Assembly (NCBI RefSeq): GCF_018860705.1
Contig: NZ_JAHKQA010000081.1
Span: 5,504 to 62,359, forward strand
Length of the DNA: 56,856 bases
Reading direction: 5' to 3'
DNA from: Citreicella sp. C3M06
GTDB lineage: Bacteria > Pseudomonadota > Alphaproteobacteria > Rhodobacterales > Rhodobacteraceae
Shown: positions 1 to 56,856 of the stretch, in pieces
Position numbering within the stretch: the stretch's first letter is position 1
How the letters are laid out: each line of letters opens with the position of its first letter
Program-made: the position numbers and the translations under genes
Notes under the pieces: model-generated
Seen by the model: the letters and a program-made list of their open reading frames with translations, nothing else
What the model was told of the DNA's origin: nothing
The model's database searches: none

Positions 1-2
1 CT

Positions 3-1436
3 GCGATGTCTGTGCGGGTCAGCTATACCGACGGGTTCAACACCGCCGAGAGCCTTACCAGCGCGGCCACCGGAGCTGTGCAAAACGTCAACGATGCCCC
101 GACCGGGGCCGTGACCATCAGCGGCACCCCGGAGCTGAACGAAATCCTCACCGCGCGAACCGGGACCATCGCCGATGCCGATGGGCTTGGCAGTTTCAGC
201 TTTCAATGGCTTCGCGACGGCGCGCCGATCATCGGCGAAACGGCGCAGACCTACACGACCACGGCCTCAGATGCCGACGCCCAGCTGTCGGTCAGGGTGC
301 AATATACCGATGGAGGCGGCACGGTTGAATCTCTGGTCAGCGCCGATGTCGCGGTGATCTCGAACAGGCCCACACCGGGCCCAGACGATCTGATCGGGAC
401 GGCTGGCGATGATTCAGTCGATCTGCTGGGTGGCGACGACAATTTCGTGGGGCTTGCCGGCAATGACACCGTCTTTGGGCGCGGCGGGAACGACACGATC
501 GCTGGCAGCGAGGGCGACGATTCCCTGCGCGGAGACGGCCAGAACGATTCCCTGATCGGTGGCGCTGGCAATGACACGCTCGGCGGCGGCGGCGGGGCCG
601 ACACGATCCTCGGCGGCAACGGCAATGATCTGGCCTTTGGCGGCGGTCTGGGCGACCGGATCTTCGGCAATGGCGGCGGGGACACCTTAAGCGGCAATGG
701 CGGCGACGACAGCGTGTTTGGCGGAAACGGTAATGACAGGGTCAACGGTCAGATCGGCAACGACCGGCTTCTTGGTGGCGCCGGCTCCGATATCCTTCGT
801 GGCGGCACCGGGGATGACAATCTTTTCGGCGGTACGCAAAACGACCGGCTGTTCGGCGAGGCCGACAATGACACGCTGCAGGGCGAAGGCGGCAATGACA
901 GCCTGTTCGGCGGCAACGGAGCCGACCTTCTGCTTGGCCTGATTGGCAATGACATTCTTGGCGGCGGGGCTGGCGCGGACACCCTGCGCGGCGGCACCGG
1001 CACAGACACCCTGGACGGCGGCACTCAGGCAGACCGGCTCTTTGGTGAAGGCGGCAATGATGTCATACGGGGCGGCGCCGGGAATGACCTTCTTGGCGGA
1101 GGCGTAGGCAATGACGAGCTTCGAGGTCAGGCCGGCAATGACACCCTGACGGGCGCGGGGGGAAACGACACGGTCCATGGTGGCTTTGGCGACGACACGC
1201 TGAATGGCGGGCAGGGCGAGGATACGTTCATCTACAATGCCGTGGATGGGCATGACATCATCCGGGATTTTCAGGACGACATCGACAGCATCCAGTTGGG
1301 CAATCGCGGATACACCCTGTCGCTCGACAACGGCAATGCCGTGCTGAGCTTTAGCGATGACAACAGCCTGACGATCGAGGGAAGTTTCACCAGCATCGCC
1401 CAAATCGAAACCGCGCTAGAGAACGATATCATCTAA
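3..1436 (+). CDS. RTX calcium-binding secreted protein, C-terminal part (5' end outside window)
   Basis: The frame is already open at the left edge, so this is only the C-terminal ~477 residues of a larger protein. It opens inside one Ig/cadherin-like repeat (ending SVRVSYTDG) and has a second complete one (about residues 33-115, with FQWLRDG and SVRVQYTDG). From about residue 127 to 405 follow some thirty glycine/aspartate nonapeptide repeats of the GGxGNDxL type, the calcium-binding beta-roll of RTX proteins. The last ~70 residues contain the usual post-RTX strand (a D-x-I-x-D-F element) and a non-repetitive tail that would serve as the type I secretion signal. Such proteins leave the cell through an ABC/HlyD/TolC exporter; none is in the window. 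The function of the N-terminal part cannot be judged. The stop codon overlaps the end of an IS481 remnant on the other strand, so the gene sits exactly at an insertion boundary. Confidence 0.9.
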   Translation, partial: AMSVRVSYTDGFNTAESLTSAATGAVQNVNDAPTGAVTISGTPELNEILTARTGTIADADGLGSFSFQWLRDGAPIIGETAQTYTTTASDADAQLSVRVQYTDGGGTVESLVSADVAVISNRPTPGPDDLIGTAGDDSVDLLGGDDNFVGLAGNDTVFGRGGNDTIAGSEGDDSLRGDGQNDSLIGGAGNDTLGGGGGADTILGGNGNDLAFGGGLGDRIFGNGGGDTLSGNGGDDSVFGGNGNDRVNGQIGNDRLLGGAGSDILRGGTGDDNLFGGTQNDRLFGEADNDTLQGEGGNDSLFGGNGADLLLGLIGNDILGGGAGADTLRGGTGTDTLDGGTQADRLFGEGGNDVIRGGAGNDLLGGGVGNDELRGQAGNDTLTGAGGNDTVHGGFGDDTLNGGQGEDTFIYNAVDGHDIIRDFQDDIDSIQLGNRGYTLSLDNGNAVLSFSDDNSLTIEGSFTSIAQIETALENDII

Positions 1437-2565
1437 CTGTTCAGACCCGGCATTTGGTGGATCGGATCGCGAGTGAAACGATCTGACTCTGATGTCCGGA
1501 TTTTGCAGATGTATTCGTAAGGCGTGAGCCCGTTGAGGGTCTTGTTCTGCGGGCAAAATTAGACGTCGGTGAGGTGCGTGCGCGGCTGGCCGAGTCTGGT
1601 CATGGCTGGCGTAATGATATCGTTTAACGGTCGTGTCTTTGTTCGTGCGGTTCATCCGCTCAACCTGGCCGCCCCTCGGGCAAACAGTCGCCGGGACTGT
1701 TTCCTGTTGCTCGCGGCTCCACGGATGGGTCGGCTTGGTGAGCCGATGCTCGATCCCGTTTGGCTTGCAGATCATATCAAACCGCAGCTGCCTGGATGAT
1801 GCTGTGTTCCGATTGTGGGGCTGCTGTTCGAATTGGCTGCCGTTATCCATTGCCCGGCAGTTTATTGCGTAGCAATCAATGAGAGGGGGTGAGGATCGTA
1901 TGGATGCGATAGGGAATGACCTTCAGCAGGTGCTCCAAGACCTGCCACGCTGTCTTGCGATCCGCTTTGTGCACCAGTTGCATGACCGCGAATTCGCTGG
2001 TCCTATCAATGCCTATGAAGAGATGAAGCTTACCCTCCACCGTCTGAACTTCTGCGATGCCTCCTCTCGTGCATGTGGAAGAAGCCGATGGGGTAACGCT
2101 TGAACCTTTGCCGCTTTGGCTTTTCCCCGTCGGCCTCCGGCAGGCGCGAGATCCCATGTCGCTGAAGACTGCGATGCAGCCCTGACCGTGTCTGATGCGG
2201 GATAGACGGCTGTAGGGCATACCGGCAATCATCCAGCGGCAGCAGCGTGTGCTGCGCGAATGCAACGATCATCGCTTCTTCTGTCGCAGTCAGGACAGGT
2301 GCGCGCGGCTCCTTCGGCCAGCGCTTGCGATCCTCGAGCGACTGCCGCTTCCGCCACTGCGCGACCGTCTTGGGTTTGATCCCAGGCTCTTCGCTCCGTT
2401 GGGCGAGCGACGCTTGCCCCTCTCGGGATCATGCTTGCGCATAACCCTGCCGGGCAGTGGATCGCTGTATAGCAGCTCTGACGGCGTGCGTGCCCTCTCA
2501 TGGTTTGCTGTGCAAACCACTGCCGGGTGACAGTGCGTGGCGCTCCCGTGACGAACTTGTCCCAT
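1434..2565 (-). pseudogene. Decayed IS481-family transposase
   Basis: Read on the minus strand, consecutive frames rebuild an IS481-type DDE transposase. It starts with MGQVRHGSAT near 2565. A helix-turn-helix segment and HTLLPLDDCRYALQ follow (2030-2272). Next is the first catalytic Asp in LFIGIDRTSEFAV (about 1950-2020), the second in MDNGSQF (about 1850) and the Glu in GQVERMNR (about 1670). In the third reading frame the end reads HQMPGLN and stops at about 1434. At least three frameshifts separate the blocks, and extra sequence lies between HPW and GQVERMNR, which are normally nearly adjacent. It cannot encode a working enzyme. Its end abuts the stop codon of the RTX gene. No clear terminal inverted repeats or target duplication were found by eye. 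Confidence 0.85.
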
Positions 2566-2604
2566 AATGCTTCCTTCCAAGCCTGAAAAAGGATCACACC
2601 ATCA

Positions 2605-2953
2605 AACCGCGGGATCAAACAGGTCGTGGCAGAGGCCTTCCGCGAGAAGCAACCCAAGCTTGAGCCCTTGTCGGATGACTCGCGTGATGATGTTATGGCC
2701 CACATGTCGTTCGCGAGAGCACTGGACCCAGTTCGCCTCGACCAATCCGCTGGAAACGGTGAACCGAGAGGTGAAGCTGCGCGCCGCGGTCATTGGGATC
2801 TTTCCCAACGATGCTGCCATCGTCCGTTTGCTCGGCGCCCTAATGCTGGAGAGCAACGACGAATGGGCTGTGGCACGCCGATACATGAGCCTTGAAACCC
2901 TGGCTCGCGTCACGGACAATCCCACAGTCAGCTTGCCCGCCTTGGCTGCCTGA
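2605..2953 (+). pseudogene. IS256-family (mutator) transposase, C-terminal fragment
   Basis: Two adjacent frames, joined by a shift near 2705, give the C-terminus of an IS256-type transposase. The first reads VVAEAFREKQPKLEP, followed by a DDSRDDVMAHM segment. The second contains EHWTQFASTNPLETVNREV, IGIFPNDAAIVRLLGALML, NDEWAVARRYMSLETLA and a terminal TDNPTVSLPALAA before the stop at 2953. About two thirds of the usual ~400-residue protein is missing, and the fragment starts just after the head of the IS481 remnant. The simplest reading is that an IS481 element landed in or next to an IS256 element and both decayed. Confidence 0.85.
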
Positions 2954-3909
2954 GAGACCCTGACCTCTCAGAAGGTCGGCGCTCCTACACCAAGCAGCGG
3001 GACGTCACCAAAGGCTCATCCGCCTTGCTTCTATCAGGAGGCTGGGACCAGGCCGCAGATACATAAATTCGGGAACTCTCGGCGGTGAAAGCGATTATTG
3101 TGGCCACCGGCGCGATCCGCCCACCCTCACGCAGTTTCTGACAAGGGGCGTCGTGCCAGACATGCGGCCAAGCCCGCAGCCCTTGTCATGCCAGTCTTGC
3201 GCAGAGCGATTTTAAGGGTGATTTGCGGCCACAGGGGCTTTCAGAGCCGTGGCCTCAGATCGCAGGCCCCTTGCTTGCGGCGATGTGGCTGGGCGCGCGG
3301 TGTCGCCAGATCGATGATATGTCCCGCTGCATACAGGCCTTCAGATATTTCCTCACGTTGACACGTTGACACGTCGCCGCGATGCGCTCCTCGCGTAGTC
3401 GATCCGCCGGGACAAAGCGGATGGTCTCCTGCGCCGCACTGGTCAGACGGGCTTGCGGCGGACGGAGTTGACCAGCGTGTCCGCCGTGTCCTTCGATGTT
3501 GCGGATGTCTTGGTCGTCCTCGCGCCCTGAAGGTTGCGAACAACCAGACATGTTCGATTTTTCAGATCCTCGAACCTGCCGCGCCCCTGTTGACTTCAGC
3601 TGCTCAACACGACGCTTGTTCATACGGATCCTCGGGACATTGTCGGGCATTGCGTTGCCGCGCGGTGCTCAGACGCGGCTGTGTCGCGGTGTCGCCGGGA
3701 TCAGCGTGGGGGCAGACCAAGCATCTTGCAGACGAAAACTTTTGCCGGCGATCCCCGGCGCTTCAGCGCCGCGGTAACGTTCGATCAAGCCGTGGTTTTT
3801 TGCCTTGCCGGGGCGACTGCGCATATCGGCCAGCTGTCATGCTAAGGCAAATGCTGCCGGCGGTGCCATCGGCGTCGGATCACGGCGGCCGCGACCGCCG
3901 TGATCTGCA
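2954..3909. other. 956 bp without a recognisable gene
   Basis: The first ~100 bases probably belong to the tail of the IS256 element. Beyond that the six frames hold only short, arginine- or alanine-rich open stretches with no motif I recognise. The longest, on the minus strand at 3255-3650, has no plausible ribosome binding site or family resemblance. It is probably decayed mobile-element DNA. Confidence 0.5.
3878..3905 (-). terminator. Hairpin just after the carnitine dehydrogenase gene
   Basis: Perfect 11-bp inverted repeat (GATCACGGCGG, loop of 6, CCGCCGTGATC) five bases past the stop codon of the minus-strand carnitine operon. No T-run follows it, so it is either a weak intrinsic terminator or a 3' stabilising hairpin. 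Confidence 0.35.
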
Positions 3910-5358
3910 TTAGGCGGTGGGGCGCTGCCCGACGAACCGTCCAGCGCCTTCGGCGGGCAGGGCGGCGTGATCGGCTGCAAGTTTCGAGAGGGCATCGGCA
4001 ACATGCGCTTCGGGCTCGCAGGCACGGCGCGCCTCAAGATCAGTGTGCAGCAGCAAGGTCTCAATCGTCGCAGCCAGAGTGCCATCCCCCCGCCAGATCC
4101 GATGCAGCAGGTGAAGCTTCTTGCCAGCCCCGTTGAGCACCTGACTGGTGATGGTGATCCGGTCCCCTGCATGCACCTCTTCAAGATAGCGGACATGGGA
4201 TTCGACGGTGAAATAGCTTTTGCCGCCCGCCACATAGGCGGCATCCGCGCCGATCAGTTCCATGAAGCGGTCAGTGGCCTTGGATGCGGCTTCCAGATAA
4301 TGCGTCTCGTTCATATGGCCGTTGTAATCGGTCCAGCTGGAGGGCACCTGACGGCACGCCGTCACCGGCAGGCCTTCGCGCCGCTTCGGCGCGGCCAATG
4401 CCGCCTCATGCGCGCAGATCACCCCGGCGGCACCAGACCCCGAGCGTTTGAGCGCCCGCACCATGCCGACGATATTGTCATCGCGCAGGCGTTCCAGTTC
4501 CCGGATCGAAAGATGCCCCGATTGCGCATCCGATTGCCCCGCGATCAGGTCCACCAGCTCGGGGGTGAATTCGGGGACATCCATCAGCTTGGTCCAGGGC
4601 CAGCTGAGCGCGGGACCGAACTGCTTCATGAAATGCTTCATCCCGGCCTCGCCGCCCGCGATGCGGTAGGTCTCGAACAGGCCCATCTGCGCCCAGCGGA
4701 TGCCAAAGCCCATGCGGATCGCTTCGTCGATCTCCTCGGTGGTTGCGACGCCGTCTTTCACCAGCCAGAGGCTCTCGCGCCACACCGCTTCGAGCAGACG
4801 ATCTGCGATATGCGCATCGATTTCCTTGCGCAGGACAAGCGGGAACATCCCGATGCTGCGCAGGATCTCTGCCGCGGGCGCGGTGCGCTCCGCCGCACCA
4901 ACCAGTTCCACCAGCGGCAAGAGATACACCGGATTGAACGGATGGGCGACGATTGCGCGCGCACCTTGCGCGTTCAGTTCCGAGGGCTTGAAACCCGATG
5001 TCGAGGAGGCAATCACCGCGTCTGCGGGCGCTGCCTCGGACAAGGCACCCAGAACCTTGTGCTTGAGTTCAAGCTGTTCCGGCACGCTTTCCTGCACCCA
5101 GTCGACATCCGCGAGTGCGTCGGCCAGATCGCTGTGGAAGGTCAACGTTCCTTCGCTGGGCAAGGCCTTGTCATACAGCGCCGGCAGGGCGATGCGGGCA
5201 TTGGCGATCACCTCGTTGATCTTGCGCGTGGCGTCGGGGTCGGGGTCGAACACCGCCACATCCCAGCCGTTGAGCAAGAACCGCGCCGCCCAGCCGCCGC
5301 CGATCACGCCGCCGCCGACAATCGCCGCTTTCAGCCTCCGGCTCACCGGGGCGCTCAT
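3910..5358 (-). CDS. lcdH: Fused L-carnitine dehydrogenase / betainyl-CoA thioesterase
   Basis: 482 residues, two enzymes in one chain. Residues ~1-320 form a 3-hydroxyacyl-CoA-dehydrogenase-type protein. It has an NAD-binding AAIVGGGVIGGGWAARF near residue 10, ASSTSGF, and AHPFNPVYLLPLVE with the catalytic His/Pro region. This matches L-carnitine dehydrogenase, which oxidises L-carnitine to 3-dehydrocarnitine with NAD. From about residue 340 a hotdog thioesterase begins (SSWTDYNGHMNETHYLEA with the active-site Asp), matching betainyl-CoA thioesterase, which releases glycine betaine from its CoA ester. Such fusions are known in alphaproteobacteria. A longer reading of the frame (to 5508) would overlap the upstream gene by 154 bp; the ATG at 5358 shares ATGA with that gene's stop, so it is chosen. 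It is translationally coupled to the BKACE gene, which catalyses the step in between. Confidence 0.9.
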   Translation of the reverse strand: MSAPVSRRLKAAIVGGGVIGGGWAARFLLNGWDVAVFDPDPDATRKINEVIANARIALPALYDKALPSEGTLTFHSDLADALADVDWVQESVPEQLELKHKVLGALSEAAPADAVIASSTSGFKPSELNAQGARAIVAHPFNPVYLLPLVELVGAAERTAPAAEILRSIGMFPLVLRKEIDAHIADRLLEAVWRESLWLVKDGVATTEEIDEAIRMGFGIRWAQMGLFETYRIAGGEAGMKHFMKQFGPALSWPWTKLMDVPEFTPELVDLIAGQSDAQSGHLSIRELERLRDDNIVGMVRALKRSGSGAAGVICAHEAALAAPKRREGLPVTACRQVPSSWTDYNGHMNETHYLEAASKATDRFMELIGADAAYVAGGKSYFTVESHVRYLEEVHAGDRITITSQVLNGAGKKLHLLHRIWRGDGTLAATIETLLLHTDLEARRACEPEAHVADALSKLAADHAALPAEGAGRFVGQRPTA

Positions 5359-6278
5359 GCAGTCACCGCCTTCGGGGCGCGTTTGGTCAGGCCCAGTTTC
5401 GCGCGCACCTCTGCCGGGCCGATCACCTTGGCGCCAAGCGCCTCGATGATCCCGACAGAGCGCTCGACAAGCTGCGCATTGGTCGCGAGCTGCCCTTTGC
5501 CGAGCCAAAGGTTGTCCTCAAGCCCGACGCGCACATTGCCACCCGCCAGCACCGACGCTGCCACAAACGGCATCTGATCGCGGCCAAGGCTGAAGGCAGA
5601 CCATGTCCAGTCGCCGGGCACCGCGTTCACCATCGCAAGGAAGGTGTTGAGATCATTGGGCGCGCCCCACGGCACCCCCATGCAAAGCTGCACCAGCGCC
5701 GGGGCGTCCAGCGTGCCTTCCTCGACCAGTTGCTTGGCGAACCACAGATGGCCGGTGTCAAACGCCTCGATTTCCGGTTTGACGCCCAGCTGCGTCATCA
5801 TCGCGCCCATGGCCCGCAACATGCCGGGGGTGTTGGTCATCACGTAATCGGCTTCGGCGAAGTTCATCGTGCCGCAATCAAGCGTGCAGATCTCGGGCAG
5901 GCAGTCGGCAATATGCACCATCCGCTCACTCGCGCCGATCATGTCGGTTCCCGCCGCATTGACGGGAAGGGGCGCTTCGGTCGGGCCGAAAACAATATCG
6001 CCGCCCATGCCCGCCGTGAGGTTGAGGACCACATCGACCTCGGCGTCGCGGATCCGCTCGGTCACTTCCCGATACAGCGCCGGATCGCGCGAGGGGGCGC
6101 CGGTTTCAGGGTCGCGCACATGGCAATGCACGACAGCCGCGCCGGCTTTTGCCGCGTCAATCGCGCTGTCGGCGATCTGCTTGGGGCTGCGGGGCACATG
6201 CGGGGAGCGCTCTTGCGTCGCGCCCGAGCCGGTCACCGCGCAGGTGATGAAAACCTCTTTGTTCAATGTCAGTGGCAT
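5355..6278 (-). CDS. 3-dehydrocarnitine cleavage enzyme (BKACE, DUF849 family)
   Basis: 307 residues covering the whole beta-keto acid cleavage enzyme (BKACE) TIM-barrel family. Visible landmarks are VFITCAVTGSGAT near the N-terminus, the metal-binding HCHVRD (about residues 51-56), LNLTAGMGG, and GGNVRVGLEDN near the C-terminus. BKACE enzymes transfer the tail of a beta-keto acid to acetyl-CoA. Because the gene is coupled to carnitine dehydrogenase and betainyl-CoA thioesterase, the substrate is most likely 3-dehydrocarnitine, giving acetoacetate and betainyl-CoA (the role called CdhC in Pseudomonas). An AGGAGA ribosome binding site lies five bases before the ATG. It is the first gene of a two-gene operon divergent from the AraC-type regulator. 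Confidence 0.88.
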   Translation of the reverse strand: MPLTLNKEVFITCAVTGSGATQERSPHVPRSPKQIADSAIDAAKAGAAVVHCHVRDPETGAPSRDPALYREVTERIRDAEVDVVLNLTAGMGGDIVFGPTEAPLPVNAAGTDMIGASERMVHIADCLPEICTLDCGTMNFAEADYVMTNTPGMLRAMGAMMTQLGVKPEIEAFDTGHLWFAKQLVEEGTLDAPALVQLCMGVPWGAPNDLNTFLAMVNAVPGDWTWSAFSLGRDQMPFVAASVLAGGNVRVGLEDNLWLGKGQLATNAQLVERSVGIIEALGAKVIGPAEVRAKLGLTKRAPKAVTA

Positions 6279-6443
6279 GGGGTCTCCTATGTCGCGGCGC
6301 CTGTTGTCTCAGCCTGTCGCGATGGCGGGCTGCGGCGGTTCCAGTGGTGTTCAAGGGTCAGGGTTTGCGGTGAACCTATGCTGGCCATCCCCACAATGAT
6401 GGTTCTATCATGACGGCAGATTGCCAGATCAGGACAAAATTTG

Positions 6444-7379
6444 ATGACCAATGTGACCTTTCTGCTGTTTGACGGGTTCTCGAACATGGTGCTGTCCTGC
6501 CTGCTCGAGCCGCTGCGCGCGGTGCGTGATCAGGGGCAGGCCGATCTGCACTGGCAGATCCTGAGCCCGGACAACGGGCCGGCTTGCAGTTCGAGCGGGC
6601 TGAGCATCACCCCTGATGGCCGCACCCACGCGCCGCAAGCCGGCGATCTGCTGATCGTTCTTGCGGGCTACGGGTTTCGCGCCCATGCCCAAGGCGACGG
6701 GCCAGCGGTGATCCGGCGCTTGTCGCGGCACGCGCAAGTGGTTGTGGGGGCCGATACCGGGGCATGGTTGCTGGCCAGCGCCGAGTTGATTTCGGACCAC
6801 CCCGTCACGCTGCATTGGGCGGTGCTGAACGAATTCGCCGAGGCCTTCCCGCAGGCGCAGCTGCGCTATGAACGCTACCTGAAAACCGGCCGGATATGGA
6901 GCTGCGGCGGCGCATCGAGCGCGCTGGACCTGATGCTGGCCTTCATCGCCGAGAGGTTCGGCCCCGCGAGCGCCTTTTTCGCATCGACGATGTTCCTGCA
7001 TGACGCCGAGCGCCAGCAAACCCATGGCCGCGGCCCGGGGCGATTGGCGGGTAAGGGCACGGCCAAGCTGCGCCAGACCGTCAATCTCATGGTGGAAACC
7101 ATGGAAACACCGCTGACTCTCAAAGCCCTCGCAGACAAGGCGGGGCTGACTGTGCGGTCCTTGGACAGGTTGTTTCAGGCCGAATTGGGCATGGCGCCGG
7201 GGCGCTATTACCAGCTGATGCGCCTGTCACATGCGCGGGATCTGGCGGCGAGCACCGAGTTCGACCTGCGGGAGATCGCTTTGCGTTGCGGGTATTCGGA
7301 TGCGTCGGCGCTGAGCAAGGCCTTCAGCCGCGCCTTCGGTCATCCGATCCGCAAATCGCGCGGCAATCGTCCGCGATAG
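6444..7379 (+). CDS. GATase1-like AraC-family regulator of carnitine catabolism (CdhR-like)
   Basis: About 311 residues. The N-terminal ~190 residues resemble the class I glutamine-amidotransferase/DJ-1 fold (TFLLFDGFSN, GADTGAWLLASAELI, RIWSCGGASSALDLML). The C-terminal ~100 residues form an AraC double helix-turn-helix (LTLKALADKAGLTVRSLDRLF and LREIALRCGYSDASALSKAF). This architecture is that of GbdR/CdhR-type activators of betaine and carnitine breakdown. The nucleophile-elbow position reads ADTGAW, without the amidotransferase Cys, as usual for regulators. A TTG in frame lies at 6441, but the ATG at 6444 has AGGA nine bases upstream. The gene is divergent from the carnitine genes across a 165-bp gap, the normal position for their activator; carnitine as inducer is inferred. 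Confidence 0.82.
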   Translation: MTNVTFLLFDGFSNMVLSCLLEPLRAVRDQGQADLHWQILSPDNGPACSSSGLSITPDGRTHAPQAGDLLIVLAGYGFRAHAQGDGPAVIRRLSRHAQVVVGADTGAWLLASAELISDHPVTLHWAVLNEFAEAFPQAQLRYERYLKTGRIWSCGGASSALDLMLAFIAERFGPASAFFASTMFLHDAERQQTHGRGPGRLAGKGTAKLRQTVNLMVETMETPLTLKALADKAGLTVRSLDRLFQAELGMAPGRYYQLMRLSHARDLAASTEFDLREIALRCGYSDASALSKAFSRAFGHPIRKSRGNRPR

Positions 7380-7386
7380 GGGCGCG

Positions 7387-8292
7387 TTATCGGGCCAGAT
7401 CGCGGATCGCCTCGACAATCTCGGTGAATTGCGCCGCCAGCTCCGGCGATCTGGCGCGCGCGCGCAGCCAGCCATGCACCGTGCCGATCTGCGTCACGCA
7501 GAGCACATCAGCGCCCGCCGTCTTTGCCGCCTCGGCATAGCGCGTCGCATCATCGCAGAGCGGATCGCATTGCGACGCAAACAGACGCGTCGAGGGCAGG
7601 GCGCGTAAATCGCCGCTTGCCGGCGTGGCGCGCGGATCGTCAGGATCGCCGCCCCGAGCCGCCGCGCAGACCGCCAGATCGTCACGACTGAGAAGCGGCG
7701 CGTCGGCATGAATGTCAAAGCTGCCGCCGCGCGGTTCATAGCCAAGCAGCGGATAGATCAGGACTTGGCCGCGTATCTGTGTCGCATCGATCGGCCAATC
7801 GGCGAGCGTTCCCAAAAGCGCGGCGCAAAGAGTGGCTCCGGCGCTGTCTCCGGCCAGAACGACAGGGCCTTGCGCGCAAACCGCCTGCACGACCGCAGCC
7901 AGATCGTTGTAGGCCGCAGGGTGCTGATGTTCTGGCGCAAGGCGGTAGTCGACTGAAATGACCCGCAATGCCGTCCGATCGGAAATCTCGGCACAGAGGT
8001 CATCGTGGCTGTCCAGATCCCCGACAACAAACCCGCCGCCATGGGCGTAAATCACCGTCACGGGCCGCACATCGGTCGGGGCATCCCCGTAAACGCGTAC
8101 GCCAACGCCTGATATTTGCGTGTCGAAAACAACTAGATCCTTCGGCCGCCCCAAGTGCATCTGCGCTGCCATTCGATCATATGCGGCCCGCACGGCGGCC
8201 CAGTCGTCCGCAGCGAGCCCAGACGGCGTCAATGCTTCGGACTCTGCGATAAACGCGCGAAGTTCGGGGGATAACACCGCCGCATATTCCAT
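7387..8292 (-). CDS. Alpha/beta hydrolase of the hormone-sensitive-lipase family
   Basis: 301 residues. The oxyanion motif HGGGFVVGD is near residue 85 and the nucleophile elbow GDSAGATL near 150. The acid and base of the triad fit ASQCDPLCDD near 240 and GTVHGW near 270. These place it in family IV (HSL-like) carboxylesterases, cytoplasmic and acting on short-chain esters. A strong AAAGGAG site precedes the ATG. It converges on the CdhR-like gene with a 7-bp gap. A link to carnitine use, for example hydrolysis of acylcarnitine esters, would fit the position but is not shown by the sequence. Confidence 0.8.
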   Translation of the reverse strand: MEYAAVLSPELRAFIAESEALTPSGLAADDWAAVRAAYDRMAAQMHLGRPKDLVVFDTQISGVGVRVYGDAPTDVRPVTVIYAHGGGFVVGDLDSHDDLCAEISDRTALRVISVDYRLAPEHQHPAAYNDLAAVVQAVCAQGPVVLAGDSAGATLCAALLGTLADWPIDATQIRGQVLIYPLLGYEPRGGSFDIHADAPLLSRDDLAVCAAARGGDPDDPRATPASGDLRALPSTRLFASQCDPLCDDATRYAEAAKTAGADVLCVTQIGTVHGWLRARARSPELAAQFTEIVEAIRDLAR

Positions 8293-9123
8293 TGAGGTCT
8301 CCTTTGGTATTTTCCGCGTGTCTAGCGTGGCCCAACCGGCGTGTTGAGGTGGCTGTTTTCGGTTTCATATCGGGGGTCCTGTCGCCGATACAGGGGCCGC
8401 ACCCGTCATGCCGAACGATTTGCGCTTGATGGAGTCATTTTGTCGGGACCATGGTCAAGGAAAAACGGGTCGACAAGCGGCCTGTCCGGCGGTGTTGCAC
8501 AAAGGCTGGCCGGGATTCAGATCACGAATCCCGTAGGTTAGATCGGTGGCCTTTCGAATCCGTCTTCCCCCGCTATCGAACCACGCACTGGTCCAGCTGC
8601 AACAAGTCGCCTCGGAGCCGGGGTTCGCTGCTGGTCTGACGGCGACATGACGTGGCTGGCGAAACGGGCCGACAAATGCGGGCGACCAAAGACAGACTCT
8701 GATGCTGCCATCCAGTTCTGCCTGAGCGTGAAGGTGTTTTTTGGTCTGCCATTGCGGCAAATATCGGGGCTGGTTGTCAGCCTGTTGGAAATGGCGGGGC
8801 TTGATGGATCGGTGCCAGACTAGAGCACGCTGCGTCGGCGCCAGAACCTTTCGGTTTGTGGAACTCCAGTCCGGGGAATGTGCTGTTTTGCCTGCGGGCT
8901 CGACTCCGGCCGTAGCGGCCCGGTGTCGTCTGCGATTATGAGGGCGCAGGGCATGGGGGGCGATGTTGCGGAACGGCACGGCGAAACGGGTCATCCCATC
9001 GGTGTTGGCTGATCGACGATGCCGCGTCGGGCAGGGCATACGCCGCCTAGCGCCGCCGCAGTCATGCAGGGCTGTGGCGGCGCCCGCACGCCGGATCTGA
9101 GCAGCTAAGTTGCGGCAGTCTCG
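8293..9123 (+). pseudogene. IS5-family transposase remnant in an 830-bp gene-poor stretch
   Basis: Between about 8570 and 8900 the plus strand gives the N-terminal third of an IS5-type transposase: YRTTHWSSCNKSPRSRGSLL, then after a one-base shift WSDGDMTWLAKRA, AIQFCLSVKVFFGLPLRQIS, LVVSLLEMAGLDGSVPD, an in-frame stop, and STLRRRQNLSV. The rest of the protein, including the catalytic part, is missing or unrecognisable. GTTGCACAAA at about 8493 resembles the terminal repeat of such elements and may be the left end. The flanks (8293-8480, 9010-9123) contain nothing I recognise. Confidence 0.75.
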
Positions 9124-10581
9124 TCAGGACGTCCATATCCATGACGTATCCTCGGGTGTGAGGCCGACAAGCAGTATGGAAAACTGATCCGTCACCAGCG
9201 TAACCCCAAGTTCACCCGGTATCTCGGAAATCTCGGAGAGGGGCGTGCCGTAGATCTCGATCGTGTCCTCATGAATGCTAAAATCCCGGATGGTATCGGA
9301 TCCGCTGCCGCTGGAAAACACGAACCGATCGGCCCCTGTCCCACCCCAGAGCAGGTCGTCTCCGGCACCTCCGACAAGCATGTCCTCACCAGAGCTGCCA
9401 TGCAGGGTGTCGTCGCCGCCGCCTCCGAAAATCGAGTCGTTCCCCGCGCCGCCCCAGACATAATCGGCGCCCTCAGGGCCAGGCTGGGCGCTGTCGGTGT
9501 ACAAATCGTCGCCGCTGCCCAGCCATGCACGATCCGCGCCCTCGCCGCCGCGGAGGCTATCGTCGCCGTCGCCGCCCCAGAGCTCATCGTTTCCGACGCC
9601 CCCCATGATGCTGTCGTCGCCGTGATCGCCATAAAGCGTATCATCGCCTCCGCCCCCGTGCAGGGTGTCGTCTCCAGCCCCGCCCCAAGCCATGTCAGCC
9701 CCGTAAACGCCGCCCTGCTGCGTGTCGCTATAGAGATCGTCCCCATCTCCGAGCCAACTGCGATCTGCGCCGTTGCCCCCGCGCAGGGTGTCATCGCCAA
9801 GGCCTCCGTAAAGGCGATCCGATTGCGTGTTTCCCAAAAGCAGGTCGCGACCGGCGTTGCCAAGAAGGCTGTCCGCGCCTTCGCCGCCGACAAGGGTGTC
9901 ATCGCCTTCGTTGCCCCAGACGAGGTCTGCGCCGGCCCCGGCCTCGACGAGGTCTGCCCTTGGGCCGCCGACAATGTGGTCGGCCGTATCGCTGGGCAGC
10001 GCCGCCTCGTACCAGCCGCGATCCGCCAGATCCTGCAGGATCAGCCGGGCCACAGACTCGGCGGCGGACTGGCTGATATGCCAAAGGTCCATCGGTGCGG
10101 CAACGTAGGTCTCTGCTGGCAACCTCTCTGCGTCCAGCGGCAGGGCTTGCGTCCAATCGATCACATGGCCGGGCCAGCGCGCAGCCATCTGCGAGGCGAT
10201 GGTCGCAGCAAGACTGCCGGTCCCGGAGGATGTCGGGGAACCGTAGGGCAGGATCGGCGGCAGAATGACAAACCTGCTGTGCCCGATCGCATCAATCGCG
10301 CTCTGAAGTTCAGCCAGATAGCCATCAATATCATAGGCACCATTGCTGAAGCGCAGACCATTCCAGCTGCCATCCCAGATCACCGTCACACCCGACAGCA
10401 GGTCGCTGTCTTCGGGGCTGGTGATACGATCCGCGACGCCTTGCATGGTCGATGATCCCACGGCGGTGCTTACCACCCCGTAGGGTCCGACCAAGGCTGA
10501 AATCTCTGCGGCAAGGCTTACGCCGCTGGCCCCCGCCATCAGACTGTCGCCCTCTAGCCTGAGAAACTGTTGTGAGGGCAT
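9124..10581 (-). CDS. SGNH/GDSL-hydrolase fused to RTX calcium-binding repeats
   Basis: 485 residues. The N-terminal ~190 residues look like an SGNH (GDSL) hydrolase: block I GDSLMAG with Ser13, a central VIWDGSWNG (about 68-75), and block V DLWHIS with Asp165 and His168. From about residue 200 to 425 there are RTX nonapeptides (GGEGADSL, GGAGDDTL types). Within them a unit of about 75 residues occurs twice, each copy carrying an unusual WLGxGDDLYxD insert followed by a GGxxGADxxWGG segment. The last ~60 residues form the expected C-terminal secretion tail. There is no signal peptide, consistent with type I export. The likely role is an extracellular esterase or carbohydrate deacetylase; the substrate is unknown. 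The start has no strong ribosome binding site but places the GDS block at the usual distance. Confidence 0.8.
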   Translation of the reverse strand: MPSQQFLRLEGDSLMAGASGVSLAAEISALVGPYGVVSTAVGSSTMQGVADRITSPEDSDLLSGVTVIWDGSWNGLRFSNGAYDIDGYLAELQSAIDAIGHSRFVILPPILPYGSPTSSGTGSLAATIASQMAARWPGHVIDWTQALPLDAERLPAETYVAAPMDLWHISQSAAESVARLILQDLADRGWYEAALPSDTADHIVGGPRADLVEAGAGADLVWGNEGDDTLVGGEGADSLLGNAGRDLLLGNTQSDRLYGGLGDDTLRGGNGADRSWLGDGDDLYSDTQQGGVYGADMAWGGAGDDTLHGGGGDDTLYGDHGDDSIMGGVGNDELWGGDGDDSLRGGEGADRAWLGSGDDLYTDSAQPGPEGADYVWGGAGNDSIFGGGGDDTLHGSSGEDMLVGGAGDDLLWGGTGADRFVFSSGSGSDTIRDFSIHEDTIEIYGTPLSEISEIPGELGVTLVTDQFSILLVGLTPEDTSWIWTS

Positions 10582-11203
10582 CGGCCATGTCCAAGCAATT
10601 CAAACCGTTGCGAGGAAATGTTTTTCGACGCGAGCTGTCAAGCAAAACAATGCCCTGCTGAATCGCGCTGGCGTGCCCCGAGGGCCGTCGCCTGTGCGAA
10701 AGACGCCGGGCGGATGATTGCCGATGAGGGGCTGGCGACTCGACGTCGAGTCCCTGATCGTTGCCAGCGTGGCCTGACGCCCGATGCCATCGACAGCCCC
10801 GGCCAGCAGGCCGAAGCCGCGCAGAGCCTTCATCAGGCGTTCAATGAAGAGGAAGTTTTCAGCGTTAAGAGGGCGGGGCAGCCACGCCCAGACATGATGC
10901 CGTGACCGGGCTGACCCCGGATGCGGCGGCTGGCTGCCTCATATCGACGCTTTTGATACAAGCCAGTCTTGCGATCTGACGCGGGGCAAACGTCGGGGCG
11001 GGACCCATCGCAACGTGACGCGGCGAAATGGCCTGTGCGTCCAGGGGAAAGACGCACAGGCCTCGTCGGTCCGTGAGTGCCGGAATTGCGAGGGACGGGT
11101 ATGTCGCAGCATCACGATCCCGCCGTATCCAAACGCTAGCACAACCAATAAGAGTGTGACTATGGTAATTTTCGCGCATACGCGGATTTCCGCGCGGCGC
11201 AAT
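10582..11203. other. 622 bp without a recognisable gene
   Basis: Short overlapping frames on both strands have no known motif and no convincing start. A perfect 16-bp palindrome, GACTCGACGTCGAGTC, lies at 10737-10752. The stretch upstream of the SGNH-RTX gene probably contains its promoter, but none stands out. Confidence 0.4.
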
Positions 11204-11833
11204 TTACTTGAAGCTGCGGCTGTCCTTGATCTGATCCCAAGCCCAGACCACCTCTTGCAACTGTTCTTCCTGACTGCGATCGCCGCCGTTCATGTCCGGG
11301 TGCAGCACCTTGATCAGCGCCTTGTAGGCCTTGCGCACATCGGCCTTGGTCTCGGCCCGTTCGACATCGAGGATCTCCAGCGCCCTCTTTTCGGTCGGGG
11401 GCAGGCGGCGGCCACCGCCGGTCGGCGCATTGCGCCCCGGGTTGCGCGTGGCGTTGTCGCCCAGCACCTGATGCGGGTCTTCGATGCCAAGCCGGGCCCA
11501 GGCGCGGGCCTCGGGGTCGCGGTAATCCTTGGTCTTGCGCTCCCACACCTTGTCGGAGCTTTGCTGCGCGTTCATCTCGGCTTCGGTCTTGCCGTCAAAG
11601 AAGCTCCAGCGCGCGTTATACTCGCGCACGTGGTCCTTGCAGAACCAGAAGAAGTCATCCAGCACGTCGGGCGCCTTGGGGGCACGGAATTTGCCCGGCT
11701 CGTTGCAACCGTCATGGTCGCAGATGCGGGTAGAGGTCTCCTGCTCGCCGGTCATCCCGCGGCGGCCCCGCGGGTTCTTCTTCTTAGAAGACTTCACCGA
11801 CATATCGAAACCGAAGGGGTCGCTTTTGCTCAT
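11204..11833 (-). CDS. J-domain (DnaJ-like) co-chaperone
   Basis: 209 residues. The C-terminal ~65 residues form a J domain (ALEILDVERAETKADVRKAY, then KVLHPDMNGGD with the HPD tripeptide that stimulates DnaK). The N-terminal part is lysine-rich. It carries a CDHDGCNEPGKFRAPKAP segment with spaced Cys/His residues, possibly a small metal site, and WFCKDHVREYN. This is the roseobacter single-J-domain family rather than canonical DnaJ: there is no G/F region or zinc finger. The ATG at 11833, with AAGG upstream, is preferred over an in-frame ATG 39 bases earlier. It is divergent from bolA with a 74-bp gap. Confidence 0.85.
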   Translation of the reverse strand: MSKSDPFGFDMSVKSSKKKNPRGRRGMTGEQETSTRICDHDGCNEPGKFRAPKAPDVLDDFFWFCKDHVREYNARWSFFDGKTEAEMNAQQSSDKVWERKTKDYRDPEARAWARLGIEDPHQVLGDNATRNPGRNAPTGGGRRLPPTEKRALEILDVERAETKADVRKAYKALIKVLHPDMNGGDRSQEEQLQEVVWAWDQIKDSRSFK

Positions 11834-11907
11834 GGTCTTACCTTTTCGACTCGGACGAGGGAGTTTAGACAATTGGACGACGGATTGAAGAGGGCAGGAG
11901 CCGAAAA

Positions 11908-12171
11908 GTGACGCGAGCCGAAGAAATCGAAACCCGCCTGCGGGCGGCGTTCACCCCGACAGAGCTGGTCATCCGCAACGACAGCGCGCAACACGCCGGA
12001 CATGCCGGGGCGGATGGCGATCCCACCGGCGAAAGCCATTTCCACGTGCGCATGCGCGCCCCGGCCATGGCTGATCTGAACCGGCTGGCGCGCCATCGGG
12101 CGGTGCATGGCGCGCTTGGCCCGGATCTGACCCGAGATATCCACGCGCTGTCGCTCGATCTCGACGCCTGA
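11908..12171 (+). CDS. BolA-family protein
   Basis: 87 residues, the full length of a BolA/IbaG protein. Landmarks are the N-terminal helix (EEIETRLRAAFTP), an extended HAGHAG stretch, the conserved ESHFHVRM strand and the C-terminal HGALGPDLTRDIHALSL, in which the second invariant His pairs with a glutaredoxin-bound iron-sulfur cluster in this family. It probably works with a monothiol glutaredoxin in iron-sulfur handling. Translation starts at GTG 11908, seven bases after AGGAG. Confidence 0.9.
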   Translation: MTRAEEIETRLRAAFTPTELVIRNDSAQHAGHAGADGDPTGESHFHVRMRAPAMADLNRLARHRAVHGALGPDLTRDIHALSLDLDA

Positions 12172-12199
12172 AATACGGGGCATCGGTTCGCCCGCACAT

Positions 12200-12616
12200 T
12201 CAGCTTGCGGGCGGGCGCTCTTCGGTTTTGGGCTCTGCGGGGGGCTCGCGCGATTGATCCTCGTCGGTGGACGGCGGGGTCGGCTCCAGCCGCAGCGGCC
12301 CGCTGACCGGCGGCGCATTTTCCGAGCCGCGCGCAAGGTCGGCGGCAGAGGCCAGCCTGCGCCCTTCAAGCGAGGCGGGCGCGGCGCGGGCGCGGCGGAA
12401 CACCAGCAGATTGCGCCAGACGTTTGCGGTCGAGGTCAGGCCGCTGCGTTCCTCGCTGGGCAGGGTTTCGGCGCGCAGATATTCCCAGCCCTGCGCCGCC
12501 ATGTCGTTCATCGCCCGTTCGATGGCATGGGCGAAGCGTCCTTCGGCGGATTTCACACCGCGCGCCTTCTCGCCCTTCTGGGGGGCGGGGACGACCTTGT
12601 ACTCGTAGCTTGTCAT
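12200..12616 (-). CDS. DUF4177-domain protein
   Basis: 138 residues. The first ~75 residues match DUF4177 (TSYEYKVVPAP, then MNDMAAQGWEYLRAETLP and NLLVFRR), a small beta-rich domain of unknown function. The remaining ~60 residues are proline-, glutamate- and arginine-rich and probably disordered. The ATG at 12616 begins the conserved domain; an upstream extension of the frame has no family similarity. It converges with bolA (28-bp gap). Confidence 0.75.
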   Translation of the reverse strand: MTSYEYKVVPAPQKGEKARGVKSAEGRFAHAIERAMNDMAAQGWEYLRAETLPSEERSGLTSTANVWRNLLVFRRARAAPASLEGRRLASAADLARGSENAPPVSGPLRLEPTPPSTDEDQSREPPAEPKTEERPPAS

Positions 12617-12686
12617 GCTGGACCGCTCTTGTTTCGTCGCGCGCACCCTATCAGGGCCGCGCGGGGGCGTCACCCATGCGCCGCGC

Positions 12687-12721
12687 AAAAAGCGGGAAAC
12701 GGCTTATGGGCCGCTTCCCGC
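12687..12721 (-). terminator. Rho-independent terminator after ackA
   Basis: On the minus strand a 12-bp stem (GCGGGAAGCGGC with GCCGTTTCCCGC, one G-T pair) closes a 6-base loop and is followed by TTTTT at 12691-12687. It lies about 140 bp past the acetate kinase stop. Confidence 0.8.
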
Positions 12722-12861
12722 CGAAGGTCTGAAATGTCATGGCAGCTAAGCAGTTTCGACCGCGCCCGATCAATTCTGGATGCGGCGCCGAGCGTCTCAC
12801 GGACCCGGTAACACAAGCCTAACACCGGCGTGAGGCGCGGCGCAGTCAGGTTTTCCCTACG

Positions 12862-14085
12862 TCAGCGCTGATCGGGGCCCGGTATACCCGACCCGCCTTG
12901 GCGCATCTCGACAAAGGTCTTGGCGGCGCGGGCGATCACCAGCTCTTCGTTGGTGGGGATCACCATGATCCGCGCGCGGCTCAGATCGGTCGAGATCATC
13001 GTATCGCCCGCCGCGTTGCGCTCGCGGTCAAGCTCGAGCCCGATCCAGCCCATGCCCTCGCAGACGCGTTCGCGGATCAGGCGTGAATTTTCGCCGATGC
13101 CGCCGCAGAACACCAGCGCGTCAAGCCCGCCAAGCGCCGCCGCAAGCCCGCCCAGCTCGCGCCGGATGCGAAAGACGAAATAGTCGATGGCCTCGTTGGC
13201 CTGCGCCGTTCCAGCGGCTTCAAGCGCGCGCATGTCGTTGCTCAGCCCCGACAGGCCAAGCAGGCCGGATTTGCTGTAGAACATCTCGCGCACCTCGTCG
13301 ATGCTCATGCCTTCCTGCTGCACGAGGTAAAAGATGACGCCGGGGTCGATCTGCCCGGTGCGCGTGCCCATCGGCAGCCCGTCCAGCGCGGTAAAGCCCA
13401 TGGTCGAGGCCACCGAGCGGCCATTGATCATGCCGCACATCGACGCGCCATTGCCCAGATGGGCAACGATCACCCGCCCGTCGTGGATCAGCGGGGCGAT
13501 GCGTTTCAGCTCGCCGCCGATGTAGTCATAGGACAGCCCGTGAAAGCCGTAACGGCGCACGCCCTTGTCGTAATACGCGCGGGGCAGGGCAAAGACGTCG
13601 TTGACCTTGGGGTGGGTGCGGTGAAAGGCGGTGTCGAAACAGGCGACCTGAAGCGCGTCGGGGAAGGCCTCGATGGCGGCCTCGATGCCCGCAAGGTTGT
13701 GTGGCTGGTGAATCGGCGCAAAGGGGGACAGGCGGCGCAGCTCTTCCATCACCTCGGGGGTGAGCCGCATCGGGCGGTCATAGCTTGGCCCGCCATGCAC
13801 CACGCGGTGACCGACGGCCGTGGCCTTTGCCTCGGGGAAATGCTGGCGCAGCACGGCCAGCGCGGTGGCCAGCGCCGATTTGTGATCGCGGGCCTCGGCC
13901 GGGGTCAGATCGCGGCTGAGGGGCGGCATGCCGGGGCCGAAACTGGCCTTCAGCTTCGGGGTCTTGCCGATGGACTCGATCAGCCCGACGGCCATTTCGA
14001 CCGGCGCGGCGCCAATCGAGAACAGCCCGAACTTGAGCGAGGAAGATCCGGCGTTGAGGGTCAGCGCCACGGGGGTGTTGGTCAT
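12862..14085 (-). CDS. ackA: Acetate kinase
   Basis: 407 residues, normal length. It interconverts acetate plus ATP with acetyl phosphate plus ADP in the cytoplasm. Visible signatures are LTLNAGSSSLKFGLFS at the N-terminus, GHRVVHGG, CFDTAFH with the catalytic Asp, HLGNGASMCGMINGRS (ATP site), MGTRTGQIDPGVIFYL, and FCGGIGENS near the C-terminus. It follows fabI with a 14-bp gap and has GGAG before the ATG, so the two are co-transcribed. No phosphotransacetylase gene is in the window, although pta often accompanies this pair in relatives. Confidence 0.95.
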   Translation of the reverse strand: MTNTPVALTLNAGSSSLKFGLFSIGAAPVEMAVGLIESIGKTPKLKASFGPGMPPLSRDLTPAEARDHKSALATALAVLRQHFPEAKATAVGHRVVHGGPSYDRPMRLTPEVMEELRRLSPFAPIHQPHNLAGIEAAIEAFPDALQVACFDTAFHRTHPKVNDVFALPRAYYDKGVRRYGFHGLSYDYIGGELKRIAPLIHDGRVIVAHLGNGASMCGMINGRSVASTMGFTALDGLPMGTRTGQIDPGVIFYLVQQEGMSIDEVREMFYSKSGLLGLSGLSNDMRALEAAGTAQANEAIDYFVFRIRRELGGLAAALGGLDALVFCGGIGENSRLIRERVCEGMGWIGLELDRERNAAGDTMISTDLSRARIMVIPTNEELVIARAAKTFVEMRQGGSGIPGPDQR

Positions 14086-14099
14086 CTGTCTGGCTCCGG

Positions 14100-14864
14100 T
14101 CAGGCGGTGATGGAATAGCCACCATCGATTTCGTGCACGCCGCCGGTGAGGTGGCTGGCCTCGGGCGCGGCGAGGAAGGCGGCCATGGCGCCGACGTCTT
14201 CGATGCTGGCAAGCAGGTGCATCGGGGCGCGGTCTGTGGCGTCGGCCAGCATCCGGTCGAATTCGCCGATGCCCGATGCGGCGCGCGTCTTCAGCGGCCC
14301 CGGCGACAGGGCGTGCACCGAAATGCCCTTGTCGCCCAGTTCGGCGGCGGCGTAGCGTACGGCGGATTCAAGCGCGGCCTTCACCGGCCCCATGATGTTG
14401 TAATTCTTGACCACCCGTGTCGAGCCGGAAAACGACACGGTCAGGCAGGTGCTCCCCCGGCCCATCAGCGGCTCGGCCAGCCGGATCATCCGCAGGAAAC
14501 TGTGCACCGACACATCCATCGCCATGCCGAAGCCATCGGCGCTGGCGTCGATGACGCGCCCGTGCAGGTCGTCCATCGGGGCGAAGGCGATGGAATGCAG
14601 CAGCGTGTCGAGCTTGCCCCATTTTTCTGTAATCTGTGCCATCACCGCTTCGAGCTCGCCTGGTGCGCTGACGTTCATCGGCGCGATGATCTGCGCGCCA
14701 AGCTCTTCGGCCAGAGGGCGGACAAAGCGTTCGGCCTTGTCGTTGAGATAGGTGATGGCAAGGTCGGCGCCCTGCGCACGCAGCGCCTTGGCGCAGCCGT
14801 AGGCGATGGAATGCTCGTTGGCGATGCCGACGATCAGGGCCTTTTGCCCGGCAAGTGAGAACAT
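14100..14864 (-). CDS. fabI: Enoyl-[acyl-carrier-protein] reductase (NADH)
   Basis: 254 residues, a short-chain dehydrogenase/reductase of the FabI type. The cofactor loop reads ALIVGIANEHSIAYGCAKAL, followed by LHSIAFAP. The catalytic Tyr and Lys are spaced Y-x6-K in YNIMGPVK, and SPGPLKTRAASGIGEF is the substrate loop. It reduces the trans-2-enoyl-ACP double bond in fatty acid elongation. AAAGGG precedes the ATG. Its pairing with ackA rather than with other fatty-acid genes suggests a second, specialised FabI copy; that is inference. Confidence 0.9.
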   Translation of the reverse strand: MFSLAGQKALIVGIANEHSIAYGCAKALRAQGADLAITYLNDKAERFVRPLAEELGAQIIAPMNVSAPGELEAVMAQITEKWGKLDTLLHSIAFAPMDDLHGRVIDASADGFGMAMDVSVHSFLRMIRLAEPLMGRGSTCLTVSFSGSTRVVKNYNIMGPVKAALESAVRYAAAELGDKGISVHALSPGPLKTRAASGIGEFDRMLADATDRAPMHLLASIEDVGAMAAFLAAPEASHLTGGVHEIDGGYSITA

Positions 14865-14993
14865 CTGTCGATCCCTTTGAGTCGTTAGGCCGTTTTGTCC
14901 TCCCCAACGTGGCCCTTAGACCCGGCGCGTGGCGATTCTGCATTGCGACAAATCAAGTGAGACCGCTGATCGGGACCAATAATCAGGCACAGG

Positions 14994-15692
14994 TCAGGCG
15001 GAGGCGAAGCCAGACCGCAAAAACCGCACCCTTGCGCCCGTGCCTTTGGGGTCGATCCCGAACAGGCTTGGTCGTGCCTCGAAATAGCCGCGCCACGACC
15101 CTTCTGGCAGGTCCTTGAGCACGGTTCCCTGCAGGTGGTGAATCCGTCCGCCGAATTCTGACAAAAGCATACCTTTGCCTTGTTCACTGTGCTTGGCGAT
15201 GAGCAGTTTTATGGCTTCGTCAAGTTGCGAGGGGCGTCGCGTCGGCGGCACCGGCTTTGCGCTCGCGTCAATTGCCGGCTGTGCTTCGGTCGGGAGCTCG
15301 AAGAAATCCGAGCAGGCCGCGCGAAACTGTTCCGGTGCCTTTCGCTCTCCGACACCGACGACCTTGGCGCCGCGCTCTCGCAGGCGCTGCGCAACATGGG
15401 TGAAATCGCTGTCCGATGTGGCAAGCACAAATGTCTCGATGCCGAGGGCCAGAGCCAGTTCCATCGCATCGATGCTCATCAGCAGATCGGTGGCGTTCTT
15501 GCCGCCGCCCGCATGGACGAACCGCCAGCCGGGGGCTTTCAGCCAATCCGAACCGCCAGCCATCACGCCATAGACCCGGGCAACGTCAAGCTGTCCGATG
15601 CTGCGGGCGGCCCGCAGAATGCGCGCGGCATGTTTCGGTGAGATATTATCGCCGTCGACAAGCGCGGCGGCGCGGGATGGAAGGGTGTTCAT
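14994..15692 (-). CDS. NYN-domain (LabA/DUF88) putative RNase with OST-HTH/LOTUS domain
   Basis: 232 residues. Residues ~5-145 form a NYN/PIN-like domain: AALVDGDNISP with the first acidic residue, GGKNATDLLMSIDAMELA with the central Asp, and FVLATSDSDFTHVAQRLRE with paired acidic residues. After a short Pro-rich linker the C-terminal ~70 residues look like an OST-HTH/LOTUS RNA-binding domain (QLDEAIKLLIAKH, MLLSEFGGRIH, YFEARPSLFGID). A role in RNA processing is inferred. The start is uncertain: an ATG nine bases upstream is in frame, and neither has a strong ribosome binding site. Confidence 0.78.
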   Translation of the reverse strand: MNTLPSRAAALVDGDNISPKHAARILRAARSIGQLDVARVYGVMAGGSDWLKAPGWRFVHAGGGKNATDLLMSIDAMELALALGIETFVLATSDSDFTHVAQRLRERGAKVVGVGERKAPEQFRAACSDFFELPTEAQPAIDASAKPVPPTRRPSQLDEAIKLLIAKHSEQGKGMLLSEFGGRIHHLQGTVLKDLPEGSWRGYFEARPSLFGIDPKGTGARVRFLRSGFASA

Positions 15693-15756
15693 GACGAACA
15701 TCTGATGCAGGGTTGCGGCGAAATTTCGGCAAATACCGGGAAGTTCCACGCCCATG

Positions 15757-15790
15757 AAAAAGGGGGCGAGCCTTGCGGCCCGCCCCCTTC
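15757..15790 (-). terminator. Rho-independent terminator of the amt operon
   Basis: On the minus strand AAGGGGGCG pairs with CGCCCCCTT around a 12-base loop, followed by T residues. It lies 23 bases after the stop of the 54-residue membrane protein gene, closing the amt transcript. Confidence 0.75.
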
Positions 15791-15812
15791 GTTCTCGCGT
15801 GACCAAGGGATG

Positions 15813-15977
15813 TCAGTGCGAATTATAGGCGTGCTTCTCATGCACGGCAGCGATGACGACCGTGCCGAAGGTGATGACCGCAGCCAGCAGCAGGAACAAC
15901 ATCATGACTGCGGGCTTGTCGGCGAAGGTAAAGACCGCTTCGGCCCCGTCCCAGCTGGTGATCGGAGAGGTGTTCAT
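15813..15977 (-). CDS. 54-residue single-span membrane protein downstream of amt
   Basis: A small gene 15 bp after the amt stop, in the same direction, with AAAGGA seven bases before its ATG and a terminator after it. The product starts MNTSPITSWDGAEAVFTFAD. It has one hydrophobic helix of about 24 residues (AVMMLFLLLAAVITFGTVVIAA) and ends in a short charged tail, HEKHAYNSH. I do not recognise a family. The tight spacing suggests it is made with the ammonium transporter and may be an accessory subunit or regulator of it. Confidence 0.75.
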   Translation of the reverse strand: MNTSPITSWDGAEAVFTFADKPAVMMLFLLLAAVITFGTVVIAAVHEKHAYNSH

Positions 15978-15992
15978 AAGATCTGTCCTTTC

Positions 15993-17348
15993 TTATTCGG
16001 CAGGGGCGGCAGCAACGCCGGCCGGAGTGGCCACGTTGATCGGCCCGGTGACGTAGTTTTCGGGATAGGCCGAGACCGGCACCTTGACGATGTCCAGACC
16101 CTTTTCCTGAATGTGATCCGGCACGCGCAGCAATCCGACAGCGTTCAGCACGAAGGACACGACATAGCCGGGCAGGAAGCCCAGCACCGCCATGGTGGCC
16201 GCGCCGACGATCTGGCCCCAGAGCGAAACCGGGGGCATGCCGTCGATGTTGGGATAGCCGCCGGCAAAGATGCCGCAGGCCACCACGCCGATCAGGCCGC
16301 CGATGCCATGCACCGGGAAGGCGCCAACCGCATCGTCGATGCCCATCTTTTCAAGCCAGACCGCAACCATCGGCACGACGAAGCCTGCAAAGGTGCCCAG
16401 AACGAAGGCAACCGGCGGGTAGTAGACATCAAGACCGGAAGCCGCCGCAAAGATGCCGATCAGCGCGCCGGACATCATCCAGAACGGATCGCGGGTCTTG
16501 ACCCATGCCCCGATGATGCCGCCAGCCATGCCCATCAGCGTGTTGAAGGCGAATGCCGACAGCGTGGTGGGCTGGCCGTAGATGTTGATCCACTGCTCGC
16601 CGGGCATGTAGATGATGCAGCCGCCAAGAAAGCCGAAGAAGCCGACGATGATCAGCATCAGGCCGGTGATGGTGAAGGGCACGTTATGCGCAAAGATCGC
16701 ATTGGCGCTGCCGTCCGAGTTGAATTTTCCGACGCGCGGCCCAAGGTTCAGCAGCACGCCAAGCGCAAAGAAGCCCGCGACCATGTGCACGACGCCCGCC
16801 GCACCCACGTCATGATAGCCGAACTTGACGGTCAGCCAGCCCTGCGGGTGCCAGCCCCATGCGCCGCCAAGGATCCAGACCACCGATCCCAGCAGGATGG
16901 CAAGGATCAGGAAGCCCGCGGTCTGGATGCGCTCGATCACCGCGCCCGAGAAAATCGAGGCGGTGGTGGCGGCAAACAGCGTGAAGGCCGCCCAGAAGAT
17001 GCCGGTGGCGTTGTCGGTCAGGTTCGGACCCATCGACAATTCCCACGGCAGGCCCGCCGCGTCATCGGCCGGCAGCAGGCCGTTGTAGAACGACAGGTAG
17101 ATGTACCAGCCGAAGAAATAGAAGGTCGGCACCATGAAGGCGAAGGCGAGGATGTTCTTGATCCCCGATGCCAGCACGTTCTTGACCCGGCTTGCGCCCA
17201 TCTCGTAGGCCAGAAAGCCTGCGTGGATGGCGATCATCAGCGCGGTACACCACCAGTAGAAGATTTCCGAATTGATCGTGCCCGACATCGCGGTGCTGCT
17301 TTCTAGCGCAGCAAGCCGTTCTGTCAGGGCGGCGAGTTCCTGTTCCAT
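15993..17348 (-). CDS. amt: Ammonium transporter
   Basis: 451 residues of the Amt/MEP/Rh family. The N-terminal 25 residues (MEQELAALTERLAALESST) form a short amphipathic, coiled-coil-like segment not typical of E. coli AmtB. Eleven membrane spans follow. Landmarks are FYWWCTALMIAIHAGFLAYE, AFTLFAATTASIFSGAVIER, VVHMVAGFFALGVLLNLGPR with the first pore His, and VGAFPVHGIGGLIGVVACGIFAGG with the second pore His. The ATG at 17348 has AGGAC upstream; the frame stays open far beyond it only as antisense of the neighbouring ligase gene. It is divergent from the glutamine-synthetase-like gene and lies next to amine-degradation genes that release ammonium or use methylammonium. Confidence 0.93.
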   Translation of the reverse strand: MEQELAALTERLAALESSTAMSGTINSEIFYWWCTALMIAIHAGFLAYEMGASRVKNVLASGIKNILAFAFMVPTFYFFGWYIYLSFYNGLLPADDAAGLPWELSMGPNLTDNATGIFWAAFTLFAATTASIFSGAVIERIQTAGFLILAILLGSVVWILGGAWGWHPQGWLTVKFGYHDVGAAGVVHMVAGFFALGVLLNLGPRVGKFNSDGSANAIFAHNVPFTITGLMLIIVGFFGFLGGCIIYMPGEQWINIYGQPTTLSAFAFNTLMGMAGGIIGAWVKTRDPFWMMSGALIGIFAAASGLDVYYPPVAFVLGTFAGFVVPMVAVWLEKMGIDDAVGAFPVHGIGGLIGVVACGIFAGGYPNIDGMPPVSLWGQIVGAATMAVLGFLPGYVVSFVLNAVGLLRVPDHIQEKGLDIVKVPVSAYPENYVTGPINVATPAGVAAAPAE

Positions 17349-17678
17349 TGTCCTATTGTCCCCATTGGTCTGTTTGCGGGATGTATCTTTTGACAGGGCT
17401 TGTGCTCGCCCCTGCGCCCCACAGTGAAGAAAGTTTCCTGTCGGCAAATCTCGGCATGGGGCGGGGGTAGAGGAATCCCCAGTATTGTTCGATCCAAGGC
17501 AAAATCGCCGTGTGTTTGCGCAATTTGGCGGCGCTGTGCAAATCATGCCTGCCTGTTGGGCAGGCGAATCTACCCATGAGAATAAAAATTTCCCGTTAGG
17601 AATAACTTTCACTGGACAGAATGCGAGTCGCCAAGGCTGTCTTTGGGTCAGACAAGGACACAGCAGGGACGCGAATTC
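17349..17678. promoter_or_regulatory. 330-bp divergent control region between amt and the GS-like/P450 operon
   Basis: No gene. It contains an inverted repeat TTTGCGCA (17513-17520) / TGTGCAAA (17533-17540), whose half-site centres lie 20 bp apart, two helical turns. A GC-rich hairpin, GCCTGCC-TGTTG-GGCAGGC, lies at 17545-17563. An interrupted TTCC/GGAA repeat lies near 17590. A site for a nitrogen regulator such as NtrC would be expected here, but the strict NtrC consensus is not present and no clear sigma-54 promoter is visible. Confidence 0.4.
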
Positions 17679-19148
17679 ATGGATATCGAAAGCTTCGTCG
17701 AAGAACCGGGACGCGATGAAAAGATCAAGGCGGTGCGCGCAAGGATCGACGCGCTGGGCATCGAATACCTTTATCTTCAGTTCGTGTCGGTCACCGGCAA
17801 GATCATGGGCAAGGGCATTCCCGCCGACCATTGGGAAAGCGTCGCCAAGAAGGGCTTTCAGCTGGTCTATGGCTCGACCGTGAACCTGTTCACCAACCGC
17901 GAGGGCAATTATCTGGGCTATGGCCCCGAGGCGGCCGAGCTGGTGGGCATCCCCGAGCCCGAGACCTTTATGCAGCTGCCATGGGCGCCGGAAATCGGCC
18001 GGATGTTCTGTACCCTGTTTCGCAACCGCGAGGAAAAGATCGACCCGGGCGCTTATCTGACTGCGGACAGCCGCGGCAACCTGCGCCGCCTGCACAAGGA
18101 GTTCCAGAAAAAGCACGGGCTGCAGCTGCGTATGGGCACCGAGCCCGAAATGATGTGGCTCAAGTACGACGAGAACGGCAAGCCGTCCGAGGGTGTCTCG
18201 AAACCCTATTGCTACCACATCCACCAATTCGAGGCGCTGCGCCCGGTGTCGATGCAGGTGATCCGCTATGCCCGCAAGATGGGGCTCGACATGATTCAGG
18301 GCGATCACGAAGATGCGCCCGGCCAGCTGGAACTGAACTGGGCCTTCGACGACGTGCTGCGCAACGCCGACCGTCTGACCACCTATCGCCAGCTTTGCGC
18401 GCAGGTGGCGCGGGAGAACGGCATCTTTGCCTGTTTCATGACCAAGCCGTTCATGGGCGTGTCGGCGTCTGGCTGCCATCACAATATGTCGCTGTGGTCT
18501 GCCGGAGAGGATGAGTTCCGCCGCACCGGCAACGATCCCGACAACCTGCCGGGAATGGCGGAAAACTACATGTACGTCAAAGGCGGCGACAACACCTTCA
18601 TGCCCGATACCGACGATCCGCAGATGCCGGGCAAGACCGGTCTCAAGGCGATCGGCGGGGTGGTGCAGCATCTTCAGGCGCTGACCGCGATCGGGGCCTC
18701 GACCGTCAACAGCTATCGTCGGCTGTGGGATACCGGGTTCTGGGCGCCGGTGTTTTCCGACTGGGGCTTTCAGAACCGCACCACCGGCTTGCGGGTCTCG
18801 GCGCCGGGGCGGTTTGAATATCGCTCGGTGGATTCCATGGTGAACCCGTATCTGATGGGGACAACCCTGCTGGCGGCGATGGATGACGGGCTCGACAACA
18901 ACCTCGATCCGGGCGAGCCCGAAGAGCGTAACATCTACGAGGCCATCGAACAGGGCAAGAAGGTCAAGAAGCTGCCGATGAGCCTTGGCGAGGCGCTGAT
19001 CCATCTGGAAAACGACGAGGTGGTGCAGCGCGGGCTTCCGGGCGAGATGTTCCGCCTGTACCATGAATACAAGAGCGATGAGTGGGCGCGGTTCATGTCG
19101 ACCGTGACCGACTGGGACAAGGACACCTATATGGAATGCCTGCCATGA
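17679..19148 (+). CDS. Glutamine-synthetase-like amine:glutamate ligase, substrate unknown
   Basis: 489 residues. It has the metal and substrate motifs of glutamine synthetases: GTEPEMMW, DHEDAPGQLELNW (metal-binding Glu residues), SGCHHNMSLW and RFEYRSVDSMVNPYL. The DHEDAxGQxExNW block is shared with GmaS (34572-35876), so both belong to the same branch of amide-forming ligases rather than to the usual GlnA. The present protein is about 55 residues longer and clearly divergent. It would join glutamate to ammonia or an amine with ATP. Start: ATG 17679 after GGGA; an in-frame start 36 bases upstream lacks support. Its stop overlaps the P450 start (ATGA), so ligase and P450 are made together, opposite amt. 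Confidence 0.75.
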   Translation: MDIESFVEEPGRDEKIKAVRARIDALGIEYLYLQFVSVTGKIMGKGIPADHWESVAKKGFQLVYGSTVNLFTNREGNYLGYGPEAAELVGIPEPETFMQLPWAPEIGRMFCTLFRNREEKIDPGAYLTADSRGNLRRLHKEFQKKHGLQLRMGTEPEMMWLKYDENGKPSEGVSKPYCYHIHQFEALRPVSMQVIRYARKMGLDMIQGDHEDAPGQLELNWAFDDVLRNADRLTTYRQLCAQVARENGIFACFMTKPFMGVSASGCHHNMSLWSAGEDEFRRTGNDPDNLPGMAENYMYVKGGDNTFMPDTDDPQMPGKTGLKAIGGVVQHLQALTAIGASTVNSYRRLWDTGFWAPVFSDWGFQNRTTGLRVSAPGRFEYRSVDSMVNPYLMGTTLLAAMDDGLDNNLDPGEPEERNIYEAIEQGKKVKKLPMSLGEALIHLENDEVVQRGLPGEMFRLYHEYKSDEWARFMSTVTDWDKDTYMECLP

Positions 19149-20347
19149 GCCTTGAAACGCAATTCCCGGACGCGCCGTTTCTCGACGTGGCCAATCCGGG
19201 GTTTTCCCTGCGCTCCGCGCCGGTGCGCGCGGCGCGCAGCAAAAGCTGGTACGCCCGCACGCCCTATGGGCTTGCGGTGCTGCGCCACAAGGAAATGGGC
19301 CAGTTGCTGACCCACAAGTCGCTGATTCAGGGCAGCCATGCGTGGCCGGCGCTGAACGGGGTGACCTCGGGTGTCTTTGCCGATTGGTGGAACAACACCA
19401 TCCTCGTGCGCGAGGGCGACGATCACTGGCGGCTGCGCAAGCTGGTGAACCCGGCGTTTTCGCCGAAGATCGTCAAGGCGCTGATGCCGGAGTTCGAGCG
19501 TATCGCCAATGATCTGGCGGATGGGTTCATCGCGCGCGGCTGCTGCGATTTCATGGCCGAATTCGCAGACCCTTATGCGGCGCGGGTGCTGTGCCTGCTG
19601 CTGGGTCTGCCGGAATCCGAGGCGCCGTTCATCCTGCGCACCTCGGCCACCATGGGGCTGGCGCTGGGGGTGAATTTCCCCGATCTGGTCGACGAGATCG
19701 AGGCGGCGACGGTCGAGCTTGGGGCCTATATCTCGGACGTGCTGAAGCAGCGCGAGGCGTCGCCCGGCGATGACATCCTCTCGGTCATGGTGCAGGCCCG
19801 CGAGGATGGCGACCGGCTGAGCCATGACGAGCTGTGGAACCTTGCGCTGATGCTGGCTTTCGCCGGGGTCGACACGACGCGCAACCAGCTGGGGCTTGGC
19901 TTGTCGATGTTCGCGGCGCATCCAGATCAATGGGAGGCGCTGGCGCATGATCCGTCGCTGGACATGGCGGCGGCAACCGAGGTGATGCGGATGCGGCCCA
20001 CCATCACATGGGTGTCGCGTGAGGCCATCGAGGATTTCGAATACGGCGGCATCACGGTGCCCAAGGGCACGGTGCTGCATCTGTATTCCGAGAGTGCGGG
20101 AACCGACCCTGAGGTGATGGGCGACGCCGGGTTCGATATCACCGCGAAGCGGGCGCGCAACTTTGGCTTTGGCGGCGGGGTGCATCACTGCCTTGGCAAT
20201 CTTGTGGCGCGCAACGACATGGCGGTGGCGTTCCGGGTGCTGTCAGCGCGTATGGGCGCGCCTGTCATCGGCGAGGGTGCAACTTGGTTGGCGGACAGTG
20301 GCAACACCGGGCCGATTGCCTTGCCGCTGAGCTTTTCGCCGCGCTGA
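19145..20347 (+). CDS. Cytochrome P450
   Basis: 400 residues, a soluble bacterial class I P450. The I-helix oxygen-binding motif is FAGVDTTRNQ (about residue 240). The E-x-x-R of helix K fits EVMRMR. The heme loop is FGGGVHHCLG (about 340-350) with the axial Cys. No membrane anchor and no fused reductase are present, so it needs a ferredoxin and reductase from elsewhere; none is adjacent. It overlaps the ligase gene by four bases and is followed by a terminator. Pairing with an amine ligase suggests N-dealkylation or hydroxylation of a gamma-glutamyl amide or its amine, but this is inference. Confidence 0.88.
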   Translation: MSLETQFPDAPFLDVANPGFSLRSAPVRAARSKSWYARTPYGLAVLRHKEMGQLLTHKSLIQGSHAWPALNGVTSGVFADWWNNTILVREGDDHWRLRKLVNPAFSPKIVKALMPEFERIANDLADGFIARGCCDFMAEFADPYAARVLCLLLGLPESEAPFILRTSATMGLALGVNFPDLVDEIEAATVELGAYISDVLKQREASPGDDILSVMVQAREDGDRLSHDELWNLALMLAFAGVDTTRNQLGLGLSMFAAHPDQWEALAHDPSLDMAAATEVMRMRPTITWVSREAIEDFEYGGITVPKGTVLHLYSESAGTDPEVMGDAGFDITAKRARNFGFGGGVHHCLGNLVARNDMAVAFRVLSARMGAPVIGEGATWLADSGNTGPIALPLSFSPR

Positions 20348-20367
20348 GAGGCTTGGATATTCGGGAA

Positions 20368-20397
20368 GGGGCGTGCCGGAGATAGCGCGCCCCTTTT
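20368..20397 (+). terminator. Rho-independent terminator after the P450 gene
   Basis: GGGGCGTGC pairs with GCGCGCCCC (9 bp, one G-T pair) around an 8-base loop, followed by TTTT, 20 bp past the P450 stop. Confidence 0.75.
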
Positions 20398-20487
20398 GCG
20401 TTTGTCGCGCCTTGGGGAGGGCTTGGCGTGGGGGCCAGCCCCCACACCCCCGGAGTTTAAGGGCAAGATGAAGAGGGGGGCTGCGCG

Positions 20488-22017
20488 TTAGAGGCTGGCG
20501 GCGATTTTGGCGGCGCCGAGCGCGCCGATCAGGATGGCGGCGGCGTTGGTATTGCCCGAGACGATGCGGGGTATGACGCTGGCATCGGCGATGGAGAGGT
20601 TCTCGATGCCGTGCACCGCCATGGTTTGCGGGTCGGTGGCAGATTGCGGATCGCTGCCCATGCGGGCGGTGCCGACGGGGTGGTAGATGCTGTCGGCGGT
20701 GGCGCGAATGGTGGCGTCGAGCTGGGCGTCGGTGGTGATTTGCGGGCCGGGGCGGAGCTCTGCGCCGGTGAAGGCGGCAAGGGCGGGCTGGCGGCAAAGC
20801 TCGCGCAGCAGTTTGAGCCCGTCGCGCAGCAGTTTGCGGTCGGTGTCTTCGGCGAGGTAGTTGGGATCGATCAGCGGCTTGGTGGCCGGATCGGCGGAGG
20901 CGAGGCGTAGGGTGCCTCGGCTTTGCGGTTGCAGCTGGGTGACGTCGATGGCGAAGCCGTGGCCCTTGTCAGCGGCAGTGGCGCCGTCGAAGGCCAGCGC
21001 ATTGATGAAATGCAGCTGGGTGTCCGGGGCGGCGTTTGCCGGATCGAGGGACAGGAAGGCGCCGGCCTCGAGCCCTTGCTGGCAGCCTGCGCCCTGTTTC
21101 GTCAGCAGCCATCTTGCGCCGGTGGCGAGGTTGTTGGGGAATTTTGCGGCATCCCATAGCGACAGCGGCCGGGTCATGCGGTGCTTGACCTTGACCTCGA
21201 GGTGGTCGTGCAGGTTTTCACCGACGCCGGGCAGGTCTGCGGCGACGCTGATGCCATGGGCGCGCAGGTGATCTGCCGGGCCGATACCGGAGAGCATCAG
21301 CAGATGCGGGGTGCCGATGGCGCCGGTGCACAGGAGGATATGCCCGGCCTTGAGGGTTTCGTCTGCAAGCTGCACGCCGGTGGTACGTGGGCCGGACATA
21401 TGCAGGCCGGTGATCTGGGCGCCGGTGCGGATGGTCAGGTTGGGGCGGGCTTTGGCGAGGCTGAGGAAGGCATGCGCGGCGCTGCGGCGGCGGCCATTGG
21501 CGGTGTTGAGCCGGAAGAGGCCGAAGCCGTGTTCTTGGCCGTCGATAGCGCCCTGGACCGGGTGGCCCAACTGGCGGCCCGCTGCGATGAAACCGTCATA
21601 GGCGGGGCCGGAGGCGGGCAGGGATGGGGCCATGATGGCGGTGATCTCGTCCAGCGTTGGCTGTACATCGGCCCAGCCCCAGCCGGGCGCGCCGTTCGCC
21701 GCCCACCAGTCGTAATCCGACGCATGGCCCGTCACCCAGACCATAGCGTTGATGCCGGACGAGCCGCCCAGCAACTTGCCGCGCGGCACGTAGAGGCGGC
21801 GGTTGTCCATATGGGTTTGCGGCACTGTCTCGTAATGCCAGTTGAAGCGGGGGTGGGCGATGGCCTTGGCGACGCCAGCGGGCATCTGCACAAAGGGGTG
21901 GTGGCCGGGTGGTCCGGCCTCGAGCAGCAGCACTTTGCAGGAGGCATCGCGCGACAGCCGCTCCGCGGCCGCGCAACCGGCGCTGCCTGCGCCGACGACG
22001 ATGACATCCCAGCTCAT
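20488..22017 (-). CDS. GMC-family FAD alcohol dehydrogenase (choline-dehydrogenase-like)
   Basis: 509 residues. The FAD-binding motif DVIVVGAGSAGCAAAERLS is at the N-terminus. The GMC signature GGSSGINAMVWVTGHASDYD is near residue 80. The C-terminal catalytic pair is in YHPVGTARMGSDP and VSGNTNAAAILIG. It oxidises a primary alcohol to an aldehyde using FAD. It resembles choline dehydrogenase and other GMC enzymes; the exact alcohol cannot be read from sequence. The ATG at 22017 overlaps the stop of the upstream MetX-like gene (ATGA), so the two are coupled. Its neighbourhood suggests an amino-alcohol or an alcohol from an alkylated amine. Confidence 0.85.
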   Translation of the reverse strand: MSWDVIVVGAGSAGCAAAERLSRDASCKVLLLEAGPPGHHPFVQMPAGVAKAIAHPRFNWHYETVPQTHMDNRRLYVPRGKLLGGSSGINAMVWVTGHASDYDWWAANGAPGWGWADVQPTLDEITAIMAPSLPASGPAYDGFIAAGRQLGHPVQGAIDGQEHGFGLFRLNTANGRRRSAAHAFLSLAKARPNLTIRTGAQITGLHMSGPRTTGVQLADETLKAGHILLCTGAIGTPHLLMLSGIGPADHLRAHGISVAADLPGVGENLHDHLEVKVKHRMTRPLSLWDAAKFPNNLATGARWLLTKQGAGCQQGLEAGAFLSLDPANAAPDTQLHFINALAFDGATAADKGHGFAIDVTQLQPQSRGTLRLASADPATKPLIDPNYLAEDTDRKLLRDGLKLLRELCRQPALAAFTGAELRPGPQITTDAQLDATIRATADSIYHPVGTARMGSDPQSATDPQTMAVHGIENLSIADASVIPRIVSGNTNAAAILIGALGAAKIAASL

Positions 22018-23033
22018 GCCAGCAACTCGCGCAGGGCGTTGTCGATGACGGCGGTGTCGGCGGCGTTGCGCCCGCCGCCGGCGTAATGGCCCCAGACGCT
22101 GTCGATCACGCGCAGTTCGGCGTTGGGCATCTGCGCCACCTCGGCGGCGTTGTCCTCGGGCGGGAAGTAGAGATCGGTCCGGCAGGGCAGGATGATCGAA
22201 CGTGCGGTGATCGCCGCAAGTGCCGCCTTGCGATCGCCGTTGTAAACCGGATTGGCGGCGATGTCGCACAGCTGCCAGGTGCGGATCATCGACAGCATGT
22301 CATTCGCATCCAGCCCATAATACATCGAATCCCATGTGTTCTTCAGGTAATCCTCGACGCTGATGAAGCCCATGTCGCGCCACAGTTCGGCGCGGAACCA
22401 TTCCTGCGAAAGCACCCAGCCCGCCCAGACCCGGCCCTTGGCGGTCAGACCGCGCCAAGGCTGCTGCGTGTAGCGGCCCTGCTGCCATTCGGGATTGGTG
22501 ATCAGCGCGTGCTTGACGCCTTCGAGGAACACATAGGTGTGCCCGGCGGTGATCGCCTGACCGCAAAAACAGGCCATGGCGGCGACGCGCTCGGGGAACA
22601 GGGCCGCCCAAGCGTAGGCCTGCTGGCCGCCCATAGACCAGCCACAGACCAGCCGGATCTGCTCGATGCCGAACAGCTCGCGTAGCATGCGTTCCTGAAG
22701 CATGACATTGTCATATTGCGTGATGGTCGGGAAATCCGGCCCGTGTAGCGGGATCGGCGTGTTGGACGGCGACGACGACACGCCGTTGCCCAGCATGTTG
22801 GGCACGACGATGAAATATTTCGACGGGTCCAGCGCCATGTCTGTGCCGATGAGGAACTCATTGTCGGCGTGGCTGCCACCGTAGCGCGTCGGGTAGACAA
22901 TGACATTGTCCCGCGCCGCGTTCAGCGTGCCATAGGTGCTGTAGGCAAGCTTTGCCCCCTTCAGCGTGATGCCGCATTGCAGGGCGACATCGCCCGCCTC
23001 GAAGATTTCGAAAGGGGTCAGTTCCGCGCTCAT
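22014..23033 (-). CDS. MetX-like alpha/beta hydrolase
   Basis: 339 residues, distantly related to homoserine O-acetyltransferase (MetX). The nucleophile elbow is CGWSMGGQQAYAWA (about residue 145). The acid lies in CRTDLYFPPEDN and the catalytic His in VWGHYAGGGRNA. The MetX motif with a Gly-rich NxLGG...GSTGP is replaced by NMLGNGVSSSPSNTP, and the protein is shorter than MetX (about 370-400). An acyl-hydrolase or acyltransferase on another substrate is therefore more likely than methionine synthesis. AAGGACC precedes the ATG. It is the first gene of a two-gene operon with the GMC enzyme, divergent from tmm. Confidence 0.75.
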   Translation of the reverse strand: MSAELTPFEIFEAGDVALQCGITLKGAKLAYSTYGTLNAARDNVIVYPTRYGGSHADNEFLIGTDMALDPSKYFIVVPNMLGNGVSSSPSNTPIPLHGPDFPTITQYDNVMLQERMLRELFGIEQIRLVCGWSMGGQQAYAWAALFPERVAAMACFCGQAITAGHTYVFLEGVKHALITNPEWQQGRYTQQPWRGLTAKGRVWAGWVLSQEWFRAELWRDMGFISVEDYLKNTWDSMYYGLDANDMLSMIRTWQLCDIAANPVYNGDRKAALAAITARSIILPCRTDLYFPPEDNAAEVAQMPNAELRVIDSVWGHYAGGGRNAADTAVIDNALRELLA

Positions 23034-23445
23034 TTCAGATGGTCCTTGACGTCAGGTTGCGATGCCGAAGGGGCGGCACCCGTAGTTGAAGATCTGCCGC
23101 GCCGCTGCGGTGACGGCATCTGCGCGCCTTGCGAGCGCCGTCTGGAGCCGGGCCTGCGCGCGTGGCCAGGTTCGGCTGCACGGTCGCGCAAGCGAGCGCT
23201 GCTTTGGCAAGCATAGCGTGAGAACCCGCCGGGTGTTCGATCCGCTCGTGTTTATGAACCGGGAACCGCATGTGCCGAGCCTCGTGAAAACCGGTTGCCT
23301 CATCAATGTGCAGCCCGGGCTGCAACGCTTGCAGATTTTCAGTCAGCAGTCGCCACGACAAGAAGAATGGTTGATCTGAGGGAAATTTTTGTAACCATCA
23401 GGAAAAATATGCCTAGTGCGATTGCACATGAACAGGGAGACGGAA
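23034..23445. promoter_or_regulatory. 412-bp divergent region upstream of tmm
   Basis: No convincing gene; the open frames here have no family similarity. The AT-rich end close to tmm carries ATTTTT (23385-23390) and AAAAAT (23403-23408), an inverted repeat around a 12-base centre. It contains the word TTTTCCTGA on the minus strand, which recurs upstream of mgsA. This is a plausible operator/promoter zone. Confidence 0.4.
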
Positions 23446-24798
23446 ATGCGGATTTGCGTGATCGGCGCGGGGCCTTCGGGGCTGGCGCAACTGCGGGCCT
23501 TTCAGTCGGCCAAAGCGGCGGGCGGCGAGAGTCCCGAGATTGTCTGCTATGAAAAGCAACCCGACTGGGGCGGTCTTTGGCGCTATGACTGGCGCACCGG
23601 GGTCGATGAATACGGCAACCCGGTGCATGGATCGATGTATCGCTACCTGTGGTCCAACGGCCCCAAGGAGGGGCTGGAATTCGCCGATTACACCTTTGAC
23701 GAGCATTTCGGCAAGCCAATCGCCAGCTATCCTCCGCGTGCGGTGCTGTTCGATTACATCGAAGGCCGGGTGAAACAGGCTGGCGTGCGCGACTGGATCC
23801 AGTTTTCGACCGTGGTGCGCGATGTGACCTTTGACGAGGCGTCGGGCCTGTTCACCGTCAAGGCGCGCAATTGCGAAACCGACAGCGAAAGCGCCGAAGA
23901 GTTCGACCATGTCATCGTGGCCTCGGGGCATTTCAGCTTTCCCAACGTGCCCTATTATCCGGGCTTCGAGAGCTTCAACGGCCGCATTCTGCACGCCCAT
24001 GATTTTCGCGATGCGCGCGAGTTCGAAGACCGCGATCTGCTGATCCTCGGCACCTCGTATTCCGCCGAGGACATCGGCTCGCAATGCTGGAAATACGGTG
24101 CGAAGTCGATCACCGTGGCGCATCGCACCGCACCGATGGGCTATGAGTGGCCCGAGAACTGGGCCGAGGTTCCGGCGCTGGAAAAGGTCGAGGGCAAGAC
24201 CGTCACCTTCAAGGATGGCACGAGCAAAAAGGTCGATGCGATCATCCTTTGCACCGGCTACAAGCACCATTTCCCCTTCCTTGGGGATGATCTGCGGCTC
24301 AAGACCGCGAACCGGCTGGCGGCGAGCGATCTGTACAAGGGCGTGGTCTATACCGGCAATCCCAAGCTGTTCTATCTGGGGATGCAGGACCAGTGGTACA
24401 CGTTCAACATGTTCGACGCGCAGGCGTGGTGGGTGCGCGACTGTATCCTTGGCAAGATCGCCCTGCCGGATGCCGCAGCCATGGAGGCCGACTGGACCCA
24501 GCGTCAGGCCGATGAAGACTTGGTGGGCGATGATCACGACGCCATCGTCTATCAGGGCGAGTACGTCAAAGAGTTGATCGCCGAGACCGATTACCCCAGT
24601 TTCAACGTCGAGGGCGCCAACGAGGCGTTCTTCCAATGGAAGAAACACAAGAAGAAAGCCATCATGGCGTTCCGCGACAATGGCTATGTCTCGCCGATGA
24701 CCGGCACCATGGCGCCGCCGCATCACACCCCGTGGCGGCACGCGCTGGATGACAGTCTGGAAAGCTATCTTCAGACCGGGGCAGAGGCCGCCGAGTGA
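23446..24798 (+). CDS. tmm: Trimethylamine monooxygenase
   Basis: 450 residues, a bacterial flavin-containing monooxygenase that oxidises trimethylamine to TMAO with NADPH and O2. The FAD-binding GAGPSG is at residues 7-12. The FMO signature [11 protein letters not shown] is at 177-187. The NADPH-binding GTSYSAE is at 202-208. Length and the aromatic-rich [13 protein letters not shown] segment are those of marine Tmm. The ATG at 23446, after an AGGGAGA site, starts directly at the FAD strand; upstream in-frame ATGs would add ten residues. The stop overlaps the tdm start. Tmm followed by Tdm is the classic roseobacter/SAR11 TMA pathway. Confidence 0.95.
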
Positions 24799-27146
24799 TG
24801 GAGCTTGCCGTGCCAAAGCGGGGGGTGCTGACGCCGGGCCTGTCCCTGCCGCCGGGCACAGAGCGGCACCCGGTGCCGGGGGGCGGCTCGCGGGCGGTGG
24901 AAATCCACGCGGGCGACGTCATCACCGTGGAGGACCGCGAGGGCGGGCAGGTGGCCGAACTGGTCGCCTTCACGCCAGCGGGGGTGGGCGATCCGGGGCT
25001 GATCGGGGCGGTGGGCAATTGCGGCCCCGAGGGGCTGAAGGCGACGCTGCTGGAAACGGCCTCCGGGCGCGGCGTGGCGCGGGCGCTGGGCGCGGCGGGC
25101 TTCGATCTTGGCGGCGCGCGCGCGGTGCGGGTGTTTGCCGAGGGCTCGCGCCCCGGTGACACTGCGCGCTTTGTCGCGCAGGGCGGCGGGCTGCTGGTGG
25201 TGGGCGCGCCGGGCGGGCCGATGACCCCCGATGCGCAGGACACCGTCACCGACCTGCTGCTGTGGATCAACCGCGCCGATCCGGCGTTCAAGCGCCCGCA
25301 CTGCGCCCCCGATCCGCTGGCCGACCCGGTGATCGACCGCAACATCGCCCCCGGCGAGGCGTTCATCTACGAGGTGCCCAAGGGGGCCTTCATTCAGGTG
25401 CTCGACGTGCAGGGCCGCGAATGTTCGGATTTTCAGGCCTTCAGCGCGCGCAGCCTTGATGCGGGCCACCCGCGTGAGATCGACCCGACCGCCACCCGCT
25501 CGATGACCGGGCGCATCTACCCCAAGCCGGGCCTCGCGGCGAAATACTGGACCGTCGATTTCGAACCGCTGGTCGAGATCGTACAGGACACCTGCGGGCG
25601 GCACGACACCTTCGGGCTGGCCTGTACCGCGCGATATTACGACGACATGGGCTATTTCGGGCATGTGAACTGTACTGACAACATCAACCTGTCGTTGGGC
25701 CCCTACGGCGTGCGCCCACGGGCCGGCTGGCCCGCCATCAACTTCTTTTTCAACACGCTGCTGGACGCCGATCATGGCATCGTCACCGATGAGCCATGGT
25801 CGCGCCCCGGCGATTACGTGCTGCTGCGGGCGCTGAGCGATCTGGTCTGCGTCTCGACGGCCTGCCCCGACGATATCGACCCGGCCAATGGCTGGACCCC
25901 AACCGACATTCAGCTGCGCACCTATGGCGCGGCGGAGGATTTCCGCCGCTCGATCGGCTGGCGCAAGCGCCCGGAGGACGACGCGATTCATACGCAAGAG
26001 ACGGGCTTTCACGCCAGCTTTGCCGCGCATACCCGCGATTTCATCGAATATAATGGCTATTGGCTGGCCAACAGCTTTCCCGGCACCGGCACGCTGGGCG
26101 AATACTGGGCCTGCCGCGAGCGGGCCGCGATCATGGATCTCTCGCCGCTGCGCAAGTTCGAAATCACCGGCCCGGATGCGCTGGCACTGATGAACGCCTG
26201 CGTCACCCGCAATATCGAAAAGCTCAGCGTCGGGCAGGTGGTCTATACCGCCGTTTGCGCGCAGCATGGCGGCATGATCGACGATGGCACGGTGTTCCGG
26301 CTGGGCGATCACAATTTCCGCTGGATCGGCGGCAGCGATCATTCCGGCATGTTCCTGCGCGAACAGGCCGCGGCGCTGGGCCTTGACGCCCATGTGCGCA
26401 GCTCGACCGACCAGTTGCACAATGTTGCGCTGCAGGGGCGGCACGCGCGCGCGATCCTGTCGCAGATCTTCTGGACCCCGCCGGATCGTGCGAGCGTCGA
26501 AGACCTCGGCTGGTTCCGCTTTACCATCGCCCGGCTGGGGGATTTTTCCGGCACGCCGGTGATGATCTCGCGCACCGGCTATACCGGCGAGCTGGGCTAC
26601 GAGATCTTCTGCCACCCCAAGGACGCGCCCGAGGTGTTCGATGCGATCTGGAAGGCGGGGCAGGCCTATGGGCTGAAACCGCTCGGCATGGCGGCGCTGG
26701 ACATGCTGCGCATCGAGGCCGGGCTGGCCTTTGCCGGCCATGAATTCGATGATCAGACCGACCCGTTCGAGGCGGGCATCGGCTTTACCGTGCCGCTGAA
26801 AAGCAAGGAAGCCGATTTCTCGGGGCGCGAAGCATTGCTGGAACGCAAGGCGCATCCGCAGCGCAAGCTGGTCGGGCTGGAGGTCGATGCAACCACCGTT
26901 CCGACCCATGGTGATTGCGTGCGGCTGGGGCGCGTGCAGGTCGGGGTGATCACCAGCGCCACCCGCTCGCCGATCCTTGGCAAGACCATCGCTCTGGCGC
27001 GTGTGGAAGAAATTCACGCGACCCCCGGCACCGAGCTGCAGATCGGGCAGCTCGATGGGCATCAGAAACGCCTGACGGCGCGCGTCGTTCCGTTTCCGCA
27101 TTTCGACCCGAGCAAATCCCGCGCCAAGGGTGATTACGACGCATGA
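24798..27146 (+). CDS. tdm: Trimethylamine N-oxide demethylase
   Basis: 782 residues. It converts TMAO to dimethylamine plus formaldehyde. The N-terminal ~380 residues are a DUF1989 domain. Its three candidate zinc ligands are Cys276 (ACTARYYDD), Cys292 (NCTDN) and Cys356 (TACPDD), spaced 16 and 64 residues apart as I recall for characterised Tdm. From about residue 415 a GcvT-type tetrahydrofolate-binding domain follows (DLSPLRKFEITGPDA, RTGYTGELGYEIFCHP, GLAFAGHEFDDQTDP), which captures the formaldehyde. GTG at 24795 is also in frame; the ATG at 24798 overlaps the tmm stop and is preferred. The end overlaps the next gene (ATGA). Confidence 0.93.
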   Translation: MELAVPKRGVLTPGLSLPPGTERHPVPGGGSRAVEIHAGDVITVEDREGGQVAELVAFTPAGVGDPGLIGAVGNCGPEGLKATLLETASGRGVARALGAAGFDLGGARAVRVFAEGSRPGDTARFVAQGGGLLVVGAPGGPMTPDAQDTVTDLLLWINRADPAFKRPHCAPDPLADPVIDRNIAPGEAFIYEVPKGAFIQVLDVQGRECSDFQAFSARSLDAGHPREIDPTATRSMTGRIYPKPGLAAKYWTVDFEPLVEIVQDTCGRHDTFGLACTARYYDDMGYFGHVNCTDNINLSLGPYGVRPRAGWPAINFFFNTLLDADHGIVTDEPWSRPGDYVLLRALSDLVCVSTACPDDIDPANGWTPTDIQLRTYGAAEDFRRSIGWRKRPEDDAIHTQETGFHASFAAHTRDFIEYNGYWLANSFPGTGTLGEYWACRERAAIMDLSPLRKFEITGPDALALMNACVTRNIEKLSVGQVVYTAVCAQHGGMIDDGTVFRLGDHNFRWIGGSDHSGMFLREQAAALGLDAHVRSSTDQLHNVALQGRHARAILSQIFWTPPDRASVEDLGWFRFTIARLGDFSGTPVMISRTGYTGELGYEIFCHPKDAPEVFDAIWKAGQAYGLKPLGMAALDMLRIEAGLAFAGHEFDDQTDPFEAGIGFTVPLKSKEADFSGREALLERKAHPQRKLVGLEVDATTVPTHGDCVRLGRVQVGVITSATRSPILGKTIALARVEEIHATPGTELQIGQLDGHQKRLTARVVPFPHFDPSKSRAKGDYDA

Positions 27147-28015
27147 CCCCCGAAGATCGCGTAAAGGCGTTGGCGTTCTGGTCCGGCCCGATCGAGATCG
27201 CGCCGCTGACCGGGGGCATCACCAACCTCAACTATGTGGTGAGCTGCGCGGGGCGGCAATACGTGGTGCGCCTAGGGCAGGATATCCCCGAACATCTGGT
27301 GATGCGCTGGAACGAACAGGCGCTGACGCAGGCGGCGGCAGAGGCGGGGATTTCCCCGGCCTTGCGCCATGCCGAGCCGGGGGTGATGATCACCGATTTC
27401 ATCACCTCGACCGCCCTCAGCGAGGCCGATCTGCACGACCCCGCCACCTTGCGCGCCGCGGTGGATCTGGTTGCCCGCGTGCACCGCGATCTGACCCGCC
27501 GTGTCACCGGCCCGGTGCTGACCTTCTGGGTCTTTCACGTGCTGCGCAGCTATGCCAGCTATCTTGCTCGCCACGGATCGCCCCACCTGTCCCTGATCCC
27601 GCAGCTGATGAGCGAGGCGATGCAGCTGGAAGAGGCGGTGCAGCCCATCGACATGGTACTGGGGCACAACGATTTGCTGCCGCAGAACATCCTGCGCGCC
27701 GAAGACCGGCTGTGGCTGGTGGATTGGGAATATGGCGGGTTCAATGCGCCGCTGTTCGATCTGGGCGGGCTGGCGTCGAATGCGGGCCTTCCCGATGGGG
27801 CAGAGCAAGAGATGCTCGGCCTGTATCTTGGCCATACCCCCGATGCCGCCTACCTGCGCCGCTACGGGGCGATGAAATGCGCCTCGCTGCTGCGCGAGGC
27901 GATGTGGTCGATGGTGTCCGAGCTTACCTCGCAGATCGAGTTTGATTATGTGGCCTATACCGGCGAGAACCTCGCCCGCTATCGCGCCGCCCTTGAGACA
28001 TGGACCGCCCGATGA
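27143..28015 (+). CDS. Choline/aminoglycoside-kinase-like phosphotransferase
   Basis: 290 residues with the APH/choline kinase fold. It has an N-lobe ATP site (LTGGITNLNYVV), a catalytic loop LGHNDLLPQNIL (about residues 173-184) with Asp and Asn, and a metal-binding LVDWEYGGFN. It would phosphorylate the hydroxyl of a small molecule; LGHNDLxPxN and WEY favour a choline- or ethanolamine-kinase-like substrate. It is coupled at both ends, to tdm and to the DMGDH-like gene, by four-base overlaps. Its role in trimethylamine use is not described as far as I know, though methylated amines such as choline are obvious partners. Confidence 0.8.
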   Translation: MTPEDRVKALAFWSGPIEIAPLTGGITNLNYVVSCAGRQYVVRLGQDIPEHLVMRWNEQALTQAAAEAGISPALRHAEPGVMITDFITSTALSEADLHDPATLRAAVDLVARVHRDLTRRVTGPVLTFWVFHVLRSYASYLARHGSPHLSLIPQLMSEAMQLEEAVQPIDMVLGHNDLLPQNILRAEDRLWLVDWEYGGFNAPLFDLGGLASNAGLPDGAEQEMLGLYLGHTPDAAYLRRYGAMKCASLLREAMWSMVSELTSQIEFDYVAYTGENLARYRAALETWTAR

Positions 28016-30438
28016 CCTTCCCGAACCAAGCCCGCGCCGTCATCGTCGGCGGCGGCATCATTGGCTGCTCGACCGCCTATCACCTTGCCAGTCTCGGCTG
28101 GGAGGTGGTGCTGCTCGAGGCGCACAAGCTGACCTCGGGCACCACCTTTCACGCGGCGGGGCTGGTGGGGCAGCTGCGCAGCTCGGCCAATATCACCGAA
28201 CTGCTGGGCTATTCGGTGAAACTCTATGACACGCTCGAGGCCCAGACCGGGCAGGCGACCGGGTGGAAGCGCAATGGCGGTCTGCGCCTTGCCTGCAATG
28301 CCGAGCGCTGGACGGAGGTGAAACGTCAGGCCACCACCGCCCGCAGCTTCGGCCTTGATATGCAGCTGCTGACGCCGCTTGAGGCGCAATCGCTATGGCC
28401 GCTGATGGATGTGTCCGACGTGATCGGCGCGGCTTATCTGCCGACCGACGGGCAGGCCAACCCGTCGGACATCACCCTGTCGCTGGCCAAGGGCGCGCGC
28501 ATGGCCGGGGCGCAGATCATCGAGGATTGCAAGGCGCTGTCGGTCACGCGCGAAAACGGCGTCATCACCGGGGTGCAGACGGCGCAGGGCTTTATCAAGA
28601 CCGGCATCGTCATCGCCTGCTGCGGCCAGTGGACCCGCGATTTAGCCGCGCCGCTGGGGGTCACCGTGCCGCTGGTGTCGATGGAACATCAGTACATGGT
28701 GACCGAACCGATCGAGGGCGTCACCCGCGATCTGCCGACCCTACGCGACCCAGACCGGCTGACCTACTGGAAGGAAGAGGTTGGCGGGCTGGTGATGGGC
28801 GGCTACGAGCCAAACCCCAAGCCTTGGGCGGTTTCGGGCATTCCCGAGGGCTTTCACTACACGCTGCTAAGCAGCGACTATGATCATTTCGAACAGATCA
28901 TGGAACTGGCGCTGGGCCGTGTCCCGGCGCTGCAAACCGCCGGCATCAAGACGCTGACCAACGGGCCGGAAAGCTTTACCCCCGATGGCAACTTCATCCT
29001 TGGCGAGGCGCCAGAGCAGCCGGGATTCTTTGTCGGGGCGGGGTTCAACGCCTTTGGCATCGCCTCGGGCGGGGGTGCGGGCATGGCGTTGGCGGAATGG
29101 GTGGCCAAGGGCGAGCCGCCGATGGATCTGTGGCCCGTCGACATCCGCCGCTTTGGCCGTCCGCATTTCGATACCGACTGGGTGCGCACCCGGACCGTCG
29201 AAGCCTATGGCAAGCATTACACCATGGCCTGGCCCTCCGAGGAACATGACAGCGCCCGACCGACCCGCCGCTCGCCGCTCTACGACCGGCTTGCCGGGCG
29301 CGGCGCGGTGTTCGGCGAAAAGATGGGCTGGGAGCGCCCCAACTGGTTCGCCGCCCCCGGCGAGGTGGCCAAGGACATCTATACCTATGAGCGCCCCAAC
29401 TGGTTCGCTGCCGTGGCCCGCGAACACCGCGCCGCGCGCGAGGCGGCGGTGCTGATCGACCAGACCTCCTTTGCCAAGTTCTGGCTGCAAGGCCCGGATG
29501 CTGAATCCGCCCTGCAACGGATCTGCGCCAATGACGTGGGGGGGCCGGTGGGCGCGCTGACCTATACCCAGATGCTCAACGATCGCGGCGGCATTGAGGC
29601 GGACCTGACGGTGGTGCGCACCGGCCCCGAGGCGTTTTACATCGTCACCGGCACCGGCTTTGCCACCCGCGATTTCGACTGGATCCAGCGCGGGCTGGCA
29701 GGCGCGAACGCACAGCTGATCGACGTGACCTCGGGCACCGCGGTGCTGTCGCTGATGGGGCCAAAGGCGCGCGACATCCTGTCGGCGGTGACGCGGGCGG
29801 ATGTGTCGAACGCCGCGTTCCCCTTTGGCACGGCGCAGATGATCGCCATCGCGGGCGCGCCGGTGCGGGCGCTGCGGGTCAGCTATGTCGGAGAGCTGGG
29901 CTGGGAACTGCACCTGCCAGTCGAATATGCCGCCAGCGTGTTCGATGCGCTGCACATGACGGGCGCGGCGCATGGGCTGGTCGATGCAGGCTACCGCGCC
30001 ATCGAGAGCCTGCGGCTGGAAAAGGGCTACCGCGCATGGGGCAGCGACATTGGCCCCGACAGCACGCCCTACGAGGCTGGGCTCGGCTTCGCTGTGGCGC
30101 AGGGCAAGGCGTTTCGCGGCCAGCCCGCGCTGCTGGCGCAAAAGCCACGCGTCTTGACCCGGCGCCTTGCCACCTTTACCGCCGCGCCAGAGGTCATCCT
30201 GCTGGGGCGCGAAACGGTGTTCCGCAACGGCGAGCGGGTCGGCTATCTCAGCTCGGGCGGCTTCGGCCACACGCTGGGCAAGGCGATTGGCATGGGCTAT
30301 CTGAAACACCCCGGCGGCGTGACCAAGGACTGGATCGCCTCGGGCAGCTACGAGCTGGAGGTGGCGATGCAGCGCGTGCCCTGCGAGGTGACGCTGTCGC
30401 CGCTCTACGATCCCGCCGGGACGCGGCTGAAATCGTGA
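28012..30438 (+). CDS. Dimethylglycine/sarcosine-dehydrogenase-like flavoprotein with GcvT domain
   Basis: 808 residues. The first ~390 form a DAO-type FAD domain (AVIVGGGIIGCSTAYHLASLG). TSGTTFHAAGLVG retains the His that holds FAD covalently in dimethylglycine dehydrogenase. The middle and C-terminal ~400 residues are GcvT-like (FWLQGPDAESALQRICANDV, VSYVGELGWELHLPVEY, GYRAWGSDIGPDSTPYEAGL). Such enzymes oxidise an N-methyl group and pass it to tetrahydrofolate as 5,10-methylene-THF. The substrate may be dimethylglycine, sarcosine or another N-methyl compound. A start 12 bases upstream is possible; ATG 28012 overlaps the kinase stop and is preferred. Confidence 0.82.
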   Translation: MTFPNQARAVIVGGGIIGCSTAYHLASLGWEVVLLEAHKLTSGTTFHAAGLVGQLRSSANITELLGYSVKLYDTLEAQTGQATGWKRNGGLRLACNAERWTEVKRQATTARSFGLDMQLLTPLEAQSLWPLMDVSDVIGAAYLPTDGQANPSDITLSLAKGARMAGAQIIEDCKALSVTRENGVITGVQTAQGFIKTGIVIACCGQWTRDLAAPLGVTVPLVSMEHQYMVTEPIEGVTRDLPTLRDPDRLTYWKEEVGGLVMGGYEPNPKPWAVSGIPEGFHYTLLSSDYDHFEQIMELALGRVPALQTAGIKTLTNGPESFTPDGNFILGEAPEQPGFFVGAGFNAFGIASGGGAGMALAEWVAKGEPPMDLWPVDIRRFGRPHFDTDWVRTRTVEAYGKHYTMAWPSEEHDSARPTRRSPLYDRLAGRGAVFGEKMGWERPNWFAAPGEVAKDIYTYERPNWFAAVAREHRAAREAAVLIDQTSFAKFWLQGPDAESALQRICANDVGGPVGALTYTQMLNDRGGIEADLTVVRTGPEAFYIVTGTGFATRDFDWIQRGLAGANAQLIDVTSGTAVLSLMGPKARDILSAVTRADVSNAAFPFGTAQMIAIAGAPVRALRVSYVGELGWELHLPVEYAASVFDALHMTGAAHGLVDAGYRAIESLRLEKGYRAWGSDIGPDSTPYEAGLGFAVAQGKAFRGQPALLAQKPRVLTRRLATFTAAPEVILLGRETVFRNGERVGYLSSGGFGHTLGKAIGMGYLKHPGGVTKDWIASGSYELEVAMQRVPCEVTLSPLYDPAGTRLKS

Positions 30439-30456
30439 ACCGTCTGGAGGATTGAC

Positions 30457-31146
30457 ATGACCGGCGCTCCGCCTGCACCACAGGGTACCCTCAAGGACGG
30501 ATCCCCCATGAAAAGCGCATCGCCCTCAAAACTGACCCAGAACCCGCACGCGGTGCGCGAGCTGCGGGAAAAGAACCTCGAGGTGGCGATTGGCCGACAG
30601 GTGCGCGAGCTGCGCAAGCGCCAGCGCATGACCGGCTCGGAACTGGCGCAGCAGACCGGGCTGTCGGTTGGGATGCTGTCCAAGATCGAGAACGGGGTGA
30701 TCTCGCCCTCGCTCACGACGCTTCAGGCGCTGGCCAATGCGCTGCGGGTGCCACTGGTGCAGCTGTTCTCGGGCTTCGAAGAGCCGCGCGGGGCGATGCA
30801 TGTGAAGGCCGGGCAGGGGGCCGAGATCGAACGCGCAGGCACCCGCGCCGGGCATCAGTACAACCTGCTGGGCCATATCGGGTCGAATAATTCCGGCGTT
30901 GTGGTCGAACCGTACCTGATCACGCTCGATTCAGCCTCGGACCGGTTCCCGGCCTTCCAGCATGAGGGGATCGAGCTGATCTACATGCTGGACGGGGTGA
31001 TCGATTATCGCCACGGCGATCAGCTGTACCTGCTGGAACCCGGCGATTCCCTGCTGTTCGATTCTGATGCGCCGCACGGGCCCGAAGTACTGGTCGAAAT
31101 CCCGGCGCGCTACCTGTCGATCATCACCTATCCGCAGGCGCGGTAA
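30457..31146 (+). CDS. XRE-cupin transcriptional regulator
   Basis: 229 residues. After ~35 variable residues there is an XRE helix-turn-helix (GRQVRELRKRQRMTGSELAQ, SVGMLSKIENGVISPSLTTL). The C-terminal ~80 residues form a cupin small-molecule pocket (FQHEGIELIYMLDGVIDYRHG, LLEPGDSLLFDSDAPHGPE). Regulators of this type often sense amines or amino acids. A GGAGG site lies six bases before the ATG and the gap after the DMGDH-like gene is 18 bp, so it is the last gene of the tmm operon and probably controls it or the following mgs operon. Confidence 0.85.
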   Translation: MTGAPPAPQGTLKDGSPMKSASPSKLTQNPHAVRELREKNLEVAIGRQVRELRKRQRMTGSELAQQTGLSVGMLSKIENGVISPSLTTLQALANALRVPLVQLFSGFEEPRGAMHVKAGQGAEIERAGTRAGHQYNLLGHIGSNNSGVVVEPYLITLDSASDRFPAFQHEGIELIYMLDGVIDYRHGDQLYLLEPGDSLLFDSDAPHGPEVLVEIPARYLSIITYPQAR

Positions 31147-31497
31147 AGACGCAGCTTTGGCGCTGGCAAGGTCTTCCGCGCAGCTTTGTCTGTCGGCAAA
31201 GCAAGCCTCTCGCCAAGGCGCGGCGCGTCGGGCTGAAACCCGTTGTCGGCGGTGGCGGCGCCAGACAAGCAGGGAACGCGGCGAAGCGATGCGCGCAACA
31301 AATGTCCTTGTGCGGATCTGCCGGGTATCTGGCGTTGGCTTTGCAAAACCCGGCGGTTGCCTATTCGGAATGCATCTGCAGCGCTGCATCAAAATCTTTT
31401 CCTGAAGTAAAATAATATTCTTGTAAGGAAATCTGCGCCAGCGTATCCCGAGTGGCGAAACCGGGGCGCAGACCCCTCAGGAACGGAGAGAAATCCC
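31147..31497 (+). promoter_or_regulatory. 351-bp control region upstream of mgsA
   Basis: No gene. The AT-rich segment 31397-31432 carries an interrupted inverted repeat TTTCCT (31398-31403) / AGGAAA (31426-31431). It shares TTTTCCTGA with the region upstream of tmm, there on the opposite strand. TAAAATAAT next to it resembles a -10 region. An XRE-cupin site is a reasonable guess. Confidence 0.4.
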
Positions 31498-32385
31498 ATG
31501 TGTGGCATTGTCGGACTCTTCCTCAAGAAGGAAGACCTGCGCCCAAAGCTTGGCGACATGCTGACGGACATGCTGATCACCATGACCGACCGCGGCCCGG
31601 ACAGCGCGGGCATCGCGATCTATGGCGCCGATGCGGGCGGCCACAAGATCACCGTCCAGTCGGACAGCCCGGCGAGCGATTTCGCCGGCCTTGACGTGGC
31701 GCTCGGCGAGGCGCTGGGCACCCCCGTCGCGATGAAGCAGGCAGATACCCATGCGGTTCTGACCGTTGCCGAAGACGCGCTGAAGCCAGCCGTGGCCTTC
31801 CTCGAGGCGCGCGGCCTGCGCATCATGGGCGTGGGCGAGGCGATGGAGATCTACAAGGAAACCGGCCTGCCGCGCGATGTCGCGGCCCGGTTCAACCTGC
31901 GCGCCATGGGCGGCAGCCATGGCATCGGCCACACCCGCATGGCGACGGAATCGGCGGTGACGACGCTGGGCGCGCACCCCTTCAGCACCGATGCCGACCA
32001 GTGCCTTGTGCACAATGGCTCGCTGTCGAACCACAACACCATGCGCCGCATCCTCAGCGAAAAGGGCTTTGCCCCGAAAACCGAAAACGACACCGAGGTT
32101 GCCGCCTGCTACATCTCCTCCCGCATCGCCGAGGGCGCCAACCTCGGTCAGGCGCTCGAAGGCACGCTCGATGATCTCGACGGGTTCTTCACCTTCGTCA
32201 TGGGCACGAAAAACGGCTTCGGCGTGGTGCGCGACCCGATCGCCTGCAAGCCCGCGGTGATGGCCGAAACCGACGATTACGTCGCCTTTGGCAGCGAATA
32301 CCGCGCCTTCGCCAATCTTCCGGGGATCGACACCGCCCGCGTCTGGGAACCCGAACCCGCCACCGTCTATTTCTGGGAGCGTTGA
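31498..32385 (+). CDS. mgsA: N-methylglutamate synthase subunit A (class II glutamine amidotransferase)
   Basis: 295 residues. The N-terminal MCGIVGLF exposes Cys2, the nucleophile of class II amidotransferases, after Met removal. TDRGPDSAGIAIYG and SHGIGHTRMATES are the other conserved parts of that fold. It corresponds to the glutaminase portion of glutamate synthase, here a separate subunit. With MgsB and MgsC it forms the enzyme that moves methylamine from gamma-glutamylmethylamide onto 2-oxoglutarate or glutamate to give N-methylglutamate. GGAGAG precedes the start. mgsB follows after three bases. Confidence 0.9.
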   Translation: MCGIVGLFLKKEDLRPKLGDMLTDMLITMTDRGPDSAGIAIYGADAGGHKITVQSDSPASDFAGLDVALGEALGTPVAMKQADTHAVLTVAEDALKPAVAFLEARGLRIMGVGEAMEIYKETGLPRDVAARFNLRAMGGSHGIGHTRMATESAVTTLGAHPFSTDADQCLVHNGSLSNHNTMRRILSEKGFAPKTENDTEVAACYISSRIAEGANLGQALEGTLDDLDGFFTFVMGTKNGFGVVRDPIACKPAVMAETDDYVAFGSEYRAFANLPGIDTARVWEPEPATVYFWER

Positions 32386-32388
32386 GCC

Positions 32389-33099
32389 ATGGCCGCGACC
32401 AAACAAGCCGTCTCTGACGTGCAGACCCTCGACATGGGGCAGATCGAACTGCGCGAGGTCAACGCGACGCTGCAAGCCGCGCCCTCGACCAATTACACCC
32501 AATTCGAGATCCTCAACACCCGCGGCAGCCATGCCATCGCGGTGGGGCTCGATGCCGAGATAGAGGTCACGGTGATAGGGTCCACCGGCTATTACTGCGC
32601 CGGGATGAACAAGCTGGCGACGGTGCATGTCACCGGCTCTGTCGGGCCGGGGGTGGCGGAAAACATGATGTCCGGCACGGTGATCGTCGATGGCGATGCC
32701 TCGCAATATGCCGGGGCCACCGCCCATGGCGGGCTGCTGGTGATCAAGGGCAATGCCAGCTCGCGCTGCGGTATCTCGATGAAGGGCATCGACATCGTGG
32801 TGCATGGCAACATCGGCCACATGTCCGCCTTCATGGCGCAAAGCGGCAACCTCGTGGTGCTGGGCGATGCCGGCGATGCGCTGGGGGATTCGCTGTATGA
32901 GGCGCGGCTCTTCGTGCGCGGCTCGGTGAAATCTCTGGGCGCGGATTGCATCGAAAAAGACATGCGCCCCGAACATATCGAGATACTCGCCGATCTGCTG
33001 ACCCGCGCTGGCGCAGATGCAAAGCCCGAGGAATTCAAACGCTACGGCTCGGCCCGCAAGCTGTATCATTTCAACGTCGACCACGCAGACGAATACTGA
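32389..33099 (+). CDS. mgsB: N-methylglutamate synthase subunit B (GXGXG domain)
   Basis: 236 residues homologous to the C-terminal beta-helix (GXGXG) domain of the glutamate synthase large subunit. Repeating strands with glycines are visible in VTGSVGPGVAENMMSGTVIV, AHGGLLVIKGNASSRCG and GNIGHMSAFMAQSGNLVVLG. The domain is structural, bridging amidotransferase and FMN parts. Coupled to mgsA and mgsC. Confidence 0.88.
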   Translation: MAATKQAVSDVQTLDMGQIELREVNATLQAAPSTNYTQFEILNTRGSHAIAVGLDAEIEVTVIGSTGYYCAGMNKLATVHVTGSVGPGVAENMMSGTVIVDGDASQYAGATAHGGLLVIKGNASSRCGISMKGIDIVVHGNIGHMSAFMAQSGNLVVLGDAGDALGDSLYEARLFVRGSVKSLGADCIEKDMRPEHIEILADLLTRAGADAKPEEFKRYGSARKLYHFNVDHADEY

Positions 33100-33110
33100 A
33101 GGACATGGGC

Positions 33111-34436
33111 ATGAACGACACTCCGCAGACCCTGCCGCGCCAGTCCTGGACGTTCTCCAACGAGGTGAACGCCGAGATCCGCCGCGCCGCCCATACCGGC
33201 ATCTACGACATCCGCGGCGGCGGCGCCAAACGCCGGGTGCCGCATTTCGACGACCTGCTGTTCCTTGGCGCGTCGATGTCGCGCTACCCGCTCGAAGGCT
33301 ACCGCGAGAAATGCGAAACCGGGGTCACCCTTGGCACCCGCTTTGCCAAGAAACCCATCGAGCTGAAGATCCCGATCACCATCGCCGGCATGTCCTTTGG
33401 CTCGCTCTCTGGCCCCGCCAAAGAGGCGCTCGGGCGCGGCGCGTCGCTGGCAGGCACCTCGACCACCACCGGCGACGGCGGCATGACCGAAGAAGAGCGC
33501 GGCCATAGCGAAAAGCTGGTCTATCAATACCTGCCGAGCCGCTACGGCATGAACCCCGACGATCTGCGCCGCGCCGATGCCATCGAGGTGGTCGTGGGGC
33601 AGGGCGCCAAACCCGGCGGCGGCGGTATGCTGCTGGGGCAGAAGATCACCGAACGCGTTGCGGGCATGCGCAATCTGCCCGTGGGCATCGACCAGCGCTC
33701 CGCCTGCCGCCACCCCGACTGGACAGGCCCGGACGATCTGGAAATCAAGATCCTCGAACTGCGCGAGATCACCAACTGGGAAAAACCGATTTATATCAAG
33801 GTCGGCGGCGCGCGCCCCTATTACGACGTTGCGCTCAGCGTCAAGGCGGGCGCCGATGTGATCGTGCTTGATGGCATGCAGGGCGGCACTGCGGCGACGC
33901 AGGATGTGTTCATCGAAAACGTCGGCACTCCGACGTTGGCCTGCATCCGCCCGGCGGTCAAGGCGCTGCAGGATCTGGGCATGCACCGCAAGGTGCAGCT
34001 GGTGGTCTCGGGCGGTATCCGCACCGGGGCCGATGTCGCCAAGGCGCTGGCTCTGGGCGCGGATGCGGTCTCCATCGGCACCGCGGCGCTGGTCGCTCTG
34101 GGCGACAACGACCCGAAATGGGAACAGGACTACCGGGCGCTTGGCACCACCACGGGCGCCTATGACGACTGGCACGAAGGGCGCGACCCGGCGGGCATCA
34201 CCACACAGGACCCAGAGCTGATGGCCCGGCTTGACCCGATCGAGGCAGGCCGCCGCCTGCGCAATTACCTCAACGTGTTGACGCTGGAATGCCAGACCCT
34301 CGCCCGCGCCTGCGGCAAGAGCCATGTTCACAATCTCGAACCCGAGGATCTCGTGGCCCTGACCATCGAAGCCGCCGCCATGGCGCAGGTCCCGCTGGCC
34401 GGAACCGACTGGATTCCGGGCAAAGGCGGTTTCTGA
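33111..34436 (+). CDS. mgsC: N-methylglutamate synthase subunit C (FMN-binding glutamate-synthase domain)
   Basis: 441 residues, the FMN TIM-barrel of glutamate synthase as a separate subunit. Landmarks are PITIAGMSFGSLSGPAKEAL, QGAKPGGGGMLLGQKI, KVGGARPYYDVALSVKAGAD, VLDGMQGGTAATQDVF and VVSGGIRTGADVAKALALGA. This is the catalytic subunit of N-methylglutamate synthase. ATG 33111 is preferred because AAGGA ends seven bases before it; an ATG two codons earlier (33105) sits too close to that site. Confidence 0.9.
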   Translation: MNDTPQTLPRQSWTFSNEVNAEIRRAAHTGIYDIRGGGAKRRVPHFDDLLFLGASMSRYPLEGYREKCETGVTLGTRFAKKPIELKIPITIAGMSFGSLSGPAKEALGRGASLAGTSTTTGDGGMTEEERGHSEKLVYQYLPSRYGMNPDDLRRADAIEVVVGQGAKPGGGGMLLGQKITERVAGMRNLPVGIDQRSACRHPDWTGPDDLEIKILELREITNWEKPIYIKVGGARPYYDVALSVKAGADVIVLDGMQGGTAATQDVFIENVGTPTLACIRPAVKALQDLGMHRKVQLVVSGGIRTGADVAKALALGADAVSIGTAALVALGDNDPKWEQDYRALGTTTGAYDDWHEGRDPAGITTQDPELMARLDPIEAGRRLRNYLNVLTLECQTLARACGKSHVHNLEPEDLVALTIEAAAMAQVPLAGTDWIPGKGGF

Positions 34437-34466
34437 CCCCGCCTGCCACCCCGCCAGAGCTTCCAG

Positions 34467-34494
34467 CTTCTTCTGGCTCCAAATATCCTGGGGG
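34467..34494 (+). repeat. Dispersed intergenic repeat, copy 1
   Basis: CTTCTTCTGGCTCCAAATAT followed by CCTGGGGG, then a GGGGGTGAAACCCCC hairpin to about 34515. Related copies lie at 41926-42004 (both orientations) and 47298-47323. Located between mgsC and gmaS. Confidence 0.6.
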
Positions 34495-34571
34495 TGTGGG
34501 GGTGAAACCCCCACCCGACCGGATCGCCGCACAGGCGATCCGAAACAAGAAAAGAACGACAGGGAAAACCC

Positions 34572-35876
34572 ATGACCGACCTCGCCGCCTTCGCCCGCGA
34601 AAAGGGCGTGAAATATTTCATGATCTCTTACACCGATCTGTTTGGCGGGCAGCGGGCAAAGCTCGTCCCGGCGCAGGCCATCGAGGGCATGGTGCAGGAT
34701 GGCGCGGGCTTCGCGGGCTTTGCCACATGGCTCGATATGACGCCCGCCCATGCCGACATGCTGGCCATGCCCGACCCGGACACCGTCATCCAGCTGCCGT
34801 GGAAACCCGAGGTCGCCTGGGTTGCGGCCAATCTGGTGATGGAAGGGCAGGAGGTCGCGCAGGCGCCCCGCAACGTGCTGCGCAGGCTGGTGGCCGAGGC
34901 CGCCGAACAGGGCTTGCGGGTCAAGACCGGCATCGAGGCGGAATTCTTCCTGCTCACCCCCGAGGGCGACGCCATCTCGGATGCTGCCGATACCGCCGAA
35001 AAGCCCTGCTACGACCAGCAGGCGGTGATGCGCCGCTACGATGTGATCTCGGAAATCTGCGATTACATGCTCGATCTCGGCTGGGGCCCGTATCAGAACG
35101 ACCACGAGGACGCCAACGGCCAGTTCGAGATGAACTGGGATTTCGACGATGCGCTGGTCACCGCCGACCGCCACAGCTTTTTCAAGTTCATGGTGAAATC
35201 GGTCGCAGAAAACCATGGCTTGCGCGCCACCTTCATGCCCAAGCCGATCGAGGGGCTGACCGGCAACGGCTGCCACGCCCATATTTCGGTCTGGAATGCG
35301 GACGGCACCAGCAATGCCTTTGCCGATGACAGCAAAGAGCTTGGCCTGTCGGATCAGGGGCGCGCTTTTCTTGGCGGCATCATGAAGCACGCCACCGGCA
35401 TGGCAGCGATCACCAACCCGACGGTGAACAGCTACAAGCGCATCAACGCCCCGCGCACCGTTTCCGGCGCGACATGGGCCCCCAACACCGTGACATGGAC
35501 GGGCAACAACCGCACCCATATGGTGCGCGTGCCCGGCCCGGGCCGCTTCGAATTGCGCCTGCCGGACGGGGCGGCCAACCCCTACCTGCTGCAGGCGGTG
35601 ATCATCGCCACCGGCCTGTCGGGCCTTGCCAGCAACGCCGATCCGGGCCCGCGCTACGATATCGACATGTATGCCGAAGGCCACAAGATCACCGATGCGC
35701 CGAAGCTACCGCTCAACATGCTCGATGCGATCCGCGCCTTCGACGAGGACGGCGAGTTGAAGACCAGACTTGGCGGCGAGTTCTCCAAGGCGTTCATCAC
35801 CCTCAAGCGCCGCGAATGGGACAGCTTCGTGTCGCATTTCTCGGCTTGGGAACGGGCGAACACGCTTGACATCTGA
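34572..35876 (+). CDS. gmaS: Gamma-glutamylmethylamide synthetase
   Basis: 434 residues of the glutamine-synthetase fold. It ligates monomethylamine to glutamate with ATP, giving gamma-glutamylmethylamide, the first step of the N-methylglutamate pathway. Motifs are GIEAEFFLL, NDHEDANGQFEMNWDFDDAL, LTGNGCHAHISVWNADG and RFELRLPDGAANPYL. The length is typical of marine GmaS and its place between mgs and mgd genes is the usual one. AGGGAAAA precedes the ATG. Confidence 0.93.
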   Translation: MTDLAAFAREKGVKYFMISYTDLFGGQRAKLVPAQAIEGMVQDGAGFAGFATWLDMTPAHADMLAMPDPDTVIQLPWKPEVAWVAANLVMEGQEVAQAPRNVLRRLVAEAAEQGLRVKTGIEAEFFLLTPEGDAISDAADTAEKPCYDQQAVMRRYDVISEICDYMLDLGWGPYQNDHEDANGQFEMNWDFDDALVTADRHSFFKFMVKSVAENHGLRATFMPKPIEGLTGNGCHAHISVWNADGTSNAFADDSKELGLSDQGRAFLGGIMKHATGMAAITNPTVNSYKRINAPRTVSGATWAPNTVTWTGNNRTHMVRVPGPGRFELRLPDGAANPYLLQAVIIATGLSGLASNADPGPRYDIDMYAEGHKITDAPKLPLNMLDAIRAFDEDGELKTRLGGEFSKAFITLKRREWDSFVSHFSAWERANTLDI

Positions 35877-35994
35877 GGCACGAAGAGTCTGAGTTAGCAG
35901 GATTTTTCGCCCTACGCCTATTGCGTCGGCCAGCGCTTTCAGTCCCGAAAGTTCTGGCCTCGCATGACCATATGTTCAGGAGATCGACAGCACC

Positions 35995-37245
35995 ATGCAG
36001 TTCAACGGGTTTCGCGTGATCTGGGAAGGGCTGACCGGCCACAAGGGCTGGAAGCCGCTCTGGCGCGATCCAGAGCCGCAGCCCGAATATGACATCATCA
36101 TTGTCGGCGGCGGCGGGCACGGGCTGGCCACTGCCTATTACCTTGCCAACACCTTCAATGAATTGAAGGTCGCGGTGCTGGAAAAGGGCTGGCTCGGGTC
36201 TGGCAACATCGGGCGCAACACCACGATCATCCGCAGCAACTACCTGCTGCCCGGCAACGAGCCGTTCTATGAATTCTCGATGAAGCTCTGGGAAGGGCTG
36301 GAGCAGGAATTCAACTTCAATGCCATGGTCAGCCAGCGCGGCATCCTGAACCTGTGCCATTCCGACGGGCAGCGAGACGCCTTTCGCCGCCGGGGCAACG
36401 CCATGCGGCTGGCGGGCGCCGATGCCGAACTGCTGGATCAGGATGCGGTGCGCGCCATGTACCCGGCGCTCAACATCGACAACGCCCGCTTCCCGATCAA
36501 GGGCGGGTTGCTGCAACGCCGCGCCGGCACCGCGCGGCACGATGGTGTCGCATGGGGCTATGCGCGCGGGGCCGACCGCAAGGGCGTCGATCTGATCCAG
36601 AATTGCGAGGTCACCGGCTTTCGCATCGACGCGGGCCGCATCAAGGGCGTCGAGACCTCGCGCGGCTATATCGGGGCCAAGAAGGTCGGCGTCGCTGTTG
36701 CCGGATCGTCGGGGCGCGTCATGGCCCATGCGGGCATGCGCCTGCCGATCGAAAGCCACGTGCTGCAAGCCTTCGTTTCCGAAGGGCTCAAGCCGGTCAT
36801 CGACGGGGTCATCACCTTTGGCGCGGGGCATTTCTATGTCAGCCAGTCCGACAAGGGTGGGCTGGTGTTTGGCGGCGACATCGACGGCTACAACTCCTAC
36901 GCCCAGCGGGGCAATCTGCCGGTGATCGAAGACGTGGCCGAAGGCGGCATGGCGATCCTACCCATGCTGGGCCGTGCCCGGCTGTTGCGCGCCTGGGGTG
37001 GGGTGATGGACATGTCGATGGACGGCTCTCCGATCATCGACAAGACCCATATCGACGGGCTCTACCTGAACGCGGGCTGGTGCTACGGCGGCTTCAAGGC
37101 CACCCCGGCCAGCGGCTATGCCTTTGCCCATTTGCTCAGCACCGGGCGCCCGCACGAGACCGCCACGCAGATGCGCCTTGATCGCTTTGCGCGTGGCTAT
37201 CCCATTGACGAAAAGGGCGCTGGCGCCCAGCCGAACCTGCACTGA
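35995..37245 (+). CDS. mgdA: N-methylglutamate dehydrogenase subunit A (SoxB-like)
   Basis: 416 residues, homologous to the beta subunit of heterotetrameric sarcosine oxidase. The FAD-binding segment is DIIIVGGGGHGLATAYYLA (about residue 30). GNIGRNTTIIRSNYLLPGN and RHDGVAWGYARGA are the flavin-site segments, and GWCYGGFKATPASGYAFAH is the C-terminal flavin loop. It oxidises N-methylglutamate. AGGAGA lies 11 bases before the ATG; the 118-bp gap after gmaS may carry a separate promoter. First of four tightly packed mgd genes. Confidence 0.92.
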   Translation: MQFNGFRVIWEGLTGHKGWKPLWRDPEPQPEYDIIIVGGGGHGLATAYYLANTFNELKVAVLEKGWLGSGNIGRNTTIIRSNYLLPGNEPFYEFSMKLWEGLEQEFNFNAMVSQRGILNLCHSDGQRDAFRRRGNAMRLAGADAELLDQDAVRAMYPALNIDNARFPIKGGLLQRRAGTARHDGVAWGYARGADRKGVDLIQNCEVTGFRIDAGRIKGVETSRGYIGAKKVGVAVAGSSGRVMAHAGMRLPIESHVLQAFVSEGLKPVIDGVITFGAGHFYVSQSDKGGLVFGGDIDGYNSYAQRGNLPVIEDVAEGGMAILPMLGRARLLRAWGGVMDMSMDGSPIIDKTHIDGLYLNAGWCYGGFKATPASGYAFAHLLSTGRPHETATQMRLDRFARGYPIDEKGAGAQPNLH

Positions 37246-37254
37246 GGCGCTCAT

Positions 37255-37533
37255 ATGCTGATCCCCCATCCGCTTCTTGGCCTTCGCGACGCGCAGGAAT
37301 TCACCTATCTCGGCGATGCATCGCTGCTGAACCGGCCAGACACCGGCACCGATGCCGATCCCGAGGCGTTCTTTGCCTACACCCATCTGCGCGACAACCC
37401 GGCGGGGGTGCACCGCGAACTGTGGTTCCACGAGCAGGGCGACCGGTCTTGGCTGGTCGTGACCCGCAACACCCTCACGCATGAGATTCTAGGGGCCGAA
37501 TTGGCCTCGGACGTGAAACGAGGCCTCGCATGA
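37255..37533 (+). CDS. mgdB: N-methylglutamate dehydrogenase subunit B (SoxD-like)
   Basis: 92 residues, homologous to the delta subunit of sarcosine oxidase (HPLLGLRDAQEFTYLGDA, NPAGVHRELWFHEQGDRSW). In sarcosine oxidase this subunit binds zinc through three Cys and a His. Here the N-terminal C-x-x-C position reads HPLL and the third Cys is Asp in HEQGDRSW, so no zinc site is left. The stop overlaps the mgdC start. Confidence 0.88.
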   Translation: MLIPHPLLGLRDAQEFTYLGDASLLNRPDTGTDADPEAFFAYTHLRDNPAGVHRELWFHEQGDRSWLVVTRNTLTHEILGAELASDVKRGLA

Positions 37534-40451
37534 CCCGCATTTCCGGCGGCCTGATCGACCGCAGCCGCACGCTGTCCTTCACCTTTGAGGGCAAGCGCTA
37601 CGAAGGCCACCCCGGCGATACGCTGGCCTCGGCGCTGATGGCCAATGGCGTGCGTCTTGTCGGGCGCAGCTTCAAGTATCACCGCCCGCGCGGCATCTTT
37701 GCCGCTGGCAGCGAAGAGCCGAACGCGCTGGTTACCCTGCGCAGCGGCGCGCGGGCAGAGCCCAACACCCGCGCCACGACCATCGAGCTTTATGACGGGC
37801 TGGAGGCGGTCAGCCAGAACCGCTGGCCGTCGCTGGCCTTCGACGCGCTCGGGGTCAACGATCTGGCCTCGCCGTTCTTTGCTGCCGGGTTTTACTACAA
37901 GACCTTCATGTGGCCCAAAGCCTTCTGGGAAAAGCTCTACGAGCCGCTGATCCGCCGCGCGGCGGGGCTTGGAGCGCTTGGCGGCGAGCCCGACCCCGAC
38001 GCCTATGACAAGGGCTTCCTGCATTGCGATCTGCTGATCATCGGCGGCGGCGCGACTGGGCTTGCGGCGGCGCTGACGGCGGGGCGCGCCGGGGCAAGCG
38101 TGATCCTTGCAGATGAGGATATGCGCCTTGGCGGGCGGCTGCTGATGGAAAGCCACGCGCTGAACGACGCGCCCGCCGTTGATTGGGTGCAAGGGATCGA
38201 GGCCGAGCTGGAGTCGCTGCCCAATGTGCGCATCCTGCGCCGCACGACGATCTTCGGCAGCTTCGATCATGGCATCTTTGGTGCGCTGGAACGGGTGGGC
38301 GACCATCTTCTGCGCCCCGAGACGGTGCGCCAGACGCTGTGGCGGATCACCGCGAAACGCTCGATCCTTGCCGCTGGTGCGACCGAGCGGCACATTCCCT
38401 TTGCGAGCAACGACCGCCCCGGCATCCTGCTGGGCGGCGCGCTGCGGGCCTATGTCAACCGCTGGGGTGTCACGCCGCAGGCCAAGGACAGCGACCGCAT
38501 CGCCATCTTCACCGACAATGACGATGGCCACCGCACCGCCATCGACCTTGTGGCAAAGGGCATCCCGGTGCTGGCCGTCATCGATGCGCGTGAGGATGCG
38601 CAACGCCTTGGCGAGTACCAGCTGTACAAGGGCGCAACGGTGACCGGTACGCAGGGGCGGCTGGGCCTGTCCTCCATCGACATCACGCAGAATGGCCTTA
38701 CCCGCACGCTGGAATGCGCGGTGCTGGGCGTCTCCGGGGGCTGGAACCCCAACCTGCATCTTGCCTCGCATCATCGGGGTCGCCCGGTCTGGTCGCAGGC
38801 GCATAGCGCCTTCCTTCCGCCAGAGGATCTGCCCCAAGGCATGGCTGTTGCAGGCGCCGCTGCCGGTCATGGCAGCACCCATGCCGCGCTGCGCAGCGGC
38901 GCGCAGATCGCCGCGCAGCTGTCGGAGTGCAAACCCGCCGAGCTGCCGCTGGCCGAAGACGCCCCGCATCGGCAGACCCCGCTGTGGCATGTGCCCGGCA
39001 AGACCCGCGCCTGGGTCGATTTCCAGAATGATGTCACCGTCAAGGATATCGCGCTGGCGCATCGCGAAAACATGCGCCCGGTCGAGCATCTCAAGCGTTG
39101 GACGACGCTTGGCATGGCGACCGATCAGGGCAAGACCGCGAATGTCACCGCGCTGGCGGTGATGGCCGAGCTGACGGGCAAGACCATCGCCCAGACCGGC
39201 ACCACGATCTTTCGCCCGCCCTATACGCCGGTGGCGCTTGGCGCGCTTGGCGGCGGCGACAGTGGCGTGCATTTCCGCCCGACACGGCTGACGCCCACGC
39301 ATCCCTTCGCGGTGCAACGCGGCGCGCCCTTCGTCGAGGTCGGGCAATGGCTGCGCGCGCAGTACTTCCCGCTCAAAGGGGAAACCCACTGGCGCGAAAG
39401 CGTCGACCGCGAAGTTCTGGCGGTGCGCAGCGGCGTCGGGCTGTGCGATGTCACCACGCTGGGCAAGATCGACGTGCAGGGTACCGATGCGGGCGACTTC
39501 CTGAACCGCATCTACTGCAACGCCATGGCCTCGCTCAAGGTCGGCAAGGTGCGCTATGGGCTGATGCTGCGAGAGGACGGATTCGCCTATGACGATGGCA
39601 CCTGCGCCCGGCTTGGCGAGCAGCACTATGTCGTGACCACCACCACCGCCAACGCTGGGCTGGTCTATCGGCAGATGGAATTCGCCCGGCAATGCCTGTG
39701 GCCGGATCTGGATGTGCAGCTGATTTCCACCACCGACGCATGGGCGCAGATCGCCGTCGCCGGGCCGAAATCGCGCGAATTGCTGTCGCGCGTGGTCGAG
39801 GCGGATCTGTCCAACGAGGCCTTCCCCTTCATGGCCTGCGCCGAAACTCGTGTCTGCGGGCTGCGCGCACGGCTGTTCCGCATCTCTTTCTCGGGCGAGC
39901 TGGCCTATGAGATCGCCGTGCCGACCCGCTATGGCAACGCGCTGATGGCGCGACTGATGGAGGTCGGGGCTGATCTTGGCGTTACCCCCTATGGCACCGA
40001 GGCGCTCGGCGTGCTGCGCATCGAAAAGGGCCATGCGACCGGGGCGGAGCTGAACGGGCAGGCCTCGGCGCAGATGCTGGGCATGGGGCGGATGGTCAGC
40101 ACCAAGAAGGACAGCATCGGCGCGGTGATGTCCCGGCGCGAGGGGCTGATGGCCGACACCCGCCGCCTTGTCGGGCTGATGCCGCAGGACCCGCAGGCGC
40201 GCATTCTTGCGGGGGGGCACCTGTTCGCACCAGAGGCCGAGCGCAAGACCGAGACCGATCTTGGCTGGGTCACCTCGGCCTGCTGGTCGCCGCATTTGAA
40301 CAGCTACATCGCGCTGGGCTTTCTGACGGATGGCGAGGCGCGTCTGGGCGAGACCGTGATCGTCGCCAACCCGCTGGAGGGTGATGAGGCCCCCTGCAAG
40401 ATCGTCTCGCCGCATTTCATCGACCCCGAAGGAGGCCGCCTGCGTGACTGA
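37530..40451 (+). CDS. mgdC: N-methylglutamate dehydrogenase subunit C (SoxA-like)
   Basis: 973 residues, like the alpha subunit of sarcosine oxidase. An N-terminal ferredoxin-like domain (about 1-90: FEGKRYEGHPGDTLASALMA, FKYHRPRGIFAAG) comes first. A pyridine-nucleotide/FAD domain follows (LLIIGGGATGLAAALTAGRAG, about residue 165). The C-terminal GcvT domain runs from about 580 (LCDVTTLGKIDVQGTDAGDF, RISFSGELAYEIAVP). The GcvT part takes the methyl group onto tetrahydrofolate. Overlaps mgdB at its start and mgdD at its end. Confidence 0.92.
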   Translation: MTRISGGLIDRSRTLSFTFEGKRYEGHPGDTLASALMANGVRLVGRSFKYHRPRGIFAAGSEEPNALVTLRSGARAEPNTRATTIELYDGLEAVSQNRWPSLAFDALGVNDLASPFFAAGFYYKTFMWPKAFWEKLYEPLIRRAAGLGALGGEPDPDAYDKGFLHCDLLIIGGGATGLAAALTAGRAGASVILADEDMRLGGRLLMESHALNDAPAVDWVQGIEAELESLPNVRILRRTTIFGSFDHGIFGALERVGDHLLRPETVRQTLWRITAKRSILAAGATERHIPFASNDRPGILLGGALRAYVNRWGVTPQAKDSDRIAIFTDNDDGHRTAIDLVAKGIPVLAVIDAREDAQRLGEYQLYKGATVTGTQGRLGLSSIDITQNGLTRTLECAVLGVSGGWNPNLHLASHHRGRPVWSQAHSAFLPPEDLPQGMAVAGAAAGHGSTHAALRSGAQIAAQLSECKPAELPLAEDAPHRQTPLWHVPGKTRAWVDFQNDVTVKDIALAHRENMRPVEHLKRWTTLGMATDQGKTANVTALAVMAELTGKTIAQTGTTIFRPPYTPVALGALGGGDSGVHFRPTRLTPTHPFAVQRGAPFVEVGQWLRAQYFPLKGETHWRESVDREVLAVRSGVGLCDVTTLGKIDVQGTDAGDFLNRIYCNAMASLKVGKVRYGLMLREDGFAYDDGTCARLGEQHYVVTTTTANAGLVYRQMEFARQCLWPDLDVQLISTTDAWAQIAVAGPKSRELLSRVVEADLSNEAFPFMACAETRVCGLRARLFRISFSGELAYEIAVPTRYGNALMARLMEVGADLGVTPYGTEALGVLRIEKGHATGAELNGQASAQMLGMGRMVSTKKDSIGAVMSRREGLMADTRRLVGLMPQDPQARILAGGHLFAPEAERKTETDLGWVTSACWSPHLNSYIALGFLTDGEARLGETVIVANPLEGDEAPCKIVSPHFIDPEGGRLRD

Positions 40452-41007
40452 CCTGACCCCGCTGTGCGCCCTTGGCGCGCCCGAGCCGCGGCGCACCGCC
40501 CGCGGCGCGCTGAGCCTGACAGAAAACCCCGACCTTGCGCTGGCGTCGCTGGCGCTACGGGCAGGGGGGGCGCAGCCCGCACCCTTTGGCCTGACGCTGC
40601 CGGGCCCGGGGGCGTTTAACGCCTCGGGCGAGGTGCTTGCCCTCTGGACAGGGCCCGGCCAATGGATGCTGGCGGCAGAGCGCAGCCCCGATGCCGATTT
40701 CGCCGCCGAGCTGCGCGCGCAGGCCCCCGGCTGCTCGATCACCGAACAGACCGGCGGCTGGTGCTGCGTCGAGATCGCCTCGGCCACAGGCGCTGCCCCG
40801 CTGGACCGGCTTCTGGAAAAACTGGTGAACCTGCCGCCGGCAGCACTTTGCCCGGGACGCGCTGCGCGCACGGGCTTGCATCACCTGAGCGTCTTCGTCA
40901 TTCGTCGCAGCACGGACCGGCTGGCGGTGCTGGGCATGAGCTCGGCGGCGGGCAGCCTGTGGCACGCCCTCGACGCGGCGGCCCTCAGACTGGAGAGCTT
41001 TGCATGA
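40444..41007 (+). CDS. mgdD: N-methylglutamate dehydrogenase subunit D (SoxG-like)
   Basis: 187 residues, homologous to the gamma subunit of sarcosine oxidase, a GcvT-like fold without catalytic function (LWTGPGQWMLAAE, ITEQTGGWCCVEI, FVIRRSTDRLAVLGMSSAAG). It begins with GTG at 40444, overlapping the end of mgdC by eight bases; an earlier in-frame ATG lies deep inside mgdC and is not supported. Its stop overlaps the purU ATG. Confidence 0.85.
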   Translation: MTDLTPLCALGAPEPRRTARGALSLTENPDLALASLALRAGGAQPAPFGLTLPGPGAFNASGEVLALWTGPGQWMLAAERSPDADFAAELRAQAPGCSITEQTGGWCCVEIASATGAAPLDRLLEKLVNLPPAALCPGRAARTGLHHLSVFVIRRSTDRLAVLGMSSAAGSLWHALDAAALRLESFA

Positions 41008-41891
41008 GCAAGAGATTTGCGCTTACCGTGACCTGCCCCTCAACGCGGGGCATCGTCGCCGCCATCGCCGCCTTTCTGTCAGAGCAAGGCTGCAACATCA
41101 CCGACAGCTCGCAATTCGACGATTTCGAGACGGGCAATTTCTTCATGCGCGTCAGCGTGATTTCCGAAACCGGCGCGACGCTGGACGAGCTGACGGCGCG
41201 CTTTGCCGATGTCGCCAGAACCCTCGGGATGACCTACGAATTCCACGACGAGGCGGTGAAGATGAAAGTCGTCATCATGGTCAGCCGCTTCGGCCATTGC
41301 CTGAACGATCTGCTGTACCGGGTGCGTATCGGCGCGCTGCCTATCGACATCGTGGCGGTGATCTCCAATCACATGGATTACCAGAAGGTCGTGGTGAACC
41401 ATGATATCCCCTTCCATTGCATCCGCGTCACCAAGGAAAACAAGCCCGAGGCGGAAGCCCGCATCATGGAGGTGGTCGAGGAAGCCGGGGCCGAACTGAT
41501 CGTGCTGGCGCGCTACATGCAGATCCTGTCGGATCAGATGTGCAAGGCGATGTCGGGGCGGATCATCAATATCCATCACTCCTTCCTGCCGTCGTTCAAG
41601 GGGGCCAATCCCTACAAGCAGGCGTTCGAACGCGGTGTGAAACTGATCGGGGCAACGTCGCATTACGTCACCGCCGATCTGGACGAAGGCCCGATCATCG
41701 AACAGGACACGGTGCGCGTGACCCATGCCCAATCGCCCGAGGATTACGTCTCCCTTGGCCGCGACGTCGAAGCGCAGGTGCTGGCGCGTGCCATTCACGC
41801 GCATATCCATCGCCGCGTATTCCTCAACGGCAACAAGACGGTGGTCTTCCCGGCCTCGCCCGGAAGTTACGCATCGGAACGGATGGGCTGA
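41004..41891 (+). CDS. purU: Formyltetrahydrofolate deformylase
   Basis: 295 residues. An N-terminal ACT domain (FALTVTCPSTRGIVAAIAAF, about 1-80) is followed by a formyltransferase-like domain. NIHHSFLPSFKGANPY and the catalytic Asp in TADLDEGPIIEQD are typical of PurU. It hydrolyses 10-formyl-THF to formate and THF, returning THF to the demethylating enzymes and passing C1 units to formate. Overlap with mgdD puts it in the mgd operon, as in other methylamine-using roseobacters. Confidence 0.93.
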   Translation: MSKRFALTVTCPSTRGIVAAIAAFLSEQGCNITDSSQFDDFETGNFFMRVSVISETGATLDELTARFADVARTLGMTYEFHDEAVKMKVVIMVSRFGHCLNDLLYRVRIGALPIDIVAVISNHMDYQKVVVNHDIPFHCIRVTKENKPEAEARIMEVVEEAGAELIVLARYMQILSDQMCKAMSGRIINIHHSFLPSFKGANPYKQAFERGVKLIGATSHYVTADLDEGPIIEQDTVRVTHAQSPEDYVSLGRDVEAQVLARAIHAHIHRRVFLNGNKTVVFPASPGSYASERMG

Positions 41892-41895
41892 AGAA

Positions 41896-42035
41896 GGGGG
41901 CGCTGCCCCCGCCGCGCAAGCGCGACTCCCCCGGGATATTTTAGGCCAGAAGAAACCCGGCGCGCGGCGCGTTTGTCTTCTTCTGGCTCTAAGTATCCCG
42001 GGGGAAGGCCGCAAGGCCGTGGGGGCAGCGCCCCC
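41896..42035 (+). repeat. 140-bp inverted repeat containing two dispersed-repeat copies
   Basis: The outer arms are GGGGGCGCTGCCCCC (41896-41910) and GGGGGCAGCGCCCCC (42021-42035). The inner arms are CCCCCGGGATATTTTAGGCC (from 41928) and the mirrored TTCTTCTGGCTCTAAGTATC (from 41978). The whole forms a large imperfect hairpin five bases after purU and could act as terminator or mRNA-end stabiliser. The inner unit matches those at 34467 and 47298. Confidence 0.6.
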
Positions 42036-42071
42036 ATCCGACCCTGCGATCAGGCGCGGCTTCAGTCTGTC

Positions 42072-43380
42072 TCAGGTAGCATGCGCATAAGTCCAGTCAG
42101 GCATTCCTGCGCATAGCCCGCAGTCCTTGCAGTAATTTAGATTAAATAGGTAGTGTGAGCCGTCGGCTGCCAGCACTCGGGTCTCGATTGCCACGCTGTT
42201 GGTATAGAAGGTCTGGCAATTGCCGCAGTTGCGGCCTCTTTGTGCTTCTGCGGGGGAGGCAGCGCGACCAATATCGCCCTCGATCTCGATGTATAAATCG
42301 CGCGCTGTGATGGGCGGTTTGGGCGGATTCTGGCGCTCATCGGTGCCTTAAGAGCGAGGGTTCAGGCATTCTCTGCCTGCGGTGCCACGCAGATCGAGGG
42401 AGGCGCGAATCCGGCGACGCGCAGCGCGAGCGCCTCCGCCGTGCGGCGGCTGTCGGCTATGGCGGCGGCGACAGGGCCGCTTTGGCCAGTTGTATCGCAG
42501 ATCGCGTAGGCATTGCCCATGGTGCCTGAGGTATCCGTCAGGCGCAGATAATCATGGGTCAACCCGCCCTCGAGCCTTTCCGGGGAGACTGCCTCGCCGA
42601 TGCAGGGGACGACCATGTCGGCTGGCAGGGTCTTCTAAGGCGATCAGCGTCTTGTGCCCGTCCGACCTTGCGATCTTGCGCAGCGCGATGACTTCGACAC
42701 CGGTGACCTTCGAGCCCTTCATGATCAGCCAGCTCACGGTGGCGTGGTCGATGATCTCGATGCCTTCTTCCAAGGCTTCCTCCAGCTTTCGCCGCACCGC
42801 GCGGATCAGATCGCCTGCTTCGGCTTGCGGTCCCGGAAGGCCGGAGGCGGTGAAAAAGTCACCCGTCTTGCTCCAGCGCTTCATCAGGCGGCACAGGTCT
42901 ATCGTAGGTGAACGACGACGTCCTGCGCTTCGGGAAAGCGCCCGTGATTGATGAATTCGTGCAGCAGCGCCAGCCTCTCGCGGTAAGGCGATGGCGCTGC
43001 GCGTGCAACATCCCATGCCTTGCCGGGCTGACAGCCCGGAATAAGCAGGGCTGGTACATAACGCGTCTTGAAGTGACGCAGCGTCACTTTGCGCCCGAGC
43101 CTCTGGGGCCGGCGCCGAAGAGGGCCACCGTCGGCGCGTCCTTGGCGGGAACCGGCGCAGGATAGACCCAGCCTCGGGGCGCCGCCCCGTCACCAAGCCA
43201 GCGCGCCGTTGATCTCGGCATGGCTACAGGCCCTTTCGCAGGGGAGTGGAAAGACGCAAGGGGGATGCCGACACCAAGGATTTCCCTGCCTGCTTCCCGC
43301 ATCAGCACGAACAATGCCTGCTGGTGCTCGCCTGCCGGGCAGGCAGCTTGACGTGCACATGTGCGAACCATTCGGTCGAG
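42072..43380 (-). pseudogene. Decayed GltD-like FAD oxidoreductase with ferredoxin tail
   Basis: Minus-strand fragments in shifting frames belong to one protein. They are MREAGREILGVGIPLASF and CERACSHAEINGA (about 43280), YPAPVPAKDAPTVALFGAGP (about 43110-43167), KTGDFFTASGLPGPQAEAGD then EALEEGIEIIDHATVSWLIM (about 42700-42860), MVVPCIGEAVSPERLEGG (about 42600), and a GTMGNAYAICDTTGQSG end at 42362. A further open piece, 42072-42347, has NLNYCKDCGLC, the remnant of a 4Fe-4S domain. This is the NADPH-dependent glutamate-synthase-beta-like family with C-terminal iron-sulfur clusters. Several frameshifts and lost cysteines make it non-functional. Confidence 0.75.
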
Positions 43381-43464
43381 CGCCGGCTGCCGGTGTGAAA
43401 ATCAAGCGATGCCCCGACATGGCCCGAGGCCCCGCGTGTCTGTTGATCGGCGATGTCAGCCCCT

Positions 43465-43670
43465 TCCTGCCGCTTGCCACCGCCGCGGTGTTCGCGAACA
43501 ACGAATGGATTCGCGGAACCCGGAATGCCGATTGCGGCCATGAGGTGGTGAACATCTCGGGGCAGCCGGTGGCGTTGGCGACCCTCACATCCGGTCTGGC
43601 GCTTTCCATGGCCTGCCGGGCGGCCAGCGCCTCGCGGCAGCCCTGACAGGCGCGCAGCGCGAAGGGGGCA
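43465..43670 (-). pseudogene. Fragment of 2-oxoacid:ferredoxin oxidoreductase beta subunit (PorB-like)
   Basis: About 65 residues match the thiamine-pyrophosphate subunit of pyruvate/2-oxoacid:ferredoxin oxidoreductases: [56 protein letters not shown]. The family has C-x-x-C (CAGCGEAL); here the second Gly is Arg. The rest of the ~300-residue protein is missing and the frame runs into unrelated sequence. It lies just upstream of the GltD-like remnant in the same direction, so a small operon was lost here. Confidence 0.75.
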
Positions 43671-43891
43671 CGTCGGTCCGCATGACCGGGGCGCCGCGCC
43701 TTTCGGCCCCAAAAGACGGAAAGGTTTGGCACATCAACCCGGTCTCGAAGGCGCCCGACGTCAGAAGATAGGCTGCGCTGACCTTTGCGCCCGTGATGCG
43801 ATACTCTCTCCTGCGGTCACGCTGCGCAGAACCATATGCCCACATCAAGCCTTTGGCGTGACATTAGCGGCGATGCGCCGGGTGCATGCGG

Positions 43892-47188
<3,297 letters not shown>

Positions 47189-47227
47189 TCCGGCAGGGCC
47201 GGGCGCTGCCCGGTCCCGTCCACGCCA

Positions 47228-47263
47228 GCCCCGTCCGTCCCCACCGGCGGGCGGGGCTTTTGT
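47228..47263 (+). terminator. Rho-independent terminator after katG
   Basis: GCCCCGTCCG (47228-47237) pairs with CGGGCGGGGC (47248-47257) with one G-T pair, 10-base loop, then TTTTGT, 39 bp past the katG stop. Confidence 0.8.
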
Positions 47264-47297
47264 ATCGCCGCCCTCAGCCAAGGCGCACGCCCTGCGT

Positions 47298-47323
47298 TTC
47301 TTCTGGCGACAAATATCCCCGCC
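47298..47323 (+). repeat. Dispersed intergenic repeat, copy 3
   Basis: TTTCTTCTGGCGACAAATAT then CCCCGCCGG, between katG and the ectoine operon, both of which converge on it. It matches the units at 34467 and 41978. Confidence 0.55.
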
Positions 47324-47394
47324 GGAGGCATCCGACGGCATCACCCCGCACAGCAGTCGCACGGCGCGAGACGCCCGCGCCACGGGCGCGACGC

Positions 47395-47429
47395 AAAACG
47401 GCCCGCCCCACGGAAAATGGGGCGGGCCG
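47395..47429 (-). terminator. Rho-independent terminator of the ectABC-ask operon
   Basis: On the minus strand a perfect 12-bp stem CGGCCCGCCCCA/TGGGGCGGGCCG with a 7-base loop is followed by TTTT at 47398-47395, 22 bp after the aspartate kinase stop. Confidence 0.85.
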
Positions 47430-47451
47430 AAACTGTTGACGTTGCAAGAAT

Positions 47452-48876
47452 TCAGGCGGCGGCGCGGATCGCCGGAACCTCTTCGATGAATGTCCTGTGC
47501 AGCGCCTTGATCACCGGCTGCAGCAACTCGCGCTCCATGATGAACTGAACGTCGACGTTGCGCGGACCCTGGCTGGCGCCAAGCGCCTCCAGCCCTTCCT
47601 CGGCGATGGCCACGAGGCCGCGCTGCAGGCAGGACAAGCCGGCGAGGTCGCGCCCGATCACCGCCGCCATCGCCAGCGTCCGCGAGCCGATCCGGGCCGA
47701 CGGGTAGATCTTGCGCAGATCTTTTTCGACCTTGCGCATCGCCGACAGCGAGCTGTCGACATAATGGGTGATGGTGTTGGCATTCGACACTTTCGACACG
47801 ATGCGCACGTCATGGCGCGTCAGCACCTCAAGGATCGCGGCGTCGTATCCCTTGACCCCAACCATGTCCTGCTCGAACAGCTCAAGGGCGATGATATCAA
47901 GGCCGGTGACCATCTCGACAGCGGGCGTTTCCGCCGCTTCGTCGTCGATCAGCGTGCCGGGGTCCTGCGGCTCAAAGGCATTGGTGACGCGCAGCGGCAC
48001 ATCGGCCTGGCGCAGCGTCTTGGCGGCCTTGGGGTGGATGGCCTCCATGCCCATGTTCGACATCTGGTCGGCCACGTCGTAATTGGTCCGGCCCAGCTTG
48101 CGGGCGGCGCCATGGCCGACAAGGTTCGGGTCTGCCGAGGACAGGTGGAATTCCTTGTGGATGATCGCTTCACGCGCCTGCGTCAGCGACGCCAGCATCG
48201 AAAAGGTCACCTCGGAATAGCCCCGGTCGAATTCGCGCATCAGCCCTTCGGCGCATTGCGCATAACCCGTCACAATGGGCATTTCGAGCATCGGGTCGAT
48301 GCCCTCCATCGCGCCAAGGATGCGCTGCTCGAGCGAGACATCGCCCTCGCCGCGCCAGCCGCTCAGGTCGACGAAACGGGCATTCACCCCGGCGCGCTGA
48401 AGCATCAGCACGGTGACGAACGCCGAATGCGCTTCGCCCATGCCCGACAGCAGCTCGCGCGTCTGAAGCATGTGCTCCGACAGGCGGAAATGGCCATACG
48501 AACAGACCCGCGCCAGATCGATCAGGCAGTTGCGCGCCCCGTCGATGCGGGTGCGCACGAAATCGGTCGCCTGCTCGATATCGGCGGGATGATCCAGCAC
48601 TCTGGTATGCGCCTCGATCATCGCATCGCCAACGCGGTTGAGCGCGTCGTGCCAGCCATGGCTGTTGTCGGACGCGGCGAACTGGCCAAAGACGCCCGGC
48701 TCCCCGGTCTTCTTGTGTTCGAGCAGCAGGTTGGTGATACCGCCGAAGGCAGAGACCACGAAAATACGCCCGTAAAGGTCCGCACCTGTGCGCTCGCCGA
48801 TCAGCAGGGTGTCCCGCAGCTCATGAACGCGGGACATGGATGTCCCGCCGATCTTTTCAACGGTATGCAATGCCAT
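47452..48876 (-). CDS. ask: Aspartate kinase of the ectoine operon
   Basis: 474 residues. The N-terminal kinase domain begins VEKIGGTSMS, the ectoine-type variant of the usual KFGGTS. It continues with FVVSAFGGITNLLLEHK and REAIIHKEFHLSSADP. C-terminal ACT domains follow (ALELFEQDMVGVKGYDAAIL, RIVSKVSNANTITHYVDSS). This Ask_Ect type makes aspartyl phosphate for ectoine and is less feedback-sensitive than the biosynthetic kinase. It follows ectC by three bases and ends at a strong terminator. Confidence 0.92.
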   Translation of the reverse strand: MALHTVEKIGGTSMSRVHELRDTLLIGERTGADLYGRIFVVSAFGGITNLLLEHKKTGEPGVFGQFAASDNSHGWHDALNRVGDAMIEAHTRVLDHPADIEQATDFVRTRIDGARNCLIDLARVCSYGHFRLSEHMLQTRELLSGMGEAHSAFVTVLMLQRAGVNARFVDLSGWRGEGDVSLEQRILGAMEGIDPMLEMPIVTGYAQCAEGLMREFDRGYSEVTFSMLASLTQAREAIIHKEFHLSSADPNLVGHGAARKLGRTNYDVADQMSNMGMEAIHPKAAKTLRQADVPLRVTNAFEPQDPGTLIDDEAAETPAVEMVTGLDIIALELFEQDMVGVKGYDAAILEVLTRHDVRIVSKVSNANTITHYVDSSLSAMRKVEKDLRKIYPSARIGSRTLAMAAVIGRDLAGLSCLQRGLVAIAEEGLEALGASQGPRNVDVQFIMERELLQPVIKALHRTFIEEVPAIRAAA

Positions 48877-48879
48877 GGC

Positions 48880-49272
48880 TTACGCCACCTCCTCGGCCGG
48901 GGCGTAAGAGCCATCCTCGCGGTGCACCTCGGTGCCGGTCACCGGCGGGTTGAAGCAGCAGGCCATGTGCAGCTCTTCTTCGGCGCGCAGGATGTGCTTG
49001 TCGTGCAGGTTCAGCGCATACATGACGCCGGGCTTGATCTCGTGGGTCTCGCCGGTGGCGATGTCGGTGATCGAACCCTTGCCCGCCATGCAATACACCG
49101 ATTCAAAGTGGTGCTTGTAATGGAAGGTATGTTCCGAGCCAGCCTCGAGCACGGTGATATGGAACGAAAAGCCCATGCCGTCCTGTGCCAGCAGCATCCG
49201 GGTGGATGTCCACTGGGCGTCGGCCACGTGCTTGTCGGTGTCTTTGAGCTTGTTGAAGTCGCGTACGATCAT
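48880..49272 (-). CDS. ectC: L-ectoine synthase
   Basis: 130 residues, a cupin that cyclises N-gamma-acetyl-diaminobutyrate to ectoine. Features are MIVRDFNKL, FHITVLEAGSEHTFHYKHHFESVYCMAGKGSI with metal-binding residues, and the C-terminal LHMACCFNPPVTGTEVH. Full length; GGAG precedes the ATG. Third gene of the operon. Confidence 0.96.
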   Translation of the reverse strand: MIVRDFNKLKDTDKHVADAQWTSTRMLLAQDGMGFSFHITVLEAGSEHTFHYKHHFESVYCMAGKGSITDIATGETHEIKPGVMYALNLHDKHILRAEEELHMACCFNPPVTGTEVHREDGSYAPAEEVA

Positions 49273-49278
49273 GATGAA

Positions 49279-50553
49279 TTACTCCGCTGCGATTTTCATT
49301 GTGTCGGTAAGGGCGGCGCGGGTGGCGTCGCGCAGGATCTCGAACCCTGCCGCAAACTGCTCATCCGTGGTGGTCAGCGGTGCCAGCACCTTGACCACCT
49401 CGTCATGCGCGCCCGATGTTTCGATGATCAGGCCGCGCTTGAACGCCTCGGCGCAGATCGTTCCGGCCAGATCGCCCGAGCCGACGTCGACGCCGCGCAT
49501 CAGGCCGCGACCCTTGAGGAACGCCCCGTCGATCATGTCGGCGATCGAGGTCAGGCCGGTTTCCACGGTGCGGGTCTTGTCCGTGAGGCTGTCCTGAAAG
49601 GCGCTGTCCTTCCAGAATTTCTCCAGCGCCACGCGGGCGGTGACAAAGGCATGGGTGTTGCCCCGGAAGGTGCCGTTATGCTCGGCGGGCTTCCAGATAT
49701 CGTGCTGCGGTTTGACCAGCAGCGCGGCAAACGGCAGGCCAAAGCCGGACAGCGATTTCGCCAGCGGGATCAGGTCCGGCTCGATACCCATTTCCTCGAA
49801 GGAAAAGAACGTGCCGGTGCGGCCGATCCCGGCCTGAATGTCATCGAGGATCAGCAGCGCGCCATGCTTTTTCGCCAGCGCCGCGATGCCGCGCAGCCAG
49901 TCGGCAGAGGCAGCATTCAGGCCGCCTTCGCCCTGCACCGGCTCGATCAGGAATGCGGCGGGCGCATCAAGACCCGACGACGGGTTGTCGAGCATGAATT
50001 CGATCTGCTTGAGCGTATCGACATCGGGGCCGAAGGCGCCTTCGAAGGGCAGGTGGGTAACGCCCTGAAGCGGCATCCCGCCGCCGCCGCGCTTGCCGCT
50101 GTTGCCGGTTGCGGCCAGCGCGCCCATGGTCATGCCATGAAAGCCATTGGTGAAGGCGACGATGTTGTGACGGCCGGTGACCTTGCGGGCCAGCTTCATC
50201 GCCGCCTCGACGGCGTTGGTGCCGGTCGGGCCGACCATCATCACCTTGTGGTCCATGTTGCGCGGACGCAGGATGATCTCTTCGAAGGCGGTCAGAAAGG
50301 CTTCTTTCTGATCGGTGTGCATGTCGAGCCCGTGGGTCACGCCATCGGCCATCAGATGGTCGATCAACGCGGCCTTCATGTCGGGGTCGTTGTGGCCGTA
50401 GTTCAGCGACGAGCAACCGGCGAGAAAGTCGATGTACTCGCGGCCGGTATCATCGGTCAGGATCGAACCCTGCGCCTTGACGAAGCTGGTGGGGAACGAA
50501 CGGCAGTAGGAGCGCGCTTCGCTTTCGCGGCGCGTATAGATATCGCGTGTCAT
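49279..50553 (-). CDS. ectB: L-2,4-diaminobutyrate aminotransferase
   Basis: 424 residues, a class III PLP aminotransferase converting aspartate semialdehyde to 2,4-diaminobutyrate. SFPTSFVKAQGSILTDDTGR is the N-terminus, FTNGFHGMTMGALAATGNSG the PLP loop, LILDDIQAGIGRTG the ring-binding Asp and PLAKSLSGFGLPFAALLV the Lys that holds PLP. AAAGGACG precedes the ATG. Between ectA and ectC. Confidence 0.96.
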   Translation of the reverse strand: MTRDIYTRRESEARSYCRSFPTSFVKAQGSILTDDTGREYIDFLAGCSSLNYGHNDPDMKAALIDHLMADGVTHGLDMHTDQKEAFLTAFEEIILRPRNMDHKVMMVGPTGTNAVEAAMKLARKVTGRHNIVAFTNGFHGMTMGALAATGNSGKRGGGGMPLQGVTHLPFEGAFGPDVDTLKQIEFMLDNPSSGLDAPAAFLIEPVQGEGGLNAASADWLRGIAALAKKHGALLILDDIQAGIGRTGTFFSFEEMGIEPDLIPLAKSLSGFGLPFAALLVKPQHDIWKPAEHNGTFRGNTHAFVTARVALEKFWKDSAFQDSLTDKTRTVETGLTSIADMIDGAFLKGRGLMRGVDVGSGDLAGTICAEAFKRGLIIETSGAHDEVVKVLAPLTTTDEQFAAGFEILRDATRAALTDTMKIAAE

Positions 50554-50637
50554 GTCTTACGTCCTTTCGGGACTTGGGATCAGATAAATTTGGTCAACGG
50601 TGAGCGGCCCGCAGGGGCGTCCGGCGGGCGCTGGCGC

Positions 50638-51174
50638 TCAGGCGGCGCGCAGTTTGGCGGCCTGCTTGCGGGGCAACGTGACCGTCACCAGATGTTCGGT
50701 GTCGTGATGACCACCGAAGTGGTCTTCCTTGTGGTAATGCGGCGCGTCACTCAGATCGCCGCCAATGGTGCGGGCAAAGCTGCGGAACAGCCCCCACGAG
50801 GCAGCGTTGTCCTTGGTGATGGTGGTCTTGAGGGCGCGCGCCTCGGTGGTCTCGTCGCGGTTCACCAGATGCAGCAGCATCTGCTTGCCAAGACCAAGAC
50901 CACGGGCCTGTTCACCGACCGCCACCTGCCAGACAAAGAACGTGTCTTCGTTGGGGATCATGTGACCCGAGATCCAGCCGACCACCTCGCCGTCAAGCTC
51001 GGCCACGACGCAGGTGTCGCGAAAGTGCTCTGCCTGTACGAGATTGCAGTACATCGAATTCTCGTCGAGCGGCTTGCACGCGCGCACGAGCTCCCAGATG
51101 GCGGCGCCATCGGTCTTCTCGGGCTTGCGGAGCGTCAGAGCATCCGCCGGGGCGGTGAAGCTGTCTTTCGGCAT
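50638..51174 (-). CDS. ectA: L-2,4-diaminobutyrate acetyltransferase
   Basis: 178 residues, a GNAT acetyltransferase acetylating diaminobutyrate at the gamma nitrogen. The acetyl-CoA loop is VGEQARGLGLGKQMLLHL. LRKPEKTDGAAIWELVRAC and DENSMYCNLVQAEHF are the EctA-specific parts. AGAGGA lies nine bases before the ATG. First gene of the ectABC-ask operon, which makes the salt-stress solute ectoine; no ectD hydroxylase follows. Confidence 0.95.
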   Translation of the reverse strand: MPKDSFTAPADALTLRKPEKTDGAAIWELVRACKPLDENSMYCNLVQAEHFRDTCVVAELDGEVVGWISGHMIPNEDTFFVWQVAVGEQARGLGLGKQMLLHLVNRDETTEARALKTTITKDNAASWGLFRSFARTIGGDLSDAPHYHKEDHFGGHHDTEHLVTVTLPRKQAAKLRAA

Positions 51175-51200
51175 CGGTGTGCGTCCTCTCGTTTTCCTTT

Positions 51201-51236
51201 GATCAGTAAACTAATCGAGCGGCAGCAAAGTTTCAA
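51201..51236 (-). promoter_or_regulatory. Candidate ectA promoter with overlapping EctR operator
   Basis: On the minus strand TTGAAA (51236-51231), a 17-base spacer and TAGTTT (51213-51208) fit a sigma-70 promoter. A near-palindrome GATCAGT-AA-ACTAATC (51201-51216) covers the -10. Its AGT-N2-ACT core and short arms resemble the EctR1 operator described in Methylomicrobium. Confidence 0.55.
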
Positions 51237-51314
51237 CCACCTAAGCATTTTTAGGCGAAATCCTGCATTGGCCCTTATTTTTATGGGGATATTGGGTGAA
51301 AATTCCACAATCTA

Positions 51315-51358
51315 TTGAAAGTTTCTGCAATTAAATTATATTTAGGATCGTGAAATAT
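51315..51358 (+). promoter_or_regulatory. Candidate ectR promoter with inverted repeat
   Basis: TTGAAA (51315-51320), 16 bases, TATATT (51337-51342) on the plus strand. ATATTT (51338-51343) and AAATAT (51353-51358) form an inverted repeat over the -10 and start site, where autorepression would act. Confidence 0.45.
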
Positions 51359-51452
51359 TCAGTAGATGCTTAGCCACTTGAAGTATCCCGAACCATCAGG
51401 CACAAGGCAGCCTTCCCGCTTCAGGCCCGGCAATGGCAAGGTAACAGGTCCA

Positions 51453-51929
51453 ATGGACAGAACGGATGACAGTTTGATCGCCCTCAGGCGCATTTTGCGC
51501 GCAACCGAGCTTTACGAACGCGACCTTGCAAGCGCTGCCGGGGTGACCCCGGCAAAGCTGCGGGTGATGCAGATCGTGCAGATGAAGGGCGGGCGCACCA
51601 CGCCAAAGGCGCTGGCGCTGCAGATGGGCGTCAGTCAGGCCACGGTCACCGGGCTGGTCGACAAGCTGGTCAAGGATGGCATGGTCCGCCGCGCCCAGTC
51701 GGAAACCGACCGCAGGCAGATCAATGTCATGCTGGTGCCGGCGGGCGAGGCGGCGCTTGAAAAGGCGCCGGACGCCCTGCAGCAACGGTTCGTGCGCGAA
51801 TTCGAGCGGCTCGAAGACTGGGAGCAGGCGCAGCTTCTGTCGTCGCTGGAACGGGTCGCAGCCATGCTGGATGCGCGCGACATCGACGCTTCGCCCGTGC
51901 TGACGGTCGGGGCCATCGGCGCGGCCTAA
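51453..51929 (+). CDS. ectR: MarR-family regulator of ectoine synthesis (EctR)
   Basis: 158 residues. The winged helix-turn-helix reads LRVMQIVQMKGGRTTPKALALQMGVSQATVTGLVDKL, followed by the wing MVRRAQSETDRRQINVML. It is divergent from ectA, as EctR1-type repressors are. ATG 51453 is chosen because the preceding 29 codons show no family similarity; the ribosome binding site (AGGT) is weak. It ends tail-to-tail with the SARP-type gene, overlapping it by four bases. Confidence 0.85.
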   Translation: MDRTDDSLIALRRILRATELYERDLASAAGVTPAKLRVMQIVQMKGGRTTPKALALQMGVSQATVTGLVDKLVKDGMVRRAQSETDRRQINVMLVPAGEAALEKAPDALQQRFVREFERLEDWEQAQLLSSLERVAAMLDARDIDASPVLTVGAIGAA

Positions 51930-53575
51930 AGCAGCGCGCGGATCGGGGTCAGCAAATCCTTTTCGCGCAGCACGGGCACCGGGTAGGCCGGATCGTTGAC
52001 CAGCAGCTCGAGCGTAAAGCCCGGTTCGATCTCGCCAAGCCGCTTGGCGGCACGCATCGCATCGTCGAGCCGTTCGCTGCGCGTGTACAACGCGATCAGA
52101 CTGCGCAGCGCGGGGCGCGATTTCGGGCTGCCCCTCAGCGTCGTTTCGGCTGCGGCGATGGCATCGTCATAGCGCTCGCAGGACAGATTGATCAGCGCAT
52201 GGCTGATATCCCACCAATGCCGGAACGGCGAGTACCGCACGATTTCAAGCGCATTGGATGACGCAGACAGCGCCGCCACCGGATCGCCGCAGGCCATATG
52301 CGCTTCTGCCAGCGCCTTCCAAGCGTAGGGGGAATGCGGGTTGCCCGCCACGGATCGGCGCGCAAGATCCATTCCCCCGCTGACATCGCCGCCAATTGTC
52401 GAGACCGTCTTCGACACCAGTGCCTGAACCAGCGGGTTGGACGCATCGCTGCGCAAGGCCTGCAGGCTCAGCTCGGTGATCTGTTCTTGCAGGGCCTTGG
52501 TGTCGGGCTCAAGTTTTTCGATCAGCTGGGTCAGGCGGGCCATGCCGTGCCACGCGAGGTAGACGCCGCTGTGATCCAGCCGGTACGCCTTTTCGAACAA
52601 GGCACAGGCCTTGCGCGTCTCGTCGCGCTCAAAGCCGAAAAGCCGTTTCAACGCCAGCCGGGACAATGCCGTGGCCCGCGCTTCGGGCCGGTTCAGGCCA
52701 AGCGCTTGCGGCAACCGCGACAGCACGCGCTCGGCGCTTTGATAGATCAGACGCGACAGCTCGGGCGTGGATTGCCGCAACTGGTCATCGTCGCTTAGCG
52801 GATGGGTTTCGCTCAGCAGGATCTCACCGGTGCGCAGGTCTATCGCCCGGACAAAGGCCGCGCGAGTATAATCGGCACGCGACAGGTTGCACGACAGCAG
52901 CACGTCGCAATCTGGTAGCGGTTTGCCGACACTGCCGGTGTCGGCCTGTCGCCAGGCGCGCACCTGTTCGATGATGCTGCCTGCGATCCCGTCGGCGGTA
53001 TACTCGGCAAGCAGCCTGTCGCTCGGCGCGGTCGACTGATCAAACACGCAGCGGATGGCAACGCCGCGCTCTGACTGTCGCACCGCAAGCAGGCCGCGGT
53101 CACGCCATGTGGCGCGTTCCTGCTGCAGCCATGCCGAGAATGCCGGGTCGCGCGGCTCGAGCCCCGGCAGCAGTTCCATCCCAGACCCGTTCGGCTGCGC
53201 GGCGTCGAACAGATCGACCGTCACGCGTGAGGAATCCAGCGCCACCTCTTCGCCGTCGCATAGTAGGATGCCGGAGCAGGGGCCAAGCATCTTTCGCAGC
53301 TTGCGCAGCGCCTGGCGCAGGTTGGCCGAGGCCTGTTCGTCGCGGAAAGTGCTCCACAGGTGGCGCGCCAGCCAGCGGCGCGAGCGGCGTTGATCCGGGG
53401 CAAGGGCAAGCATCGCGATGATGCCCTGATTTTTTGCGCCGGTCAGGGTCAATTCCTGACCGTCGGCGCAGGTTATACGAAATTTTCCAAGAAGTTCGAT
53501 TCGAATGGTCGCAGCGGGGTCGCGCATGGCTTTGGTCCCGTCATCAGAAAACATGATACTATCTGGACTCTGCAA
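51926..53575 (-). CDS. SARP-type transcriptional regulator with BTAD and TPR-like region
   Basis: About 549 residues. The N-terminal ~100 hold an OmpR/PhoB-like DNA-binding domain (IRIELLGKFRITCADGQELTL, NQGIIAMLALAPDQRRSRRW, SANLRQALRKLRKML). A BTAD-like helical domain follows. A central segment resembles the TolB-like or adenylate-cyclase-associated part (GSIIEQVRAWRQ, LLSCNLSRADYTRAAFVRAI). TPR-like helices run to the end (HSPYAWKALAEAHMACGDPV, RPALRSLIALYTRSERLDDA). Three Met codons (53575, 53554, 53527) could be the start; the last is preceded by GGGA and begins at the conserved domain. It overlaps ectR tail-to-tail; its target genes are unknown. Confidence 0.75.
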   Translation of the reverse strand: MQSPDSIMFSDDGTKAMRDPAATIRIELLGKFRITCADGQELTLTGAKNQGIIAMLALAPDQRRSRRWLARHLWSTFRDEQASANLRQALRKLRKMLGPCSGILLCDGEEVALDSSRVTVDLFDAAQPNGSGMELLPGLEPRDPAFSAWLQQERATWRDRGLLAVRQSERGVAIRCVFDQSTAPSDRLLAEYTADGIAGSIIEQVRAWRQADTGSVGKPLPDCDVLLSCNLSRADYTRAAFVRAIDLRTGEILLSETHPLSDDDQLRQSTPELSRLIYQSAERVLSRLPQALGLNRPEARATALSRLALKRLFGFERDETRKACALFEKAYRLDHSGVYLAWHGMARLTQLIEKLEPDTKALQEQITELSLQALRSDASNPLVQALVSKTVSTIGGDVSGGMDLARRSVAGNPHSPYAWKALAEAHMACGDPVAALSASSNALEIVRYSPFRHWWDISHALINLSCERYDDAIAAAETTLRGSPKSRPALRSLIALYTRSERLDDAMRAAKRLGEIEPGFTLELLVNDPAYPVPVLREKDLLTPIRALL

Positions 53576-53986
53576 TCAGAATAATATCGCACACAGTCAA
53601 AAAGCCGCATATAATTATACAGCGCACGACCAAAGGTTGACGTGAAGCAGCTTGAAGCTCAAGCTGTATTCGGAGGAGGAGCGGACGATTCACTCAAAAT
53701 AGCAAAAAGGCCTCGGCGACGAGACCTTCCGGCGCAACTGGCGGTTGTTTTCGCCAAGGCTGCGTGGGCCGCTCTGGATCGTCCTCATTTGTCTCAACGC
53801 GCCGTCATTGTCGATCCGTCGGCAAGGACCACAGGGTAACGAGTAGGGCAGACGGTCGTCTGCCTTTTGGTGACAAGTGCGCCGGGGTCCGCGTGGCCCC
53901 GGCTACTTTTTTGGCTCCGGATGACAGGGATCAAGGCGCAGGAAAACTCGCCGCGCCATGCTCTCCCAAAGCTTCGGGAGGAAATC
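53576..53986. other. 411 bp without a recognisable gene
   Basis: One plus-strand frame, about 53700-53840, reads FRRNWRLFSPRLRGPLWIVL and looks protein-like, but has no start, ribosome binding site or family I can name. The region just before the cytochrome gene presumably holds its promoter; none is clear. Confidence 0.35.
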
Positions 53987-54397
53987 ATGCTGTGCCGTTT
54001 CATGCTTGCCGTGGTGCTTGGCGTCACGGCGTCTGTTGCCACCGCGCAGGACGCCGATATTGGTCGGGCGCTGTACCAGCGTCATTGCGCCACCTGCCAC
54101 GGGCTTGAGGGGCGCGGCGAAGGCCCGATGGCCGGGGCGATGGTCATCAAGCCGGTCAACCTGACCGAGCTGTTGATCCGCAACGGCGGAGTGTTCCCGA
54201 TGGAGCGGGTCGTGATGCGCATCGACGGGCGCGATCCGCTGGTCAGCCACGGCTCGCCCATGCCGGTCTATGGCGATTATTTCGAGCGCGCTTTTGACGT
54301 TCCGATCAAGACACCCTCCGGCCAGCCGCTGCTGGCCTCGCGCGCGGTGATCGATCTTGTGGCTTATCTCTACGAGCTTCAGCGCATCGAAGAGTGA
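53987..54397 (+). CDS. Small periplasmic c-type cytochrome
   Basis: 136 residues. A signal peptide is present (MLCRFMLAVVLGVTASVATA, cleavage before QDADIG). A single heme-binding CATCH lies at about residues 34-38 in ALYQRHCATCHGLEGRGEGP, and the axial Met is probably in GSPMPVYGDYF. A strong GGGAGGA site precedes the ATG. It would carry electrons in the periplasm; the partner is unknown. It converges on the lipoprotein gene with a 1-bp gap. Confidence 0.85.
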   Translation: MLCRFMLAVVLGVTASVATAQDADIGRALYQRHCATCHGLEGRGEGPMAGAMVIKPVNLTELLIRNGGVFPMERVVMRIDGRDPLVSHGSPMPVYGDYFERAFDVPIKTPSGQPLLASRAVIDLVAYLYELQRIEE

Positions 54398-54398
54398 T

Positions 54399-55079
54399 CT
54401 AGCGGCAGATTCCCTCGCGCTGGATGCCGCGCCACGGCACGATCACTTCGGGGGCGTCGAGCGCCGCATCGAGCCGGGCAATCGGCATCTCCGCCCCGAT
54501 CATCGCCCGCAGCCTCTGTGTGCGCGGCGCGCCCGGATCAAGCACGTGGCAGCAGACGTATTCCTCGACGATGGCGCCTTGCTGCTCGTAGCCATGATCG
54601 AGAAAACGCGACATCTCGCCCGTGTCGAACAGGTAGGGATCGCGGGATTGGCCATGTTCGGTAATTGCCTTCAGCGGGGTGTAGCCGGTGCGTTTCCGGT
54701 TTTGCCATTGCCAGACATGCGTCGCCTCATGCGCCAGCAGCATGGCATCCAGCAGGTCGATCCGTTTCGGATAGTCGGGCATGAAATCGCGCCGATACAG
54801 ATCCTTGCGATAAAACACCCGCTGGAACACGGTCATCGCACCGGGAGAAACCGTCACGGTTTCGCCCTGCGAAGGGGGCCAGATCCGTTCCATGCAGGTC
54901 AGGCGCGGGCGGATGGGCCGCTGATAGGTCACCGATCCCAGCGCCAGCCCGTCGTGAAACCTGATTCGCGAGGTGTCGAGCCTGTCGCCCTGAATGGCGT
55001 TCAGAAATGCGGTTTCGTTCGGCGTCAGGGTGCGGCCGCAGGCAGCAAGGAACAGCAGGGCAAAAAGGATCAGTCGCAT
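54399..55079 (-). CDS. Putative lipoprotein with HExxH motif
   Basis: 226 residues. The N-terminus MRLILFALLFLAACGR is a lipoprotein signal with lipobox LAAC (lipidated Cys14). LLAHEATHVWQWQNRKRTG (about residues 113-131) contains HEATH, the zinc-protease-type HExxH. An acidic stretch follows (VEEYVCCHVLD), which could give a third ligand. It may be a membrane-anchored peptidase or only share the motif; I do not recognise the family with certainty. Confidence 0.65.
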   Translation of the reverse strand: MRLILFALLFLAACGRTLTPNETAFLNAIQGDRLDTSRIRFHDGLALGSVTYQRPIRPRLTCMERIWPPSQGETVTVSPGAMTVFQRVFYRKDLYRRDFMPDYPKRIDLLDAMLLAHEATHVWQWQNRKRTGYTPLKAITEHGQSRDPYLFDTGEMSRFLDHGYEQQGAIVEEYVCCHVLDPGAPRTQRLRAMIGAEMPIARLDAALDAPEVIVPWRGIQREGICR

Positions 55080-55115
55080 CCGCGCAGCAAAGCCTGCCCG
55101 CCGCCGGTGTGCAAG

Positions 55116-55826
55116 TCACCGCAGCGTGACGACATCGGTGGTCGGCATCGTTCCCGAGATTTCGAGGATCAGCTTGCGTTTTACCGCCTCGGCGAAATGC
55201 TCGCGGCTCGAGGCGGTGACGACAAAAGCTCCCATGCCGCCGATGATGCGATCCTCGTAGATCTGCGCAAGGTTGGAATCGAGACTGCCTTCGCGCAGAA
55301 TCGGCAGGGCGTTGATGGTGATGCCGCTGGCAAGCACCTCGTCGCGGGCCTCTTCGATGCCAGGGCCGCTGAAATTGCCGATGCTGTCACCCGAGAAATC
55401 GATGACCTTGCGCCAGCCGTCGATGTCATTGCGCTCGATCAGCGCCTTGCCGGTCAGCAGCGCGTGGCCGATGGCATTGCGGCCAAAGGCCATGCGCGGG
55501 CTGTCGAGCAATTGCGCGGCAAAGCTTGCGGCATCCTCGGGGCCCCGGATCCGCATCCATGTCACCACCTGTCCCTGATTGGCGGCCCATTCCACATAGG
55601 TCACGGCGATCTCGCCATAGGCGGTTCTGGAGATGGCGCCCAGCACCTCGGGATCCTGCATCGCTTGCGCATAGCCTTCGCGCTGGAACATCAGCTCGCT
55701 CTGGGTGATCGAGCCGGAAGCATCGGCCAGCAACACCAGTTCAAGGTCGGTGTCCTGCGCCTGCGCGGCGCTGGACAGAACGGCACTGGTCAGAAGGGCA
55801 AGGGCGAGGACAAAGGCAAGGCGCAT
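55116..55826 (-). CDS. DUF1194 (VWA-like) secreted protein
   Basis: 236 residues. A signal peptide (about 23 residues, ending AQA) leads into a von Willebrand factor A-like domain. The metal-site start DASGS is in LVLLADASGSITQSE, IDFSGDSIGN gives the other acidic residues, and GITINALPIL is the next strand. This is DUF1194, common in Rhodobacteraceae, exported to the periplasm, function unknown. GGAGA precedes the ATG. Confidence 0.85.
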   Translation of the reverse strand: MRLAFVLALALLTSAVLSSAAQAQDTDLELVLLADASGSITQSELMFQREGYAQAMQDPEVLGAISRTAYGEIAVTYVEWAANQGQVVTWMRIRGPEDAASFAAQLLDSPRMAFGRNAIGHALLTGKALIERNDIDGWRKVIDFSGDSIGNFSGPGIEEARDEVLASGITINALPILREGSLDSNLAQIYEDRIIGGMGAFVVTASSREHFAEAVKRKLILEISGTMPTTDVVTLR

Positions 55827-55922
55827 GGTCGATCTCCGGGCTGCTTGACCAAGGCTAACCGGCCCGGCCCGCTGCCCGCATCGCTTCTGTGCCGTACTGA
55901 CGCGAACGTGAGCGGTTTTTGC

Positions 55923-56558
55923 CTACCACGCCTCGCTCTCGAGCAGCCAGTGGTGCACCGCCTCGGCGGTGGCGTCATAGGCCGCGCGGCCAAGCGCCTC
56001 TCCGGCGGCGGTGTGCTTGCCGACAAAGGCGTGTTCTCCGGGCGGGGCGGCGACAGCGATGCAATCGGTGCCCGTGCCGGTGGCGCGCCCGGTTGGCAGT
56101 TCCACGCCCGCGTCGAGCACGGCAGCGGTGCGCGCCTCGGCGACAAGGCTGAGCGCTTCGATCAGGGCAACGTCTGACAGCGGCTGGCTGAGACGCAGGG
56201 CGATGTTGATGGTACCCCAATCCTTCCACGTTCGCGGCAGGCGGGTGCCGATGCGCTCGGCATTGCTAAGCCCGGCGGTGACCATGGCCGTGGCGGTGGT
56301 GTCTTCGACCGTTGCCTTGCGGCGCACATGGGCCGAGAGCTTGCGCGAGGTGAGAAAACACACCTCATCCTGCGCCCCGATGGCCGTCAGCTCTCCGCGC
56401 AGCCACGCAAATGCATCCAGCTCGGGCGTCAGATCGGCATCGCGCACCTCACGCCAGAGGATCCTTTGCGCATCCCGGAAGCCGCCGTTATGCGGCGCAA
56501 AGCTGAGAACGCGGTGCGGGGCGCCGAGGGGAAAGGTGAGCCAGGGAGGAGGGAGCAT
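55923..56558 (-). CDS. cbiZ: Adenosylcobinamide amidohydrolase
   Basis: 211 residues. LTFPLGAPHRVLSFAPHNGGF, TPELDAFAWLRGELTAIGAQ, VCFLTSRKLSAHVRR, MVTAGLSNAERIGTRLP and WGTINIALRLSQPLSD are CbiZ signatures. The enzyme cuts the aminopropanol side chain from adenosylcobinamide, allowing salvage of imported corrinoids. Start at ATG 56558 after TAAGGG; the frame continues upstream another 99 codons but that part matches nothing. No other cobalamin gene is in the window. Confidence 0.88.
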   Translation of the reverse strand: MLPPPWLTFPLGAPHRVLSFAPHNGGFRDAQRILWREVRDADLTPELDAFAWLRGELTAIGAQDEVCFLTSRKLSAHVRRKATVEDTTATAMVTAGLSNAERIGTRLPRTWKDWGTINIALRLSQPLSDVALIEALSLVAEARTAAVLDAGVELPTGRATGTGTDCIAVAAPPGEHAFVGKHTAAGEALGRAAYDATAEAVHHWLLESEAW

Positions 56559-56856
56559 GACGGCCCTTATCTGAGCGATGTTCCGGCGGGTATCGCTGTG
56601 AATATACAGACGGGCCCCGAGGATCGAGGCATAAATCGCCGAGTCGGTCTTTGCGCCGGAAGTGCGCTCACAGCCATTATTCAGCCCTGCCAACTGTATT
56701 GCGGGCGATACGATTCTTATCCTGCGAAGCGGTCGCACCCTGTGGATCGCCGCCGCCGATGCGTTCGGTATCGTCAAGGCCCATGCCCTTGTCGAAGGCA
56801 ACAAGTGCACAGCCTTCATGAGGGCGGTGACGTTCCTGAGGACGTTGTTGCACATA
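56559..56856. other. Right-end 298 bp, no gene; possible IS5-type end
   Basis: No convincing gene. The window ends GTTGTTGCACATA, resembling the GTTGCACAAA terminal sequence near 8493 and common at the ends of IS5-type elements. An element may begin just beyond the edge. Confidence 0.3.

Follow-up and report, generated by a model that had tools for sequence, protein, structure and literature searches.

A glutamine-synthetase-like gene and a cytochrome P450 gene in a trimethylamine island: a candidate route for dimethylamine

Background

Genes of the glutamine synthetase (GS) family have been described next to cytochromes P450 before. A CYP151(pipA)-ferredoxin-glnA operon of mycobacteria is in print (PMC10516948), and GS genes of Gulosibacter adjoin PipA-like P450s (PMC9477822). 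MorA and PipA, the nearest characterised P450s to the one treated here, act on cyclic amines (PMC9477822). The initial annotation of the present locus regarded its GS-P450 pair as the window's best candidate for an undescribed system; given these reports, that view cannot be upheld for the pairing, which is not wholly new. What is new is the co-occurrence of the ligase (GS2), the P450 and the trimethylamine N-oxide (TMAO) demethylase Tdm, together with the nearly complete exclusion of DmmC from GS2 genomes that carry Tdm.

One GmaS has been reported to accept dimethylamine (DMA) with a Km of 16 mM vs 27 µM for methylamine, and its substrate table also includes trimethylamine (TMA) (PMC7948447). 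TMA is unable to form an amide, so the figure for DMA may stem from ATP consumption and not from ligation. For HTCC1062, a DmmDABC isoenzyme has been proposed (PMC8918994). Titles and abstract openings of the open-licence literature yielded no description of a route via gamma-glutamyl-dimethylamide or dimethylglutamate, although absence there is not proof.

The gene pair and its surroundings

The window, that is, the whole analysed stretch of 56,856 nucleotides from Citreicella sp. C3M06, contains GS2 and the P450 gene within an island for TMA use (Table 1). The two genes overlap by four bases (ATGA, 19145-19148), as the initial annotation had stated; the GmaS-type block it had read in GS2 (DHEDAPGQLELNW), amt on the opposite strand and the nearby tmm and tdm genes were likewise recovered. 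The same order, amt opposite GS2-P450 followed by tmm and tdm, recurs in genomes G219 and G239 and in the named loci L079-L082, so the layout is not due to chance; L081 belongs to Marinibacterium profundimaris 22II1-22F33, a cultured strain. GS2 also lies immediately 5' of the P450 gene in L083, where amt follows the P450 on the same strand, and in G083, which has a second GS gene upstream. All five named loci of this kind (type A) hold tmm and tdm inside the fetched stretch. The genes called or scanned beside the window pair included neither a ferredoxin nor a ferredoxin reductase gene, and no PuuC or PuuD gene was seen adjoining it.

Alignment of the divergent amt/GS2 intergenic region from seven type-A loci revealed a conserved AGTGAAnAAnnTTTCC-type block on the amt side and a AATAAAnnTTTCC-type block on the GS2 side. 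A shared promoter motif considered for the window was dropped as weak, with two matches vs 0.3-0.4 expected. Farther downstream, mgsA-mgsB-mgsC (31498..34436) are predicted to encode N-methylglutamate synthase, and the mgd genes (35995..40451) probably specify N-methylglutamate dehydrogenase.

Table 1. Features of the window around the GS2-P450 pair
Feature	Position	Strand	Basis or distribution
amt, ammonium transporter family	15993..17288	-	PF00909; opposite GS2 in L079-L082, G219, G239
amt/GS2 divergent intergenic region	17289..17678	.	alignment, 7 type-A loci
GS2, glutamine-synthetase-like (489 aa)	17679..19148	+	PF00120, 265 bits
cytochrome P450 (400 aa)	19145..20347	+	PF00067, 62.9 bits
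GMC oxidoreductase, choline-dehydrogenase-like	20488..22017	-	under betA cut-off; in L079-L083, G219, G239
MetX-like alpha/beta hydrolase (PRK07581 family)	22014..23033	-	in L079-L083, G219, G239, G421
tmm, trimethylamine monooxygenase	23428..24798	+	NF058570 above NCBIfam cut-off
tdm, TMAO demethylase, proposed DMA source	24798..27146	+	NF053776 above NCBIfam cut-off
DAO-GcvT flavoprotein, dimethylglycine/sarcosine dehydrogenase-like	28000..30438	+	close homologs (78-80%)
mgsA	31498..32385	+	position and homology to paralog set
mgsB	32389..33099	+	position and homology to paralog set
mgsC	33105..34436	+	glutamate-synthase-type MgsC; homologs adjoin gmaS
gmaS	34572..35876	+	exceeds TIGR03105 cut-off (659.3 bits); RhGmaS 7cql is the top PDB match (646 bits)
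mgd, soxB-like	35995..37245	+	mgd set scores above TIGR01373 and TIGR01372 cut-offs
mgd, small subunit	37255..37533	+	position alone
mgd, soxA-like	37530..40451	+	mgd set scores above TIGR01373 and TIGR01372 cut-offs

The two proteins

GS2 scores below the cut-offs of the models for GmaS (TIGR03105, a type III ligase model; 308.8 bits, cut-off 469.6), GlnA (TIGR00653; 248 bits, cut-off 429) and PuuA (NF045547; 220 bits, cut-off 650). In the tree, its clade (support 100/100) is sister to GmaS, with GS2 outside the GmaS clade and apart from the GlnA-like protein and other paralogs as well. Together with its greater length and an identity of about 32% to GmaS, this bears out the divergence from GmaS claimed earlier. 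The Glu-flap position is occupied by Trp, vs Glu in GlnA, so that GS2, with its GlnA score under the cut-off, does not resemble a glutamine synthetase. Compared with the active-site residues of RhGmaS (taken from PMC7948447), GS2 keeps the flap Trp, Lys30' and Glu186, while Tyr174 is replaced by Ile and His237 by Asn. Neither the flap Trp nor Lys30' is unique to GmaS: the former is found in GS1 proteins too, as well as in one paralog of the same genome (Phe in actinobacterial members), and the latter is common to most paralogs. An AlphaFold model of GS2 was set aside because of its mean pLDDT of 61. On these sequence grounds, GS2 is probably an amide ligase outside the GmaS clade, and we propose it as a gamma-glutamyl-dimethylamide synthetase.

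The P450 keeps G241 and D243-T245 of the I helix, E279 and R282 of the ExxR motif and the haem ligand C349, all invariant in an alignment of 34 sequences. It is 54% identical to the M. smegmatis P450 P0269, presumed to be PipA; more than 40% identity is the membership rule for a CYP family. The predicted model has a pLDDT of 90.4, and AurH, the substrate of which is a polyketide, is the most similar solved P450 in both sequence (37-38% identity) and fold. The protein thus appears to belong to the PipA/MorA (CYP151-like) group, and it is proposed to act as an N-demethylase of the glutamyl conjugate. P450 matches at four loci on viral contigs (27-29% identity) were discarded as irrelevant.

Distribution across genomes

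A survey of 394 genomes sampled from the family used thresholds chosen by the analysts: E<=1e-60 for the P450, E<=1e-90 for GS2 and E<=1e-200 for Tdm. The search for DMA enzymes was directed at DmmC/PF11927, with DmmC-type matches defined, again by our choice, as at least 206 bits (53 genomes; next score 202). A P450 that usually occurs without the ligase, named in the initial annotation as an argument against the pair, is not what was observed: GS2 was present in 23 of 24 P450-bearing genomes and in 13 of the remaining 370 (p 5e-27 by Fisher's test, kinship ignored). "Close" GS2 proteins (about 69% identity or more) were found in 32 genomes, the full 36 less the divergent G046, G254, G282 and G299. 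Every one of the 32 has Tdm, vs 58 of 362 other genomes. None of them has a strong PF11927 match (at least 206 bits) or a DmmC match, and the same DmmC search recovered all ten Dmm controls, one of which was the query's own genome. The window genome was negative for DmmC at E<=1e-20, and its PF11927 match (E 2e-47) falls only in the weaker group. That weaker group was rejected as a DMA demethylase: PF11927 occurs in 308 of 394 genomes, far above the 90 with Tdm, and three GS2 genomes (G001, G014, G064) have no PF11927 match at all.

Among the 90 Tdm genomes, 33 carry GS2 and 53 carry Dmm (recognised from the PF11927 score in 50 and from DmmC fragments in 3), with one genome having both and five having neither. 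Five Tdm genomes with GS2 gave neither DmmC nor GmaS in the searches; of these, G101 consists of one contig and is rated 100% complete, and the rest are drafts. Among Tdm-bearing genomes, GS2 thus nearly always occurs where the known DMA monooxygenase was not found, which names DMA as a likely substrate. A class-wide draw of 13 further Tdm genomes from 11 genera gave GS2 without DmmC in 12; in the thirteenth, DmmC is present and the GS paralogs are all distant ones. The initial annotation had missed this exclusion. TMA islands moving as a whole may account for part of the GS2-Tdm association, but a reading by linkage alone is weakened by the GS2-like Tdm type (65-67% identity), which also occurs alongside Dmm in G010, G288, G327 and G340.

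The initial annotation saw in the ligase and the P450 a dedicated pair, and this holds from one side: the P450 is tied to GS2, while most GS2 genes adjoin their own mgsABC paralog rather than a P450. Among 80 named GS2 loci, five have an adjacent P450 and 74 are followed by an MgsA paralog no more than 1.5 kb away; these loci are not independent of the survey, with at least four on the same contigs (L092/G201, L108/G072, L112/G328, L142/G557). In the latter arrangement (type B), the genes often run in the order FAD oxidoreductase - GS2 - MgsABC paralog. The P450 of the window group is missing from 13 of 28 type-B genomes, and is therefore not essential to the GS2 route. Two type-B proteins of 196 and 137 aa, considered as Dmm relatives, gave no significant match. 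Type-A survey genomes all have canonical mgsC and gmaS (4/4), and none of the four has an mgsC paralog at E<=1e-40. Type-C clusters combine the P450 with a ferredoxin reductase, two GS genes, a polyamine-type ABC transporter, a PuuC-like dehydrogenase and GATase genes. In the tree, the window GS2 nests within type B and that of G083 branches earlier, which implies that the pairing with the P450 was not simply co-inherited.

A proposed route and its alternatives

In the proposed route, Tmm and Tdm, known enzymes assigned here by family membership, would convert TMA to DMA and formaldehyde. GS2 would then join DMA to the gamma-carboxyl of glutamate at the expense of ATP, as GmaS does with monomethylamine, and the P450 would hydroxylate an N-methyl group of the resulting gamma-glutamyl-dimethylamide, so that formaldehyde is lost and gamma-glutamyl-methylamide is left for MgsABC and then Mgd, whose genes begin 11 kb downstream. 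The pair would thereby replace DmmDABC. Most relatives might reach the same end by GS2 and their own MgsABC paralog, many with an FAD oxidoreductase in the P450's stead. We consider the chances about even that GS2 is the missing DMA enzyme of many Tmm/Tdm bacteria without DmmDABC, acting through a glutamate conjugate, with the MgsABC paralog and FAD oxidoreductase as its ending in most lineages (among them G421, whose AT-rich genome is a single contig of 1.41 Mb) and a coupled P450 as that of the window lineage. That GS2 and the P450 together form the DMA step of the TMA pathway in the window genome, in place of DmmDABC, is held more tentatively, at slightly less than even.

The precedent of MorA, which with ferredoxin and a reductase oxidised morpholine (PMC9477822), counts against this route, because prior ligation was not needed there. 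The P450 could accordingly come first, demethylating free DMA to methylamine for ligation by GS2, and the identity to the M. smegmatis P450 speaks for it too. We consider this order rather unlikely: the window already encodes GmaS for methylamine, and four genomes (G064, G101, G102, G195; 3/4 drafts) show no such P450, DmmC or GmaS, so GS2 must meet DMA itself there if the Tdm product is used. It is unlikely that the canonical MgsABC turns what GS2 makes into N,N-dimethylglutamate, to be demethylated in turn by the P450 or by the DAO-GcvT flavoprotein. The type-B gene order parallels GmaS-MgsABC-Mgd, and the gene for the DAO-GcvT flavoprotein, which might serve as another downstream demethylase, stands between tdm and mgsABC; this reading nevertheless requires canonical MgsABC to use a tertiary amide, and of the stretches fetched, those of G219 and G239 alone showed a close DAO-GcvT homolog.

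The gene content of type-C clusters, and the absence of Tdm from three of four type-C survey genomes, would suit a pair that breaks down a different secondary amine (pyrrolidine, piperidine or a polyamine) and stands in the TMA island by chance. Such an assignment seems decidedly improbable in view of the constant presence of Tdm and lack of DmmC matches in the 32 close-GS2 survey genomes and of tmm and tdm in all five named type-A loci. Very improbable, finally, is that GS2 is just one more GmaS, or a glutamine synthetase for nitrogen assimilation, with an unrelated P450. Its GmaS block, the amt gene opposite and the ammonium-assimilation role ascribed to the P450-linked Gulosibacter GS (PMC9477822) fit this idea, but the separate, fully supported clade, the flap Trp (unlike the GlnA-like paralog L006), the presence of GmaS as well in 28 of 36 GS2 genomes and the co-occurrence of P450 and GS2 oppose it.

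The near-perfect partition between GS2 and Dmm among Tdm genomes provides a named, clonable candidate for DMA handling. If the glutamate-conjugate route is true, it would point to a function for the GS gene that adjoins PipA-type P450s, which one paper interpreted as ammonium assimilation, and would give ecologists a second DMA marker gene.

Comparison with known systems

The CYP151 (PipA/MorA) systems share with the window pair an adjacent GS, apparently the P450 group and, if the proposed route holds, secondary amines as substrates, and the GS beside P450s on Gordonia and Streptomyces plasmids falls in the GS2 clade. Their substrates, however, are cyclic amines and the mycobacterial operon includes ferredoxin, whereas the window pair belongs to a tmm-tdm-mgs-gmaS-mgd island and no ferredoxin gene was found next to it. 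AurH resembles the P450 in sequence and fold, but at 37-38% identity and with a polyketide substrate. DmmDABC, whose DmmC matches PF11927, would occupy the same pathway slot between Tdm and GmaS, but its protein families differ from GS2 and the P450, and DmmC is found in 0/32 close-GS2 survey genomes. As in the Puu (gamma-glutamyl-putrescine) pathway, ligation to glutamate would precede oxidation, and type-C clusters hold PuuC-like dehydrogenase and GATase genes; GS2 nevertheless scores far from PuuA, a P450 would replace PuuB, and neither PuuC nor PuuD was found next to the window pair. GmaS and the N-methylglutamate pathway share the GS fold family, the flap Trp, Lys30' and Glu186, and type-B GS2 is paired with an MgsABC paralog set. 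Unlike GmaS, GS2 is longer, forms its own clade, has changes at Tyr174 and His237, and is proposed to act on DMA, not methylamine.

Gene neighbourhood of the pair

The initial annotation had described a glutamine-synthetase-like gene overlapping a P450 gene by four bases, and a shared ATGA is indeed present between the two. No specific NCBIfam model accepts GS2 or the P450 at its cut-off; for GS2 the scores are 309 bits with the type III ligase model, 248 with GlnA and 220 with PuuA, against thresholds of 470, 429 and 650. Each occurs once in the genome, where the other GS paralogs are 26–39% identical to GS2 and the next P450 33% identical to that of the window, over the matched parts. The neighbours are amt, a GMC oxidoreductase, a MetX-like hydrolase, tmm, tdm and a kinase-like gene, followed by a DAO-GcvT flavoprotein, an HTH regulator, mgsABC, gmaS and mgd genes.

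The MetX-like hydrolase also lies near methylamine genes in loci L079–L083 and genomes G219, G239 and G421, and this recurrence suggests that it may have a role in methylamine metabolism. The best NCBIfam match of the kinase-like protein, below cut-off, is the pre-guanitoxin N-oxide kinase family; homologs occur in L038, L039, L081 and L082.

Coordinates of the features (window positions unless a record is named)
Feature	Position	Strand	Remark
GS2	17679-19148	+	489 aa
P450	19145-20347	+	400 aa
amt/GS2 intergenic region	17289-17678		conserved AGTGAAnAAnnTTTCC / AATAAAnnTTTCC blocks; amt on opposite strand to pair
MetX-like hydrolase	22014-23033
Site resembling the blocks	23381-23393		just 5' of tmm; weak
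Kinase-like protein	27143-28015		after tdm
137-aa protein, L047	13810-14223		accompanies GS2/MgsABC paralog
196-aa protein, L047	16803-17393		accompanies GS2/MgsABC paralog
GS/FAD oxidoreductase frame, Gordonia plasmid pGKT2 (L013)	10307-12751		814 aa

Three gene layouts

In type A (survey genomes G000, G219, G239 and G083; named loci L079–L083), GS2 lies immediately 5' of the P450 with amt nearby; canonical mgsC and gmaS occur in all four survey genomes, none of which shows an mgsC paralog. Type B, with 28 survey genomes, combines GS2 with an MgsABC paralog (MgsC' 52–54% against MgsC), on one contig and at most about 4 kb apart in 26; two could not be placed, the GS2 match of G102 being a fragment and GS2 of G160 lying within 2 kb of the contig start. 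These genes are often followed by one for a 137-aa protein, then a CN-hydrolase, one for a 196-aa protein and tmm, and in many cases an FAD oxidoreductase lies upstream. In 15 of the 28, the genome also encodes, at whatever position, a P450 of this group (13 at 38–45% identity, two at about 50%). Type C (G046, G254, G282, G299; plasmids L011 and L012) has the P450, GS1 and GS2 (51–54% identity), a ferredoxin reductase in all four genomes, plus a varying set of polyamine-type ABC transporter, PuuC-like dehydrogenase, GATase, and ferredoxin or flavoprotein genes.

The named GS2 loci considered are the 80 best of 564 confirmed ones. Only 45 of them have full 10-kb flanks, so that counts are lower bounds: MgsA' lies within 1.5 kb downstream in at least 74, the 137-aa gene nearby in at least 64, an FAD oxidoreductase in at least 37 (directly upstream in at least 31), tmm in at least 25, tdm in at least 15, either in at least 31, and an adjoining P450 in at least five. 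None of these 80 loci showed dmmC within the flanks available.

The 196-aa protein is found in at least 55 of the same 80 loci, and both small proteins have homologs in many type-B loci; those in L053 match no Pfam family at E≤1e-5. In pGKT2, the P450-adjacent GS shares a single frame with an FAD-dependent oxidoreductase; the record annotates the second half of this frame alone. G421 (1.41 Mb, one contig) is AT-rich, with 35–36% G+C over 40 kb. About 40 kb of it (L159, L160) hold gmaS, GS2, two mgsABC sets, tmm, tdm, amt, the MetX-like hydrolase and a third GS-like gene, GS2 being about 17 kb from tdm.

Distribution of GS2 and Dmm

In a family sample of 394 genomes (393 genera), the P450 occurs in 24, GS2 in 36 and both in 23; the sole P450 genome without GS2, G322, is 71% complete. 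The co-occurrence in relatives that the initial annotation proposed to examine is thus found in 23 of 24 cases. Tdm is present in 90 genomes, among them all 32 with a close GS2 (type C excluded). PF11927, which DmmC matches, occurs in 308, and 53 of these reach the 206 bits taken as a DmmC call; none of the 32 is among the 53. The 90 Tdm genomes comprise 33 with GS2, 53 with Dmm and five with neither, G046 being counted twice. The five are G033 (74% complete), G335 (79%) and G063, G223 and G228, whose Tdm matches have just 46–51% identity. DmmC was also sought directly in 54 chosen genomes: all 10 Dmm controls were positive, G046 was the one positive among the 36 with GS2, and three of eight 'neither' genomes gave partial matches on contigs. 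The remaining 42 or so Dmm calls are based solely on the PF11927 score. A weaker-scoring PF11927 group is widespread (G000 and many family genomes), also in many genomes without Tdm.

Among 191 genomes drawn class-wide were 13 further Tdm genomes (11 genera), 12 of which have GS2 (65–75%) without DmmC; the exception, G541, has DmmC and distant GS paralogs only. The MgsABC paralog and 137-aa gene adjoin GS2 in all nine loci fetched of these 12. DmmC was likewise not found in any of 17 GS2 genomes reached via named loci and picked outside Rhodobacterales names. The partition between GS2 and Dmm is near-perfect across the two samples; Fisher values for co-occurrence ignore kinship. Pure linkage is disfavoured by window-like Tdm types (65–67%) that occur with Dmm in G010, G288, G327 and G340.

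Dimethylamine as a candidate substrate

Gene context and the partition against Dmm lead to a claim on DMA, which Tdm releases. In the window, GS2 and then the P450 would supply gamma-glutamyl-methylamide to the downstream mgsABC–mgd genes. Five close-GS2 genomes (G101, a single contig, and the drafts G064, G079, G102 and G195) showed no DmmC and, at E≤1e-100, no GmaS, so that of the GmaS and GS2 kinds of ligase GS2 is the one left there; among the five, a P450 of this group occurs in G079 only. TMA is unable to form an amide. RhGmaS has been reported to accept DMA, with a Km of 16 mM vs 27 µM for methylamine, in a table that also includes TMA (PMC7948447), and the DMA value is therefore soft support.

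The least certain part of the DMA proposal is the order of ligation and oxidation, against which the chief counter-precedent is MorA, which acts on morpholine. The window P450 appears, from its sequence, to be close to the PipA/MorA group, with 54% identity to Mycobacterium smegmatis P0269, presumably PipA itself. Its closest solved structure is AurH (37–38% identity; model pLDDT 90.4). In a P450 tree with 10 of 29 inner branches open, the window type and five relatives form a 99/99 clade, which excludes the P450 of G083 (no settled place), and 12 sampled type-B P450s form a distant 100/100 clade. A different role, ammonium assimilation, is proposed for a P450-paired GS in PMC9477822.

Comparison with known systems

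The initial annotation regarded the pair as the window's best candidate for an undescribed system, a view not supported in that form, since the pairing is already in print. A CYP151 (pipA)–ferredoxin–glnA operon, likewise joining P450 and GS, is on record for PAH-degrading mycobacteria (PMC10516948), and PipA and MorA homologs are described from Gulosibacter with GS genes at neighbouring locus numbers (PMC9477822). What is new is the gene context, the partition against Dmm and the resulting testable claim on DMA.

The phylogeny called for against GmaS and GlnA-like paralogs (23 proteins; three own-genome rows on long branches) places GS2 of all types, with P450-linked GS genes of Gordonia and Streptomyces plasmids, in one distinct 100/100 clade. 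It adjoins GmaS (82/88) and is separate from GS1 as well as from the genome's other paralogs; type-B sequences enclose the window GS2, and that of G083 branches off earlier. GS2 may be similar to GmaS in function, while score and clade exclude GmaS membership. GS2 also falls short of the PuuA and GlnA model cut-offs, and at the Glu-flap position it carries Trp, like GmaS (motif GFWAPV in the window), in place of the Glu found in the genome's own GlnA-like paralog L006 (GFEAPV). This Trp and the retained RhGmaS positions Lys30' and Glu186 argue against a glutamine synthetase, without pointing to a particular amine. As a GmaS signature these residues are weaker, since Lys30' is common to most paralogs, the Trp also occurs in GS1 proteins and L005, actinobacterial members have Phe, and GS2 differs from RhGmaS at Tyr174 (Ile) and His237 (Asn).
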